Notes: generated by a model not told the origin, from the letters alone. DNA of 53,689 nt from Verrucomicrobiales bacterium (GCA_028293125.1 JAQGPJ010000066.1:1-53689), one strand, 5' to 3'. Positions 1 to 53,689 are shown, counted from the first letter of the stretch. Made by a program: numbers and translations.

Positions 1-117
1 AGGGCCGCGGCCCGGACCCATGGGAAGCTGCTGGAGACCGTCGCGGCGGCACTGGATGCGGTGAGTCCGACGAATGCCAGAGGATGGTTTGCCTCATGTG
101 GCTACAATATTATTTGA
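1..117 (+). mobile_element. IS630-family transposase, C-terminal end (partial)
   Basis: The first frame is open from the left edge and stops at a TGA ending at 117. The 38 visible residues end in SPTNARGWFASCGY, which resembles the C-terminal tail of IS630-type transposases (the region after the DDE catalytic core). Only the tail is in view, so the catalytic residues, the other inverted repeat and the TA target duplication cannot be checked. The element lies directly beside a decayed gene (132-330), which suggests it contributed to that decay. The family call rests on recollection of the tail motif. Confidence 0.6.
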
Positions 118-131
118 AATGCTCTAAGCCC

Positions 132-330
132 TCAGAGACTCATCCTTCCTGGTAATCTCATAGGGCAAGACTTCAGTTGGAAGAAAAGAACCATGTTGCA
201 GTTACAATCAGGGCAGATTGGGTAAAGTTCGTTCTGGACCCACGCAGGAGTGCCGTCGAAGGAGCAAAAGTCAGGCGGCAGTTTGGTCGTCCCAAACTGG
301 CTTTGGTTGTGATGCACGCCCGCGTTTTGG
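132..330 (-). pseudogene. DUF1963-like gene remnant
   Basis: On the minus strand about 60 codons read QFGTTKLPPDFCSFDG, then TPAWVQNELYPICPDCNCNM, then VLFFQLKS. This resembles the part of DUF1963 (YwqG-like) proteins where a G-[GT]-x-P-x-W-x-Q segment is followed by a CPxC pair and a FLxQL strand. There is no start codon that gives the rest of a domain, and the reading stops at 132, next to the IS630 tail. I therefore read it as a fragment. The upstream boundary is approximate because the frame runs on into the rhodanese gene region as a shadow. Confidence 0.4.
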
Positions 331-379
331 CGCTGGTGAGGTGATGTTCCGTGGAACGGCTGTGTGCGGCGGACTTTAA

Positions 380-850
380 TCAATCCGGCTTTTCGATCGG
401 CTGTTTGGCGGCCGCCCATGCGGGGAAGCCGCCGTGGAGCACCAGGAGCTCGCGGTCGCCAATGGGGGTGTCCCTTAGCTTGTCCCGCACGGCGTGGCTG
501 GCCGCGCACTTCTGGCCGTCGCAGTAAATGATCACGGGACGTCCCTCCGGAGCTTGGGAGATGAATTCAAACGCATTGGTGAGCAGGTTTTCCCAGTCGT
601 ATTCGTTGAGCAGCAGGGCACCAGGGATGTGGCCCTTCTGGAATTCCGCCATCTGCCGGGCATCCAGCCAGACGGCGCCGTCCTTCTCCTGGCGCTTCAA
701 AGCGTCACCAATGGAGATTTCCTCAGGTCCGGCGGACTCGGCAATGAGATGGAGCTCCGGGCGCTCCGGGTGAAAATGCCATGTCAGCGCCCCCGCCAGC
801 GCGGTCAGGGCCAGCAGGACGGCGGATTGGAACAGCGCGTGCCGGATCAT
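380..850 (-). CDS. Membrane-anchored rhodanese-like domain protein
   Basis: A 156-residue protein with one N-terminal membrane helix (residues 7-25) and a rhodanese fold in the remainder. The candidate active-site loop is IIYCDGQKCAAS with Cys110, and the CH2A-like segment HIPGALLLNEYDW lies at residues 74-86. The domain probably faces the periplasm. The start overlaps the stop of the upstream DUF1573 gene by four bases (ATGA), so the two are translationally coupled. Rhodaneses transfer sulfane sulfur or serve as redox or binding domains; the substrate here is unknown. Pairing with DUF1573 is a recurrent arrangement in Verrucomicrobiota and Planctomycetes, stated from memory. Confidence 0.88.
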   Translation of the reverse strand: MIRHALFQSAVLLALTALAGALTWHFHPERPELHLIAESAGPEEISIGDALKRQEKDGAVWLDARQMAEFQKGHIPGALLLNEYDWENLLTNAFEFISQAPEGRPVIIYCDGQKCAASHAVRDKLRDTPIGDRELLVLHGGFPAWAAAKQPIEKPD

Positions 851-1623
851 GGCTTTTTGGCGTCAGCTTTGGGGGCTTCACCGGGCACCGGCGGAGAGGC
901 CACCGCGGCGGTGGCGGCGGGAGCGGGAACGGTGTTGGCGGCGGAGACTGAGGCGGGCTTGTCCGTGATGTTGAAGAACACCAGACGCTTCTGATAGCGC
1001 GGGTATTTGCTGTCCAGCTCCAGCCGCACCAGCCCCAGCATCTTTTTCTCCGTGCTCTGGGGGGTCACTTGGACCTCATACTCCCGGCCGGCGGTGATTT
1101 CCTTCACCGCCGTCGTCATGGCGCTGCGGGAGGAGATCGCCGCCGTGATGTGCACGGGGTCCTCGCCCAGCACCTTCAGGCGGACGGATTTCGGCTCCGG
1201 GGCCGAGCCTGTCTGCCAGACCAGCTGGTTGGGCGTGATTTGGTAAAGCGCGGGAATGGTCACCTCCAGCACCAGCCGGACCTCCGGGTGGTCGGGGTCG
1301 TCGGTGGAGATCACCAGTTCCTTCTTCAGGGTGCCTTCGAATCCCCCGACCTCGAACACGGTCTCAATGGAGCTTTTCTCCCCCGGCGCGTAGGTCATTT
1401 TTTTATCCTTCGTCTCCGCCTTCACACAGCTGCAGAAGGCATGAATGTCCTTGATCGTCACGGGCCGGTCCCCGCTGATGCTGAAGTCAAAAGAGGCGGA
1501 AAGATGCGCCTCCGAGATCTTGGCTGTCAGCGCCTGGGTGGTGTTTTCGAAATCAATACCGGCCCGGCACAGGCCGGGGATCAGCATCAGGGCGGTGGCG
1601 GCGAGGGCGGGTATGAGTTTCAT
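847..1623 (-). CDS. Exported DUF1573 domain protein
   Basis: 258 residues with a signal peptide (MKLIPALAATALMLIPGLCRA, cleavage near residue 21). Two beta-rich repeats follow, with the DUF1573 features DRPVTIKDIHAFCSCVKAE (a CxC pair near residue 64) and ISTDDPDHPEVRLVLEVTI. A second Ig-like repeat follows at about 125-225, and the tail (226-258) is Ala/Pro-rich and low in complexity. The function is unknown; the family consists of secreted Ig-like proteins. First gene of a two-gene operon with the rhodanese. The ATG at 1623 is the only sensible start because it begins the signal peptide. Confidence 0.85.
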   Translation of the reverse strand: MKLIPALAATALMLIPGLCRAGIDFENTTQALTAKISEAHLSASFDFSISGDRPVTIKDIHAFCSCVKAETKDKKMTYAPGEKSSIETVFEVGGFEGTLKKELVISTDDPDHPEVRLVLEVTIPALYQITPNQLVWQTGSAPEPKSVRLKVLGEDPVHITAAISSRSAMTTAVKEITAGREYEVQVTPQSTEKKMLGLVRLELDSKYPRYQKRLVFFNITDKPASVSAANTVPAPAATAAVASPPVPGEAPKADAKKP

Positions 1624-1696
1624 CCGGCCCGCAGCTTAACTGTTTTCCCGGCCTGCACAAGCCTCCGCATGCACGGGCCCGCCATTCCTCATCCTA

Positions 1697-1798
1697 TATT
1701 TGAAATTTGGAATTTAAAATTCGGACCACAGCCAGCGCGGGCCGCCGAGAGCGGTGCCGCATACTCTCATGGAGGTTTGAAATTTGAAATTTGAAATC
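1697..1798. repeat. AT-rich TTTGAAA heptamer repeats
   Basis: In an otherwise GC-rich intergenic stretch (1624-1849), two short tracts are built from the unit TTTGAAA. The tract at 1697-1722 is degenerate (ATTTGAAATTTGGAATTTAA plus a few bases). The tract at 1775-1798 contains three units in tandem. A single unit also follows the transposase stop near 113. They may be a simple-sequence expansion or an UP-element-like promoter tract. Nothing else is visible in this stretch. Confidence 0.5.
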
Positions 1799-1849
1799 CA
1801 GCCCTCACGGAGGGTCTGCCCTGCGCAACAGCTCACGGAGCTCCCCGGC

Positions 1850-2407
1850 TTACGGTGTTTCTTGTTTGGAGGCCGCGGCATCCGCATCCGCCGTCCCCGG
1901 CAGCACAATCTGCATGATCAGCACATCCAGCCAGCGGTCGAATTTCCGGCCCACCTGCCGCAGCCGGCCGGTGTGGGAAAAACCGAACCGCTCATGAAGG
2001 TGAACGCTTTCATCGCTGCCCTCGGCGATGCGGGCGATGAGGGTGTGGAAGCCCAGCCGGCGGGACACCGCCATCAGTTCCGCCATCAGTGCGCGGCCAA
2101 TGCCCCGCCCCTGATGGCTGGACAGCACATAAAACGAGGTCTCCGCGCTCCAGTCGTAAGCCTTCCGGTCCGACCAGCGCGTCAGCGAGGCCCAGCCCAC
2201 CACCTGCCCGTCCGCCACCGCCACCAGCACCGGATGCGTCTCTCCGTGCGCCTCCAGCCAGCGGACGCGCTCTGCCTCGTCCTTGAGCTCCGTGTCGAAG
2301 GTGGCCACCGTGTTCAGGATGGCCTCGTTGTAGATGACCGCGATGGCGGCGGCGTCACTCAGGAGGGCCGGACGGATTTCGACAGCAGGGGAGGAGGTGT
2401 GACTCAT
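1850..2407 (-). CDS. GNAT N-acetyltransferase, phosphinothricin acetyltransferase-like
   Basis: 185 residues from the ATG at 2407. The N-terminus VEIRPALLSDAAAIAVIYNE and the acetyl-CoA loop HQGRGIGRALMAEL place it in the GNAT superfamily. ERFGFSHTGRLRQVGRKFDRW near the C-terminus is typical of the PAT/YncA branch, which acetylates small amines such as phosphinothricin or methionine sulfone; the real substrate is unknown. A start 17 codons upstream (2458) is possible and would put it 12 bases after the sialidase-like gene, so the two may be cotranscribed. Neither start has a clear ribosome-binding site. Confidence 0.85.
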   Translation of the reverse strand: MSHTSSPAVEIRPALLSDAAAIAVIYNEAILNTVATFDTELKDEAERVRWLEAHGETHPVLVAVADGQVVGWASLTRWSDRKAYDWSAETSFYVLSSHQGRGIGRALMAELMAVSRRLGFHTLIARIAEGSDESVHLHERFGFSHTGRLRQVGRKFDRWLDVLIMQIVLPGTADADAAASKQETP

Positions 2408-2470
2408 AAAGCGGCGATGAGGCGATGCGGAATGGCGGGTGGGGAACAAGGGCACCATTTCAAACCCGGC

Positions 2471-3685
2471 TCACGCCAATGTCCAGCGCGCCTGACGCAG
2501 CACCGCTTTGGCCGGCATGCGCATGCTTTCATACCAGACCGTGAGCAGCGAGCCGTCGCCCAGCTCCACGGTGGAGGGATACCCCAGATCGCCGCCGATG
2601 CCGTCCGCGGAGATGGAAAGCGGTGCCCCCCAGGTTTTGCCGTGATCCGTGCTGATCCGCGCCTGATTGCCGAACGGCGGTCGGCGGTGGCCATAGGTCA
2701 TCATCAGCCGGCCATCGCGCAGCCGCAGCAGATGGGAGGGCAGTCCCCACACGCCGATGGGGTGGGGCACACTCCACGTGCGGCCTCCATCATCGGATTC
2801 CGATTGGAGGGTCTCCCCGTGCTGGGGGCCATTTTCCTTGCGGATGTGGGCAATCAGCGATCCATCGGCGGCCTCCACGGCGTGCAGTTCATGGTATCCG
2901 CCGGTGGCGTCATCTCCGGGACGGGTGGGGATATCCGCCAACCACTGCCAGCTGATTCCATCATCCTTGGACTCCGCCACACCGATTTTCCCTTCCCGAG
3001 TCCACAGCTGCTTGCCGGCATAAATCAGCCGGCCATCGCGCAGCACGGTGGGGCCGTGCGGGCTGTTGACCACGGTGGGCATGGGAGCCGACCACGTGGT
3101 GCCGCCGTCTGTGGAGCGCAGCACCCATTCGCCCAGCGCCGTGCGCCGTTGTTGCGGAGTCAGAAAATCGCGTGTGGCTTTCCAGATGGCTCGCTCCTCC
3201 GGGGAAAATCTTCCCCCCGACTTGCCGGCCTCCGCCTCTGCGTCTGCGTCCGTCAGTTCCTTTTCGAGAATCGGCTCATAGGCCAGCGAGGTGAAATTCG
3301 TGGCCAGCAGCGTGCCCGCCGCCGTCTCCACAATCCCGGCATCGCGGTCATCCAGCGGACTATCATGCAGCACGCGGGCCCGTGTCCATGTCGCGCCTTC
3401 GTCCTTGGAGGTCATGGCCACCAGCTGCCCGAACGGGCACACATGTCCCTCCCGGCCGCCGGACCATACAACCCACAGTGATCCTTCGCGCCGCCGCGCC
3501 ACCGTGGGCCAGCCGTGGTAGAACTGCGGCTGGCTGGAGATGACCCTGGTCTCCCGGACCACGGCGGAGGCCACGGGGACCGATTCCGCAGCGTTGGTGC
3601 CGGCTTCGGCGCTGACTTTGGAGGCCAAAGTTAGGCTGGCGGCTGTCCCGAGCGATTGAGTGAGAAAATGGCGGCGGTCAGTCAT
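2471..3685 (-). CDS. Tat-exported sialidase-like (BNR/Asp-box) protein
   Basis: 404 residues. The N-terminus MTDRRHFLTQSLGTAASLTL is a twin-arginine signal, so the protein is exported folded. Five Asp-box motifs mark the blades of a six-bladed propeller: SKDEGATW, STDGGTTW, SKDDGISW, SDDGGRTW and STDHGKTW. The overall layout fits the exo-alpha-sialidase/BNR family (GH33-like), as does the acidic segment YHELHAVEAADGSLIAHIRKE. The arginine triad was not verified, so true sialidase activity is uncertain and it may act on another glycan. A palindrome 75 bases upstream (3760-3790) could be its operator. Confidence 0.82.
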   Translation of the reverse strand: MTDRRHFLTQSLGTAASLTLASKVSAEAGTNAAESVPVASAVVRETRVISSQPQFYHGWPTVARRREGSLWVVWSGGREGHVCPFGQLVAMTSKDEGATWTRARVLHDSPLDDRDAGIVETAAGTLLATNFTSLAYEPILEKELTDADAEAEAGKSGGRFSPEERAIWKATRDFLTPQQRRTALGEWVLRSTDGGTTWSAPMPTVVNSPHGPTVLRDGRLIYAGKQLWTREGKIGVAESKDDGISWQWLADIPTRPGDDATGGYHELHAVEAADGSLIAHIRKENGPQHGETLQSESDDGGRTWSVPHPIGVWGLPSHLLRLRDGRLMMTYGHRRPPFGNQARISTDHGKTWGAPLSISADGIGGDLGYPSTVELGDGSLLTVWYESMRMPAKAVLRQARWTLA

Positions 3686-3759
3686 CGTAGTGCGTGAAGT
3701 GCGGGGTGCATGGAAGGATCAGACTCCGCTTGGGAGGGGAGAGCCTGACACGGGCAACC

Positions 3760-3790
3760 CTGATACGGACCACGTCAAACGCCGTATCAG
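3760..3790. promoter_or_regulatory. 9-bp inverted repeat upstream of the sialidase-like gene
   Basis: CTGATACGG at 3760-3768 is the exact reverse complement of CCGTATCAG at 3782-3790, with a 13-base gap. It lies in the 200-base gap between the ABC ATPase gene (ends 3886) and the sialidase-like start (3685). No U-tract follows in either direction, so an operator for a dimeric regulator is more likely than a terminator. A second, weaker GC hairpin (CCGGC-TTT-GCCGG near 3850) lies closer to the ATPase end. Confidence 0.4.
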
Positions 3791-3885
3791 TTCCGGCTTT
3801 ACACGTTCGTGCGGATCCGTGGGCAGGGCTCATGCTTGGAAAGCTTCCGGCTTTGCCGGCGGTCCAAAGGCAGGGGCAGGGGACC

Positions 3886-4617
3886 TCAGGCGAAGCGCAT
3901 GACCTTGGCCAGGAAGCGCCGGGTGAACTCCTCACGGGGATTTCCAAAGAGCTGTGTGGGCGGCGAAGTCTCCAGGATTTTGCCGGCGGCAATAAGGGCC
4001 ACGTGGTCGGCTACGGCTTTGGCGAATCCCATCTCATGCGTGCTCAGAATGATGTGCTGGCCGCCGGCAGCCAGCTCCTGGATCAGCTCCAGCACCTCGG
4101 CGGTCATCTCCGGATCCAAGGCGGAGGTGGGCTCGTCGAGCAGCAGAATTTCGGGATTGGCGGCGATGGCCCGCGCCAGTCCGGCCCGCTGCTGCTGGCC
4201 CCCGGACATCTGGGCGGGCAGCTTTTCCGCATGCGCCAGCAGGCCGAAGCGGTTCAGACACCGCCGGGCCGTATCCAGAGCCACGGATTTGGAATTCCCG
4301 TGAACCTTCTCCAGCGGCAGCGTGATGTTCTCCAGCGCTGTCAGGTGAGGGAACAGATTGAACTGCTGGAACAGAAAGCCATTCCGCCGCCGCCACACCA
4401 GCAGCCGCGCGGGATCGTGGGCCAGCGGGGTGTCATTGATCGACAGCAGGCCGGACGTGGCCTCGTCCAGTCCGCCGCACAGCCGCAGAAAGGTGCTTTT
4501 GCCCCCGCCGGAGGGACCGATGAGCACTAGCACCCGCGCCTCCAGAGAGAGTGACAGGCTGTCGAGGGCGTTCACTTTGCCGTAGGTGCGCGTGAGGGAT
4601 TCGGCGTGCAGCTTCAT
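3886..4617 (-). CDS. Polar amino-acid ABC transporter, ATP-binding protein
   Basis: 243 residues, full length for the GlnQ/ArtP/HisP family. Walker A is GPSGGGKST (about 34-42), the Q-loop is FLFQQFNLFP, the signature is MSGGQQQR (canonical LSGGQ with L to M), Walker B is ILLLDEPTSALDPE, and the H-loop is STHEMGFAKAVADH. It powers amino-acid uptake at the cytoplasmic face. The permease gene lies 61 bases upstream on the same strand. No solute-binding protein gene is adjacent; a good candidate lies about 42 kb away at 46437. Confidence 0.93.
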   Translation of the reverse strand: MKLHAESLTRTYGKVNALDSLSLSLEARVLVLIGPSGGGKSTFLRLCGGLDEATSGLLSINDTPLAHDPARLLVWRRRNGFLFQQFNLFPHLTALENITLPLEKVHGNSKSVALDTARRCLNRFGLLAHAEKLPAQMSGGQQQRAGLARAIAANPEILLLDEPTSALDPEMTAEVLELIQELAAGGQHIILSTHEMGFAKAVADHVALIAAGKILETSPPTQLFGNPREEFTRRFLAKVMRFA

Positions 4618-4678
4618 GGCGGGTCGGAAGGAAGGTTGGATCCGGATTCTGTTTGGATTCCGTAGGGAATGCCCGGCT

Positions 4679-5473
4679 TCAGCCGGCGGTCTCCGCCTTC
4701 AGCCGCCGCTCCAGCCAATGGGAGAATCCGGCGATGGGCAGCGTCAAAAGCAGATAGCCGACCGCCAGCGGCAGGAAAGCCTCCACTCCCAGGTAGGTGG
4801 CGGAATAAACGGTCTTGGCTTGGTAGGTGAACTCCTCGATCCCGATGACGCAGAGCAGCGAGGAGTCCTTCACCAGCGATACAAACTGCCCCGCCAGGGA
4901 GGGCAGCACCCGGCGCAGCGCCTGCGGGAAAATCACATGCTTCATCACCTGCCGGCGGTCGAACCCCACTGCGCGGGCGGAGTCGATCTGGGCCTGCGGG
5001 ATGCTCTCCAGTCCGCCTCGCAGGATCTCCGCCAGATAGGCCCCTGTGAAGACCGACAGCAGGAGGATGCCGGCGGACACCTTTCCGCCCAGCCCCATCA
5101 TGTTCAGGGCATCGCTGATATACCGGTTGTTCAGAACCACGTAAAAGCCAATCAGCACCAGGCTGAGCAGCGGCATGCCCCGGACGAGCTCCACAAACCC
5201 CCGCGTGAAACGCTGCACCACTGTCAAACCCGACCGTTGACCCGCCACCAAAAGCGCCGCCACCACGCAACTGCCCGCCAGCGCGCCAGCGGACACTTGG
5301 AGTGAAGTCACCCAACCATCCAGCAGCGGCTGCCGGTAACTCCAGATGGCGGGCCAGCTTTTCGCTCCATCGAGCTCTGAAAGTATCATCCAGAAGGCTC
5401 CGCAGACCAACGTGGTCAACAGAAGCGCGGCGAGGATTTCAACCAGAAGCTGGGGGCCGGTGCGGGATTTCAT
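4679..5473 (-). CDS. Polar amino-acid ABC transporter, permease
   Basis: 264 residues from ATG at 5473 (MKSRTGPQLLVEIL). An open extension to 5587 lacks family features and was not used. It belongs to the HisM/GlnP permease family: an N-terminal membrane helix, then the core beginning near LLDGWVTSLQVSAGAL. The EAA coupling loop is EILRGGLESIPQAQIDSARA, and the C-terminal helix LPLAVGYLLLTLPIAGFSHW precedes a basic tail. It probably forms a homodimer with two copies of the adjacent ATPase. The order permease-ATPase on one strand suggests an operon. Confidence 0.92.
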   Translation of the reverse strand: MKSRTGPQLLVEILAALLLTTLVCGAFWMILSELDGAKSWPAIWSYRQPLLDGWVTSLQVSAGALAGSCVVAALLVAGQRSGLTVVQRFTRGFVELVRGMPLLSLVLIGFYVVLNNRYISDALNMMGLGGKVSAGILLLSVFTGAYLAEILRGGLESIPQAQIDSARAVGFDRRQVMKHVIFPQALRRVLPSLAGQFVSLVKDSSLLCVIGIEEFTYQAKTVYSATYLGVEAFLPLAVGYLLLTLPIAGFSHWLERRLKAETAG

Positions 5474-5656
5474 GATCACCTGCACGCCGCTTGGACACGC
5501 CCTCCGGCCTGCGGAGACCCGAGGATGAAAATTGCCGATGGAGCCCCACTCATAAGTCCGACTTACCAGCAGGAAGCCTGCCGTCAAGCTCCCGTGCGCG
5601 GCCCGCAGGATGGAAACGCATCCCTCCGTCTGTCCAGCCTGATCTTACTGACACCC

Positions 5657-6160
5657 TCAGTCCCCCTCCGCCAGCCGTACATGGGTGAAGGTGCCGCTCT
5701 CCGTGTCATAAATCCCAAAGGACGGATCGCCGAAGCGACCCATCAGCTCTCCCGGATTGGCCCACAGCGTGCGACCTTTTTGGTGGACGTATTTCCGGTG
5801 GTCGTGGCCGGTGAAAACGGCGTCGTAGGCCTGACTTTCCGCCAGTCGGACCCCGATCTCGGGAAAATGATGCAGCGCGATTTTCCGCCCGCCCGCCTCC
5901 AGTTCGGCCAGCGGCGCATGGAGCGTCACCTGCGGATGCTTGGAGGCGATGCGGCACAGCAGGAAAATATCCCCATCATTGTTGCCGAACACCGCGTCCA
6001 CCGGCCCGGAGAACCCCTCCGCCAGAGCCGCCAGCGTGAACGGCGCACAGAAGTCCCCCAGATAGAACAGCCGCTCCGCCCCTGATTTTTCCACCAGTGC
6101 CAAAGCTTGCGCCAGATTTCCCAGTTGGTCATGACAGTCACTCAGCACCGCGATTTTCAT
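5657..6160 (-). CDS. Calcineurin-like metallophosphodiesterase (YfcE/MJ0936 type)
   Basis: 167 residues from ATG at 6160 (MKIAVLSDCHDQ), which begins exactly at the first metal-binding strand. Family motifs are complete and in order: SDCHD, LGDFC, GNND, the HH of ALHHFPEIG, and TGHDH, ending with NPGE. Such small phosphoesterases hydrolyse phosphodiesters in vitro using two metal ions; the cellular substrate is unknown. Cytosolic. It sits alone between the permease and a damaged accessory region. Confidence 0.9.
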   Translation of the reverse strand: MKIAVLSDCHDQLGNLAQALALVEKSGAERLFYLGDFCAPFTLAALAEGFSGPVDAVFGNNDGDIFLLCRIASKHPQVTLHAPLAELEAGGRKIALHHFPEIGVRLAESQAYDAVFTGHDHRKYVHQKGRTLWANPGELMGRFGDPSFGIYDTESGTFTHVRLAEGD

Positions 6161-6251
6161 GGTGCATTCTGCTTCCGTCGCCGGGGCGTGCAAGGCGGGG
6201 AAATTCCCGCCCAGGACCCCCGCGCCCATAAATCATCTGTCCCCGCCCCGC

Positions 6252-6341
6252 ACGCCCTCAGGGCGTACCCTCGTTCCCCTCAAGTTTCATGGGAACTTGT
6301 GTTTCGTTTCTCATAAGGTTCGTGGGAACTTGTGATTTCGT
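6252..6341. repeat. Palindrome plus imperfect direct repeat
   Basis: A tight palindrome ACGCCCT-C-AGGGCGT (6252-6266) is followed by two copies of a roughly 24-base unit, at 6284-6307 and 6317-6341. They share the core GGGAACTTGTG and a downstream TTTCGT. The stretch fills the gap between the phosphodiesterase start and the WG-repeat gene end. It may be a REP-like element or the edge of the insertion that brought in the AT-richer gene to its right. Confidence 0.45.
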
Positions 6342-6352
6342 GTGCCGCCGCC

Positions 6353-7312
6353 TCACGGATAAAAACTCTCCCCCAGCCCCCAGACCACCTCCCCGTCGCA
6401 GTTGATGTAGGCTGACCAGCACTCATAAATATCCGGACTGCCGCCATGCACTAATGCCAGCCCGTTTTTAAATGGCTGAGCCTCTGTATATTCATATGCA
6501 ATGACCAGTTCCCCTTCACTGGACAGGTAGCCCCACGACATTTCCTCCGGGTCCCCCGTCACCGGCGCGCGTCCGTTTGAAAAGGGCCAGACACGTCGGT
6601 AAATCGGCTGAATCATCCAGTTTCCCTCCATGTCGATGAACCCGAGTTTTCCGAGTTCAACAGCGGCACTGGCCAGACCCTCCGTGTAATCGTTTGCCCA
6701 CGCATAAATGGGAGGAATCACCTCCTCCCCCGCCCGGTTCACAAAACCAAAAGGGTTGTCGTAAAAACCGTAAATCATTCCCCGCCCCCCGCTGAAAGGA
6801 TAGGTGCGCAAATATTTAAATTTGATGATGGCTTGCTCCTGTCTATCAATGTAGCCGGCTCCATCGGGCCTGCTGGCAGGCATTACCCCATCACGGTGGC
6901 TGGCCAAAATATTGTAACGGAGCGGAATGACCAGCTTCCCCTCATTATTCACCGCTCCAAATAAATCATCCTTTTTCACGACAGCCAGTCCTTCGCTGAA
7001 AGAGTAGACACTGTCATAGACCGGCGGGATGATGATCTCCCCGTCCAAATTGATAACACCTTGTTTATCTGTGGATTTATCCTGTGAGATCAGAAGTCCC
7101 TCCACTGGGCCCTGAAGAATCTCCATTGAAAGCGGGCGGAAGTTTCCTTGGATGTCGATCAGGCCGTGGCGCCGCCCGATGGTCACAGCAGCAAAGCCCT
7201 CGGAAAATTCGCTGACCCAATCAAACTGGCAAGGAATTACGCAGTCACCAGATTCGTTGATAAATCCAAACTTACGCCTCTCTTGAATTAAAAACCGGTG
7301 TAGAGAAATCAT
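6353..7312 (-). CDS. WG-repeat protein
   Basis: About 319 residues from ATG at 7312 (MISLHRFLIQERRKFGFINE); an alternative ATG lies at 7360. It is built from six to seven repeats of the WG type, with the pattern [WF]G-[FY]-[IV]-N/D-x-x-G-x-x-V/I-IP followed by FSEGLA or a similar segment. Examples are KFGFINESGDCVIP, FSEGLAVVKKDDLFG, GFVNRAGEEVIPPIY and KLGFIDMEGNW. There is no signal peptide and no enzyme domain, so it is probably a beta-rich binding protein. Base composition is clearly more AT-rich than its neighbours, pointing to recent transfer. It interrupts or abuts the truncated PEP-CTERM gene. Confidence 0.8.
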   Translation of the reverse strand: MISLHRFLIQERRKFGFINESGDCVIPCQFDWVSEFSEGFAAVTIGRRHGLIDIQGNFRPLSMEILQGPVEGLLISQDKSTDKQGVINLDGEIIIPPVYDSVYSFSEGLAVVKKDDLFGAVNNEGKLVIPLRYNILASHRDGVMPASRPDGAGYIDRQEQAIIKFKYLRTYPFSGGRGMIYGFYDNPFGFVNRAGEEVIPPIYAWANDYTEGLASAAVELGKLGFIDMEGNWMIQPIYRRVWPFSNGRAPVTGDPEEMSWGYLSSEGELVIAYEYTEAQPFKNGLALVHGGSPDIYECWSAYINCDGEVVWGLGESFYP

Positions 7313-7394
7313 AATAAAACATTGGCAAAGGCCGTTGATTTTGCGAATAAATGTTAACAAAAAACCGCGGGCTGTTTTTTAGTTTAGAGTTTGA

Positions 7395-7619
7395 GCAATT
7401 TGCCAGGAGAACGCCAACATCAGCTTTTTTGAATCCTTGCTGATTCTGAGCGCCGCCGACCAGGCGAAAACCCTCAGCTCCCTCACCTTCACGCACACCA
7501 GCGGCGGCACTCTGGCCGTGATGGGCGTCAGCGGTGAGACCATCGCTGTGCCTGAGCCCTCCGCTTCGGCCATGCTGCTGCTTGCCGGCCTGACCGGCCT
7601 GCGCCGCCGTCGCCGCTGA
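7395..7619 (+). pseudogene. C-terminal remnant of a PEP-CTERM surface protein
   Basis: The plus-strand frame opens after a TGA at 7392 and has no start codon consistent with an export signal. It reads ICQENANISFFESLLILSAA, then DQAKTLSSLTFTHTSGG, and ends in VPEPSASAMLLLAGLTGLRR plus three Arg. That ending is a full PEP-CTERM sorting signal: VPEP motif, hydrophobic helix, basic tail. The preceding segment matches the end of the beta-rich passenger usual in verrucomicrobial PEP-CTERM proteins (from memory). The 5' part is missing exactly where the AT-rich WG-repeat gene begins, so the gene is 5'-truncated. Its natural processing enzyme would be an exosortase such as the one at 50673. Confidence 0.75.
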
Positions 7620-7659
7620 TATTGGAAAAGGCCTTTTCATTTTTACCCGCGAAAGCGGC

Positions 7660-8676
7660 TCACGGCGTTTTTGCCGGGGCCGCCTTTTCCTTTTCCGCCG
7701 GATGCAGGGTGCGGTGGATGGTGTCCAGCAGGGACTTTTCACCCTTCACATCGTAGTCCAGTGACCAGATCATGACTCCGGCGAGCTTCTCCTCTAGGAC
7801 GTATTGAGCCTTGGTCCGGATGGTGGGGATGCCGTTGTACCAGATGGTGCTGCCGGTCTGGTCAGCGTTCTCCGCGCCGGGGTGATCAGCGATGATTTTG
7901 TTGTAGGGGTAGTCGCGCTTTTTGAAGGCGTCGCCGAATCCGTAGCCGTAAAACGGCACCCCCAACACCGCCTTTTCACGGGCAAGCCCCCGCTGCAGCC
8001 AGTAGGCGGTGTTTTCCTTGGCGAAATCCAAGGAGGAGTGCTGACCAGGACGTTCCGGGCTCCAGTAGCCGGCTCCGTCATAGGCCATGATGGTGACGAA
8101 ATCGAACTGTGCGAGGGCGGAGCTGGGGATCCGATCCCCGCCGTAGCCCTTCGACAGAGCCGCCGTCAGCAGCTTGCCACGGGGCTTCAGCACCTTCGCC
8201 AACTCATCAATGAAGGCATCATAGTCCTGATTGATCGACGGTCCCTCAATGTCCACATCCAGTCCGTCAAACTGATGCGCCGTGATATAATCGGCGATTT
8301 TCGCCGCGAATCCGGCGCGTTTGCCATCGCTGAGCAGATCGAAATACCGCGCCTTCAGCGCCTTGTTATCGGAAGCGGCACCGCCGCCGATGGAGATCAG
8401 CACCTTCACCCCCTGAGCCCGCGCCTTGGTGATCAGCACCTCATTCCGGCTGCTGAAGGAAAGGTTGCCGGCGTCATTCACCGGGTTTTCAAAGGCCACG
8501 TTGATGTGCGTCAGCTTACCATAGTCGATGGTTTCCGAAAAGGACTTCAAGTCCACCCAGTTCGGCACGTAAGCCACCACGAGCAGGCCCGCCATCAGGT
8601 GCCCAATGAGGAGCAGGGCCGCCAGCACGACGAAAAAGGTGGAACGCCGGGGCAAGGGAAGCGGAGATTTTTTCAT
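7660..8676 (-). CDS. Glycoside hydrolase family 18 (chitinase-like) protein, membrane-anchored
   Basis: 338 residues from ATG at 8676 (MKKSPLPLPRR). A hydrophobic segment at 14-36 is a signal anchor or uncleaved signal, so the enzyme acts in the periplasm or outside. The barrel carries the complete GH18 motif FDGLDVDIEG, with the general acid Glu144 and the supporting Asp residues. Substrate-strand motifs SIGGG and the terminal GVMIWSLDYD are also present. Likely activity is endo-beta-N-acetylglucosaminidase or chitinase on a GlcNAc polymer or peptidoglycan. Longer starts (8712, 8784) are open but put unrelated sequence before the anchor. Confidence 0.88.
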   Translation of the reverse strand: MKKSPLPLPRRSTFFVVLAALLLIGHLMAGLLVVAYVPNWVDLKSFSETIDYGKLTHINVAFENPVNDAGNLSFSSRNEVLITKARAQGVKVLISIGGGAASDNKALKARYFDLLSDGKRAGFAAKIADYITAHQFDGLDVDIEGPSINQDYDAFIDELAKVLKPRGKLLTAALSKGYGGDRIPSSALAQFDFVTIMAYDGAGYWSPERPGQHSSLDFAKENTAYWLQRGLAREKAVLGVPFYGYGFGDAFKKRDYPYNKIIADHPGAENADQTGSTIWYNGIPTIRTKAQYVLEEKLAGVMIWSLDYDVKGEKSLLDTIHRTLHPAEKEKAAPAKTP

Positions 8677-8784
8677 GCTTCCCGAACGGGCCGCGGCTGT
8701 AGGGGCTTCCATATGGTTCTGAAGAGGCGGGTGGCACGCGTTCCAATCCACCAAGCAGAGAGCAAAGAGAAGCCAGCGTAGCAA

Positions 8785-8886
8785 ATCGATTTTAAATCGA
8801 TGCAGAATTTAACCGGTGTCCCTGTCCAATACGCTGTGATACAATACTTTACGGGTTAAAACATTGCTTGAAAATCGACGCAGAAT
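8785..8886. promoter_or_regulatory. Divergent regulatory region with palindrome and direct repeats
   Basis: ATCGATTT-T-AAATCGAT (8785-8801) is a perfect inverted repeat. Its right arm begins AAATCGATGCAGAAT (8794-8808), repeated with one change as AAATCGACGCAGAAT at 8872-8886, ten bases before the yjjJ start. Between them lies a second inverted repeat, TTTAACC (8808-8814) with GGTTAAA near 8855, and a TACAAT -10-like hexamer. The layout suits autoregulation by the N-terminal DNA-binding domain of the YjjJ product, now broken. It could also control the divergent GH18 gene. Confidence 0.45.
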
Positions 8887-8895
8887 CCCACAGGA

Positions 8896-10293
8896 ATGGC
8901 CCGTTCACCGCAAATCCCGCAGGAAAAACTGACGGCTCTTCTACAACTGAGAGGGCCGGTGCCGGCATCCGAACTGGCGGCGGCATTGAAAGTGAGCCGC
9001 GCCACGGTGGTGCGGGCGCTAAACAATGGTTTTGACCGCCGGTTGGTGGTGCTGGGTGCCGCCCGCAGCACCCGATATGCGCTGCGCAGAACCATTCGAT
9101 CAATGGGGGACCGCTGGCCGGTTTACCGAATCGATGACCGGGGGCGTGCGGAGCTTTGTGGGATGATGGAGGCGTTGCATGAGCGGCGCTGGCGGATGGT
9201 ATGGGCAGGCCAGCCTCCGGTCTGGTCCGGACATTTTTCGGACCGCGGCGGGTTTTTTAAGGGTATCCTTTCTTCCTGAGTGATACCCGTCCCCAGGGAT
9301 TTCTAGGGCGGATCATGGCGGGGCGGGTTTCACGTCAGTTGGATCTGCCGGCCAATCCTCAAACTTGGAGCGATGACCAGACACAGATTTTCCTGCTGTC
9401 GCAGGGAGTCGATCTGCCGGGATCGGTGGTGACGGGGGCTGACTGTCTGCGCCGTGCTTTGGAGCAGGCGGTTTTTCCGGACAACTCAACCTTGGTGCCG
9501 GAAGCGGAGACCGCACTGCGTTATCCGGCGCTGGCGGCGGAGATCATGACCGTGCTGCCGGGCAGCCCAGCCGGCGGTGAGCATCCCAAAATTTTTGACG
9601 CGCCTTCAGTCATCCACCGGGGAAAGCCGGAGTGTGCTGGTGAAATTCTCCCCGCCCATGGATCAGCCGGCGGGCCGGCGCTGGGCGGATCTGCTGCGTT
9701 GTGAATACCACGCTCACCTGATTCTGGAGGCTCAGGCCTTGGCACTGCCGGGGGCACGGACACTGGACAGCGGCGGTATGCGTTTTCTTGAGGTGCCCCA
9801 GTTTGACCGGACCCCCGCCGGTGGCCGCCGGGGCGTAGTTTCCTTGGAGGCGCTGCACGATGCCGCCGTTGGATCCGGGCAGGGCCCTTGGCCGGAGGCG
9901 GTGGCGGAACTGCGGGAATGCGGCCTGACAGGAACCGATGCCCTGGACACAGCGCAGCGGCTTCATGCCTTCGGCGGGCTCATTGGAAACACGGATATGC
10001 ACCGGGGCAATCTGTCCTTCTGGTTGGATGACACCCTGCCGTTCCACGTGGCTCCGGCTTATGACATGCAGCCCATGTTCACCGTGCCCGGCCCGCAGGG
10101 AGGCATTGTGGACCGCCCCTTCACACCTCCGGTTCCCCTGCCGGCAAATCACGGAGCTTGGCTGGAGGCGGCAGGCTGGGCCGTGGCCTTTTGGCGGGCG
10201 GTGGTGGACGATCCGGAAATCTCCGCCCCATTCCGGGCGGCGGCGGTTGGTTTTTTGGAAACCGTGGAAAGGCTGCGCCGGCACTGGACCTGA
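8896..10293 (+). pseudogene. yjjJ: HipA-like kinase YjjJ, two frameshifts
   Basis: Three collinear pieces of one YjjJ-type protein lie in two frames. Piece 1 (8896-9279) has the helix-turn-helix PASELAAALKVSRATVVRAL. Piece 2, in another frame from about 9262, reads YPFFLSDTRPQGFLGRIMAG and runs to the SAGGE-type motif PAGGEHPK near 9590. Piece 3 (from about 9590, first frame again) has FLTRLQSSTGESRSVLVKFS and the kinase loop LIGNTDMHRGNLSFW, then AYDMQP. The first shift lies at a T6 run (gggttttttaaggg, a missing base). The second lies at AAAATTTTT (an extra base), so they compensate. Either this is a decayed gene or both are homopolymer sequencing errors. Family members are orphan HipA-like Ser/Thr kinases, some acting as toxins. 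Confidence 0.75.
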
Positions 10294-10351
10294 GATGGAA
10301 CCTGCCGTAAAGGTCCATGGAAAACATCGCAGCATCCAGTCTGAAACCGCC

Positions 10352-10503
10352 ATGGAACCGAATGAACCCCCGCAGAAAGGCATGTCGGAAATGTCCAGAA
10401 TTGTTCTGGAGGCCAGCCGGTGGCGACGGAGAAAATGCTGGATTACTACAAGCGTATGGGCATCCGCGTCACGCCGCAGATGACTTTGGCACCGGAGCCG
10501 TAA
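10352..10503 (+). pseudogene. Possible small frameshifted ORF
   Basis: From ATG at 10352 one frame reads MEPNEPPQKGMSEMSRIVLE. Near 10410 a neighbouring frame continues GQPVATEKMLDYYKRMGIRV, then TPQMTLAPEP, to TAA at 10501-10503. The second part has natural-looking composition and a clean ending, but its own frame has no start. A one-base shift would join the two into about 50 residues. I do not recognise the product. It follows the yjjJ pseudogene, in a stretch (10294-10560) that otherwise shows nothing. Confidence 0.25.
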
Positions 10504-10560
10504 GCGAAGCCAAAACGCCGCCGGCGGAGTAAAAAGGACTGAGTTCCAGCTGAGGCTTCA

Positions 10561-11004
10561 ATGCTCCATATTCGTTCAGGCCCGGAGGAGCTTTCAGCGT
10601 GGAACTGGAAACGGATGGCGCTTTGGGCGGTGGCGCTGACGGTGGCCACTCCCTTCACGCACCTGTATTATATTTTGAAAACCGAGGGCGGTGGCCCGCT
10701 GATGGCGGCGGTGCTGGCAACCATTGTGATGTTCCGGCTGCCCTTTCTGGGGGTGGTGGCTTGGCGTCTGAAGGTCACTCCCCATCCCGTGCCGGAGACG
10801 GATCCGGATTCAGGGCCGCTGTTCCGCAGATGGACCATCACATTGCTTCAGATCATGGGCATGCTTTATCATTTGATATGGTTTTTTGACGCCCTGCGGG
10901 CGGCGGTGTGGCCGTTGATGGTGGTTTCCGTGTGGTGGATGATCTGGTTTTACGGCATGATGGTGCGGGAGCGGGCACGCTGCTCACAACTGGCCAAGGG
11001 CTGA
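10561..11004 (+). CDS. Small integral membrane protein, unknown
   Basis: 147 residues with about four membrane segments: MALWAVALTVATPFTHLYYI (19-38), PLMAAVLATIVMFRLPFLGVV (47-67), WTITLLQIMGMLYHLIWFF (90-108) and AVWPLMVVSVWWMIWFYGMM (114-133). No family was recognised and there are no catalytic motifs. It is aromatic-rich with short loops and a basic C-terminus (RERARCSQLAKG), which suggests a cytoplasmic tail. It is monocistronic as far as can be seen, and the next gene (hisS) converges on it. Confidence 0.7.
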   Translation: MLHIRSGPEELSAWNWKRMALWAVALTVATPFTHLYYILKTEGGGPLMAAVLATIVMFRLPFLGVVAWRLKVTPHPVPETDPDSGPLFRRWTITLLQIMGMLYHLIWFFDALRAAVWPLMVVSVWWMIWFYGMMVRERARCSQLAKG

Positions 11005-11159
11005 ATAGAAAAACTGGACCACAGTCTGATTTTGTCAGGGAGCGGCGTTTATCCTCTGGAATGCGAACCGTTTCCGACGGAGGTCCACAAACTGATTGGA
11101 GATAACAAGTTTGGATAAAGGCATGCAGGGAGGTTGGTGGTGCTTCCTCTCCCGGCTTC

Positions 11160-12428
11160 TCACACCTGTGCCAGCACCGCCGCCGCAGCCTCGGACAGAC
11201 CGGTGAACGGGATGGCCTGCTCGGTGCGGCGGGCAAGGTCCTTAAGGCGCACTTCGGGGAATTCGGCTCCAATGATCACAGCGATTTTCGCGCCGAGAGC
11301 CTCAGCGGTCTGAAACTGTTTGTCCACCTTGGCCGGGAGGTAGTTGTAGTCGGTGGCGATGCCCGCGCTTCTCAGTGCCTGCACCGTGGCCAGGGCATCG
11401 GGACGGCGGGTCTCATCGGCGATGACGACAAAAGCCCCGATTTTGTTATAACCGGCAAGCCAGGTTTCGTAGCGCGCTTTGGCGTGCGGGGTTTCGTTGA
11501 GGAAGTCGCCGATGACCATGTCCCCCATGGCGAAGCCACAGGCCGGCAGATCATTGCCGCCGATGAGCTGGCAGAGGTTGTCGTAGCGGCCGCCTCCAGC
11601 CACGGCCCGCATGCCTTTGCGGATATCGAAGATCTCGAACACAGCGCCGGTGTAATAGGCCAGTCCGCGCACGATTCCCAGATCCACGGAGACAAATCCC
11701 GACAGTCCGCGCGCCGTCAGGTCGGCCAGCAGCGCCTGCAGCGGCGGCCAGTCCGCGCCCTGTTCGCCTATGAAGGCATCGACGGCCTCCCGGTTGGTGC
11801 CCAGCGCCTCCAAACGCTCGGCGGTCAGAGCCGGTTTCTCCCGCTCCATCTTGTCGATGATCTGGAGAAAGGCGGGCAGGTTCTCCGCCGCCACACCGGC
11901 TTTGGCTAGGAAGTCCGGCCAGACGTTGCGGTCGCTGAGGCGCACGAGAAAGTCGCCCTCACGGAAGCCGAGGCCGCGCATGACATCGATGCTCAGGGCG
12001 ATCAGGTCGGCATCGGCGGCGACGGAAGGCTCGCCGAGGATGTCGCAGTTGAACTGGTAGAACTCGCGGCCCCGGCCCTTCTGCTGGCGCTCGTAGCGGA
12101 AACAGGGTCCGATCTGGAACCATTTCATGGGCTTGCGGCGCCCCTTGTGGGCGGCGGCGGCCATGCGGGCCAGGCTGGGGGTGGTTTCCGGGCGCATGGC
12201 GACCTCGCGGCCACCGGCGTCGGTGAAGTGGAACAGTTGCTTCACGATCTCATCGCCGCTTTTCCGGCGGTAGAGCTCGGTGGGCTCCAAGACGGGCCCC
12301 TCATACTCCACAAAGGCGTAGCGGCGGGCGGCGGCGCGCCAGGTTTCAAAGAGGTAGTTGCGCAGGGCGCAGGTTTCCGGCAGGAACTCGCGGAATCCGG
12401 GAAGACTCTGGATGGAGGAGGCACTCAT
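11160..12428 (-). CDS. hisS: Histidyl-tRNA synthetase
   Basis: 422 residues from ATG at 12428 (MSASSIQSLPGFREFLPE); an open extension to 12512 is low-complexity Pro/Ala and was not used. It is a class II aminoacyl-tRNA synthetase. Motif 2 with its arginine lies in FRYERQQKGRGREFYQFNCD, preceded by MRPETTPSLARM. The histidine-specific signature is RGLAYYTGAVFEIFD (commonly RGLDYYTG elsewhere). Motif 3 is ACGFAMGDMVIGDFL. A C-terminal anticodon-binding domain follows (about 325-422). It charges tRNA-His in the cytosol. The Ala in place of Asp in the histidine motif occurs in some bacterial lineages. Confidence 0.95.
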   Translation of the reverse strand: MSASSIQSLPGFREFLPETCALRNYLFETWRAAARRYAFVEYEGPVLEPTELYRRKSGDEIVKQLFHFTDAGGREVAMRPETTPSLARMAAAAHKGRRKPMKWFQIGPCFRYERQQKGRGREFYQFNCDILGEPSVAADADLIALSIDVMRGLGFREGDFLVRLSDRNVWPDFLAKAGVAAENLPAFLQIIDKMEREKPALTAERLEALGTNREAVDAFIGEQGADWPPLQALLADLTARGLSGFVSVDLGIVRGLAYYTGAVFEIFDIRKGMRAVAGGGRYDNLCQLIGGNDLPACGFAMGDMVIGDFLNETPHAKARYETWLAGYNKIGAFVVIADETRRPDALATVQALRSAGIATDYNYLPAKVDKQFQTAEALGAKIAVIIGAEFPEVRLKDLARRTEQAIPFTGLSEAAAAVLAQV

Positions 12429-12579
12429 GGGAAAATGGTGGAGGACATAACAGTAAGGGGAAAGGCGCGGCGCGGCGGGGACCGCGGGCGGGGGGCCGGG
12501 ATCATGGCACAAATCCGGCGGATGGCACGGGTGAATTCCCGCTTTCCTTCAACCGGGCAATCAGGTTTGAAGAGGACGG

Positions 12580-15288
12580 ATGCCCGATTCAGAACTCCTT
12601 ACCTCCCAGCAGCGCCCGCGCTCACGGCTCCGTCCGTGGCGGGATGCGGCTGCCGTAGGCGGACTGCTTCTCGCGGCCAATGCCCTCACGGCTCCCCATG
12701 ACCCCGGATGGTTTCTGCTGAATCCCTCGCCATGGCTGCTGCTGCCGGGGCTGATGGGCATGCGGCATGGCTTCCGCTGGGGATTTCTCATTGGCTCCGC
12801 GGCCTCGCTGGCGGTTCTTGGCATGCTGTCCGCGTTTCAGCCCGGACTGCCTGGCGTGAATCTGATTTACTTTCTGTCGCTGCCGGCGGCGGGCCTGCTT
12901 TCCGGTGCCGCCCACAGGCTGGAGGGGAATGAGCCGGTGTGTATGCCGGCGGTGGAAAGCCCTGCGGACATTGATGCGGTGCCTTCGCCGGTGCCTTCCC
13001 GGGAGCCAGCCCAGCATTCCCCCGATTCCACTGCGGCTTTATTGAGAACCCAACTGGAGGAAAGCGCCGGCATCCGCAGGGAGCTGGCCGGCAGACTGGA
13101 GGAGCGGGAGGCCGGGATTCAGGGACTGGCCCGACAATGTGAGGATTTCTCACGGCAGTGCCGTGACTTGTCACGGCGGCAGGATGTGCTTAGCCAGGAG
13201 CGCGATGCGCTGTCCGCTGAGCTGGTCCGCCGCACCGGGGATCTGCGGGCCATGGAGGAAAAGCAGGAACTGCTGCTCCGGCAGCACCGGCAGGAGGAGG
13301 CCGCCATGGCCAAAGCCATGACCCCCCAAACCGATGCCGCCGCCACAGGAGCAACAGCAGCTGAAGAGACCCGGCTGGCTCTGCAGCGGGAAATCCTTCA
13401 AGCGGCGGTGGAGCGGCGGGATGCGGTGCGGGCTTATGTGAAGCGCCGCCGCACAGCCATGGAGCGGCTGGCGGAGCAGGGGGGCCGGCAGGGGCAGGAG
13501 TTGCAGGCGCTCCATTCGGAGCGCGATTCCCTGGCCCGTCAGCTGGAGCAGGCCACCCGCCGGCTGACCGGGCGCGGCGATGAGCTGGAAATGATGATCT
13601 CCCGTCAGAACGAGGCCGAAACCATGCTGGCCGGACAGGAGCATTCCCTAAGTGAACTGGCCAAACGACTGGAGGCCTTGGATGGCCAAGTGGCGGAAAG
13701 GGACACGGTGATTCAATGGCTCCGCCTGGAACTGGAGCAGCGGATGGAGGCGCGGCAAGTGCAGGAGGTGGTGGAGGAGGACGAACCTGCCTTGGAGGTT
13801 GCTTGGTTATGGTTCGAAGCCCATGATGCCCGACGCACGGAGACCCTGTCGGAGCCAGCCGTGACCGGCGGGACGTTCGTCACCTGTCTGCGCATGGGGG
13901 CCGATACCGATCCGGACACCCCATTGCCCGCGCCGTTGCAGGAGTCCGCCGCACCACAGGAGCAGGAGGAGCATGGAAATCACGAGCCAGGGAAGCATCA
14001 GGCCCTGATCCAAAAGCTGGAGCAAAAACTGACCGGATGCCGGGAGGCCATCAATCAGCTGACAGTCCAGCGTGATGAGCTGGCGGCCCGTCTGGAGGAG
14101 CGGCTGGATCTTTTGGAGATCCTGACCGAGGAGCGCGCGGTGCTCACCGACAAACTCGCCGAGCGCGGCGAAGCCCTGCGGAAAGTGGAGGCGGTGTGCG
14201 ATTCCCTGAATGTCCATCTGGATCACCGGAATGCCTTGCTGAAACCGGTGACCGCCCGCGCCCTGCCGCTGGTCCGCCGTATGCCGCGCCGAAATGGAGG
14301 CGCGCGACATCAGGATTCACCGGCCTTGGAAGCTGCGGATGGCCCGGACGATATCCCACTGCGGCTGGCGATGGGGGAGGGACGTGATTTACTGTTCGGA
14401 ATGACGGTGACTTCACCACTGGATAGGGAGGAGGCACCCTTTGAGGCCCCGTTCCGCGCTCTTTTCGAGGCTGGAGCCGGACCTGTTTTTCCTCATCTCC
14501 TCATGCTGCTGGAGGAAACCGCCGGCGTGACGGATGCCGCGTTTTATCAGATCGACGGCACGCGGCTGGAGCGGTCCGCCCTGCGCGGTGAGGGCGGCAT
14601 GCTGCCGAAGACCATGCCGCTGGCCACGGCGGAGATCGCCGCGTTGGCCGTGGCCCGGCAGTCCTTTGTCACCTGCCGCCAAGTCTGGGCCACGGTGCCG
14701 GCGCAGGACAGTCCCTGGCTGGCGGCCCTGCCGTGGCCTTCGGACGGATTCCACAGCACGGCGCTGCTGCTCATCCATCGGATGCATCTGGGGGAGGTGA
14801 ACCGGCGAACCTTCTCGCGCATCCAGCTGATCTGCCGCTGGGCGGCCCGGTTCATGGAACTGCACGGCCTGCAGGGCACGGTATCGGAGCCGGTTGGCGG
14901 AGCCTTGGCGGTGACGTCGGATGTCCTGCGCCGCGCCCTGCTGGATGCCGCCGGCGCTTGCCGGGAGCATGGCCTGCTCTCCTCCACTCTCACCCTGAGG
15001 CTGAATGGGGAGTCCCGCGTCCATCAGGAGCATCTACTGAACACTCTGCTGGCGCACCTGCGCCCCACGGATCTGGTTTGCCGGGAGCACGGCGTGGCGG
15101 CGGCGGATCCGGCATCACCAACGCCCTCCTCCACCGGCAGCGCGGTGGTTATCATGGAAGTCCTGCTGACCTTCTCCGGCCCGGTGGAAGCTGAGGAGCT
15201 CGCCGGTTCTCTGGAGCAGGCCATCACCGGGGATCCGGCGCTGCGGGATGTGGTCACTCTCAGCCCTCCGGCATTGGTGGGCGGCTAA
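12580..15288 (+). CDS. PelD-like membrane protein: coiled coil, GAF, degenerate GGDEF
   Basis: 902 residues. Hydrophobic segments at about 24-40, 52-86 and 93-112 form a membrane module. Long heptad-rich coiled coils cover roughly 150-410 and 480-565, separated by an acidic linker. A GAF-like domain lies at about 637-765. The C-terminal domain (about 780-890) aligns with a GGDEF fold in which R828-P-T-D831 occupies the inhibitory-site RxxD position; five residues later the catalytic GGDEF is replaced by HGVAA. TM-GAF-degenerate GGDEF with an intact I-site is the plan of PelD, the c-di-GMP receptor of Pel polysaccharide synthesis. The coiled-coil insertion is unusual. No other pel genes are visible. 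Domain calls were made by eye. Confidence 0.6.
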   Translation: MPDSELLTSQQRPRSRLRPWRDAAAVGGLLLAANALTAPHDPGWFLLNPSPWLLLPGLMGMRHGFRWGFLIGSAASLAVLGMLSAFQPGLPGVNLIYFLSLPAAGLLSGAAHRLEGNEPVCMPAVESPADIDAVPSPVPSREPAQHSPDSTAALLRTQLEESAGIRRELAGRLEEREAGIQGLARQCEDFSRQCRDLSRRQDVLSQERDALSAELVRRTGDLRAMEEKQELLLRQHRQEEAAMAKAMTPQTDAAATGATAAEETRLALQREILQAAVERRDAVRAYVKRRRTAMERLAEQGGRQGQELQALHSERDSLARQLEQATRRLTGRGDELEMMISRQNEAETMLAGQEHSLSELAKRLEALDGQVAERDTVIQWLRLELEQRMEARQVQEVVEEDEPALEVAWLWFEAHDARRTETLSEPAVTGGTFVTCLRMGADTDPDTPLPAPLQESAAPQEQEEHGNHEPGKHQALIQKLEQKLTGCREAINQLTVQRDELAARLEERLDLLEILTEERAVLTDKLAERGEALRKVEAVCDSLNVHLDHRNALLKPVTARALPLVRRMPRRNGGARHQDSPALEAADGPDDIPLRLAMGEGRDLLFGMTVTSPLDREEAPFEAPFRALFEAGAGPVFPHLLMLLEETAGVTDAAFYQIDGTRLERSALRGEGGMLPKTMPLATAEIAALAVARQSFVTCRQVWATVPAQDSPWLAALPWPSDGFHSTALLLIHRMHLGEVNRRTFSRIQLICRWAARFMELHGLQGTVSEPVGGALAVTSDVLRRALLDAAGACREHGLLSSTLTLRLNGESRVHQEHLLNTLLAHLRPTDLVCREHGVAAADPASPTPSSTGSAVVIMEVLLTFSGPVEAEELAGSLEQAITGDPALRDVVTLSPPALVGG

Positions 15289-15318
15289 CGCCGGCCAGCG
15301 TGAAATCCGGAGCCGGCG
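15289..15318. terminator. GC hairpin between convergent genes
   Basis: CGCCGGC at 15289-15295 pairs with GCCGGCG at 15312-15318 across a 16-base loop. It begins right after the stop of the PelD-like gene and lies before the end of the convergent dehydrogenase gene. It could end transcription from either side, but no T-tract follows, so an intrinsic terminator is not certain. Confidence 0.35.
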
Positions 15319-15347
15319 GCGTCACCATCCTTCTGGCCAAACAGGGG

Positions 15348-17978
15348 TCACGGATCAAATCGGATCCAGTCCAGATTCATCAGTCCTCCCTTGCCGGGAT
15401 TGGTGAAGACCATAAACACATCCCCGCGCGCGGGCTCAGGTTTTGAGAGGCTGACCGTGGTTTCCTGCCACGTTTCCCAACCGCCGGTGACCGGTGCCTC
15501 CAGCTTCGCCAGCAGCGGGCCGTCCGGACTTGCGGCATGCACTTCGATCCAGCCGCCCTGTCCGGCGGATGCGGTGCGGCAGGTGACTTTCGACGCCTGC
15601 GCCAGATTCAGGGCTGCGAACTGCAAGGAATGGCCGTGGTCAATGGCTCCGACAAACTTCCCGCCCCCGGCACTGCTGCCTCCCAGCACCCGCGCTCCGG
15701 TCAGCCCATCGTTGTCCTCGGCCTCCAGCTGGCGGGTTCTGAGAATGGCCGTGGCCTTGCCGCTGAGCGGGCCAGCGGCAATATTCCCGGCATCGGTGAA
15801 GGTGGCGTCGATCACAAACCGGTGCGCCTTGGCCCCGCCGGGCGGCGTGACCTCACCGGTCAGGCCGCGCAGCAGCTGCGGCGTCTCACTGCCGGGCTGC
15901 AGACCGTAAATCCAGGACACCATCCGATGAATCTGGTCCCGGGTGTGATGGCCATGCGGCAGCATGGGCAGGGGGCCCCAGACCCCCGTGGAGCCTTTCT
16001 GCACGCGGTCCACACTGGCCTCCAAGGCACCGGCCACCTGACGGTATTTATCCGCGATGTCCAGCAGGGCCGGGCCCACAATTTTCTGGTTCACCGCATG
16101 GCAGTTGAAGCAGTCCGCCGATTTCATCAGCGCCAGACCAGGGGCCGTTTCGCCGCCACGCTCCACCACCGCGGTCACCAGCAGCCGCGCGCCGAAACTG
16201 TCAGGCGAGTCCACGGAATCCCCTTCCTCGGCATCCTTCACCATGGCACGCCAGGCGACAGGCTGGCCGGGAGTGAAAAAATCCCCATTCACCGGGAATT
16301 CCAGATTCACCACCGGCGGGGTGTTGCCGGCGGTGATGGCCATGGCGGTGGTGCCTTCGCCTCCTGCCGTGTCGCGAACGTGCAGCTCCACGGGGAAATC
16401 CCCCGCCTCCCTGAACTCGATCTCAGGGTTGGCCTCCGTGGAGAGGACCTCAGCGGAGCCGGTCTTTTTCCATTCATAACGCAGGGCTGAGGTCTCCCCG
16501 TCCGGATCGCTGGATCCAGCAGCGGAGAATTTCACCTTCAACGGCAGCGGTCCACTGAGCGGGCTCGCGGAGGCCACGGCCTGGGGCGGCAGGTTGCCGT
16601 GGTTGAAGGTCACACGCATCAGCTTGGAGTCGGGGTTGGCTCCCCAGGTCTCTCCATAATCGAGGCAGTAAAGCTGTCCCTCGGGGGAGAAGACCGCATC
16701 CAGCATGCGCTTGCAGGGAAGTTCGGCCATGAAGGGCTCTATGCCTTGGAAATTTCCCTCCTTGTCCAGCCGCGCCCACTTGATCAGGCGGCGCTCCCAG
16801 TCCCACCACAGCAGGCAATTGTCATAGTAGGCAGGGAAACTTCCTTTGCCGTCGAATCCTGGCTGGTAGTGGAACACCGGACCGGCACAGGCCGTGCGTC
16901 CGCCCTGGCCCATTTCCGGGAACTCCTTCGACGGGCCGTAAGGGTAATAAATCATGGCTGGCACCGCGGGCGGCAGCTCGGGCCGGCCAGTGTTGTTCAC
17001 CCCTTGGTTCAGGGGATTCGCAGGATCGTAAAGCGTGCCTGTGCTGCGGGTGGCGTGGTCGAAATGCGCGTAGGGGAAGTTGTTGCCGATAAAGTAGGGC
17101 CAACCATGGTTTCCGGCCTTTTTAGCCTGATTGATCTCATCATAGCCGCGCGGGCCGCGGGGATTGTCGCCGCCGGCATCCGGGCCGACCTCGCCCCAGT
17201 AGACAAAGCCGGTCGCGGAATCGACGCTCATGCGCCAGGGATTGCGGCAGCCCATGCAGTAAATCTCGGGCCGCGTGCCGGGAGTGCCGGGCGGGAAAAG
17301 ATTGCCCGGCGGGATCTCATAGGTGCCATCGGCTTTGGGTTTGATGCGGATGATTTTGCCGCGCAGGTCGTTGGGGTTTGATGCGGATTTTTGAGCATCC
17401 CAAGGCTCCTTGCCCTCACGGTCATCCATGGGGGCATAACCGTCGGAGTCCCCGGCGGGATGGGTGTTGTCGCCTGTGGAGAAAATAAGGCAGCCGTCCG
17501 GGGCGAACTCCACACTGCCGGCGTGGTGGCAGCATTCGCGGCGCTGCTCGGGATAAGTCAGGATCACCTTCTCACTCGTCAGGTCCAGCTGGTCGCCATT
17601 CATGGCAAACCGGCTGAGATGCTGGCCTTCAAAATTCTCAGGCGAATAAAGCAGGTAGATCCAGTGGTTCTCCGAAAAGCGGGGATCCAGCGCAAAACCC
17701 AGCAGCCCGTTCTCCAAAGCGGTGAAGACCTTGACCTCACCGGCATCCACCATGGTGCCGGTGTCCGGCTTCCAGATGCGGATCTTTCCGGCGATTTCGA
17801 TAAAGAACACCCGCCCGTCGGGAGCCAGCTCCAGCTCCATGGGCTGCGGCATGCCCTGCGCCAGCACCTCCACCTGATACCGCATCGCCGGTGGGACCGG
17901 GCCGGAAGGAGGAGCCGCCTGGGCAACCGCAACCTGGGAGAAAAACAGAAGGGACAAAAAAGCTGAATACCCGCGCAT
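15348..17978 (-). CDS. Exported PQQ-type sugar dehydrogenase fused to PKD, cytochrome c and CBM
   Basis: 876 residues from ATG at 17978 (MRGYSAFLSLLFFSQVAVAQ, a signal peptide); 53 more codons are open upstream but are not needed. The N-terminal propeller (about 25-500) is of the glucose/sorbosone dehydrogenase type, with HHAGSVEFAPDG, the acidic loop GDNTHPAGDSDGYAPM and CRNPWRMSVD. A PKD/Ig domain follows (about 505-600). A c-type haem site CFNCH (623-627) has a candidate axial Met in LPMLPHGHH. The C-terminal domain (about 745-876), starting near QLEAEDNDG and ending NLDWIRFD, looks like a CBM6-type carbohydrate-binding module. Inferred role: extracellular sugar oxidation with electron transfer through the fused haem. 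Confidence 0.87.
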   Translation of the reverse strand: MRGYSAFLSLLFFSQVAVAQAAPPSGPVPPAMRYQVEVLAQGMPQPMELELAPDGRVFFIEIAGKIRIWKPDTGTMVDAGEVKVFTALENGLLGFALDPRFSENHWIYLLYSPENFEGQHLSRFAMNGDQLDLTSEKVILTYPEQRRECCHHAGSVEFAPDGCLIFSTGDNTHPAGDSDGYAPMDDREGKEPWDAQKSASNPNDLRGKIIRIKPKADGTYEIPPGNLFPPGTPGTRPEIYCMGCRNPWRMSVDSATGFVYWGEVGPDAGGDNPRGPRGYDEINQAKKAGNHGWPYFIGNNFPYAHFDHATRSTGTLYDPANPLNQGVNNTGRPELPPAVPAMIYYPYGPSKEFPEMGQGGRTACAGPVFHYQPGFDGKGSFPAYYDNCLLWWDWERRLIKWARLDKEGNFQGIEPFMAELPCKRMLDAVFSPEGQLYCLDYGETWGANPDSKLMRVTFNHGNLPPQAVASASPLSGPLPLKVKFSAAGSSDPDGETSALRYEWKKTGSAEVLSTEANPEIEFREAGDFPVELHVRDTAGGEGTTAMAITAGNTPPVVNLEFPVNGDFFTPGQPVAWRAMVKDAEEGDSVDSPDSFGARLLVTAVVERGGETAPGLALMKSADCFNCHAVNQKIVGPALLDIADKYRQVAGALEASVDRVQKGSTGVWGPLPMLPHGHHTRDQIHRMVSWIYGLQPGSETPQLLRGLTGEVTPPGGAKAHRFVIDATFTDAGNIAAGPLSGKATAILRTRQLEAEDNDGLTGARVLGGSSAGGGKFVGAIDHGHSLQFAALNLAQASKVTCRTASAGQGGWIEVHAASPDGPLLAKLEAPVTGGWETWQETTVSLSKPEPARGDVFMVFTNPGKGGLMNLDWIRFDP

Positions 17979-18220
17979 GGCCCTCCAATACGCAGGTTTG
18001 GGCCGTGGCTTTCTTACGATGACTTCATGAAACAGTCCCATTTCGGAAGCGGATGGCCCATGCCGCACGGCCTGTTTTGAAAGCATGAGGGAAAAGGGTT
18101 CACAAGGCAGGGAAAAGAAGGATTCCACCTGCGGCATGAGGCGGCGGCGGCTCGGATGAAATTCCCTGCAGACCGGGAAGTTTGCTTCAGGTTTTGTCAG
18201 AATCCCCGTATGGTGCCGGC

Positions 18221-19219
18221 ATGATTTTCAGCAACAAGGCGGAGACAAGATCGCAGTTTTTTCATGAACTGGCCCGGCTGACCGGAGCGGGCATTTCCAT
18301 TTCCCGCGCCTCGTCGGTGTTGAATCAGAACTGGCGGGACCCCTCGGTGAAGGCCGCTCTCCACTCACTGGAAAAGGGGCTGAAGGAAGGGGAGACCATC
18401 AGCGGCGCGCTTGCGCCCGCCCTGACCGGCATGGAGTCCGGCATTGTGGACGCCGCCGAGCGCGGCGGCAAGTTGGTCCACGGATTCAAATATCTGGAGG
18501 ATTATTATCATCTGCTGGGGCAGACTTTCACCCGTATGCGCGCGGCGGCGGTCTATCCCTTGGTGATGCTGCATGCGGCGGTGCTGCTGCCGGCCATGGT
18601 GGCGGGGGTGCTGGCGGGGTGGGAAGTCCCCGTCATCGGCCTCTCCCTGGCGCTGCGTCTGCTGGTGCTGTGGAGTGTGCTGGCGCTGGCGGGGATAGCT
18701 TGGCGGTTTCTGTTGAAGAAAGGGGCCCACTCTCTGCCGGTGGACCGGTTTCTGCGCCGGCTGCCCATGGCCGGACGCGCCCGCGAGGCATTGGGGTTGG
18801 CGCGGTGGAGCGCGGTGGTCTATTTTCATGTCATCAGCGGCCAGCGGATTTCCGACGGTCTGCGCCGGGCCGGACAGGCATCGGACAGTGCGGGGCTGGT
18901 CCTCGCCAGCCGGCGGGCGGCCGATGACATTGAGGCCGGCGGGGAAATGGGACCTGCCCTGGCTGCCCAGCCGGCTTTTCCCCATGAACTGTCCGGAGCC
19001 TTGGCGGCGGCGGAGTTCACCGGCACCTTGGACACCGAGACCCTTCAGCAGTCACGTTATTGGATAAGCGAGGCCGGTCTGCGTCTGGAGAACACCTCCC
19101 GTTGGCTGTCCGGCGCATTTTACGGTCTGGTGATGCTCTTCACGGTGATTCAGATTTTCCGTCTGGCCACCGGCTATGTTCAGATGGTGGACGGGTTCAT
19201 GAAGGACATAGGAATTTGA
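18221..19219 (+). CDS. Solitary type II secretion F-domain protein (GspF/PilC-like)
   Basis: 332 residues from ATG at 18221 (MIFSNKAETRSQFFHELARL). Two F-domain halves are present: residues 10-110 with LARLTGAGISISRA and the ESGIVDAAERGGKL motif, and 185-290 with ALGLARWSAVVYFHVISGQR and SGALAAAEFTGTL. Membrane segments lie near 115-160 and at the C-terminus (LSGAFYGLVMLFTVIQIFRL). GspF/PilC proteins are inner-membrane platforms for pilus or secretion assembly. No ATPase, pilin or secretin gene is nearby, so this one is unlinked, and it is shorter than the usual 400 residues. Confidence 0.83.
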   Translation: MIFSNKAETRSQFFHELARLTGAGISISRASSVLNQNWRDPSVKAALHSLEKGLKEGETISGALAPALTGMESGIVDAAERGGKLVHGFKYLEDYYHLLGQTFTRMRAAAVYPLVMLHAAVLLPAMVAGVLAGWEVPVIGLSLALRLLVLWSVLALAGIAWRFLLKKGAHSLPVDRFLRRLPMAGRAREALGLARWSAVVYFHVISGQRISDGLRRAGQASDSAGLVLASRRAADDIEAGGEMGPALAAQPAFPHELSGALAAAEFTGTLDTETLQQSRYWISEAGLRLENTSRWLSGAFYGLVMLFTVIQIFRLATGYVQMVDGFMKDIGI

Positions 19220-19367
19220 GGTCCAGGAAATGGCATGATATGGCAGGGAGCTGGAACCGGATGGTGAAATCCAGTGAACTGAAGGTTGACCCCTGAATGG
19301 TTGGCCGCTTTGATAGCGGGCGCTCCATTCCGGAATTTCCCGCTCTGTCCCGTCCCGCCCGCCGTCC

Positions 19368-20270
19368 ATGAAACGTCTGCTGCTGCTTCCCCTGGTTCTG
19401 CTGCTTGTCCACTGCGCCAGGCCCGGAGCGGTGCCGGAAACCATGGCCGGCCCGAGTCCCGGCATGGCGGCTCCGGCGGTGTCCGGCCAGCTGACAGAGG
19501 TGGTGAATGTCTCCGCCTACGATCCCAAGGAGCGCCAGCGCGCCGGTACTCCCTACAGCGAGCATAATGTGAGCGCTCTCCGGGTGAACGGCGCTCTGGG
19601 TCTGATTGCCCGCGCCGGAAAGGGCGGCAACCTGGACACGAAATGCGCGGATTTTCTGGCCGCGGCGGACCGCGTGAGGATGCTGCCGGGAGTGTATTAC
19701 CGGGTGCAGCGCCATGTGGACGCGGTGGCACAGGCGGACCAGCTGGTGAACCGTGTGCAGGCGCTGGCCGGAAGCCGCTCCTGGAACGCACCGGCACTGC
19801 TGATCTGCGGTGACTATGACGGCAATCTCCGGGTGTCGGATATCCTGCGCTTTGCCGACCGCGTGGAGGCCCGCACCGGAGTGGTGCCCGTGGCCTATCT
19901 GGAGAACAGCCAGCAGCTGAAGCTCACGCTGGGCAATGCCGACTCTGCCGCCAAGGCCCGTCTGCGGCGCATGCCCTACTGGCTGGCGCTGTACTCCCAC
20001 GAAAGCGGAGCCGGACCCATTTTTCCTGCGCCGGGAAATCCGCAAGGACTGGTGGATCAGTATCGTGTCTGGCCCACTTGGACGATGTGGCAGTACGGCG
20101 GGGTGGACTGGGAGGGAGGGCGCTCAAGGCCCAAGGTTTACAACCACGGACGGCACCGCTTCTCCCCTTATTTCGGGAACATGGACCGCCCGGTGGAGCG
20201 CAATGTCTTCAAGGGAACGCCCGCCGCCTTGGCCGCCTTCTGGCAGCGTCACGGCGTGCGGCTGAGGTGA
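19368..20270 (+). CDS. GH25-like lipoprotein
   Basis: 300 residues with a lipoprotein signal MKRLLLLPLVLLLVHCARPG, lipidated Cys at residue 16. The rest has the layout of GH25 lysozyme barrels: first strand EVVNVSAYDP, GLIARAGKGG, GVYYRVQRHVDAVAQADQLV, LLICGDYDG, PYWLALYS and the closing TWTMWQYGG. In active GH25 enzymes the first strand has an Asp and the fourth a DxE pair. Here those positions appear as Asn (NVS) and DYD, so catalysis is doubtful or uses a variant centre. It may act on, or only bind, peptidoglycan or another glycan at a cell-envelope membrane. Confidence 0.7.
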   Translation: MKRLLLLPLVLLLVHCARPGAVPETMAGPSPGMAAPAVSGQLTEVVNVSAYDPKERQRAGTPYSEHNVSALRVNGALGLIARAGKGGNLDTKCADFLAAADRVRMLPGVYYRVQRHVDAVAQADQLVNRVQALAGSRSWNAPALLICGDYDGNLRVSDILRFADRVEARTGVVPVAYLENSQQLKLTLGNADSAAKARLRRMPYWLALYSHESGAGPIFPAPGNPQGLVDQYRVWPTWTMWQYGGVDWEGGRSRPKVYNHGRHRFSPYFGNMDRPVERNVFKGTPAALAAFWQRHGVRLR

Positions 20271-20328
20271 CGGAAGTCTTCAGCCGCGCTGGGCCATTCC
20301 TGTATTTGACCTGTGGTTGCGTTCCGTT

Positions 20329-20547
20329 TCAATAAAGCACGTGCAGGGACGGCTCCAGCCGCCGGCACCCCGCTCTGAATTCCATGGCGATGCTCCAGCG
20401 CAGAGCCAGCCGCTGCAGAAAGCCCGCCTCCGACAGGACAGCCGCATGACGGGCGCGGATGGATTCACGCAGTTCACGCAAACGGGACTGAAATTCCGGG
20501 CTGTGGATCAAGTTGTCCCGGCCATCGGCCACAAAATTTATTTTCAT
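20329..20547 (-). CDS. Small conserved-looking protein, unknown
   Basis: 72 residues, ATG at 20547. Positively charged and helical: SRLRELRESIRARHAAVLSE, FLQRLALRWSIAMEFRAGCR, ending PSLHVLY. The composition and the pattern of an amphipathic arginine-rich helix followed by a second helix look natural, and I recall similar short ORFs next to glycosyltransferase genes in this phylum, but no function. It lies 89 bases downstream of the GT4 gene on the same strand and could be the last gene of the EPS operon. There is no signal peptide. Confidence 0.6.
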   Translation of the reverse strand: MKINFVADGRDNLIHSPEFQSRLRELRESIRARHAAVLSEAGFLQRLALRWSIAMEFRAGCRRLEPSLHVLY

Positions 20548-20636
20548 AGATGGGAAAGTGAAGCGGGGCGGCCGAAATGCCGGCTGGTGCGGAAGCGCCG
20601 CCAGGACGGAGCATTCCGAAAATTGCCGAAACAGGT

Positions 20637-21869
20637 TCAGGAGACAAGTGAGGCCTTCAGGTAGGCTTCGATTTCCCGTGTTTTCTGACCGCTGGTGAAG
20701 TTGTCGACCACTTCACGGCGGGCATTGGTGGCCACGCGCTCCCGCAGGGCAGGATCCGCCGCCAGCCGGTCGATGCCATTGGCGTAACTGACGGGGTCGC
20801 CGGCGGTGGCCTGAATACTGTTTTCCCCGTCGCGCACCAGTTCCTTCTGACCGCCGTCGAGGGAGCTGATCACCGGCAGAGCGGCGGCTCCGGCCTCCAA
20901 GGGAGTCAGGGCAAAAGGCTCGCCCCAGTTGGAGGTGAAGAGCAGAGCATCATACTTGACGTAGAGGCCCGGCATCTCCAGGGGCGGCAGGGTGCGGCGG
21001 CTGACGTGGCCTTCAAGCCCCAGGGACTTGATTTCGGACTCGAGTCTGGCCAGATCCTCCGGAGTGCCATTGCCGTACAGATCAAGAGTCAGTTGTTTGT
21101 GCCCCCGGGAATGGGCTTCCGCCAGAGCGCGGACCGCCGTCCAGGGATCCTTCTCCTCATTGATCCGGCCCACCCACAGCAGCTTCTCAAAGCAGCTCCA
21201 GTCGGTTTTCACCGTGAAGGCCCCGGCATCAATACCGCAGTGAATGAAGGTGGCATCGGCCACCGGCCATCCTTTGGAGGCCGTGAAGTCACGCATGAAG
21301 CGGCTGCAGAAATACATGCGGCGGAACAGAAACCGCTCCCACGAGCCGGTGGGGGTATCCCGGTCCAGCAGGCGGCGGATGCCCAGCACCTCAAGCAGTT
21401 TTCTTCCGAAGCGGCGGCCAGCGGAGCCTGGCGTGTTCCACCAGGACAGCCAGACATCAGCCCGGATACTGCGGGCCACCCAGTGATCGCTGATGTCGTA
21501 AACCACAGGGATGCCGGGCTGTTCGGCGTCGTGCAGCAGGGACTTGGAGAGTCCCCCCATGTTCCAGATATGGATCAAATCCGGTTTATGCAGGTGCAGC
21601 TGCTCCCGGAAAACGCGGTGGTTGTGCCTCTCCAGCTGATACAGCTTCCAGATGGGCAGCCACGGATGGCCATACATGCCGTGGATCCGCAGGGTGCGGG
21701 TGATTCCCTTCTCCGGAGTTTCCGGACGGCCAGGGACCCGGTGGTCGGAGGTCAGGACGTGAACCTCGTGACCGCCGGCGAGCAGCCCCTTCACCAAGGT
21801 GAAGCAGCGGAGTTCATATCCTCCAACTTCGTGAGGTGGATAAAGATTGGATACGGTGAGAATTTTCAT
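20637..21869 (-). CDS. Glycosyltransferase family 4
   Basis: 410 residues from ATG at 21869 (MKILTVSNLYPPHEVGGYEL). The N-terminal Rossmann half has the glycine loop PPHEVGGYELRC for the acceptor side. The C-terminal half has the donor-binding EPFALTPLEAGAAALPVISS, the GT4 E-x7-E motif. KLLWVGRINEEKDPWTAVRA begins the second half. It is a retaining enzyme using an NDP-sugar on a lipid-linked intermediate at the cytoplasmic face; the sugar is unknown. An open extension upstream to 22355 is a shadow of the GT2 gene. It lies 94 bases after that gene and is probably cotranscribed. Confidence 0.9.
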   Translation of the reverse strand: MKILTVSNLYPPHEVGGYELRCFTLVKGLLAGGHEVHVLTSDHRVPGRPETPEKGITRTLRIHGMYGHPWLPIWKLYQLERHNHRVFREQLHLHKPDLIHIWNMGGLSKSLLHDAEQPGIPVVYDISDHWVARSIRADVWLSWWNTPGSAGRRFGRKLLEVLGIRRLLDRDTPTGSWERFLFRRMYFCSRFMRDFTASKGWPVADATFIHCGIDAGAFTVKTDWSCFEKLLWVGRINEEKDPWTAVRALAEAHSRGHKQLTLDLYGNGTPEDLARLESEIKSLGLEGHVSRRTLPPLEMPGLYVKYDALLFTSNWGEPFALTPLEAGAAALPVISSLDGGQKELVRDGENSIQATAGDPVSYANGIDRLAADPALRERVATNARREVVDNFTSGQKTREIEAYLKASLVS

Positions 21870-21963
21870 AGGCTCAAAGAAGGCGGTGGCGGAAAATCCA
21901 CCGGTCCGCACAGGTTGGATTGGGATGAAAAAAGCCAGGGGCGGTGGGGGCGGGGCTGGTGTA

Positions 21964-22854
21964 TCAGGCGGCACCGGCCTGCCCGGTGCGGTAATCCTTC
22001 CATCCCTGACGGAATCCATGGAGCTTTCCACGCCATTGGGACCAGCGCAGCCGGGAGGACTGCGGCAGCTCCCGCAGCCGTCCATGCTTCGCGCACCACA
22101 CGGCGTCGCGCACCGAGTCCCGCATCCACGGCAGCAGCACCCAGCGCATCCAGGTGAAGTCCGATTCCTGCCCTTTGTAAGTGGTGGCCATGGCGCGGGC
22201 ATCGCCGAAACTGCGGTGGTAAAGCTGCCGCGCGGTGTAGTTGTGGCTGTGCATGGCCACGGACTCCGGCACGAACTCCACCCGGTAGCCCTGGCTCCGG
22301 CACCAGCGGGTGTACTCGTCGTCCTCGGCATACTGCAGGTCCTCGCGGAAACCACGCTTTTCCCAGATATCCCGCCGCAGGCCGCTGCTGACCATGCTGA
22401 AAAAGTGCTCCCAGTTCACGGAGTCGCGGTTGGGTCCGAAGCACCGGTCGTAGTCCCTGGCAAACGCGGCCCCGCAGTCCGGACGCGGAATCTGCCGGCT
22501 GAAAACCGCCGCCACCTGGGGATTCAGCAGCGCCTCCGCCAAGGGCCGCAGCCAGTTTGTCCCTTGAGGGGTGGCGTCGGCATTCAGAAACAGGCAGCGG
22601 TCGGCCTTCGCCAGACGCATGCCGTGGTTCATCACCCGGCTGGGATTGTATTCCGCCGGCGTGATCTGCACAAAATGCGCCGGCTCCGCAGCCCGGATCA
22701 TTTCGTGGGATCCGTCGGTGGATCCACTGTCGATCACGATGAGCTCGTAGTTCCGGTACTCCTGCGCTTTCAGGGCCGGCAGCGTCCCCTTCAGAGCCCA
22801 AGCCTCGTTGTAGGAGCGCATGATGATGCTGATCAGCGGGTCGTTCATGGTCAT
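21964..22854 (-). CDS. Glycosyltransferase family 2 (rhamnosyltransferase-like)
   Basis: 296 residues, ATG at 22854 (a second ATG lies at 22848). GT-A fold: LISIIMRSYNEAWALKGTLP, then LIVIDSGSTDGS, the metal-binding FLNADATP (a DxD-type site), and EDDEYTRWCRSQGYRVEFVP as the acceptor-side catalytic acid region. SVAMHSHNYTARQLYHRSFG near the C-terminus is typical of the rhamnosyltransferase-like branch. It is an inverting transferase adding a sugar during EPS repeat-unit assembly. It sits between the Wzx flippase and a GT4 enzyme. Confidence 0.9.
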   Translation of the reverse strand: MTMNDPLISIIMRSYNEAWALKGTLPALKAQEYRNYELIVIDSGSTDGSHEMIRAAEPAHFVQITPAEYNPSRVMNHGMRLAKADRCLFLNADATPQGTNWLRPLAEALLNPQVAAVFSRQIPRPDCGAAFARDYDRCFGPNRDSVNWEHFFSMVSSGLRRDIWEKRGFREDLQYAEDDEYTRWCRSQGYRVEFVPESVAMHSHNYTARQLYHRSFGDARAMATTYKGQESDFTWMRWVLLPWMRDSVRDAVWCAKHGRLRELPQSSRLRWSQWRGKLHGFRQGWKDYRTGQAGAA

Positions 22855-22956
22855 GCAGGAATGGGCAGCGTGAGGAATTTGAGCCGGAAGCGGCGGTGGC
22901 GGTCAACAGGCCGGAGCGATGAGAAGAGGTTGGGTTGCGTGCCGGATGCCGCCCGT

Positions 22957-24516
22957 TCAGCCGGCGGGGGCGGTTCGGAACCGGGCCGGCAGGCGTTTGA
23001 GCACCGCGGCTTTGTCCGCGGGGGTAAGTGAAATGGTCCATATGCCTGCCAGTCCGGCCACGCCGGTGATGGCCATGCCGGCCAGGCAGGGCAGCCACTC
23101 GGGACGCCCGTAGCCGCCACCCAGCAGCCAGCGGCACAGGACCCCGGTCACGATCATGGGCACGCATCCCAGCAGCGGGCGCACGCCGGTCTTCATCAGC
23201 AGTTCCCACTTGCCGCACCCGGCCTCCTTGGCCGTCCAGGGCCACAGCACGAGCCAGCCGAATAAAAGAGTTGGCAGCACCGATCCCAAAGCCACACCGA
23301 CGATGCTTTTCAGCCACAGGGTCAGGCTGATGCTCAGCACCACATTCATCAGGGCCTCGGCGATGCTGTGCCACATCATCCGCTTCTCCTGTCCGCACAT
23401 CATATACATGGTTTTGAACACCATGTGGGTGTAGGAGACATGAAAATACCAGAACAACAGCACTTGGGCCACCAGCAGCACATCGGCATTGGGCACTTTC
23501 AGGCCGGTCAGCACCCGCACAAGGAAATCCATAAAAATCGCTCCGCCGAAATAAAGCGGGGCCGCCACCAGCATGGTCATCCGCAGGCCGTTCACCAGCA
23601 TTTCCCGCAGGGAATCCTTCCGTGAGTCCGCATACAGAAAAGCCGCCGCCGGCCCCAGGGAGTCGGCGATGGGCCGGGTGACAACGCCGAACAGCTCGCC
23701 GGCCTTGGCTCCGGCCTGGTAAAGAGTCACCGCCGGCAGGCCGAGAGCACCGCCGACCACCACTTGGTCCATCTTGTTGCGGAGCAGATTGGAGATCATG
23801 TTCAGCCAGGCGATGAGCGAGAACTTGCCCGTGGACAGCAGATCGCTCCGCCGGAAGAGCGAAAGCCGCAGCCGCACCTCGGGCATGGCCTTCATGGCGG
23901 CGTAGCCGGCCATCAGATCCGGCCCCAGCACGCAGAGCAGGGCAATGACAAACACGGAGGTCAGCCCCCAATTGAAATACAATGCCAGCGCCACCAGCGC
24001 CGCATTGGCGATAGTGCCGATCATGCCGATGCGGTTGGCGGTGTCGGTTTTCTGAAGACCCCGCAGCACTTCGGGAAACACGCCCAGCGGAAAGCCCAGC
24101 GCCATGCCGCTGAAAAACACCACCGTTGCCGGTTTGAACTCGGCCTGCTTCGCCGCGGGCACATTGAACCAGTGCATCATCGAATCCGCCATTGCCCAGC
24201 CCACCACCCCGATGAACCCCGCCACGGCGAAATAGAAGAAAAAGATCGTGCTCAGGGCATGGCTCAGCGCCTCCCAGTCCCCCTTGGCCAGACACTGGGC
24301 CACCCGCCGCTGGGCGGCGTAGCCGAATCCGAAGTCCAGCAGAATGCCGTATCCGAACACACTCCACATCAGTGACCAGAAACCGAACTCATCGGCGTCC
24401 AGCCCCTGAAAGAGCATGCGGAACGTGATGAACCCCAGACCAATGCGCACCACGATGCGGCTGTAGCTGGACACAGCGCCACTCCAAGCGGCTTTTTTGA
24501 CTTGGTCGATATTCAT
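22957..24516 (-). CDS. Wzx-type polysaccharide flippase
   Basis: 519 residues, ATG at 24516. About 12-14 hydrophobic segments, with the usual start of the MOP superfamily (WSGAVSSYSRIVVRIGLGFI). Charged residues inside helices (RNKMDQVVVGGALGLPAVTLY; QAGAKAGELFG) fit the cationic lumen of lipid-PP-sugar flippases. It moves the undecaprenyl-PP-linked repeat unit from the inner to the outer leaflet of the cytoplasmic membrane. Its presence with a phosphoglycosyltransferase and a ligase/polymerase-like protein makes the locus Wzx/Wzy-dependent. Confidence 0.88.
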   Translation of the reverse strand: MNIDQVKKAAWSGAVSSYSRIVVRIGLGFITFRMLFQGLDADEFGFWSLMWSVFGYGILLDFGFGYAAQRRVAQCLAKGDWEALSHALSTIFFFYFAVAGFIGVVGWAMADSMMHWFNVPAAKQAEFKPATVVFFSGMALGFPLGVFPEVLRGLQKTDTANRIGMIGTIANAALVALALYFNWGLTSVFVIALLCVLGPDLMAGYAAMKAMPEVRLRLSLFRRSDLLSTGKFSLIAWLNMISNLLRNKMDQVVVGGALGLPAVTLYQAGAKAGELFGVVTRPIADSLGPAAAFLYADSRKDSLREMLVNGLRMTMLVAAPLYFGGAIFMDFLVRVLTGLKVPNADVLLVAQVLLFWYFHVSYTHMVFKTMYMMCGQEKRMMWHSIAEALMNVVLSISLTLWLKSIVGVALGSVLPTLLFGWLVLWPWTAKEAGCGKWELLMKTGVRPLLGCVPMIVTGVLCRWLLGGGYGRPEWLPCLAGMAITGVAGLAGIWTISLTPADKAAVLKRLPARFRTAPAG

Positions 24517-24809
24517 GAAAGGGGGTGAGACGGCTCTCCTGCGTCCGCTGATAACGATTTACAGGCGCGGAGCAACCCGGCTCCTGCCACCGGGAAGCAA
24601 AAATTCCGCCTTTTGCCCTCCCTTCAGGCTCCAATGACCGTCCGGACCGGCAGCCAGTGTGTCCGGTCGCTCCGCGGAAAGGAGGACCGCCATCAGGCCG
24701 GAACGCTCTTCGGTCCGGCAGTGGCCAAGGACACCGGAGGAGGTGGCGGTTTTGATTCCTTCCCGGCAACGGGAGGTGGTGGATCCAGGAGGGTGAACGG
24801 TCCGATGGA
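24517..24809. other. Intergenic stretch, nothing recognised
   Basis: About 290 bases between the flippase start and the phosphodiesterase-like gene end. Both strands carry only short open frames with shadow-like composition. No hairpin with a T-tract and no tRNA were seen. It must contain the promoter of the flippase-GT2-GT4 unit if that is a separate transcript, but no convincing -35/-10 pair was found. Confidence 0.4.
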
Positions 24810-25970
24810 TCATGGTTTGGGCGCGGTCGACGGCAGCGCTGCCTCCATCAGACGGTGGATATGGGGAATATGCGTGATGTGGTCCGGCACCTCCTCATAA
24901 TTGGTCAGAAGGCTGGCATAGCTCTGTGGATCTGTGGGATGGTAGCCATGCATGGCGCGGATGGGGCGCTCACCCATGTGGCTGGGCACGATGAGCACGC
25001 CTTCGGGCATAAGAAAGATCAGTTCCCCGAAATACCCGTCTTCAAAGAAAGCCCGGTAATGCCGCAGTTCCTCCTCCGGCAGGATGCGGCCATGCGGCAT
25101 GCCGGCCAGCGCCTGCTCGATCAGCGGGCGCGCCCGCCCCGTGAGAAACCAGAATCGCGCCATGGTGCTGTCATATACCACGGCATAGTCCTTTCCGAAC
25201 TCCAGCGGCAGAGCCTCAATGACCGTGCGCATGTCCACCAGAGTATCGCAGTTGGCCATGCCGTGATCGCTGAACACATGCAGCCTCACGGTCTGGTAGT
25301 TGCGCTTTGCCGCCTCCACGGTGCGGGTGACCCAGTCCTCGTACACATCCAGTTTGGTCCCGATCTGCGGGGAGTCATTCCCCACCATATGCAAAAGTCC
25401 GTCCAGGCCGGCCCAGTACTGAAAGGCGAAGTCGATGCGCTGCTTCTCCAGATCGGCGATCAGGCGGTCGCGGTTCTCCTCCTCGGGCCGCGAGGGGTCG
25501 GTCACGAAATAAGGCACCTTTCCCTCCTCCAGCAGGTCAAAAATATTGGACCCCCGGTTCATCCCTTTGGGCTGGAGCGGGCTTTTCTTCTCCGTGAAGT
25601 CGAAGAGATGGATAAAGCGGAACGGGATATTGTAGAGATCGAAGTATCCCCGGAACTTAAGCTGCACCTTCACAAACTTCGACATCCAGCGGCGGAAAAT
25701 GCGGCGGCCCGTCACTGCGGACGGCAGCCACCGCAGCGCTCTCAGGGAGCGGAAGGGGGAATGCTCCGGATCGTAAACAAAGTAGCACCAGTTGCGGTGC
25801 TCATCCGGCCAGTGGCCCGACAGAATGCTGGGCACGCAGGTGGAACTGTATCCGAAGACGCTTTCCAGTTTGCGCCGGTGCGGTGCCAAGCCCTTCAGAA
25901 AGGGCCGTCCTTGGAGGATTTCCCACCCGCAGGCGTCGATCATGATAAAAAGATGGAGCACCGGTTTCAT
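24810..25970 (-). CDS. Alkaline-phosphatase-superfamily phosphodiesterase-like protein
   Basis: 386 residues, no signal peptide or membrane helix, so cytosolic. It has the fold markers of the type I phosphodiesterase/nucleotide pyrophosphatase branch: FIMIDACGWEIL (first metal Asp), YSSTCVPSILSG (Thr nucleophile), AGLDGLLHMVG (Asp/His), FSDHGMA (Asp/His) and MHGYHP (His). All metal ligands appear present. Its start overlaps the stop of the CheY-like gene by four bases (ATGA), so it belongs to the regulatory part of the EPS operon. The substrate is unknown; it could be a sugar-nucleotide, a phospholipid head group or a signalling nucleotide. Confidence 0.82.
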   Translation of the reverse strand: MKPVLHLFIMIDACGWEILQGRPFLKGLAPHRRKLESVFGYSSTCVPSILSGHWPDEHRNWCYFVYDPEHSPFRSLRALRWLPSAVTGRRIFRRWMSKFVKVQLKFRGYFDLYNIPFRFIHLFDFTEKKSPLQPKGMNRGSNIFDLLEEGKVPYFVTDPSRPEEENRDRLIADLEKQRIDFAFQYWAGLDGLLHMVGNDSPQIGTKLDVYEDWVTRTVEAAKRNYQTVRLHVFSDHGMANCDTLVDMRTVIEALPLEFGKDYAVVYDSTMARFWFLTGRARPLIEQALAGMPHGRILPEEELRHYRAFFEDGYFGELIFLMPEGVLIVPSHMGERPIRAMHGYHPTDPQSYASLLTNYEEVPDHITHIPHIHRLMEAALPSTAPKP

Positions 25971-26338
25971 GAGGCGGGAGTGGTGAGCCGCTGGATGTGG
26001 TTGAGGAGTTCAGTCGGCGAGTAGGGTTTGGTCAGGAACACTGCCGCGCCGGAGGACTGCGCCTGTTCGCGGTCGATGAACTGCCCGCGTGCAGTGAGCA
26101 TGATGACAGGGATGTCGCGGACGTGTTCCATTTTCTTAAGCTCCGCGAGGGCGGTGAGCCCGTCCATCTCCGGCATCATCACATCCATGATGATGCAGTC
26201 CGCGGCGTTGTCGCGGGCGCACTCCACGGCCTCCCTGCCGTTGCGGCATACGTTCCAAGTATGGCCATGCTTGCGGAGGGTCATCTCCAGCAGCCTCAGC
26301 ATGTGGGTTTCGTCTTCAGCAATAATCAGTCTGGCCAT
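25967..26338 (-). CDS. CheY-like single-domain response regulator
   Basis: 123 residues, receiver domain only. Acidic pocket Glu8-Asp9, phosphoacceptor Asp52 (CIIMDVMMPEMDG), switch Thr82 (MLTARG) and Lys104 (LTKPYS) are all present. It has no output domain, so it works by binding a partner. It sits between the SpoIIE-type phosphatase and the phosphodiesterase-like gene with minimal spacing (30 bases; 4-base overlap). A cognate histidine kinase is not visible in the window. The REC-HPt protein at 31892 could pass phosphate to it. Confidence 0.92.
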   Translation of the reverse strand: MARLIIAEDETHMLRLLEMTLRKHGHTWNVCRNGREAVECARDNAADCIIMDVMMPEMDGLTALAELKKMEHVRDIPVIMLTARGQFIDREQAQSSGAAVFLTKPYSPTELLNHIQRLTTPAS

Positions 26339-26368
26339 GCAGTGAAAAAATTCGGAAAATCCGTTGGA

Positions 26369-28180
26369 TCAGGGAGCGGTCGGGGTTTCCAGCCGGTGGA
26401 GAAGGATGAAGGTCTGGTCATCCGCCAAAGGAGCTGTGGCGCTGTTCAGCCGCAGCCGGTGCAGCAGCGCCTCGTGAAGATCGTCCGCCGGTCCCGCCGA
26501 CCGGGCGCTCTCCTTCAGCCAGTGGGCCAGTTCCGTGTGATCCGCGAACGCTCCGCGCCCGTCCCGCGGATCCGTCAGGCCGTCAGTGAAGACCAGCATC
26601 CGGGATCCTGCCGGGAACCGCATGCTGGTGGAAGGGTAATGAATCTCCTCCATCAGACCCAAGGGAGGCCCGCAGGCCGGAATCTCATAAACCTCACCGT
26701 CGGGCATGGCGATCAGTACTGGGCAGTGGCCGGCGCTGGCCACTCTGACCTCCCCGCTTGGGAGATCCATCGTGCCCACCACGGCGGTGACAAACATTTC
26801 CAACCGGTCCAGATCCTCGAAAAGAAACTTCGCGGTCTGTTGCAGCACCAGGCCAGGGTCTTCATAAAGCTGGGGCACCGAGCGCAGCACCGAGCGGGTG
26901 ACCGCCGCCATCATGGAGGCACCCACCCCTTTGCCCATCACGTCCGCCATCATAAAGAAGACGCCGGTGTCGCCCCACGGCAGCACGCTGTAAAAATCGC
27001 CGCCCACATCCATGGCGCTTTCGCAGTGCGCCGACAGCTGCAGACCGGGAATGGAGGGCATGGAACGCGGCAGCAGCGACCGCTGAATGGAGGCGGCCAG
27101 CTCCAGCTCGCGCTTCACGGCGCTGGCGCGCTGCGCGGCCTCCTCGTGCCGCCTCCGTAAGATGTGCTGCGCGAGAAATTCTGAAAAGGTGTGCACCACG
27201 TTCACATCCCCGGCTCGCATGGGATCCGTCAGCCGGTGCCGGCCCAGACTGACCGTGCCCATGAGGATGCCGCCCTCATAAAACGGATGCACCAGACCCG
27301 ACTTGATGCGCGCGCGCGCAGGCAGGGTTCCCTCCTCAATCCATTGGTCCTGACCGGAAGCGATGGCGGCCTGCTCCAGCCGGTCAAAGTCCCCGTCGTC
27401 CAAGGTGTCCGGAGATGGCACCCCGCCCATCACCGCCAGAGTCCGGAATGTTCCCTCCTCCTCTGCTAGCCGGATCACGCCGCAATCCGACTGCGTGACA
27501 GTGCCCAGGTGGTGCAGAAGCGTGGAGGTGAAGTCCGACAGGTCCGTGATGCGGTGGCTCTCCGAACTGAAGCGGAAAATGGCGGACAGGCTTTCGTAGG
27601 CCGCCCCCAGTTCCTCCGTCATATCATCCAGAGTGGCCTCCAGTTCCTTTTTCTCCTCTGCGGTGAAAACCTCCGTTCTTGGCTCTCTGACATTGTCCGC
27701 GTTGGTGATGCGGCCTGACGCTTGGCGTGCACGCACCAAGGTGAGCACATTTTCCTGGGGACCCCGCAGATAGTGCCGGGAGCTGGTCATCTCCTTGATA
27801 ATATACAATCCGCGGCCCGATTCGGAATCCACATCCGGCAGGTCCACCTTGTCCGGCCATTCAAATCCCGGCGAATGGTCGGTCAGCGTGGCTGTCACGT
27901 CCTTGGGTGTCACAATCAGCTGGAGATTCCATGAATCCCCGGCACGCTCCGCAGGCATGTGCAGAACCACATTATTGGCGGCCTCCGTCAGCACCAGCTC
28001 CCAGGCGTTGAGATCTTCCTCCATCAGTCCCTGCCGTTTCAGAAACTTCCGGGCATTGACCGCGGCCTCGCGCACCGCCATCAGGGACGGAATTCCGGTC
28101 CAGCGCCAAGCGATTCCCTCCTCGGCGCCGGGAGGCGTGATGAGGGAGGGATCGTTCCGAAAGGGAGCAGGGGCACTCAT
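26369..28180 (-). CDS. SpoIIE-type PP2C phosphatase with RsbW-like ATPase and GAF domains
   Basis: 603 residues from ATG at 28180. Residues about 35-150 form an RsbW/SpoIIAB-like HATPase: N-box WELVLTEAANNVVLH, a degenerate G1 in LTDHSPGF, G2 SGRGLYIIKEM. A coiled linker (about 170-200) leads to a GAF domain (about 205-340). The SpoIIE PP2C domain follows (about 360-600) with SIQRSLLP, DVGGDFYS, ADVMGKGVGASMMAA, SAGHCPVL, TDGLTDPRDG and DDQTFILL; the metal Asp residues are present. Known relatives dephosphorylate STAS anti-anti-sigma proteins, and the ATPase half may phosphorylate them. A STAS gene lies 25 bases upstream. Anchoring is not seen, so it is cytosolic. Confidence 0.92.
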   Translation of the reverse strand: MSAPAPFRNDPSLITPPGAEEGIAWRWTGIPSLMAVREAAVNARKFLKRQGLMEEDLNAWELVLTEAANNVVLHMPAERAGDSWNLQLIVTPKDVTATLTDHSPGFEWPDKVDLPDVDSESGRGLYIIKEMTSSRHYLRGPQENVLTLVRARQASGRITNADNVREPRTEVFTAEEKKELEATLDDMTEELGAAYESLSAIFRFSSESHRITDLSDFTSTLLHHLGTVTQSDCGVIRLAEEEGTFRTLAVMGGVPSPDTLDDGDFDRLEQAAIASGQDQWIEEGTLPARARIKSGLVHPFYEGGILMGTVSLGRHRLTDPMRAGDVNVVHTFSEFLAQHILRRRHEEAAQRASAVKRELELAASIQRSLLPRSMPSIPGLQLSAHCESAMDVGGDFYSVLPWGDTGVFFMMADVMGKGVGASMMAAVTRSVLRSVPQLYEDPGLVLQQTAKFLFEDLDRLEMFVTAVVGTMDLPSGEVRVASAGHCPVLIAMPDGEVYEIPACGPPLGLMEEIHYPSTSMRFPAGSRMLVFTDGLTDPRDGRGAFADHTELAHWLKESARSAGPADDLHEALLHRLRLNSATAPLADDQTFILLHRLETPTAP

Positions 28181-28205
28181 GGGGTTCAAAGGTTTGGCCC
28201 GCAGA

Positions 28206-28502
28206 TCAGCCGGGGACTATTTCAAAAATACGGTGCAGGCGTGTCAGTTCCAGAATTTGGATCACGGCCGACTGGGGCTTGAGCAGACGCAGGGTTCCGC
28301 TCCGCTGGGCCGCCAGTTTCTGCAGGGAGATTAAGGCACCCAGCCCGCTGGAGTCAATGAATCCCAGATGGGAGCAGTCGAGGTTGATATCCGTGTAGTT
28401 CTCCGTGAAGCGGGTCTTCGCCTTGTCGCGGAGGGATGAGGCATCGTTTGCCGTCAGTTCGGACGGCGCGGTGAGGACCAGGACGTTTTCCGGTGATTTC
28501 AT
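28206..28502 (-). CDS. STAS-domain anti-sigma-factor antagonist (SpoIIAA/RsbV-like)
   Basis: 98 residues from ATG at 28502 (MKSPENVLVLTAPSEL). An upstream extension to 28589 is not family-like. The conserved phosphorylation loop is GFIDSSGLGALISL, D50-S51-S52-G53, as in SpoIIAA and RsbV. It is the expected substrate of the kinase and phosphatase activities encoded 25 bases downstream. Its binding partner is normally an anti-sigma factor, but no sigma or anti-sigma gene is nearby. The other STAS domains in this locus are fused to a glycosyltransferase (34130). Confidence 0.92.
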   Translation of the reverse strand: MKSPENVLVLTAPSELTANDASSLRDKAKTRFTENYTDINLDCSHLGFIDSSGLGALISLQKLAAQRSGTLRLLKPQSAVIQILELTRLHRIFEIVPG

Positions 28503-28589
28503 GATGAGAGTAAGAGGATTCGGGTGAAAATATTCAGTGATCCGGTCAGTTTTTAAACTGAAAGCGGGCTTCAGGCCAGGTGAAATCAC

Positions 28590-29861
28590 TCAGGGCGCGG
28601 AGGCAGGGGATGGAATGCCGGGTTGTCCGAGGAAAAGCATCCGCAGGCTGTGAATCAGAATTCTCCTCCGCCACGCGGCATCCGCGCAGCCGGCAAACAG
28701 GGCGGCGTGGGCTTTGGCGGTGTCGTCCCAAGGCGGAAAGCTGCCCTCCGCCTCCGGAGCCGTGAAGAGTCCTGTGGGTGCCTCCAGCCAGCGGCGTTCA
28801 AATTCCCCCTCCAAGCTGCCGGCCTCCTGAGGCGTCAGCGGGGGATTGCCTATCCAAGCGAATTCACCGGCCACAACATTCCAAAGCATGGGCCAGCGCC
28901 GCCACAGAGTGGTGAAAGAGGCGATTTCCCGGTAGGGCACCGGATTTCCCTGCGGTGCAATGCGGGTTCCCGCAGGCTGGCGGGTGGGGGCTGCCAGTGC
29001 CCTGTGGAATAAGGACCCGCCCCGCACCACCGCCAGCAGCAGGACCGCCGGCCAAGTGCACAGCAGAATGAGCAGCGCGGCCACACGTCCTGGAATGGAG
29101 GAGGACGGGGTGGGGGACCGAGTCAGCGGGGCCAGCAGAAAGGTATCGGTCAGATGGGTGACCGAGCCCGTGCGCCAGTTCAATAGATGACTGCCCATGG
29201 CCAGAGAGGTTTTCAGCAGGGTCATGGCTCCGAGCGAAGTACTGGGTCCGACCGTGCTGTCCTCCACCACAGCATCATGATCCACAATGGAGCCCTCCTC
29301 CACAAATCCCTGCACCCGGGCGCGGCGGCTCACACGGGCTGCGGGTCCGATCCAGCATGGAGCTGTAAGCACTGCGGTGGGATCCACCTGGGCACGCAGT
29401 CCGGTCCAAACTCCGGGACTGATCTCCTGGGTGCCTATCATGGAGGGGGCCAGCAGGGGAAGCAGCTCAGCGCGCGACCGGTGCCAAGCCTCCAGACTGG
29501 TCAGCACCGGGACCCCGGGAGCCTGGGGCAGAAAATCCAAGGTCAGCACTTCATGGGCTTTATAGGCCGCGTGTTTCTCCGCTGCAGTCCCCGGTGAGGG
29601 TTCGACGCTTTCGGTGACAACCCGCACCGACAGCTTCCACGTGTGGCTGCCTTGCAGAAAACGGCGGATCTCCTCCGGCCAAGCGCTGACGAGCATGAGC
29701 ACCTCCTTCACGCCGCGCCGCGCCAAGCCGTCCAAGGCATGGTCCAGCAGCGGCTTGCCCAGATACAGGGCCAAGGCCAGAGGGCCGTCCCCGGCCACGC
29801 GCTCCAAGCCGGGCCGGCTGTCCGGACAGATGAAAATAACCTTTTCCAAAGACCCGCTCAT
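28590..29861 (-). CDS. Pseudo-nucleotidyltransferase / beta-helix / phosphoglycosyltransferase-like fusion
   Basis: 423 residues. The N-terminal part (1-115) resembles sugar-nucleotide pyrophosphorylases (LGKPLLDHALDGLARRGVKE), but the Gly-rich nucleotide loop is replaced by ICPDSRPGLERV, so catalysis is unlikely. A left-handed beta-helix follows (about 150-235; VDPTAVLTAPCWIGPAARVS). Next is a hydrophobic segment (VAALLILLCTWPAVLLLAVV). A region echoing the end of polyprenyl phosphoglycosyltransferases completes it: WRRWPMLWNVVAGEFAWIGN against ELPQLINVLRGEMSLVGPRP in the neighbour. Its start overlaps the true transferase gene by four bases (ATGA). It may be a regulatory or scaffold partner of that enzyme. 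Confidence 0.7.
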   Translation of the reverse strand: MSGSLEKVIFICPDSRPGLERVAGDGPLALALYLGKPLLDHALDGLARRGVKEVLMLVSAWPEEIRRFLQGSHTWKLSVRVVTESVEPSPGTAAEKHAAYKAHEVLTLDFLPQAPGVPVLTSLEAWHRSRAELLPLLAPSMIGTQEISPGVWTGLRAQVDPTAVLTAPCWIGPAARVSRRARVQGFVEEGSIVDHDAVVEDSTVGPSTSLGAMTLLKTSLAMGSHLLNWRTGSVTHLTDTFLLAPLTRSPTPSSSIPGRVAALLILLCTWPAVLLLAVVRGGSLFHRALAAPTRQPAGTRIAPQGNPVPYREIASFTTLWRRWPMLWNVVAGEFAWIGNPPLTPQEAGSLEGEFERRWLEAPTGLFTAPEAEGSFPPWDDTAKAHAALFAGCADAAWRRRILIHSLRMLFLGQPGIPSPASAP

Positions 29862-30616
29862 GCGCCTCCTTTCCCTAGCAGCACCGCCGGCACGGTTTTC
29901 AGGAGAATCGTCAAATCCCTGAGAACAGACTGGCTTTCGATGTAGCGCACATCCAGCGCCACCTGCTCAGGAAACCCGATTTGATTGCGGTCGCCAATTT
30001 CAAACAGTTTTCCGGAGCGCTCCCCGACCTGCCAGAGGCACGTCAGGCCCGGCGTGGCCAGCAGCCGCCGGCGGTCCTGTTGGGAATACAGCGCCACCTC
30101 CCGGGGAAGCGGGGGGCGCGGGCCCACCAAGGACATCTCCCCTCTGAGCACATTGATCAGCTGGGGCAGCTCATCAATGGACGTCCGGCGGATAAAGCGG
30201 CCTACCCGGGTGATGCGGGGATCGTTGCGCATTTTGAAGGTTACCCCATCCTGCTTCTCATTTTTCGCCAGCAGGTCCTTCAGCGCCGCCTCCGCGTTCA
30301 CTACCATGCTGCGGAATTTGAGCATGCCGAACTCCCGCCCCCCATGCCCCACCCGCACCTGCCTGAAAAACACCGGCCCGCCATCCTGCCGCACCAGCCA
30401 CGCCGTCACCAGCAGCAGAGGGGACAGCAACAGCAGCATGAGACCCGCGACCACCACGTCCAGCAGGCGCTTAATCAGCCGCGACGATCCCACGGCGCAC
30501 TGCCATGCCACCCGTTTCCACAGCATGTAGGCGCGCAGGCGCAGGCGTCCCCAGGGATGGCCGGCACCGGCTATCCGGCCCGCCATCCGGCTGCTCAATT
30601 CTGCATCGCTCAGCAT
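29858..30616 (-). CDS. Polyprenyl-phosphate sugar phosphotransferase (initiating PGT)
   Basis: 252 residues. It has the C-terminal catalytic module of the WcaJ/WbaP family with a short N-terminal arm. Membrane re-entrant helix IKRLLDVVVAGLMLLLLSPL (about 48-67), then KFRSMVVNAE, the catalytic Asp-Glu in RTSIDELPQL, and LINVLRGEMSLVGPRPPLP. It loads the first sugar-1-phosphate onto undecaprenyl phosphate and so starts the EPS repeat unit. It starts inside the stop of the upstream GT4 gene (TGATG), indicating coupled translation. Confidence 0.93.
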   Translation of the reverse strand: MLSDAELSSRMAGRIAGAGHPWGRLRLRAYMLWKRVAWQCAVGSSRLIKRLLDVVVAGLMLLLLSPLLLVTAWLVRQDGGPVFFRQVRVGHGGREFGMLKFRSMVVNAEAALKDLLAKNEKQDGVTFKMRNDPRITRVGRFIRRTSIDELPQLINVLRGEMSLVGPRPPLPREVALYSQQDRRRLLATPGLTCLWQVGERSGKLFEIGDRNQIGFPEQVALDVRYIESQSVLRDLTILLKTVPAVLLGKGGA

Positions 30617-31878
30617 CAGGCGGGGGAGTTTGCGGTTGCGGAGGCGGCGGCACCTGCCGGCTGGAGGACGGAAACCCCATCCCGGACCTCCTGGGTCAGC
30701 CGCGTGAAGAGAGCCTCCAGACCGCTGATGTATCCTTCGAAATCATAGCGCTCACTGACCAGTTTCAATCCATTTCCCCCCAGTTCGCGCGCCTTGTTCT
30801 TGTCGCGCATCAGCCCGTCCAGCCTCGCCGCGTAGGTGTCCACATCCATCCAGGGCACCAGCCAGCCGTTGTGTCCGTCGATCAGCCAGTCCCGGATGCC
30901 GCCCGCGTCGAAGGCGACCACCGGCAGCGCGTAGCGCATGACCTCCAGACCAATGGTGGCGATGGGCTCGGGCCAGACACTGCTCAGGGCCACCACGCTG
31001 CATTCCCGATAATAATTCTTCAGCTCCTCCTGGGGCACAAATCCTTTGAAGGTCACCCGGTCCGCCAAACCCAGCTCCTTGCAGAGCTCCTCGCATTGCC
31101 CCTTCTGATTACCGTCTCCCAGAATGATGCATTCGAACGGCTCGCGCATCAGCGCCAGCGCCCGCAGCAGGATATCCACTCCTTTGCCCCGGATGATCTG
31201 GCCGGCGTAAATGATGAGATTCCGGTCCGAAAAGGAGCTGCGCAGCCCTTGCTCGCCCGCACGCGGCACCGGCGGATGGATTTCGATGCGCTTGGGATCG
31301 AAGCCGTTCTTCAACAGCTCATCCCGCATGTACTGCGTGACCACACACATCCGGTGGAACAGGTGGTTCAGGCGGATTTCCCGGCGCTTGTCACGGTAGC
31401 TGACCCACTTCAACGGCACCGGCCCGTTGGCACTGCTGTCCTTCACCACGCACGCCAGGCAGCCGTAAACGCAGTACAGCGTCGCAGGCCGCGTGCAGAT
31501 GCGGCGGGTGAAGTAATTGTACTTGTAACTGCGCATGCAGTAAATGTCGTGATCATGCACCATTCTGGCCAAAGGCAGTCCGCTTTTGGTCAGAGTTTCG
31601 ATCACCGCAAGATCGGGCAGCTTGTGCACATACACCACGTCGGGCCGGAACGCCTCCAAGGCCGCACGGGTGGCGGCGGCGGTTCTATCGGGAGCATCCG
31701 GCAGAGCGTAACGGGTGCGGAAAACGGCACGCCAGTCATCGCTGCCGCGGCCTGTGTCGGGACCATGCAAAATGGCCACCTGATGACCGCGGCCTGTGAG
31801 CTCGCGGGCCACAATGATGACATTGGCCTCGGCTCCGCCGAGTGATCCAAACCGTTCATGAACGTACAGGATTCTCAT
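30616..31878 (-). CDS. Glycosyltransferase family 4
   Basis: 420 residues, ATG at 31878 (MRILYVHERFGSLGGAEANV). The loop GSLGGAE is the usual GT4 acceptor-side motif. A Cys-rich insert (YCVYGCLACVV) follows MVHDHDIYCMRSYKYN in the N-terminal half. The C-terminal half begins NLIIYAGQIIRGKGVDILLR and ends with EPIATIGLEVMRYALPVVA (E-x7-E). Cytoplasmic enzyme of EPS repeat-unit assembly, sugar unknown. It is coupled to the initiating transferase by TGATG and lies 13 bases after the REC-HPt gene, so signalling and sugar genes share a transcript. Confidence 0.92.
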   Translation of the reverse strand: MRILYVHERFGSLGGAEANVIIVARELTGRGHQVAILHGPDTGRGSDDWRAVFRTRYALPDAPDRTAAATRAALEAFRPDVVYVHKLPDLAVIETLTKSGLPLARMVHDHDIYCMRSYKYNYFTRRICTRPATLYCVYGCLACVVKDSSANGPVPLKWVSYRDKRREIRLNHLFHRMCVVTQYMRDELLKNGFDPKRIEIHPPVPRAGEQGLRSSFSDRNLIIYAGQIIRGKGVDILLRALALMREPFECIILGDGNQKGQCEELCKELGLADRVTFKGFVPQEELKNYYRECSVVALSSVWPEPIATIGLEVMRYALPVVAFDAGGIRDWLIDGHNGWLVPWMDVDTYAARLDGLMRDKNKARELGGNGLKLVSERYDFEGYISGLEALFTRLTQEVRDGVSVLQPAGAAASATANSPA

Positions 31879-31891
31879 AAGCGGAGATCAG

Positions 31892-32749
31892 TCACGAAGC
31901 CTGAAGGGCTGCCAGCTCCTTTTCGAGCACCGGCTTCACCCGCGCCCACTCCTCCTCCAGCCGGCGGACCAGGTGTGGCTGCTCCGGTCTGTCCCCCTGC
32001 GCGGCGAGATGCTCCAACTGGTTGAGCAGGGTTTCCATGAGTTTCAGGCCAAACAGGGAGCTGCTGCCTTTCAGCGAATGGGCGGCGCGGCGCAGTTCGG
32101 GCTGCTCCTGGCCCGTGCCCTCTGTCAGGCGGCTGATGCCGGAGAAGGCGTTGGGAAAATCGGCCATCCATTCTTGGAGCAGCTCCGCCACGCTCTCCTC
32201 TCCAAGCTCGTCCGCCAGTTGGCGGACAGCGGCATGCAGATTGTCATCCTCTTCGTTGCAGGGGGCGGACTGGGTGTTGTTCACGGGCATCAATGAGGAC
32301 AGGGCATTCATAAGTTCAGCCTGCTTGACAGGTTTGGGAACGTAGTCATCCATGCCGGCGTCCAGGCAGCGCTGGCGTTCCCCGCTCATGACGTTGGCGG
32401 TCATGGCGATAATGCGGCACCGGGGACGGTCCCATCCGGGGGATCCCTCCAGCGCCCGGATGGCGCGGGACGCCGCATAGCCGTCCATCACCGGCATGTG
32501 GCAGTCCATCAGCACTCCGGGATAATGCCGCTCTTTGAATTTCTCCACAGCCTCCGCCCCATTGGTGGCATGGTCGGCGAGAAAGCCTGATTTGGCCAGA
32601 ATCAGCAGCGACACCCGGGCGTTGATGGCATTGTCCTCCACCAGCAGCAGCACCGGCGGGCCGTTCCCCTCGCCGCTGGGCGGATGCCCGTTGGAGGATG
32701 GCGCCACTGTGGCAGGCGGCGTGGACAGCGCTGGGGATCCGGAGGACAC
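31892..32749 (-). CDS. REC-HPt phosphotransfer protein
   Basis: 285 residues from a GTG at 32749; residues 1-30 are Pro/Ser-rich. Receiver domain (about 32-150): VLLLVEDN, phosphoacceptor Asp82 (VLMDCHMPVMDGYAASRAI), Thr117 in AMTANV, Lys139 in VPKPV. HPt domain (about 175-280) with phosphorylatable His224 in RRAAHSLKGSSSLFG. Such proteins relay phosphate between a hybrid kinase and a response regulator. No hybrid kinase is nearby. The single-domain receiver at 25967 in the same gene run is a plausible partner. Confidence 0.9.
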   Translation of the reverse strand: MSSGSPALSTPPATVAPSSNGHPPSGEGNGPPVLLLVEDNAINARVSLLILAKSGFLADHATNGAEAVEKFKERHYPGVLMDCHMPVMDGYAASRAIRALEGSPGWDRPRCRIIAMTANVMSGERQRCLDAGMDDYVPKPVKQAELMNALSSLMPVNNTQSAPCNEEDDNLHAAVRQLADELGEESVAELLQEWMADFPNAFSGISRLTEGTGQEQPELRRAAHSLKGSSSLFGLKLMETLLNQLEHLAAQGDRPEQPHLVRRLEEEWARVKPVLEKELAALQAS

Positions 32750-32975
32750 AGGCAGGATTGAGGAAGAGGAATTGAATTACAATGCCTTGGGAAGGATAAC
32801 GGTCCAGCTTACATTGAAATTTTTGCAAATTCGGGGAACGGGGAGACCGCACCCACATTGGAACTGAAGGCTGGGGAGGGTTCATTCGCCACCCGCGCCG
32901 CTTTTTGCCCACCGTACGGTGAGAATGGATTTTCAACTGAAAATGGACCATTTTTGAAGATTCAGGGCAAGAAAT

Positions 32976-34133
32976 TCAGGACGCCACAGTTCCCTTGCCC
33001 TGAATGGCGGATTCGTAAACCTCAGTGACGCCCGCCGCTGTGCGTGCCCAGTCAAACCGGGCGGCGTTGACCAGGCCGGCAGCACGGAGACGGTCGGTGG
33101 TGGCCCTGTCCGTGGCCAGTTTTGTCAGGGCCGCCGCCATTTCCGCCGGATTTTCGGGATCGATGGTCAGGGCGGCCGCGGCGACCACCTCCTCCAGAGC
33201 GCCCCGTGTGGAACTGATCACCGGCGTGCCGCAGGCCATGGCCTCGACCGGCGGCAGGCCAAACCCTTCAAACAGCGAGGGATAAATCATCACCTGCGCA
33301 GCGCGGTAAAGACGGGGCAGGGTTTCATCGGACACAAAGCCGGTGAAAATGATGTCCCGGGTGAAAGGGGAGGCGGCGGCGGCGGCGCGGATGATCTCCG
33401 CTCCATGCCAGTCGCTGCCCCCCAGGGCAAGCTGCCACGGCAGACCGGTGTCCTGTTTGAAGCGGGTGAAGGCATCGATCAGGCGCACATGGTTCTTGGC
33501 CGGATGCTCCAGACGTGAGATGTAAAGGAAAAAGGGCTGGCTCAGCGCCAGGGTCTCCGCGGCCCACGCACGGTCGGTGTCAGGCTGACCGGGGTGAAAA
33601 CGTGTGTGGTCGATGCCGTTGTGGATGATGTGCTGGCGATTCTGCGGAATACCGAAAAACCGTTCGATGTCCCGCGCGGTGCTGTGGCTGATGGCAATGA
33701 GGCCATTCTGGCTGCGGGCCAGGCGCCGCACGACCACCCGCCCGTAAAACATACGGGCGGCGTCGTATTTTTTCCTGACATGAAACGGTGCCAGATCATG
33801 GATCGTCCCCACACGGGCGCAGGGGGCGGACAGGACCAGCCGCCGGTAGCTGGGGGCGTGCAGCACCTCCAGTTTGAGTTTGCCGGCCTCCCTGGGCAGC
33901 TGCAGCTGGTGCCAGAGAATGTTTTTCACCGGCGGGCGCTCCGATTCCGGCACGGTCACCAGACGGCATCGGCCGTCCGTGAAAGCAAACAGGGGCAGAT
34001 CCCGCTCCAGCACAAACAGCGTGAGGTCCACGCGGCCGGTTTTCAACAGTTCCCGCACAAGGGCAAACACATACTGGCCCACGCCGGACTTGCCCCCCTG
34101 GATCATCGTTGTCGTCAGGCCGGCCCTGATCAT
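32976..34133 (-). CDS. Glycosyltransferase family 4 (mannosyltransferase-like)
   Basis: 385 residues. N-terminal loop TTTMIQGGKSGVGQYVFALV, then VLHAPSYRRLVLSAP, GTIHDLAPF, GLIAISHSTARDIERFFGIP and the second-half start FFLYISRLEHPAKNHVRLID. The E-x7-E motif lies in EGFGLPPVEAMACGTPVISS. This pattern is typical of WbdA/MtfB-like GT4 enzymes, often mannosyltransferases; the donor is inferred only. Start and preceding stop overlap (ATGA at 34130-34133), so it is translationally coupled to the GT26-STAS fusion. 227 bases separate it from the REC-HPt gene downstream. Confidence 0.92.
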   Translation of the reverse strand: MIRAGLTTTMIQGGKSGVGQYVFALVRELLKTGRVDLTLFVLERDLPLFAFTDGRCRLVTVPESERPPVKNILWHQLQLPREAGKLKLEVLHAPSYRRLVLSAPCARVGTIHDLAPFHVRKKYDAARMFYGRVVVRRLARSQNGLIAISHSTARDIERFFGIPQNRQHIIHNGIDHTRFHPGQPDTDRAWAAETLALSQPFFLYISRLEHPAKNHVRLIDAFTRFKQDTGLPWQLALGGSDWHGAEIIRAAAAASPFTRDIIFTGFVSDETLPRLYRAAQVMIYPSLFEGFGLPPVEAMACGTPVISSTRGALEEVVAAAALTIDPENPAEMAAALTKLATDRATTDRLRAAGLVNAARFDWARTAAGVTEVYESAIQGKGTVAS

Positions 34134-35692
34134 GCAGCCACCTCCCCGGGCCCGGTCAGCAGGTAATTCTCCACACGCAGCAGACTGAGCACACGGCGCA
34201 CCATGTCCGAGGCCTTCACGAAGAAAAGGTTGATGTGCCGCTGGCGCGCACGGCGCTGCAAGCGCAGCATCAGCCCCACTGCGGCGCTGTCGATGAAGCG
34301 CACGGTCTCCATATTGATAATCACGGTGCTGCCGGCCGGCAGGTTTTCCAGCATTTCAAAGCCCTCAGTCTCCAGCGGGGTAATGTTGGCGGCACTGACC
34401 GCCTCCTTCCATTCCAGGATATGATCGATGGTCTCCGACTCCGGCGGAGCCGGAACCGGAACCGCCCCCGCTTGGACCCCGGTTTGAGGCACCAGTCTTA
34501 GCGCCTCCTCCACAGATTCGGCGATCACGAAATACTCCTTCAGCCGCATCAGCGCCAGAGTCTGCAGCACTGAGGGGCCCGGGGCGGCAAGAATGCACTG
34601 GCCGCCGCGCTCGCGGCATCCGCGGGCGAAGCGCACCAGCTTTCCGGTGCCTGTGCTGTCGATAAACTGGGTTTCGGAGGCATCGGCGATGATCCAGTCG
34701 TGCGGAGTGTTCTCCGCTGCGGTCCAGAGTTCGGTTTCGCGGGCGGAAAGCGCGTCCAGCCGCTCCGGCAGACGCAGCAGTTCCACAAGAGGTGCGGCCG
34801 GTTCACTGACGGTTGTCTCCGGGGATTCCTGGGCGGGACGGGGAATGACGACGTGCCGGCGCTGGAAAAATCCCCGGCCGCGCATCTGCCACAGCTGGCG
34901 AAGAATCCCGGGACCGACGATGCAGATGTCGCGCCAGTAACGGCCGGCCAGCCGCTTCGGCTCCTGAAGAATACGGAAAAACCATTCCAGACCCACTTTC
35001 CGCATCCACATGGGAGCGCGCTTGTAGGTGCCGGCGATGAAGTCGATTGAGGCCCCCACGCCCACACTTACGGGAATGCCCGCCTTGTGAAGGTTCATGG
35101 CGATCCATTTCTCCTGTTTAGGGCACCCGAAGGAGACCAGCAGAATATCCGGAGCAGCCTCATGCAGCCGGCGGAGGATCCCCTCATGGTCCATCTTTTC
35201 GAGAGAGGAGAACGGCGGAGACCAGGCCCCGGCGATTTTCAACTCCGGCCAGCGCCTGCGGATGTTTTTCAGGCCCAGCTGCATAACCTCCTCCCGTCCT
35301 CCGAGGAAGTAGACCCGGTAGCCTTTCTCCGAGGCCAGATTGAACAGCAGCGGCACCATGTCCGATCCCGCCACGCGTTCCGGGAGAGGATCCCCCAGCC
35401 AGCGGGACAGCCACACCAAAGGTGTTCCGTCGCAGACGACAAGGTCGGTGTTCAGCAGGATTTCCCGCAGCGAAGCATCCACCTGCACCTGGGCAAGGAA
35501 GTCCACATTGGCCGTGGCCAGCATGTGGGGCCGGCTGGAGGCGATCATCTCCTCGATCAGGCCAAGCGCCTGAGGCGTGGTGACTTGGTCAAACGGAACT
35601 CCCATCATCACCACGGGGGGCGGAAGATCCCGGGCCCATTCGCGGGGGATGGGAATGGACCGGGCGGAATTGACGGAACTGTAAGCAACCAT
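34130..35692 (-). CDS. WecG/TagA/CpsF (GT26) glycosyltransferase fused to two STAS domains
   Basis: 520 residues from ATG at 35692; an in-frame GTG at 35716 is possible. Residues about 25-275 are a full GT26 enzyme: VMMGVPFDQVT, TANVDFLAQ, CDGTPLVWLSRWLG, YFLGG, LLVSFGCPKQEKWIAMNLHK, GVGASIDFIAG, WMRKVGLEWFFRILQEP. The rest holds two STAS domains. The first (about 300-410) has the loop FIDSTGTGKL (D345-S346-T347-G348). The second (about 430-515) has FIDSAAVGLM (D468-S469-A470-A471). GT26 enzymes add N-acetylmannosaminuronate, glucose or similar sugars to lipid-PP-linked acceptors. Fusion to STAS, together with a SpoIIE phosphatase and a STAS gene in the same locus, suggests phospho-dependent control of the enzyme. 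Confidence 0.9.
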   Translation of the reverse strand: MVAYSSVNSARSIPIPREWARDLPPPVVMMGVPFDQVTTPQALGLIEEMIASSRPHMLATANVDFLAQVQVDASLREILLNTDLVVCDGTPLVWLSRWLGDPLPERVAGSDMVPLLFNLASEKGYRVYFLGGREEVMQLGLKNIRRRWPELKIAGAWSPPFSSLEKMDHEGILRRLHEAAPDILLVSFGCPKQEKWIAMNLHKAGIPVSVGVGASIDFIAGTYKRAPMWMRKVGLEWFFRILQEPKRLAGRYWRDICIVGPGILRQLWQMRGRGFFQRRHVVIPRPAQESPETTVSEPAAPLVELLRLPERLDALSARETELWTAAENTPHDWIIADASETQFIDSTGTGKLVRFARGCRERGGQCILAAPGPSVLQTLALMRLKEYFVIAESVEEALRLVPQTGVQAGAVPVPAPPESETIDHILEWKEAVSAANITPLETEGFEMLENLPAGSTVIINMETVRFIDSAAVGLMLRLQRRARQRHINLFFVKASDMVRRVLSLLRVENYLLTGPGEVAA

Positions 35693-35777
35693 GGGGCAAT
35701 TCCCCACGATAAGCACAAATCGATGGAAGGGAATGTTTTAATGAGCATACTTTTCCGGAAATTTCATTCACCCGCCT

Positions 35778-37346
35778 GTGCCGCTTACCGACTGGATCAA
35801 ACTGGCTTTCATTCTGCCCGCGTTTTTCGTGCTCGGTCCGCTGCTGGGGCTAGCTGTGCGGGGCAAGGCGAAGGCCCAGCGCTGGCTCTTCGGCCTGATG
35901 TGTTTCATGACCATCAACGGACTGCTGGCTGCCGGGAATTGGGGACTGACGCTGGACTCGGTGGAGATTTACCGCGGCCATGCCCGGGGATACCACTTCT
36001 ATTTCAACCACATCTTCGCCATCGCCCTCATGGTGGCCAAATGGAAAGAGGATCCCAAAAGCTTCCGCTGGGTGCCTCCCGGAATGTTCCTTTACGCCCT
36101 GTTCATCGCCGCGTGCACCCTGTCGCTGGTGAATGCCCCGCGGGTGGATTACGCCCTGATGGCGGTGCACAAGATGATCTTTTTTGCCCTCATCGGCATC
36201 GCCTCCTTCAATTACGTGCGCACGATCGAGGATATCCGGTTCTTTATCGTGCTGATGAGCGGGACGCTGGTGTGGGAGGCCTTGGTGGTGCTGAAAATGA
36301 AATATGTGCAGCATATTTACCAGGTTCCGGGCACCTTTGAGCACCAGAACGCCTTGGCGATGTACACGATTCTCATCGCGATGCCCGTTCTGGCGGCGGG
36401 GCTGGGGCCGAAGTTCCGGGGACAAGGGTGGTGCATTGCGGGTTTTCTGGCCTCCGCAGCCATTATCCAAGGCACGCTCTCACGGGGTGCGATGGTGATC
36501 TTCGCCGGCGGGGTGGCGCTGGTCTCCGCAGCCAGTCTGATGGAGAAGCCCACCAAACGGAGGTTCGGCATCCTCACAGTGTTCAGCGTCATCGCCGCCC
36601 TGGGGCTGGCCTTCACCCTCAAAACCATCATCAACCGCTTCCATGACAAGGGCAACGAGGCCAGTGGCGAACTGCGAGAGGTGCTGAACGAGGCCTCCCG
36701 GCAGATGGAGGACGCCCACCCCTTGGGGATCGGCTGGAACAATTACGCCCTGGTCATCAATGCGCCGTATCCCTACGCCAATGTGGTTTACGACTGGCTG
36801 CGGAAACGTGACCAGAAAGTGGACTACAACCTCACCAACGGGGTGGTGGAGAGCCATTACTACCTGCTGATCGCCGAGAACGGCTATCCTGGCCTCATCA
36901 CTTGGCTGATGGTCATCGGCGTCGCTCTTTGGCGCAATCTAAGGGGGTTTATGGGATTCAGGCACAGTTTTGAGCGCTGCGTGTGCATGGGCATCATGGT
37001 GGGGGCCATCCTGAATTATGCCCAGAGCACTTTGGAGCGCACGCTGACCCAGCCGCGCAACCTCATGCTCTGGCTGATCCTTTACGCCATTACCGGAAGG
37101 CTGGAACTGATCCGCAGGGCGCGGGCCAAATCCGGGGGCGCGCCGGAGGACAGCCATCTGACTCCCGGCCGGTCCTCGTTTTTGACCGGCCCGCCCCGCC
37201 CGGCTGCATGGCCTTCCCCGGAAGGCTGGAAAACGGCGCAGACCCTGATGGAGGGAAGGGGGGGCACGCTGTTTCACCGGATGCGGCGGCGGGGAAGCCA
37301 GCTCCTGCGGCGCAATAATGAAACCTTAAAAGCCCGGGGGTATTGA
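35778..37346 (+). CDS. O-antigen ligase/polymerase-like (Wzy/WaaL) membrane protein
   Basis: 522 residues from a GTG at 35778; no in-frame ATG is available upstream. About 10-12 membrane segments and a large periplasmic loop near 300-380 containing the family region MEDAHPLGIGWNNYALVIN and NGVVESHYYLLIAENGYPG, as in Wzy_C/O-antigen ligase proteins. The C-terminal 80 residues are cytoplasmic and low in complexity. It is the best candidate for the EPS polymerase since no other Wzy is present. It is transcribed divergently from the GT26-STAS gene across an 85-base gap, so one short region likely drives both halves of the locus. Confidence 0.88.
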   Translation: MPLTDWIKLAFILPAFFVLGPLLGLAVRGKAKAQRWLFGLMCFMTINGLLAAGNWGLTLDSVEIYRGHARGYHFYFNHIFAIALMVAKWKEDPKSFRWVPPGMFLYALFIAACTLSLVNAPRVDYALMAVHKMIFFALIGIASFNYVRTIEDIRFFIVLMSGTLVWEALVVLKMKYVQHIYQVPGTFEHQNALAMYTILIAMPVLAAGLGPKFRGQGWCIAGFLASAAIIQGTLSRGAMVIFAGGVALVSAASLMEKPTKRRFGILTVFSVIAALGLAFTLKTIINRFHDKGNEASGELREVLNEASRQMEDAHPLGIGWNNYALVINAPYPYANVVYDWLRKRDQKVDYNLTNGVVESHYYLLIAENGYPGLITWLMVIGVALWRNLRGFMGFRHSFERCVCMGIMVGAILNYAQSTLERTLTQPRNLMLWLILYAITGRLELIRRARAKSGGAPEDSHLTPGRSSFLTGPPRPAAWPSPEGWKTAQTLMEGRGGTLFHRMRRRGSQLLRRNNETLKARGY

Positions 37347-37400
37347 TATTGAAATTATTGTAAACGCCCGTAAAGAGAAGCGGATCTCCTGTTCCCTGAT

Positions 37401-40400
37401 ATGCAGTCACCCTCTTCCTCCTTTCCTGCCACCCTGTCGGACTCCCCAGGCGGGCAGGCTCCCGGAAAGGTGAAATCCCTGCTGCCCTTTGATGTGCTGC
37501 GGGTGGGAATCGCGATGGTGGCAGGGTGGAAAAGTGTGCTGGCAGCCACAGTTCTTGGGGGCGCGGCGGCCGGAGGCACGGCTTGGGTGCTGGCCCGTAA
37601 TAAATACATTGTGGAGGTGCAGTTGGTGCGGCGGGAGGCCCCCAACACGTTTCAGGCAAGCCAGATCGGCCAAGCGTTCCGGCCGCGGGAGCTTTCCTCG
37701 GCCACGGTCATGTCCCTGATGGTGTCCTCGACCGTGCTTGATAAAACCGGCGCCGCCATGGACCCGCCCGTGGCCAGAACCCAGCTCCAGAAGCGCATTG
37801 AAATCGAGCCGGAAAAAAACATTGAACTGATCTCCTTGGCCTACACCTCCCCCGATTCTCCTCAGAGAGCCGCCTCCGACGTCAATCTCTACGCGAACAA
37901 TGTCGTGAAGCTGCTGGAGGAGATGCAAATACAGGAAGCCAAGGAGCTGCTGAAGGATCTGGATGTGCAGATAGCGCGGACGGATTCCCAGCTCAACCAG
38001 GCGCGGCTGGATTTGCAGACCTTTGCCCGTGAAAGCGGCCTCACCGATCCGGAGCGTGAGATCGACAACCTGATGCGGCAGATCGCGGATCTGGATCTGA
38101 AAATCGAAACCGCCGGCATCAACCGTCAGAGCACCGCTTTCAACATCCAGCAGATCAGGGAAGAACTGAAACTTCAGGATCCCACCATGCTGAAGCTGGC
38201 GCTGGAGCGCCAGCGGCTGGATACCATGTTGCAGGCTTTCACCAAACAAAATCCGGAGGTCATTGAGCAGGAGAAGAAAATAAACGCTTTGGCACAACAG
38301 GTCCAGGCAAGAATCGGGAAGCCCGGCGGCCAGGAGAATTTTGACACTTCAGGCAACACCTTGGCCAACAGTCTTTATCTGGATCTGATCCGTCTGCGCG
38401 GGGAGCAGGACAATGCGATGACGGAGGAGGAGAAGCTGCAGGCTTTCCGGGAGGGCCTGAGACAGCGGCTGGCTGTGTTGCCGGACAAGATCCAGCAGAA
38501 CACCAAGTGGCGCAATCAGATGACCTCCTTGGAGACCACCCGCGATCTGCTGGCGGGCCGGAGGAGGGAGGCCCAGCTCTATGCAGACAAGGCACCGGGG
38601 TATTACCGTCTGTTTGCCGAGGCCAACGCCACCAACATTTTGAAAGCCGGGCGCGGGCGGAAGATCATCCTGCTCGGTATCGCCGGGGGAATGCTGTTCG
38701 GAGGGCTAGCCCTGGCGCTCCGCGCACTGCGGGCCATCCGGGATGATGCTCTGGTCTCCCCATCGGACATCCGGCGGGCGGTGGGGGTGCCTGTGGCTGC
38801 GATGCTGCCGCCTAAGGAGACCATGAGCTCCGCCGATCTGGACCGCTGGCGCTTCACAACCTGGGCGGAGTTGGTGAAAACCGCCTATCCGCCGCCTGGC
38901 GGCGCGCTGATAGCGGGTCTGATTTCAGCCGGGGACGGGGAGGGGAAAACAACCTGGCTGCAGCACATGTCCCAAGCGGCTCTGGAGCGCGGTCTGAAAG
39001 TGCTGACTATTTACTGCGAACCACTGGACGCCAAAAAAGATCACGGACTGTCCGGTGGGAAGGATACGGTTCTGATGGGAAATGGAACGGCTCCGCCGCC
39101 GGGAAAAGTCCCGCCGGCCGATGACGGTGCTATTTTTTCCCTGGAGGAGGTGCTGGAGAATCCGGAACGTCATCTGCAGCTTCTGCGGGTGTCGTCCCCC
39201 CCGGCCCTCCAGCTGCAGCCGACGGAGGGATTTGCCTGGACTGCGGGCTGGCTGATCCTGTGGCGGGAAGCCATCGAAATCTGGCGCCGGGAGCCCGCTC
39301 TGGCGGTGCTGGTGGAACTTCCGGCGGCCTCCCGCATGGACAGCCTGCTGCTGGCGGAGACGATGCCTGTTCTGTTCTGGCTCGCCGGCAGCGGTCAGAC
39401 GCATCACAGGCAGGTCGATCCAGTGCTGGAAACTGTCCGCCGCAGCGGCCTGCCGCTCTCCGCCTCCCTTCTCAACCGTGTGCCCCCTGTGTTTTTAAAA
39501 CTCCCCGATCTCGCTAAATACGGCCTGTGCCTGGCAACGGGCCTTCTGCTGCTGGCCGGCGGCCAGACACTGGCCCAGACGGTCCCCGGTCCGGGAGCCC
39601 AGGACGCCGTCCCCCCAACCCCTGCGGATACGTTGATCCCGGGCACTCCCCCGACGGCCGAGCCTGCCGTTCCGGCGCTGGATGCCACGCTGCCTCCCAC
39701 AGGGACTGAAACCCCTCCGGGACTGGATTCCCTGCCGGAGGAAAGCCGGCAGTTGCCCTCGACGGACACTCCTCCCGCTGTTCCTGCGCCGGCGGTCATC
39801 CCGCCCTCCACGTGCAAGCCCCTGCCGCCGGCACCCCCGCCGGCCAATCCCGCCCTTGCCGGCTGGCAGCGGAATCTCACCCTGGGACCTGGGGACACGG
39901 TGAATTTCCAGGTTTACGGGGCCAAACAATACACCCGCACGGATGTGCCCATCGCGCCGGACGGCACTTTGACCTATCTTCACGTCAACGGATTCAAGGC
40001 CGCGGGGCTGACTATTGATCAGTTGCGTGAAGGCATGACCAAAGCTTTGGAAACCCATGTGCCAAATACCCGGGTCATTGTCACACCCGGGGCGTGGCGC
40101 AGCAAAAAATACTATATGCTGGGCACCGTTATGGAGCGCGGCGTGTTCACGCTCGACCGTCCCACCACGCTGATGGAGGCCGCAGCCCGTGCCCGGGGCA
40201 TGGAGACAGGGGTGGTGGATGACAACACGGTCGAAATCGCGGACCTGAAGCGCGCCTTCCTGATCCGGGCCGGCAAAAAGATGCCGATCGATTTCAGCAA
40301 GCTGTTCTACGAGGGCGATATGTCCCAGAACATCGCGCTGGAGCCGGGCGATTATATTTATTTTCCCTCCAACACTGTCAACGAAGTTTATGTCCTGGGC

Positions 40401-40757
40401 TCCGTGGGAGAGCCGGGGTCGCTGGGCATTTCACAGAATCTGACGGTCGTGGGGGCCATTGCCCAGCGCGGAGGGTTTGCCCGGTCCGCCTGGAAAAAGC
40501 GTGTGCTCATTGTGCGCGGCCAGCTGGAGAAGCCGACGGTCATCGTGGTGGACACCGCCGCCATTCTGAGCGGCAAACAGCGCGATGTGCCACTGGAGCC
40601 ACTGGACTTGGTGTATGTCACGGACAAGCCTTGGAAGTACGCCGCCGAAATTCTGGATCTGGCGATGAAGTCCTTTGTCCAGAGCGTCGCCAGCAGTTGG
40701 GCCAGCAGTAACGTCCAGCCATTCCTGGGCGATATTCCCTCCTCAAACTCCCCTTAA
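37401..40757 (+). CDS. Wzz/BY-kinase-like protein fused in frame to a Wza-like export domain
   Basis: 1118 residues, ATG at 37401. Residues 40-440 are a PCP: two membrane helices (about 43-65; 420-440) flanking a long periplasmic coiled-coil loop. A degenerate BY-kinase domain follows (about 495-695): Walker A GDGEGKT at 511-517, but Walker B reads VLVELPAAS and there is no C-terminal Tyr cluster. At about 707-727 GLCLATGLLLLAGGQTLAQT is a third membrane helix or an internal signal peptide, followed by a Pro-rich linker (about 730-815). An OPX region completes it: poly-export (GPGDTVNFQVYG, about 829) and SLBB repeats (YYMLGTVMERGVFTLDRPTT; EVYVLGSVGEPGSL). No stop lies between the halves. 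A GTG at residue 697 (39489) could also start a separate OPX protein. Confidence 0.85.
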   Translation: MQSPSSSFPATLSDSPGGQAPGKVKSLLPFDVLRVGIAMVAGWKSVLAATVLGGAAAGGTAWVLARNKYIVEVQLVRREAPNTFQASQIGQAFRPRELSSATVMSLMVSSTVLDKTGAAMDPPVARTQLQKRIEIEPEKNIELISLAYTSPDSPQRAASDVNLYANNVVKLLEEMQIQEAKELLKDLDVQIARTDSQLNQARLDLQTFARESGLTDPEREIDNLMRQIADLDLKIETAGINRQSTAFNIQQIREELKLQDPTMLKLALERQRLDTMLQAFTKQNPEVIEQEKKINALAQQVQARIGKPGGQENFDTSGNTLANSLYLDLIRLRGEQDNAMTEEEKLQAFREGLRQRLAVLPDKIQQNTKWRNQMTSLETTRDLLAGRRREAQLYADKAPGYYRLFAEANATNILKAGRGRKIILLGIAGGMLFGGLALALRALRAIRDDALVSPSDIRRAVGVPVAAMLPPKETMSSADLDRWRFTTWAELVKTAYPPPGGALIAGLISAGDGEGKTTWLQHMSQAALERGLKVLTIYCEPLDAKKDHGLSGGKDTVLMGNGTAPPPGKVPPADDGAIFSLEEVLENPERHLQLLRVSSPPALQLQPTEGFAWTAGWLILWREAIEIWRREPALAVLVELPAASRMDSLLLAETMPVLFWLAGSGQTHHRQVDPVLETVRRSGLPLSASLLNRVPPVFLKLPDLAKYGLCLATGLLLLAGGQTLAQTVPGPGAQDAVPPTPADTLIPGTPPTAEPAVPALDATLPPTGTETPPGLDSLPEESRQLPSTDTPPAVPAPAVIPPSTCKPLPPAPPPANPALAGWQRNLTLGPGDTVNFQVYGAKQYTRTDVPIAPDGTLTYLHVNGFKAAGLTIDQLREGMTKALETHVPNTRVIVTPGAWRSKKYYMLGTVMERGVFTLDRPTTLMEAAARARGMETGVVDDNTVEIADLKRAFLIRAGKKMPIDFSKLFYEGDMSQNIALEPGDYIYFPSNTVNEVYVLGSVGEPGSLGISQNLTVVGAIAQRGGFARSAWKKRVLIVRGQLEKPTVIVVDTAAILSGKQRDVPLEPLDLVYVTDKPWKYAAEILDLAMKSFVQSVASSWASSNVQPFLGDIPSSNSP

Positions 40758-40766
40758 TTGACCACC

Positions 40767-41879
40767 GTGATACACAAGCTGACGAGCGTGCTGGCCGCCG
40801 CAACCCTGATTGGGACTCTGATTTTCACCGCCGGATGCCAAACTTTCACTCAAAAGAACGCGGGCAAGCCTGGAAAAGCAGAGGAGAGTTCGGGTCCGGA
40901 CGTCTCTCTGGCTGGCAAAGCAGTCCCCGCCGGCATGAGCAAGCCGCCGGGAGCCGCGCCGGGAATTGATCCCTCCATGCTGAAAGTGCCGGAGGAGTCC
41001 TATCGGGTCGGCCCAGGAGATGTGCTGGAAATTGATTTTATCGGCAGCCCCGACGGGCCCCAGCGCACCTATGTCGGGCCGGACGGGAAAATTTACTTCA
41101 ACCTCCTTTCCGGCCTTCAGGTCTGGGGATACACCCTGGAGGAGACCCGCAGCGCCCTGATGCACGGATTGACGGAATTTTTCCAAAACCCACAGGTGAG
41201 TCTGACCCTGCGCGAGGTCCACAGCCGCCGGGTGCAGGTGATGGGCCGCGTGAACGTGCCGGGGCTTTACGAACTGAACCAGCCTACCACCGTGCTGGAC
41301 GCCATCAGCCAAGCCAAGGGGGCCGCCACCTCGCGACTGGCCGGATCCACCGAGGAAATGGCCGATCTGGAGCACAGCTTTCTCCTGCGCAAAGGCCGTG
41401 TCATTCCCGTGAATTTCGAGCGTCTCATCCGGCAAGGGGACACCTCGCAGAACATTTACCTTCAGGCCGATGACCTGCTGCTTCTACCCTCGGCCATGAA
41501 CAGCCAGATTTTTGTGCTGGGAGCTGTCAACACGCCCCGGGCGGTGCCCTACCGGGGCCGCACCACGCTGATCACGGCCTTGGCCGCGTGCCGGGGGCTG
41601 GCCATCAACGCCAAGCCCAAACATGTCGCCATTGTGCGAGGGTCCCTGCAGGATCCCTCGCTGGCGGTGGTCGACGCCAACGCCATCCTGAAAGGCAAAA
41701 TGCCTGATATCCTGCTGAGCCCGCGCGACATTGTGTATGTGCCGGCCTCCTCTCCCTATTCGCTGCGGAGCTATGTGGACCTCATTGTCAGTTCCTTCGC
41801 CCGCAGCGTCGCCGCCAATGAGGCCGCCGCTGTCACCGGCAGCGAGCAGCCGGTCGGCTTCAGCCTGGGCGCACCGTGA
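40767..41879 (+). CDS. Wza-like polysaccharide export lipoprotein (OPX)
   Basis: 370 residues from a GTG at 40767; a TTG nine bases upstream, directly after the preceding stop, is possible. Lipoprotein signal MIHKLTSVLAAATLIGTLIF ends at TAGC with lipidated Cys24. Poly-export domain: YRVGPGDVLEIDFIGSPDG and YTLEETRSALMHGLTEFFQN. Two SLBB segments: RRVQVMGRVNVPGLYELNQP and QIFVLGAVNTPRAVPYRG. The C-terminus (YVDLIVSSFARSVAANEAAA) resembles that of the fused OPX domain upstream, suggesting duplication. It forms or contributes to the outer-membrane exit of the EPS. Confidence 0.92.
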   Translation: MIHKLTSVLAAATLIGTLIFTAGCQTFTQKNAGKPGKAEESSGPDVSLAGKAVPAGMSKPPGAAPGIDPSMLKVPEESYRVGPGDVLEIDFIGSPDGPQRTYVGPDGKIYFNLLSGLQVWGYTLEETRSALMHGLTEFFQNPQVSLTLREVHSRRVQVMGRVNVPGLYELNQPTTVLDAISQAKGAATSRLAGSTEEMADLEHSFLLRKGRVIPVNFERLIRQGDTSQNIYLQADDLLLLPSAMNSQIFVLGAVNTPRAVPYRGRTTLITALAACRGLAINAKPKHVAIVRGSLQDPSLAVVDANAILKGKMPDILLSPRDIVYVPASSPYSLRSYVDLIVSSFARSVAANEAAAVTGSEQPVGFSLGAP

Positions 41880-41894
41880 AGGTGCCGCAGGAAA

Positions 41895-42605
41895 TCAGGT
41901 CAGGACCGGCCATTCCCCGGTGAAAAGACAGGTCCGCCATCCGGCAGCCCGGGCGGGCAGCACATCATTGTCGGCCCGGTCCCCGATCATCAGAATCTGA
42001 TGGGGAGCAATGCCCCGGTCCGCCAGACGGCGCGACAGAAGTTTGAAAACACCCGTGTCCGGTTTGCTGAATCCCTCACGCCAGGACCAGAAGCAAAGCT
42101 CAGGATCAAACATTCCCAGCGGCACACCCGCGTTCCTGAGTTCGCCAAGGGTGTAGAGTTGAGCGTTTGAGGCAATCCCTAGGAGGAGCCCACGTTTCCA
42201 GGCTGTCTGGAGAAACTCCAGCGCCCCAGGCATGACGGCACAGCTCCGCTCCAGCGCGGCATGGGCCAGAAGAAATCCGTCCATCCTGTTCATCCCATTC
42301 AGTGCCGCCAAAGCCGGCGCGGCACGCCTGGCAATATCCCGCCACTCCACCTCGGGAAACTGAATGCCTGCCGCCTTTTTGCAGGCGTGATCCAGCGCTG
42401 TCTCCCGGCGGCAGGCGGCGTTGAATTCCTCCAAGGAGGGGCGGGCCATGCCGGTGGAATCGCCGGATGGAAAGCAATCCCGCCACAACGCCTCCCAACA
42501 CTGTGACGCATCCGGCGGGCCGGGGGTCACATGAAGCAGCGTGTGGTAAACATCCAGAATCACTGCCCTGACCGGCGGCGGCGGTGTGAATGGGAGGAAT
42601 GGCAT
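41895..42605 (-). CDS. HAD-superfamily hydrolase
   Basis: 236 residues from ATG at 42605. Motif I is AVILDVYHTLL (Asp nucleophile; the second Asp of DxD is Tyr, as in some haloacid-dehalogenase-like members). Motif II is GIASNA, Lys is in REGFSKPDTGVFKLL, and motif IV is ILMIGDRADND. The cap is helical (about 30-120). Probable small-molecule phosphatase; substrate unknown. It converges on the OPX gene with a 15-base gap, where a small GCACC/GGTGC hairpin overlaps the OPX stop. Confidence 0.87.
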   Translation of the reverse strand: MPFLPFTPPPPVRAVILDVYHTLLHVTPGPPDASQCWEALWRDCFPSGDSTGMARPSLEEFNAACRRETALDHACKKAAGIQFPEVEWRDIARRAAPALAALNGMNRMDGFLLAHAALERSCAVMPGALEFLQTAWKRGLLLGIASNAQLYTLGELRNAGVPLGMFDPELCFWSWREGFSKPDTGVFKLLSRRLADRGIAPHQILMIGDRADNDVLPARAAGWRTCLFTGEWPVLT

Positions 42606-42661
42606 GGACACAGGATGCGCGGACTGGACCGCAGCGGGAAAATCCGACGGATATTTCCCTC

Positions 42662-43414
42662 TCAGGGATCGCGGCGGCGGAAAACATAAACGCCGTCCTT
42701 CTGCCCAACGAGAGGCGGAATTTTCGTTTTCTCAAACAGATCCGACCCTTCCTTCAGGTTCCACCAAAAATCCACCCAAGGACTGCCATCGGCCTCCGCT
42801 TTGGCCAGCCGCTCTTTGGTCATGCGGAAGGGCAGGCAGTGGACACTGACCTCGTCCTGGCGCTTTCCGCGCAGGGCGGCGTCCACCAGCAGGTAGATCA
42901 CTTCAATAACCGGATCGGTCATGGCGTAGCAGCCGATGGAGACATCCGACCCGTGGACCATCAGGGCGGTGCCGGTGCGGCCATGCTCCTTGTCGAGGGC
43001 ATTGGGAAAACCCAGATTCAAGGAGAGATGGAACTGGGAGGCCGGATTCAGCTGCCGGGCGCTGACGTGGTAAAATCCCTCGGGCGCGATGCCGTCTCCC
43101 TCCTTCAGCTTCGGACCCAGCCCGCCGGGGCCGTAAGTGGCGATGCGCCATTTTTTGAAAAGGACATATCGTCCGCCCATGGCGTCGCGCATCCAGACCT
43201 CCAGTTCCTTCTCCTCCTTGAAGATGCGGATAAAAACCGCTGAACCCGCCTTCAGATGCGCCCTTTTGAGTTCCTCATTCAGCATGGGGGCGACCCGGCG
43301 GCGGACGTGGGCCACGCGGTCGTTCTCCGCTGGCTGCGACCCCCGCGCCTTGCGCAGCAGGAGCACCAGCACCACCAGGATCAGCAGCAGGAGAAGAAGT
43401 TTGACACGGGTCAT
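42662..43414 (-). CDS. L,D-transpeptidase family (YkuD) protein
   Basis: 250 residues from ATG at 43414 (MTRVK followed by a 15-residue Leu/Val-rich helix), so an anchored or exported protein. A much longer open frame runs to 43933 but overlaps the next gene and was rejected. Catalytic segment MVHGSDVSIGCYAMTDP has His154 and Cys162, matching HGx3SxGC. Other features are EVWMRDAMGGRYVLFKKWRI at the start of the domain and EGFYHVSARQLNP. Family members crosslink peptidoglycan (3-3) or attach proteins to it. Confidence 0.88.
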   Translation of the reverse strand: MTRVKLLLLLLILVVLVLLLRKARGSQPAENDRVAHVRRRVAPMLNEELKRAHLKAGSAVFIRIFKEEKELEVWMRDAMGGRYVLFKKWRIATYGPGGLGPKLKEGDGIAPEGFYHVSARQLNPASQFHLSLNLGFPNALDKEHGRTGTALMVHGSDVSIGCYAMTDPVIEVIYLLVDAALRGKRQDEVSVHCLPFRMTKERLAKAEADGSPWVDFWWNLKEGSDLFEKTKIPPLVGQKDGVYVFRRRDP

Positions 43415-43433
43415 GCGGAAAACCGGGACAGTC

Positions 43434-44018
43434 TCAGAAACCGCTGAGAGTGCCAGGCTTTTTGACCGGAGCGGCGGGAGCGGAGCCGGTGCCCGGGGAC
43501 TCCCCGGCGGGGACGGCTGTTTTAGCTTTGGCCCTGGGCAGGGCGGCGGCCATGACTGCCTTCTGGACTCGGATGGCATCCGTCCATTTTTTGGCGGCCA
43601 CCTCCAGCCAGGAGGCGTTTCCGGTGGAGTAAGCGCTGGCGTAGCGGGCCCCATCCCCGTCCACCGCGGGGGCGGTCCAGCAGCGGCGGCCCACATACTC
43701 CTCGGCTTTGCTCCAAAGATGGCCGCCGGCGTTGGATTCCAGCAGCTGCAGTTCCTCATCCGGCGACAGACCGGCTTTGGAGAAGTTGAGGTAGGCCGCC
43801 CTGCCATCAATAAACTCAATGCGCACCCGGATGCCGGCTTTGGCAAAGGAGATGGATTGGGCTCCCTGAAGCAGACCGGTGGTCTCCGCCACCGGCTGGC
43901 CATAGCGGGCGATGCATTCCTCCCGTGTTTCACCCAGACGCGCGCGGGCGGGGCCGGCGGTCAGGAGAAGCCCGGGGATAAAAAGGGAGAGCAGCAGAGA
44001 AAACCGGGGGGAATTCAT
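43434..44018 (-). CDS. Exported protein of unknown function
   Basis: 194 residues from ATG at 44018, with a signal peptide (MNSPRFSLLLSLFIPGLLLT, cleavage near ARA). The body begins LGETREECIARYGQPVAETT, a pattern seen in small periplasmic proteins in which ExxxxRYGxP starts a repeat-like domain. The C-terminus is Ala/Pro/Lys-rich. No enzyme motif was recognised. It lies 19 bases upstream of the L,D-transpeptidase on the same strand, so the two are probably an operon and may both serve the cell envelope. Confidence 0.75.
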   Translation of the reverse strand: MNSPRFSLLLSLFIPGLLLTAGPARARLGETREECIARYGQPVAETTGLLQGAQSISFAKAGIRVRIEFIDGRAAYLNFSKAGLSPDEELQLLESNAGGHLWSKAEEYVGRRCWTAPAVDGDGARYASAYSTGNASWLEVAAKKWTDAIRVQKAVMAAALPRAKAKTAVPAGESPGTGSAPAAPVKKPGTLSGF

Positions 44019-44092
44019 GACGGAAAGGCCAGCCGGGAAATACCGGGACCTTCCGGATCCTGCTCCGGAAACAGGGTCCGGAGCAAGCAAAA

Positions 44093-45163
44093 TCAGCTCA
44101 CGGGCAGTACGGTGAAATCCGCGCCCTCGACCGTCAGTCCCGGCCCGAATGCCAGGGCATGCCCCTGCCGGGGCTCTGGTCCGGCCCCCTCCAGCAGCCG
44201 CTCCACTGCGAACATGATGGTGGCGGAGGACATATTCCCGAAATCCCGCAGCACACTCCGGGAAACCTCCATCTGGCGGTCCGTCAGACGGTAGTGGTCC
44301 TGCAGGGCGTCAAGAATGAGCCGCCCTCCGGGGTGCAGCGCCCAGACATCATCCGGCCCGGCCTGCGCGCAGCCGCCGGCGGCTTGGGGCTGGCGGGCGA
44401 GAAACTGCCGGATCTTCACCGGCACCCGGGCATCCAGCGTCATGGCGAACCCCTGATCCTCCACCACCCAGGCCATGCGGTCGGCATCCGCCAGGCTGAG
44501 GGCGGAGAAGCAGTTGTCCAGCCGCAGGCCGGATGCCTCTGATGTGATCAGGGAGGCCGCCGCCCCGTCCGCGAAAAGACAGAACGACACCAGCCGGTCA
44601 AAGAATTCCGTCTCCTGAAGATGAAGGCTGCACAGCTCCACATTCACCATGAGCACCCGGGCGGAGGGATCCGCCAGGACGGTCTCCCGTGCCTGGCGGA
44701 GCCCGGTCAGGGCGGCATAGCAGCCCATGAATCCAATGACCGTGCGTTTCACCGTAGGCGGCAGGCTGCGGTGAAGGATGATGTCGATATCCAGCCCCGG
44801 TGCGTAAAATCCGGTGCAGGTGGTCACAATCAGATGGGTGACCCCCTCCAGCCCGCCGCATTTCCCCGCCAAGGCGTCCACCGCTTGGCAGGCCAGAAGC
44901 GGAGCTTCCTTCCTGAAAACCTCCATACGTCGCCCGGTGGAGGGAAAACCGCCGTATTCGTAAAACGCTCCGCTGCCCGGCGGTCCCAGTGGATGCTCCA
45001 GCACGGTGCGCCGCTCCGCGATGGCGGCATTGGCGGCAATGCCCCGCAGCCTCTCCACCGTGGACTCCGGACGCACCCAGAAGGGGAGGCTGGCGACGAA
45101 TTCCCCGTGCCGGGAGTGGAGCGGGACAGCGGTGGCGACGGCGTTCAGGTGCGGCTGCGGCAT
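44093..45163 (-). CDS. Type III polyketide synthase (chalcone synthase-like)
   Basis: 356 residues from ATG at 45163 (MPQPHLNAVATAVPLHSRHG). Thiolase-fold enzyme with the full triad: Cys148 in GFMGCYAAL, His277 in VWALHPGGRLILDAL, Asn310 in RDFGNMSSATIMF. It condenses an acyl-CoA starter with malonyl-CoA units and cyclises the product; bacterial relatives make alkylresorcinols, pyrones, tetrahydroxynaphthalene or phloroglucinols. No methyltransferase, oxidase or membrane tailoring gene flanks it on the same strand, so the product is not predictable. It is divergent from the cytosine methyltransferase across 105 bases. Confidence 0.93.
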   Translation of the reverse strand: MPQPHLNAVATAVPLHSRHGEFVASLPFWVRPESTVERLRGIAANAAIAERRTVLEHPLGPPGSGAFYEYGGFPSTGRRMEVFRKEAPLLACQAVDALAGKCGGLEGVTHLIVTTCTGFYAPGLDIDIILHRSLPPTVKRTVIGFMGCYAALTGLRQARETVLADPSARVLMVNVELCSLHLQETEFFDRLVSFCLFADGAAASLITSEASGLRLDNCFSALSLADADRMAWVVEDQGFAMTLDARVPVKIRQFLARQPQAAGGCAQAGPDDVWALHPGGRLILDALQDHYRLTDRQMEVSRSVLRDFGNMSSATIMFAVERLLEGAGPEPRQGHALAFGPGLTVEGADFTVLPVS

Positions 45164-45268
45164 GAAATTGAAGGGAATAAAAAGGCGGAAGGGGCAGCGC
45201 GGGAAAGGTCCGGCGGGTTCCCGGTCAAATCTGTTGCCGATTTCCTTACGTCCGCCACGGTGCGGAGT

Positions 45269-46363
45269 ATGCCAGGACCCCGCCCCGCCCGCCATTCATC
45301 CGCTCTGTCCGCCGCCGCCGGCGGCAAGCCCCGGCGGTTTATTGACCTGTTCTGTGGCATTGGCGGATTCCGTCTGGCCTTTGAGCGGCTGGGGGCGAAG
45401 TGCGTTTTCTCCTCGGACTGGGATAAATTCTCCCGGGAGACCTACACCGCCAATTTCGGCGAAACCCCCTGTGGCGACATTCGCGCCGTGGCCGCGGAGG
45501 AGGTGCCGGCGCACGAAATTCTGTGCGGCGGTTTTCCCTGCCAGCCCTTCAGCCTGGCGGGGGTGTCCAAGAAAAAAAGCCTGGGCCGCAGCCACGGCTT
45601 TGACGATGCGCGGCAGGGCAATCTGTTTTTTGAAATCACCCGCCTGCTGAAACACCATCGACCGGCGGCGTTCGTGCTGGAGAACGTCAAAAACCTGCAA
45701 AGCCACGACCAGGGCCGCACTTTCGGCGTGATCCACCGCACCCTGACCGAAGAGCTGGGTTACACGGTGCATCACCGGATCATCGATGCCCGGGCCTGGG
45801 TCCCCCAGCATCGGGAGCGCATTTTCCTGGTGGGCTTCCGCGATCCCCGAAGCTTCAGCTTTCCCGTGCCGCCCCCGCAGGGACCGGTGCTGCGGTCCAT
45901 TCTGGAGCGCAATCCACCGGACAAATACATCCTGACGGACAAGCTGTGGCAGTATCTGCTGGGCTACGCCGCCAAACACGCGGCCCGGGGCAATGGCTTC
46001 GGATGCAGTGTCTTCGACGGCACCGGCGTGGCCCGCACCCTCAGCGCCCGCTATTACAAGGATGGCAGCGAAATCCTCATCAGCCGCGGGGCCGGATGCA
46101 ATCCCCGGCGTCTGACGCCCCGCGAGTGCGCCCGGCTGATGGGCTATCCCGACAGCTATCAAATCCCTGTCAGCGACACCCAGGCCTACCGGCAGTTCGG
46201 CAACAGTGTGGCCGTGCCGGTGGTCGCCGTCCTTGCGGAGAGCGTGATGGCGGCGCTGGACAGACCGGTGGGTTCCCTGGATAAAAATCCGGCGGAACTG
46301 AGCATGGTTCCTGCGAGCGGAGCCTTCCCGCAGCCGACTGCTGTGCCGCTGGGAACATCCTGA
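45269..46363 (+). CDS. DNA (cytosine-5)-methyltransferase, Dcm-like, orphan
   Basis: 364 residues from ATG at 45269; an open extension to 44621 is antisense to the PKS and was ignored. C5-methyltransferase motifs in order: I FIDLFCGIGGFRLAF, IV CGGFPCQPFS (catalytic Cys91), VI FVLENVKNL, VIII HRERIFLVGF, X YRQFGNSVAVPVV. The target-recognition region contains GVARTLSARYYKDGSEILIS and RRLTPRECARLMGYPDSYQI, which closely resemble the corresponding part of E. coli Dcm (from memory), so a CCWGG-like site is possible but unproven. No endonuclease or Vsr gene is adjacent. Confidence 0.92.
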   Translation: MPGPRPARHSSALSAAAGGKPRRFIDLFCGIGGFRLAFERLGAKCVFSSDWDKFSRETYTANFGETPCGDIRAVAAEEVPAHEILCGGFPCQPFSLAGVSKKKSLGRSHGFDDARQGNLFFEITRLLKHHRPAAFVLENVKNLQSHDQGRTFGVIHRTLTEELGYTVHHRIIDARAWVPQHRERIFLVGFRDPRSFSFPVPPPQGPVLRSILERNPPDKYILTDKLWQYLLGYAAKHAARGNGFGCSVFDGTGVARTLSARYYKDGSEILISRGAGCNPRRLTPRECARLMGYPDSYQIPVSDTQAYRQFGNSVAVPVVAVLAESVMAALDRPVGSLDKNPAELSMVPASGAFPQPTAVPLGTS

Positions 46364-46436
46364 GTTTTGCTGTCGCCAAGTCCTCCTTCCCACTGCCATC
46401 CATCCGCTTTTTTCTCTGATTCAACCTGTCAAAGCC

Positions 46437-47225
46437 ATGAACCGCCGCCACGCCCTTGCTCTGCTCAGCGCCGCCGGCGCACCGTTTGCCGCCTGCTCCC
46501 CCAAAAAGGATAATTCCTTGGTGGTGGGCATGGACATGACCTACCCGCCCTTTGAATTCAAGAATGAGAAAGGCGAGCCCGACGGCGTGGATGTGCGCAT
46601 GGCGGAGGATCTGGCCAAATACCTCGGTCGTCCATTGAAGCTGGAATCCTATGCCTTCGAGGGTTTGATCCCGGCGCTGCAGGCGGGAAAAATCGATCTT
46701 ATTATCTCCGGCATGACGCAGAATGAGACGCGGAAAAAATCCATCGCCTTTTCTGATCCCTACGCCTTCACCGCTCTTGCCATGCTCGTGGCCAAAGACT
46801 CCTCCATTCAAAGCATCGATGATGTGAAAAAGCCCGGGAGCCGGATCGCTGCCAAAATCGGAACCACCGGGGAATCCTGGGCGCGCGCCAATCTGCCGGA
46901 AGCCAAAGTCACGGCACTTGAATCCGAAGCGATCTGCGCACTGGAGGTCGCCCAGGGACGCGCCGACGCTTTTCTCTATGACCAGCTCAGCATTTTCCGT
47001 TACTACAAATCCAACCCGTCCACCACCCGAGCCATTCTCAAGCCATTTGTGGAGGAGTCATGGTCAATTGGGATCCGTCAGGGCAATGAGGAGCTGAAGT
47101 CAAAAGTGAACACCTTTCTGAAGCATTACCGCGGGTCCGGCGCTTTCACCAAACTGGGCGATACCTATCTCGCCGAGGAGAGAAAGCTGCTTGAGGAGAT
47201 GAAGCAGCCTTTTATTCTGCGCTGA
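46437..47225 (+). CDS. Polar amino-acid ABC transporter, solute-binding lipoprotein
   Basis: 262 residues with a lipoprotein-type signal (MNRRHALALLSAAGAPFAAC, Cys20). SBP_bac_3 fold: VVGMDMTYPPFEFKNEKGEP, then VDVRMAEDLAKYLGRPLKLE, FEGLIPALQAGKIDLIISGM, the typical FSDPYAFTALAMLV, and KIGTTGESWA. It captures an amino acid in the periplasm and delivers it to a HisM/GlnP-type permease. The only such permease and ATPase in the window are at 3886-5473, about 41 kb away. It follows the methyltransferase gene by 73 bases on the same strand but is functionally unrelated. Confidence 0.92.
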   Translation: MNRRHALALLSAAGAPFAACSPKKDNSLVVGMDMTYPPFEFKNEKGEPDGVDVRMAEDLAKYLGRPLKLESYAFEGLIPALQAGKIDLIISGMTQNETRKKSIAFSDPYAFTALAMLVAKDSSIQSIDDVKKPGSRIAAKIGTTGESWARANLPEAKVTALESEAICALEVAQGRADAFLYDQLSIFRYYKSNPSTTRAILKPFVEESWSIGIRQGNEELKSKVNTFLKHYRGSGAFTKLGDTYLAEERKLLEEMKQPFILR

Positions 47226-47245
47226 CCGCTGTTCCGGGGAACGAA

Positions 47246-47288
47246 GGAAAAATCAACTCCTTCCGCAAAACCACAGGAGGAGGAGTTG
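47246..47288 (-). terminator. Intrinsic terminator on the minus strand
   Basis: CAACTCCT (47254-47261) is the exact reverse complement of AGGAGTTG (47281-47288), with a 19-base loop. Read on the minus strand the stem is followed directly by ATTTTTCC. It sits 47 bases downstream of the small minus-strand gene ending at 47335 and after the convergent solute-binding-protein gene, so it may serve both directions. Confidence 0.5.
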
Positions 47289-47334
47289 GATCAGCGGATG
47301 GAAATGGCTTTGAAACGCTTGCGCCTGGAAGGAC

Positions 47335-47598
47335 TCAATGAGATCCGGCAGTGGCACGCAGATCATTGCTGCGCAAGCGGTGCCGCATGCACTCCTTCAA
47401 AACTTCAGGTTTGACTTCCCCCTCCAAGTCCAGCAGGCAGGACTCCATGGCATCCACAACGGCGGCGCGCGGATAATCGTGAAACTCGCACTGGATGGTG
47501 TCGATGACAGCAACGGTATGCTGCGAGGGAAGGGACCCGCCCCCTCCGCCTGCAAAAGTTGGAACCGGAGCCTCGTCGGGAGCGAATAATGTTTTCAT
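47335..47598 (-). CDS. Small hypothetical protein
   Basis: 87 residues, ATG at 47598. N-terminus MKTLFAPDEAPVPTFAGGGG, then a charged helical part: CEFHDYPRAAVVDAMESCLL and EVKPEVLKECMRHRLR. There is no signal peptide, membrane helix or known domain. Support for it being real comes from natural composition in the second half and a minus-strand terminator-like hairpin with a T-tract 47 bases downstream. No clear ribosome-binding site. The 220 bases upstream (47599-47818) show no gene. Confidence 0.5.
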   Translation of the reverse strand: MKTLFAPDEAPVPTFAGGGGGSLPSQHTVAVIDTIQCEFHDYPRAAVVDAMESCLLDLEGEVKPEVLKECMRHRLRSNDLRATAGSH

Positions 47599-47818
47599 GG
47601 GTTACGATTGCAGTTCAGAAGCGTTTTTTGGGTGGATCGGAAGTCTTGACCGGGAAAGCGCGGTGTGTGGCGGGAACCCGGATCTGATTCTGCAATCCTT
47701 GTGCCGGCTTCTTTTCCCCCGCTAAGTGATCCGTTTCCTCCACGGACGCATGCAGATTGCGGCAAATTATGGAAGAAGAGCGGCTTTCCGCAATTGGCTT
47801 CCAAATGCTTCGTTCCGC

Positions 47819-48478
47819 CTACCTGTTAAGCGGGGATTCATCATAATTTATCAGCAAATCCTGAGGATTGTCGTAAATTCCGGCAGCCTCCAGCAAGGTG
47901 ATTTCGGGAAATCCTCCGCTGCGTAAAGCGATACTTCCCAAACCCGCACGGGCTGCGGCCTCAATATCGTAGGGGGTGTCCCCTACGCAGATAACCTCCC
48001 TTGGCGGTGGATGACCGAGCTGCCCCAGCACGTTTTCATAAATATCCGGTTCCGGTTTGGTGCGGTTCACACTGCCGGCGCAGGTTTCGGCATCCACCAG
48101 ATCCCCAATGCCCGCGCAGGCTTTGAGGGCACCCAGTTCCTCCTTCTCCGCCGAGGTGGCGAGGGCAATGCGCCGGCCGTCCCGACGGATGCGCTCAAAG
48201 AGCTCACGCACGCCAGCGAAAGCCTTGATGGAATGAAAATAGCGTTTGCGGAAAATCTCCCCCTTCCGCTTTCCCAGCGCTTCGCCAAATTCCCCGATCT
48301 CCTCCTGGGAGAGAAAAACTGGCAACAAGTTTTCCAGTCCTTTGCCAATCTGCATCCGGATTTCGGAATGCGGCACACTGCGGCCAAATTCAGTAAAGGC
48401 ATCCTGAAAAGCGGAGGCATGCTGGTCCACGGAGTCCACGAGCGTGCCGTCCACGTCAAATACAACACAGGTGATCAT
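47819..48478 (-). CDS. HAD-superfamily phosphatase (phosphoglycolate-phosphatase-like)
   Basis: 219 residues from ATG at 48478 (MITCVVFDVDGTLVDSVDQH), beginning at motif I DVDGT. Motif II is ALATSAEKEE, Lys is in NRTKPEPDIYENVL, and motif IV is VICVGDTPYDIEAA. The cap is of the helical C1 type (about 15-80), as in phosphoglycolate phosphatase and beta-phosphoglucomutase. Cytosolic; the substrate cannot be told from sequence. It lies 79 bases downstream of the DJ-1/PfpI gene on the same strand. Confidence 0.9.
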   Translation of the reverse strand: MITCVVFDVDGTLVDSVDQHASAFQDAFTEFGRSVPHSEIRMQIGKGLENLLPVFLSQEEIGEFGEALGKRKGEIFRKRYFHSIKAFAGVRELFERIRRDGRRIALATSAEKEELGALKACAGIGDLVDAETCAGSVNRTKPEPDIYENVLGQLGHPPPREVICVGDTPYDIEAAARAGLGSIALRSGGFPEITLLEAAGIYDNPQDLLINYDESPLNR

Positions 48479-48556
48479 AAGGGGGCAGTTGTCCAAAGGG
48501 TCCCGCCTGCGCTGATGGCAGCCTGCCACAACGGGTCCGGGACCGGGATGGAAGTT

Positions 48557-49156
48557 TCAGATGGTGAGGGCCGCGTGGGTGGTTTCAGCGAATTCCTCAA
48601 CCGCTTTGCGACAGAAGGCCGGCAGGTCATCCGGTTTGCGGCTGGTGATCAGCCCGTGGTCACAAACGACCTCGTCATCCACCCAAATGCCACCGGCATT
48701 GATGATGTCGGTGCGAAGGCTGGGCCAGGAGGTCACGGTGCGGCGCTCCAGCACACCAGCCTCCACCAGTATCCACGGAGCGTGGCAGATGGCGGCCACA
48801 GCTTTGCCCTGCCGGAAAAAGTCCCGCACAAACTCCACAGCGGAGGGCACCAGGCGCAGAGTATCCGGATTGGCCACCCCGCCGGGCAGCACCAAGCCAT
48901 CATAATCCAAGGCGGATGCCTTTTCCAAAGTGGTGTCCACCTCGAAGTGGTCACCTTTTTTGTCGTGGTGCATGCCTTGGATCAGGCCAGCCTCCACGGA
49001 CACCAGTTCCGGAGTGCCTCCGGCGGCCAGCACGGCTTTCCAAGGCCCCACCAGTTCGGACTGCTCAAAACCGTCAGTGGCCAGAAAGGCAATCGTCTTT
49101 CCTTTCAGACGGCTGTTCTGAGGAGAATTCAGATGCGGGTCAGGAGGGCGGTTCAT
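48557..49156 (-). CDS. DJ-1/PfpI family protein
   Basis: 199 residues, ATG at 49156. Class I glutamine-amidotransferase-like fold: KTIAFLATDGFEQSELVGPW, YDGLVLPGG, and the nucleophile elbow AAICHAPWIL with Cys124. His125 follows the Cys, as in PfpI/YhbO proteins, and the acidic partner is in DGFEQSEL. Members act in stress defence, including as putative deglycases or general chaperone-like enzymes. The first 18 residues are a hydrophilic extension. It may be cotranscribed with the HAD phosphatase downstream. Confidence 0.92.
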   Translation of the reverse strand: MNRPPDPHLNSPQNSRLKGKTIAFLATDGFEQSELVGPWKAVLAAGGTPELVSVEAGLIQGMHHDKKGDHFEVDTTLEKASALDYDGLVLPGGVANPDTLRLVPSAVEFVRDFFRQGKAVAAICHAPWILVEAGVLERRTVTSWPSLRTDIINAGGIWVDDEVVCDHGLITSRKPDDLPAFCRKAVEEFAETTHAALTI

Positions 49157-49588
49157 GGTTCAGGAGTTAGTTGTGGGTTGCGGAAAGTGATGCCTAGTAT
49201 CCGGAAATTACGTTGGCTGTGGCAAGGTGCCTGCTGCTGGCAGGCTTTTCCTTTTGCAGAATGCATGCCCCTTCATTTCATCGGAAGAAGCCTGGTTCTC
49301 CCCATGCAAAATGCGCCTTGCGCGGATCAGCCCCGCTGCCAAACGCCAGCCCGGGAGCCGCAGTGGAAAGCAGGACGCTGACACTGCGCAAACGGAATGA
49401 AGGGTAACCGGTTCCGCCATAACTCCGCACCCCATGCGTCTCTCTGGGTGCATTTTCGGGAATTTGTCAGGAAACCGCAGCCCGCGCCGTGCCAGCGCTC
49501 CGCAGCCCGGGCCCGAAATTCCGCTGGCGGAGCACATGAGGACACCGGGCGCAGCCTCCGCCGGCTGCCGGCACCCGGGGATATGAAA
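49157..49588. other. Intergenic stretch with a terminator-like hairpin
   Basis: 432 bases between the DJ-1/PfpI start and the EpsI end. No convincing gene on either strand; the longest open frames have shadow composition. It contains one plus-strand hairpin followed by a T-rich tract (49229-49255, listed separately). The promoter of the PfpI gene should lie at its left end, but no clear hexamers were found. Confidence 0.4.
49229..49255 (+). terminator. Terminator-like hairpin without an upstream plus-strand gene
   Basis: GCCTGC (49229-49234), loop TGCTG, GCAGGC (49240-49245), then TTTTCCTTTT. The shape is that of an intrinsic terminator on the plus strand, but the nearest plus-strand gene ends 2 kb to the left. 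A short untranslated RNA starting near 49157-49200 is one explanation; TTGTGG and TAGTAT lie 18 bases apart just upstream. Confidence 0.35.
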
Positions 49589-50176
49589 TTAGAGATTCTT
49601 GAGAGGCCCCCAGGTTTTGAGGAGCTGCTGCCAGTTAATGGTAGCTCCATCCGGAGCGGCAAGAATGACTAGGATCGGCTCACTGCCGCTTTTTCCAAAA
49701 GTCAGCCGGCGCAGCGTGGTGGTGGTCCAGTAGGTGGTGGGGGAACTGAACTGACGGGCTCCGTCCGTGAACCAGTACACGGCCTCCGTGGTTTTGCCGT
49801 CCTTCTCCAGCTTCACCAATGAGGCATCGCCCTTGTTCAGGGCGATCGGGGTTTGAGAAAGAATTCTCCAGCCTGCCCCTTGGAAGCAGAAACGGGGGTC
49901 ATGAATGGCATGGCGGTCCCCCGTGCCATCAATGGCCGTCATCATGACCGCCTGGCCACCGACGGAGGCAATGCGCTTGACGACTCTGGCCCGGCTGAAG
50001 ATTTCCACTTCAGAGGGATCCAGATCGACATTCTGAGTCTGCACTCCTTCGGAGACTGCAGGCAGGCTGTCCAGTCGGGCCGAGGCATCGGACAAAGGCA
50101 CAAACTGCCACAATGCCCCCAGAATCAGGGCGATGGCGAGAACAATCCAAACGAGACGCGGACGGGTGGTTTTCAT
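49589..50176 (-). CDS. epsI: EpsI-family exosortase-associated protein
   Basis: 195 residues from ATG at 50176 (MKTTRPRLVWIVLAIALILG), one N-terminal membrane helix and a periplasmic domain. HDPRFCFQGAGWRILSQTPI matches the H-x-P-x-x-C-x-x-G-x-G-W core of EpsI/DUF3485 proteins, and VYWFTDGARQFSSPTTYW the later YWF segment. EpsI domains accompany or are fused to exosortases in exopolysaccharide/PEP-CTERM systems; their biochemical role is not settled. The start overlaps the previous stop (ATGA at 50173-50176), which fixes it against the longer open frame to 50344. Confidence 0.85.
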   Translation of the reverse strand: MKTTRPRLVWIVLAIALILGALWQFVPLSDASARLDSLPAVSEGVQTQNVDLDPSEVEIFSRARVVKRIASVGGQAVMMTAIDGTGDRHAIHDPRFCFQGAGWRILSQTPIALNKGDASLVKLEKDGKTTEAVYWFTDGARQFSSPTTYWTTTTLRRLTFGKSGSEPILVILAAPDGATINWQQLLKTWGPLKNL

Positions 50177-50676
50177 CGGAGGAAGGCAGGCGGGCGGAGC
50201 GCAATCAATACGGTGAGGGCGGCGATCAGGAGCCGCGCGCCATTGACAATAGTCACAGGATCCAGCAAGTCGCCGAGGTTGGGAAGACGGAGACTGATAG
50301 AGCTGATGGCGGAGCTGAGCACCCAGCCCAGCGCCGGCATCCATGATACGGCTCCCGCCAACTGCACCCAGGATGCACGGGTGGGCGGCAGAAAGCCACA
50401 GGTAACCACGGCCAGACCACCATATTTGACGGCGTTGAGTTCACTTACAAACCCCAGCAGGCTGAAAACCACCCCGACGGCAAACCAGACTGTGCGCATG
50501 GGCAGTCGCTGGCCAGCCTTGATCAGCACCGGCACACACCACAGGAGAAAAGCAACCGAGCCCAGCCGGTCAAAGGGGGAGTCCCTCCATGCCTGTCCCA
50601 GAGCCCGGGCCTGCCAAAGGGCGTAGAGCCAAGCGGCGATTCCCGCCGCGCGCTCCTGAAAAAGGGACGATCTCAT
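50173..50676 (-). CDS. Membrane protein of the exosortase operon
   Basis: 167 residues with about five hydrophobic segments: GSVAFLLWCVPVLI, TVWFAVGVVFSLLGFVSELN, YGGLAVVTCGFLP, WVQLAGAVSWMPALGWVLSS and GARLLIAALTVLIALRPP. No catalytic motif. It lies between exosortase and EpsI and overlaps both by four bases (ATGA on each side), so the three are made together and probably work together. I do not recognise the family; it may replace the membrane part that is fused to EpsI in other exosortases, or be a binding partner. Confidence 0.8.
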   Translation of the reverse strand: MRSSLFQERAAGIAAWLYALWQARALGQAWRDSPFDRLGSVAFLLWCVPVLIKAGQRLPMRTVWFAVGVVFSLLGFVSELNAVKYGGLAVVTCGFLPPTRASWVQLAGAVSWMPALGWVLSSAISSISLRLPNLGDLLDPVTIVNGARLLIAALTVLIALRPPAFLR

Positions 50677-51659
50677 CCGATGGATACGGAGAGCGGACGG
50701 GATTTAAGCAGAATTCTCCGCGCCGCCTCCAGCAGCGTCTGGCAAAGCAGGAACATCAGGCAGAGAACCACCCATCCGCCAAAGGTGTGGAACCAGCCCA
50801 TGGCAAACTCTGGCCCCACCACCAGAGCGGAAATCCCGATCATCAAAATGCGCAGGGTGTTGGCCAGCCACGCGAACGGCAGCAGCAGCAGCGAGGCGAT
50901 CCAGAACGGTTTTCCGGCGGGCATGGTGCGCAACGCCACCACCACTCCGGCGACCAGCATAGCCTGAAGCACATTCAGGCCGCCGCACGCGGCCTCCACA
51001 TTCAGCGGCATTTGGTTGATGTGGAGAAAAGTGCCATCCCGGGCCACCAACTGACCAAAAAGGTGGAAAAATCCGGCGGCCACCCCGGCTCCCGTGTAAC
51101 GGAACCACCAGCCAATGGCGTCGGCGCTCTGGTGGATCCAAGGAAACCCCAGCAACGCCAGCAGCAGCAGCCGGGGGGCGAAATGGACCAGCCAGGCGCG
51201 GCAGAACGCCATCGCCAGCAGGCACCACGAGCCCGCCAGCAGCAGGGTGGCATCCGTCAGAATCCCGCCCAGTCCCAGGAGAATGACGGAGATCAGCAGC
51301 CAAGGGGACACTATGCCGGGCTCCCGGCGCCATTCCCACGGTTTGCCCATCCACAGACAAAGGGGAATGGCCACCAACACCGGCACAGTGTCCTCGGCGG
51401 CTGAAATCCATCCCAGATCACGCAGCCATATGAAGCCCGCGAAAACCCCCAGACCGACGAGAAAAAGATTTCTTCCCGCAGTCCGGCGGGGGGTGGAGGC
51501 CTGCGCAGAGCTCTGTGTCCCATCCCGGAGCACCGGCCCGTCCGTCACCGCTCCGGCTTTCCGGGGGAGAGGGGGAGCGCTGCCAAGGCTGATTTCCGGT
51601 CGGGGGCACATGTTCAAGGCTGAAAGCAATTTTAATGCTAATTTGTACATAAAAGTCAT
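50673..51659 (-). CDS. Exosortase (PEP-CTERM/EPS transpeptidase)
   Basis: 328 residues from ATG at 51659 (alternatives at 51650 and 51611). The first 60 residues are cytoplasmic and variable. The rest has about eight membrane helices and the three catalytic residues of exosortases: Cys225 in VEAACGGLNVLQAML, Arg270 in WLANTLRILMIG, His291 in GWFHTFGGWVVL. Exosortases cut proteins carrying a PEP-CTERM signal (VPEP, helix, basic tail) and are thought to attach them to the envelope or EPS. The only substrate-like gene in the window is the broken one at 7395-7619. First gene of the operon with the membrane protein and EpsI. Confidence 0.93.
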   Translation of the reverse strand: MTFMYKLALKLLSALNMCPRPEISLGSAPPLPRKAGAVTDGPVLRDGTQSSAQASTPRRTAGRNLFLVGLGVFAGFIWLRDLGWISAAEDTVPVLVAIPLCLWMGKPWEWRREPGIVSPWLLISVILLGLGGILTDATLLLAGSWCLLAMAFCRAWLVHFAPRLLLLALLGFPWIHQSADAIGWWFRYTGAGVAAGFFHLFGQLVARDGTFLHINQMPLNVEAACGGLNVLQAMLVAGVVVALRTMPAGKPFWIASLLLLPFAWLANTLRILMIGISALVVGPEFAMGWFHTFGGWVVLCLMFLLCQTLLEAARRILLKSRPLSVSIG

Positions 51660-51832
51660 AAGTCGTTGATTTTGTGTGTGATTTATGAAAAAATCAATCC
51701 TTGTTCGGGCATTTTCACTAGGAAAAAGTAAATTTTTAGTTGCAACCGCAATGCGGATGCGTCATACGTGAATCCGTTTAAAATGAAAACTCGATGAAAA
51801 TTTGGTTTATCTGAAATGAAAAACGTTCCCGC
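51660..51832. promoter_or_regulatory. AT-rich divergent promoter region, exosortase / activator
   Basis: 173 bases, strikingly AT-rich against its surroundings, between the divergent exosortase and activator genes. On the minus strand TTGATT and CAAAAT are 17 bases apart and would start transcription very near the exosortase ATG at 51659, favouring one of its later starts. On the plus strand TTTGGTTTAT (51801-51810) lies 23 bases before the activator GTG; the same 10-mer recurs at 53283-53292. No -24/-12 (sigma-54) promoter was found. Confidence 0.4.
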
Positions 51833-53203
51833 GTGAAAGCCGTTCCCTTGTTTGTCCGGGGCCAGACCCCGCCGGCGGTGCTGAGCCGCCTGCTCCCTAC
51901 AGACCGGGTGCTGGATTTTCATCCCGAGAATGTCAGGGATCTGGACGCCGCCACTGCCGGGCGCGTTTATGTGCTGCCCTCAGAGATTTTTCAGGAGGAT
52001 TCCTGGCCCCGCCTGCGGACCCTGCTGACCGCGGCCCGGCGGCTGTATGTGATTTACGGCTCCGGCAAAACATCGTTGGAGGCGGTGCAGGCCATGCGGG
52101 ACGGTGCCTTCGATTTTGTTTACACCTCGGAAAAAGTGGAGCGCTGGGTGGATGCCCTGGACGGGGCAGCGGAGTCCCAGGCACTGTGGCTGAAACTGTT
52201 TGACGCCCCCAAGTCCCCGCGCCTGCCGCTGCTGGTGGGGCGGTCGGCGGAGATGGAGGCGGTGCGCAAGGCCATCCTGCGCGCGGGTCCCGTCAGTGCC
52301 AGCGTGCTGGTGAATGGGGAATCAGGCACCGGCAAGGAACTGGCAGCCCAGAGTATCCACAATGTCTCAGGAAGGCGCGGACCGTTTGTGGCGGTGAACT
52401 GTGCGGCGATTCCGGGCGAGCTGATGGAGGCGGAGCTTTTCGGCGCGGAGAAGGGAGCCTACACCGGATCCGTGGCTTCCCGGGAGGGGCTGGTGGAGCA
52501 GGCGGCCGGCGGCACCCTGTTCCTGGATGAGATAGGGGAGATGGATATCAATCTTCAGCCGAAGCTTTTGCGCTTCCTGGAAACCCGCCGCGCCCGGCGC
52601 GTGGGGGGGCGCGGCGAGTATGCCGCGGATGTGCGCATCGTCTCCGCCACCAACCGCGATCTTGAGAGCCGTATCGACAGTCAGGATTTCCGCGCGGATC
52701 TGTTCTACCGGCTGGCGGAGGTGACGGTTCAGCTGCCGCCGCTGCGGCAGCGCCCGGAGGACATTCCGCTCCTGTCGGAGCATTTTCTGACGGAGGCCAA
52801 TGACCGCTTCGCCAAACAGTTTCTATCACTGGAGCCCAAGCTGGCCTCCGACATGATGGAGTACTCCTGGCCGGGCAATGTGCGCGAACTCCGGGCGGCG
52901 ATACACCGGCTGGTTATTTTCCATGACGGCTCCGTGGTGAGGCGTGAATGGTGGAAAGCACCGGTGATCAAAAGTGAACCACCGCCGAACGAGGCGGCGT
53001 CTCCGGACACCGCAGGCCGGAATGGGAATCCGGCCCAGGCGGGGATGGAGATCCAGGCAGGCATCAGGCTCAACCGTCAGCAACAGTGGGATCTCGCCCG
53101 GAAGCTGCTGGCGCAAAGCGGGAATGACCGCACATGGACCGCTGCCCAGCTGGGCATCCATCCGGCCACACTCTTTCGTTGGACCAAATCCGGAAAAGTT
53201 TAA
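51833..53203 (+). CDS. Sigma-54-type transcriptional activator with pseudo-receiver domain
   Basis: 456 residues from a GTG at 51833. The N-terminal domain (1-120) has receiver-like strand/helix order ending GAFDFVYTSEKVERWVDAL, but the phosphoacceptor Asp and conserved Lys are missing, so it is not a normal phosphorelay target. AAA+ domain (about 135-375): Walker A GESGTGKE (162-169), the sigma-54 loop as GAYTGS (209-214; canonical GAFTGA), Walker B GGTLFLDEIGEM, and YSWPGNVRELRAAIHRL. C-terminal helix-turn-helix TWTAAQLGIHPATLFRWTKS. Such activators (PrsR-like) control exosortase/PEP-CTERM loci. Divergent from the exosortase, so a local regulator is likely. Confidence 0.9.
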   Translation: MKAVPLFVRGQTPPAVLSRLLPTDRVLDFHPENVRDLDAATAGRVYVLPSEIFQEDSWPRLRTLLTAARRLYVIYGSGKTSLEAVQAMRDGAFDFVYTSEKVERWVDALDGAAESQALWLKLFDAPKSPRLPLLVGRSAEMEAVRKAILRAGPVSASVLVNGESGTGKELAAQSIHNVSGRRGPFVAVNCAAIPGELMEAELFGAEKGAYTGSVASREGLVEQAAGGTLFLDEIGEMDINLQPKLLRFLETRRARRVGGRGEYAADVRIVSATNRDLESRIDSQDFRADLFYRLAEVTVQLPPLRQRPEDIPLLSEHFLTEANDRFAKQFLSLEPKLASDMMEYSWPGNVRELRAAIHRLVIFHDGSVVRREWWKAPVIKSEPPPNEAASPDTAGRNGNPAQAGMEIQAGIRLNRQQQWDLARKLLAQSGNDRTWTAAQLGIHPATLFRWTKSGKV

Positions 53204-53258
53204 GATTTGGCTTCCCAACTGCTGAAACAACTGATTTAATTAAGATAGTGATATATAG

Positions 53259-53292
53259 TTTGGTTTCATTTAAACAATACGGTTTGGTTTAT
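53259..53292 (+). promoter_or_regulatory. Tandem TTTGGTTT(C)AT repeats upstream of an exported-protein gene
   Basis: TTTGGTTTCAT (53259-53269) and TTTGGTTTAT (53283-53292) lie 24 bases apart start to start, a little over two helical turns, within an AT-rich 230-base gap. The 10-mer TTTGGTTTAT also occurs before the activator gene (51801-51810). This layout suits paired binding sites for one regulator. A TATATTTAT stretch follows at about 53301 and could serve as a -10 element. Confidence 0.4.
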
Positions 53293-53433
53293 TTTACAGT
53301 ATATTTATGGGGCAAGGGACTGGCTGCCGCTTGGAGGAACGCATCATGAAAAAATCCCAGGAAACCGTGTGGTGCGCTGCACCCGCCATCCCGGCGCAGC
53401 CGTTAAATCCGGCGCTTATTTTCATCCACGCCA

Positions 53434-53689
53434 ATGAATATACAATACCTAACCATGCTGCCGCGCTCTGCCGGCCTGTTTATCACCACACTGCTGGTTG
53501 CCGCGGGAGTCCCCGCGGCAGTCACCGCCCAGGAGAACGGGACATTGTTCCCTTCCTTGACGCTGCCTGAAACCGGGGACAGCGCCCTGCACATCATCAG
53601 CCCGGACATACTGGAGCTGGTGAGGATCAACACCAAGCCCGCCGGCACCGCCACAGTGCCGGATTCGTGGAACTTTGTATCCTCCGGCG
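53434..53689 (+). CDS. Exported protein, N-terminal part (cut by window edge)
   Basis: An open frame runs from ATG at 53434 to the end of the window (85 codons seen). MNIQYLTMLPRSAGLFITTL followed by LVAAGVPAAVTAQ is a signal peptide with cleavage near TAQ. The mature start contains LFPSLTLPETGDSALHIISP and LELVRINTKPAGTATVPDSW. I do not recognise the family; similar openings occur in large secreted proteins of this phylum (from memory). It has no good Shine-Dalgarno site. A strong one (GGAGG near 53335) instead serves an overlapping short frame at 53346-53570. It follows the sigma-54-type activator and the tandem repeats, so it may be regulated by that protein. Confidence 0.65.
   Translation, partial: MNIQYLTMLPRSAGLFITTLLVAAGVPAAVTAQENGTLFPSLTLPETGDSALHIISPDILELVRINTKPAGTATVPDSWNFVSSG

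Follow-up and report, generated by a model that had tools for sequence, protein, structure and literature searches.

A GT26 glycosyltransferase fused to two STAS domains in a Verrucomicrobiales polysaccharide locus: candidate built-in output of a SypA/SypE-type partner switch

Introduction

The phospho-acceptor of the STAS proteins SpoIIAA, RsbV and SypA is the serine that follows an aspartate. In the best described case linked to polysaccharide, SypE of Vibrio fischeri phosphorylates SypA on S56 (PMC4517449, PMC10120452), and SypA controls polysaccharide downstream of SypE at a level below transcription, its target being reported as unknown (PMC10120452). In the HsbA/HsbD, BgrV/BgrR and SiaC/SiaD systems, STAS-type partners switch diguanylate cyclases by phosphorylation-dependent contact (PMC8457831). 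A STAS domain joined to a glycosyltransferase is mentioned in a review (PMC8256260) for all4160 of Anabaena PCC 7120, an envelope-polysaccharide enzyme with an N-terminal STAS domain.

The glycosyltransferases of family GT26 need to associate with the membrane. TagA is inactive as a soluble dimer and active as a membrane-bound monomer, and it is also inactive without its C-terminal appendage, which provides R221 and binds the membrane (PMC6493773). Our literature search, which covered subscription journals thinly, returned no paper on a GT26-STAS fusion; searching for a cyanobacterial polysaccharide partner switch, it gave a sigma-factor paper without polysaccharide content.

Results and Discussion

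The fusion gene and its product

The window analysed here is the whole stretch of 53,689 nucleotides from a Verrucomicrobiales bacterium (GCA_028293125.1 JAQGPJ010000066.1:1-53689). One open frame of the window encodes a complete predicted GT26 enzyme followed by two STAS domains, an architecture that an earlier note, made from the sequence alone, had described and that Pfam and AlphaFold2 agree in confirming. The positions given in that note, 34130-35692, are right, to which must be added the strand that it did not give. The gene and its parts are:

34130..35692, minus strand: GT26-STAS-STAS fusion gene, 520 aa (Pfam)
34907..35623, minus strand: GT26 catalytic domain and C-terminal appendage, residues 24-262 (Pfam, TagA alignment, model)
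34484..34795, minus strand: STAS1, residues 300-403 (Pfam, AlphaFold2, structural matches)
34655..34657, minus strand: codon of S346, predicted phospho-acceptor of STAS1, in FIDSTGTG (motif and conservation)
34154..34435, minus strand: STAS2, residues 420-513 (Pfam, AlphaFold2, structural matches)
34286..34288, minus strand: codon of S469, predicted phospho-acceptor of STAS2, in FIDSAAVG (motif and conservation)

The gene starts with the ATG at 35692, upstream of which stands GGGGA, and its stop codon ends at 34130, giving 520 codons with no internal stop; an alternative in-frame GTG at 35716 would yield 528 aa. Among Pfam families, Glyco_tran_WecG (PF03808) matches residues 83-252 with 204.2 bits (cut-off 27.4). 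STAS and STAS_2 (PF01740/PF13466) exceed their cut-offs over two stretches each, the best being residues 308-397 for STAS (78 bits, cut-off 23) and 448-507 for STAS_2 (66 bits, cut-off 29), with STAS folds at 300-403 and 420-513. The AlphaFold2 model, built from 38 sequences, has a mean pLDDT of 86.8, with values mostly above 88 in residues 24-262 and in both C-terminal domains, and with disordered linkers around 278-300 and 404-419. When the model was compared with solved structures, residues 300-403 matched SpoIIAA (Z 14.1), residues 420-513 matched RsbV (Z 13.6) and residues 420-519 matched TM1442 (Z 14.7). The C-terminal part, which was checked for missing STAS folds, thus holds both of them with Z about 14.

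Residues 24-223 of the model match TagA with a Z of 29.5 and an rmsd of 1.4 over 197 residues (GT-E fold), and T60, D88, R240 and R247 align with T37, D65, R214 and R221 in a profile alignment with T. italicus TagA. The protein therefore resembles TagA/TarA, WecG, CpsF and EpsA in fold (Z 29), in the catalytic T/D/R residues and in the C-terminal appendage, but while these enzymes end after the appendage, the fusions continue for 130-280 residues that form one or two STAS domains. In the AlphaFold2 model, the appendage directly precedes the disordered linker and STAS1; consequently, a partner of the STAS tail could plausibly alter membrane binding or oligomeric state.

Distribution and phylogeny of the fusions

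Homologues were sought in 289 genomes of the same order and then in a collection of 84,980 species genomes. The former yielded relatives with one and with two STAS domains, and the latter revealed fusion members in Verrucomicrobiota (Opitutaceae, Akkermansiaceae and others), Chloroflexota, Lentisphaerota and the isolate Desulfoluna limicola. The search for GT26 proteins with C-terminal STAS domains that the earlier note had suggested thus brought 37 distinct fusions from Verrucomicrobiota, Chloroflexota, Desulfoluna and Lentisphaerota. A maximum-likelihood tree of 120 GT26 domains places all 37 in a single clade with 58 members and 95/95 support. STAS-less GT4-GT26 enzymes are nested inside the fusion clade as sister to the six-member clade of the window protein (100/92), suggesting that STAS was lost there, and the basal position of the two-STAS window protein relative to its one-STAS relatives suggests a loss of STAS2. 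In a quick tree, itself short and weak, the STAS1, STAS2 and free STAS sequences mostly group apart, as expected for an old tandem and not for recent duplications. The idea that two STAS domains are required, for a switch plus a dock, is weakened since the closest relatives of the window protein carry one.

Other arrangements of GT26 were encountered along the way. The STAS-less GT4-GT26 fusions inside the GT26-STAS clade occur at loci L019-L028 (e.g., L021:289-2268), and at L109:9986-12079 GT26 is joined to an initiating sugar transferase (CoA_binding_3 and Bac_transf) in one protein of 697 aa. In the plasmid collection, the best matches were GT26 proteins without a STAS tail only.

Acceptor serines

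The acceptor serine is kept in all 30 free STAS domains, in 27 of the 29 STAS1 and 28 of the 29 STAS2 domains of two-STAS fusions, and in 6 of the 8 single-STAS fusions. In order of conservation, its column comes first in STAS2, shares the first place in free STAS and takes the second in STAS1. What differs between the domains is the following residue: Ser or Thr stands at +1 in 30/30 free STAS and 25/29 STAS1 but in 10/29 STAS2, the window protein having T347 in STAS1 and A470 in STAS2. The disappearance of the +1 Ser/Thr from 19 of the 29 STAS2 domains may mean weak phosphorylation, so that the two STAS domains might be phosphorylated unequally.

According to the earlier note, DSTG marks an apparently phosphorylatable and DSAA an apparently altered STAS domain, which would allow a switch plus a constitutive dock. 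While both motifs are present, S469 is kept in the family and only the +1 position is relaxed. The pairing of one phosphorylatable domain with one constitutive dock is not supported in that form, since no STAS2 residue is better conserved than this acceptor serine (28/29), and the reading of STAS2 as non-phosphorylatable was rejected because that serine is both present and conserved. GT26 proteins whose STAS tails lack the serine and are degenerate or hardly recognisable were also found (L034:871-2253, L158:9146-10414, L159:9400-10677, L161:9606-11027 and L162:8839-10683) and possibly represent a remnant family.

Gene neighbourhood

The fusion gene belongs to a same-strand gene run extending from 35692 to 24810, in which spacing ranges from -4 to 30 bp except for one gap of 226 bp between the GT4 gene at 32976..34133 and the receiver-Hpt gene. 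The run contains the fusion, a free STAS, a kinase/phosphatase and a receiver, the kinase module lying about 6 kb downstream of the fusion. The genes of the run and those diverging from it are:

32976..34133, minus strand: GT4 glycosyltransferase, overlapping the fusion gene by 4 bp (Pfam)
31892..32749, minus strand: receiver-Hpt protein, putative phosphorelay input (Pfam)
30616..31878, minus strand: GT4 glycosyltransferase (Pfam)
29858..30616, minus strand: initiating polyprenyl sugar-phosphate transferase, Bac_transf (domain match)
28590..29861, minus strand: sugar-nucleotidyltransferase/left-handed-helix-like protein (weak match)
28206..28589, minus strand: free single-domain STAS with FIDSSGLG, SypA/RsbV-like (Pfam)
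26369..28189, minus strand: SypE-like serine kinase (HATPase_c_2) and PP2C phosphatase, 606 aa (Pfam, alignment)
25967..26338, minus strand: single-domain response-regulator receiver (Pfam)
24810-25970, minus strand: Type I phosphodiesterase/nucleotide pyrophosphatase-like protein, overlapping the receiver gene by 4 bp, end of the run
35778..37346, plus strand: Wzy/O-antigen-ligase-like polymerase, divergent (Pfam)
37401-40757, plus strand: chain-length determinant-like and SLBB export fusion, 1118 aa
40758-41879, plus strand: outer-membrane export protein, directly after the SLBB fusion

No sigma factor was found among the genes examined in the run around the STAS/kinase module, and Rfam gave no match between 24 and 42 kb of the window. 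About 2 kb past the polysaccharide export genes, a Type III polyketide synthase of the chalcone/stilbene synthase family is encoded on the minus strand (44093-45295).

The locus shares with the syp locus of V. fischeri an acceptor-serine STAS, an RsbW-type kinase and a PP2C phosphatase combined in one protein, and receiver and Hpt proteins nearby, all within a polysaccharide locus. It differs in two respects. SypE carries a receiver in the middle of the protein, whereas here the receiver is a separate gene (25967-26338) and the 606 aa protein has no receiver match in Pfam; we consequently name that protein SypE-like and not SypE. Likewise, SypA is a free single domain, whereas the present locus has, beyond its free STAS, two more that form the tail of a GT26 enzyme. 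The SpoIIAA/RsbV anti-sigma antagonists have the STAS fold and the D-S acceptor motif in common with the tail but are free proteins. Control of an enzyme through direct contact with a STAS-like protein, set by the phosphorylation state of the latter, is known from the biofilm-linked pairs HsbA/HsbD, BgrV/BgrR and SiaC/SiaD, although these are separate proteins and act on a diguanylate cyclase rather than being part of a glycosyltransferase. Finally, all4160 is a glycosyltransferase-STAS fusion too, but its STAS is N-terminal, and the passage of PMC8256260 concerned does not describe a link to a kinase.

Association with a SypE-like kinase/phosphatase

The protein at 26369, which the earlier note had called a phosphatase, does contain a PP2C domain and in addition an RsbW-type HATPase_c_2 kinase domain. 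In an alignment of 18 members, the kinase residues E69, N73, D104, G108, G125 and G127 are invariant, as are the PP2C residues D398, D416, D536, D590 and D591; its structure model, built from 4 sequences, is poor (pLDDT 64).

Within 10 kb, HATPase_c_2 was found at 19 of 40 fusion loci and PP2C at 18, versus none of the 83 STAS-less GT26 loci in either case, while free STAS was found at 17/40 versus 2/83, the loci being partly redundant and related. As two STAS-less GT4-GT26 controls carry the kinase module about 12 kb off, the value of 0/83 holds for 10 kb only and genome-wide counts are the fairer test. Among the 289 genomes, a SypE-like protein of full or near-full length occurs in 15 of the 18 that encode a serine-bearing fusion and in 8 of the 271 others; two of the 15 (G094 and G279) were counted from locus context, without which the figure is 13/18, and one (G165) is a partial match. 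Collapsed by genus, which is as far as these counts are independent of kinship, the protein is present in 7/7 fusion genera versus 3/43 others (p 1e-6). Fusions without the acceptor serine (family f3) contrast with the serine-bearing ones, a SypE-like protein being encoded in 0/5 of their genomes versus 15/18 (p 0.002). The Chloroflexota fusions are accompanied by a STAS, PP2C, HATPase and receiver set of their own.

The association is not strict in either direction. In three of the 18 fusion genomes no full-length kinase was found, and two of them retain the HATPase part only. Eight genomes without a fusion carry the STAS-kinase-receiver trio, about four of them together with a STAS-less GT4-GT26; the module therefore has another output and does not require the fusion. 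Genomes with a STAS-less GT4-GT26 encode a SypE-like protein in 4 of 11 cases, one of them partial. HATPase-only kinase genes of 158-173 aa without phosphatase were seen at L177:10447-10968 and L178:6644-7120 (genomes G045 and G110).

A proposed partner switch built into the enzyme

Because the domain content, the catalytic and acceptor residues, the co-localisation and the co-occurrence are as described above, we consider a SypA/SypE-type partner switch with its STAS output built into the polysaccharide enzyme to be the best explanation, with a probability of roughly 0.6. The fusion protein would be a GT26 enzyme that associates with the membrane and serves a Wzy-type exopolysaccharide pathway. 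With the two SypA/RsbV-type STAS domains of its tail, the enzyme itself would supply substrates for the SypE-like kinase/phosphatase of the same run and places for it to dock; the kinase or phosphatase mode of that protein would probably be set by the receiver (25967) and the receiver-Hpt protein (31892). Depending on whether S346 is phosphorylated, and perhaps S469 at another efficiency, the tail would engage either the kinase domain or a different partner, and this choice would determine if an active GT26 domain gets to the membrane. STAS1 comes right after the appendage, the part that in TagA makes the active site complete once the enzyme associates with the membrane. If the analogy with SypA holds, the enzyme is most likely active when unphosphorylated. 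The suggestion of the earlier note that an RsbW-like kinase acts through the STAS serine is in line with the acceptor serine, the kinase in the run and the co-occurrence. We infer the phosphorylation itself, namely that the kinase would modify S346/S469 and thereby affect catalysis via membrane association or oligomeric state.

Other explanations of the fusion were weighed against this one. Since the window comes from a draft assembly, of whose 120 contigs it is one, a misassembly or a lost stop codon might have joined a GT gene to STAS genes. Yet 37 distinct fusions of the same architecture come from independent assemblies and one GT26 clade, and one of them lies in the complete isolate chromosome of Desulfoluna limicola (L056), which leaves this explanation a negligible chance; a frameshift hiding separate genes was rejected as well, the fusion being in frame across dozens of independent assemblies. 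A tail that binds a ligand or lipid, as MlaB or the STAS of YchM, would place the enzyme at the membrane or sense a small molecule. The STAS domain of YchM binds acyl carrier protein, and the solved structures that STAS2 matches include MlaB chains (Z 12.6). Such a tail would also suit enzymes that depend on the membrane (PMC6493773), but the best structural matches are anti-sigma antagonists and the association with a kinase would be left unexplained, so that we hold this to be very unlikely.

The tail could also be a scaffold that docks the free STAS or other polysaccharide enzymes in a stressosome-like fashion, assembling a complex through contacts between STAS domains or with other partners, its own phosphorylation being irrelevant. 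STAS domains build mixed assemblies in stressosomes, RsbS and stressosome chains match the fusion model, the STAS pair is in tandem with STAS2 relaxed at +1, and genomes lacking the fusion keep the free STAS module. We nevertheless find a scaffold unlikely, as it accounts neither for the acceptor serine being the top-conserved residue of STAS2 nor for the absence of the kinase alongside serine-less fusions. Alternatively, signalling might run in reverse, with the fusion as a sensor: its STAS domains would keep the kinase occupied, and how much enzyme there is, or its state at the membrane, would govern phosphorylation of the free STAS. A STAS protein acts on the kinase in the classical systems (PMC10120452), and the enzyme and the free STAS, encoded in the same run, would share one kinase. 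However, SypA/SypE, functionally the closest relative, has its STAS protein downstream of the kinase (PMC10120452), and a sensor needs no enzyme tail as output, which makes a reversed flow distinctly improbable.

If the enzyme is indeed directly controlled by partner switching, this mode of control would be an addition to exopolysaccharide and biofilm biology, and cells may regulate their slime directly through the enzyme and not through gene expression alone. The mode of action of SypA remained open because its target was unknown (PMC10120452); the fusion, kept beside the same type of kinase/phosphatase in several phyla, names a target class. We see an even chance that a serine-phosphorylation partner switch has the polysaccharide glycosyltransferase itself as its final target, the kinase and phosphatase acting on the fused STAS domains and thereby switching polymer synthesis directly, with no sigma factor involved. 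In that case the fusions would form an ancient, multi-phylum family of regulatory enzymes and would hint that glycosyltransferases are also what SypA and other free STAS outputs act on.

A further enzyme-STAS junction was noticed elsewhere. In the window, the gene at 28590-29861 and the free STAS gene abut with 0 bp between them, and at L120:5088-6623 (plus strand) a left-handed-helix/hexapeptide protein and the free STAS next to the kinase gene share one frame. Judging from position and domain, the enzyme part of the L120 fusion is probably a homologue of the 28590-29861 product, and this nucleotidyltransferase-like-STAS fusion hints at a second case of the enzyme-STAS design.
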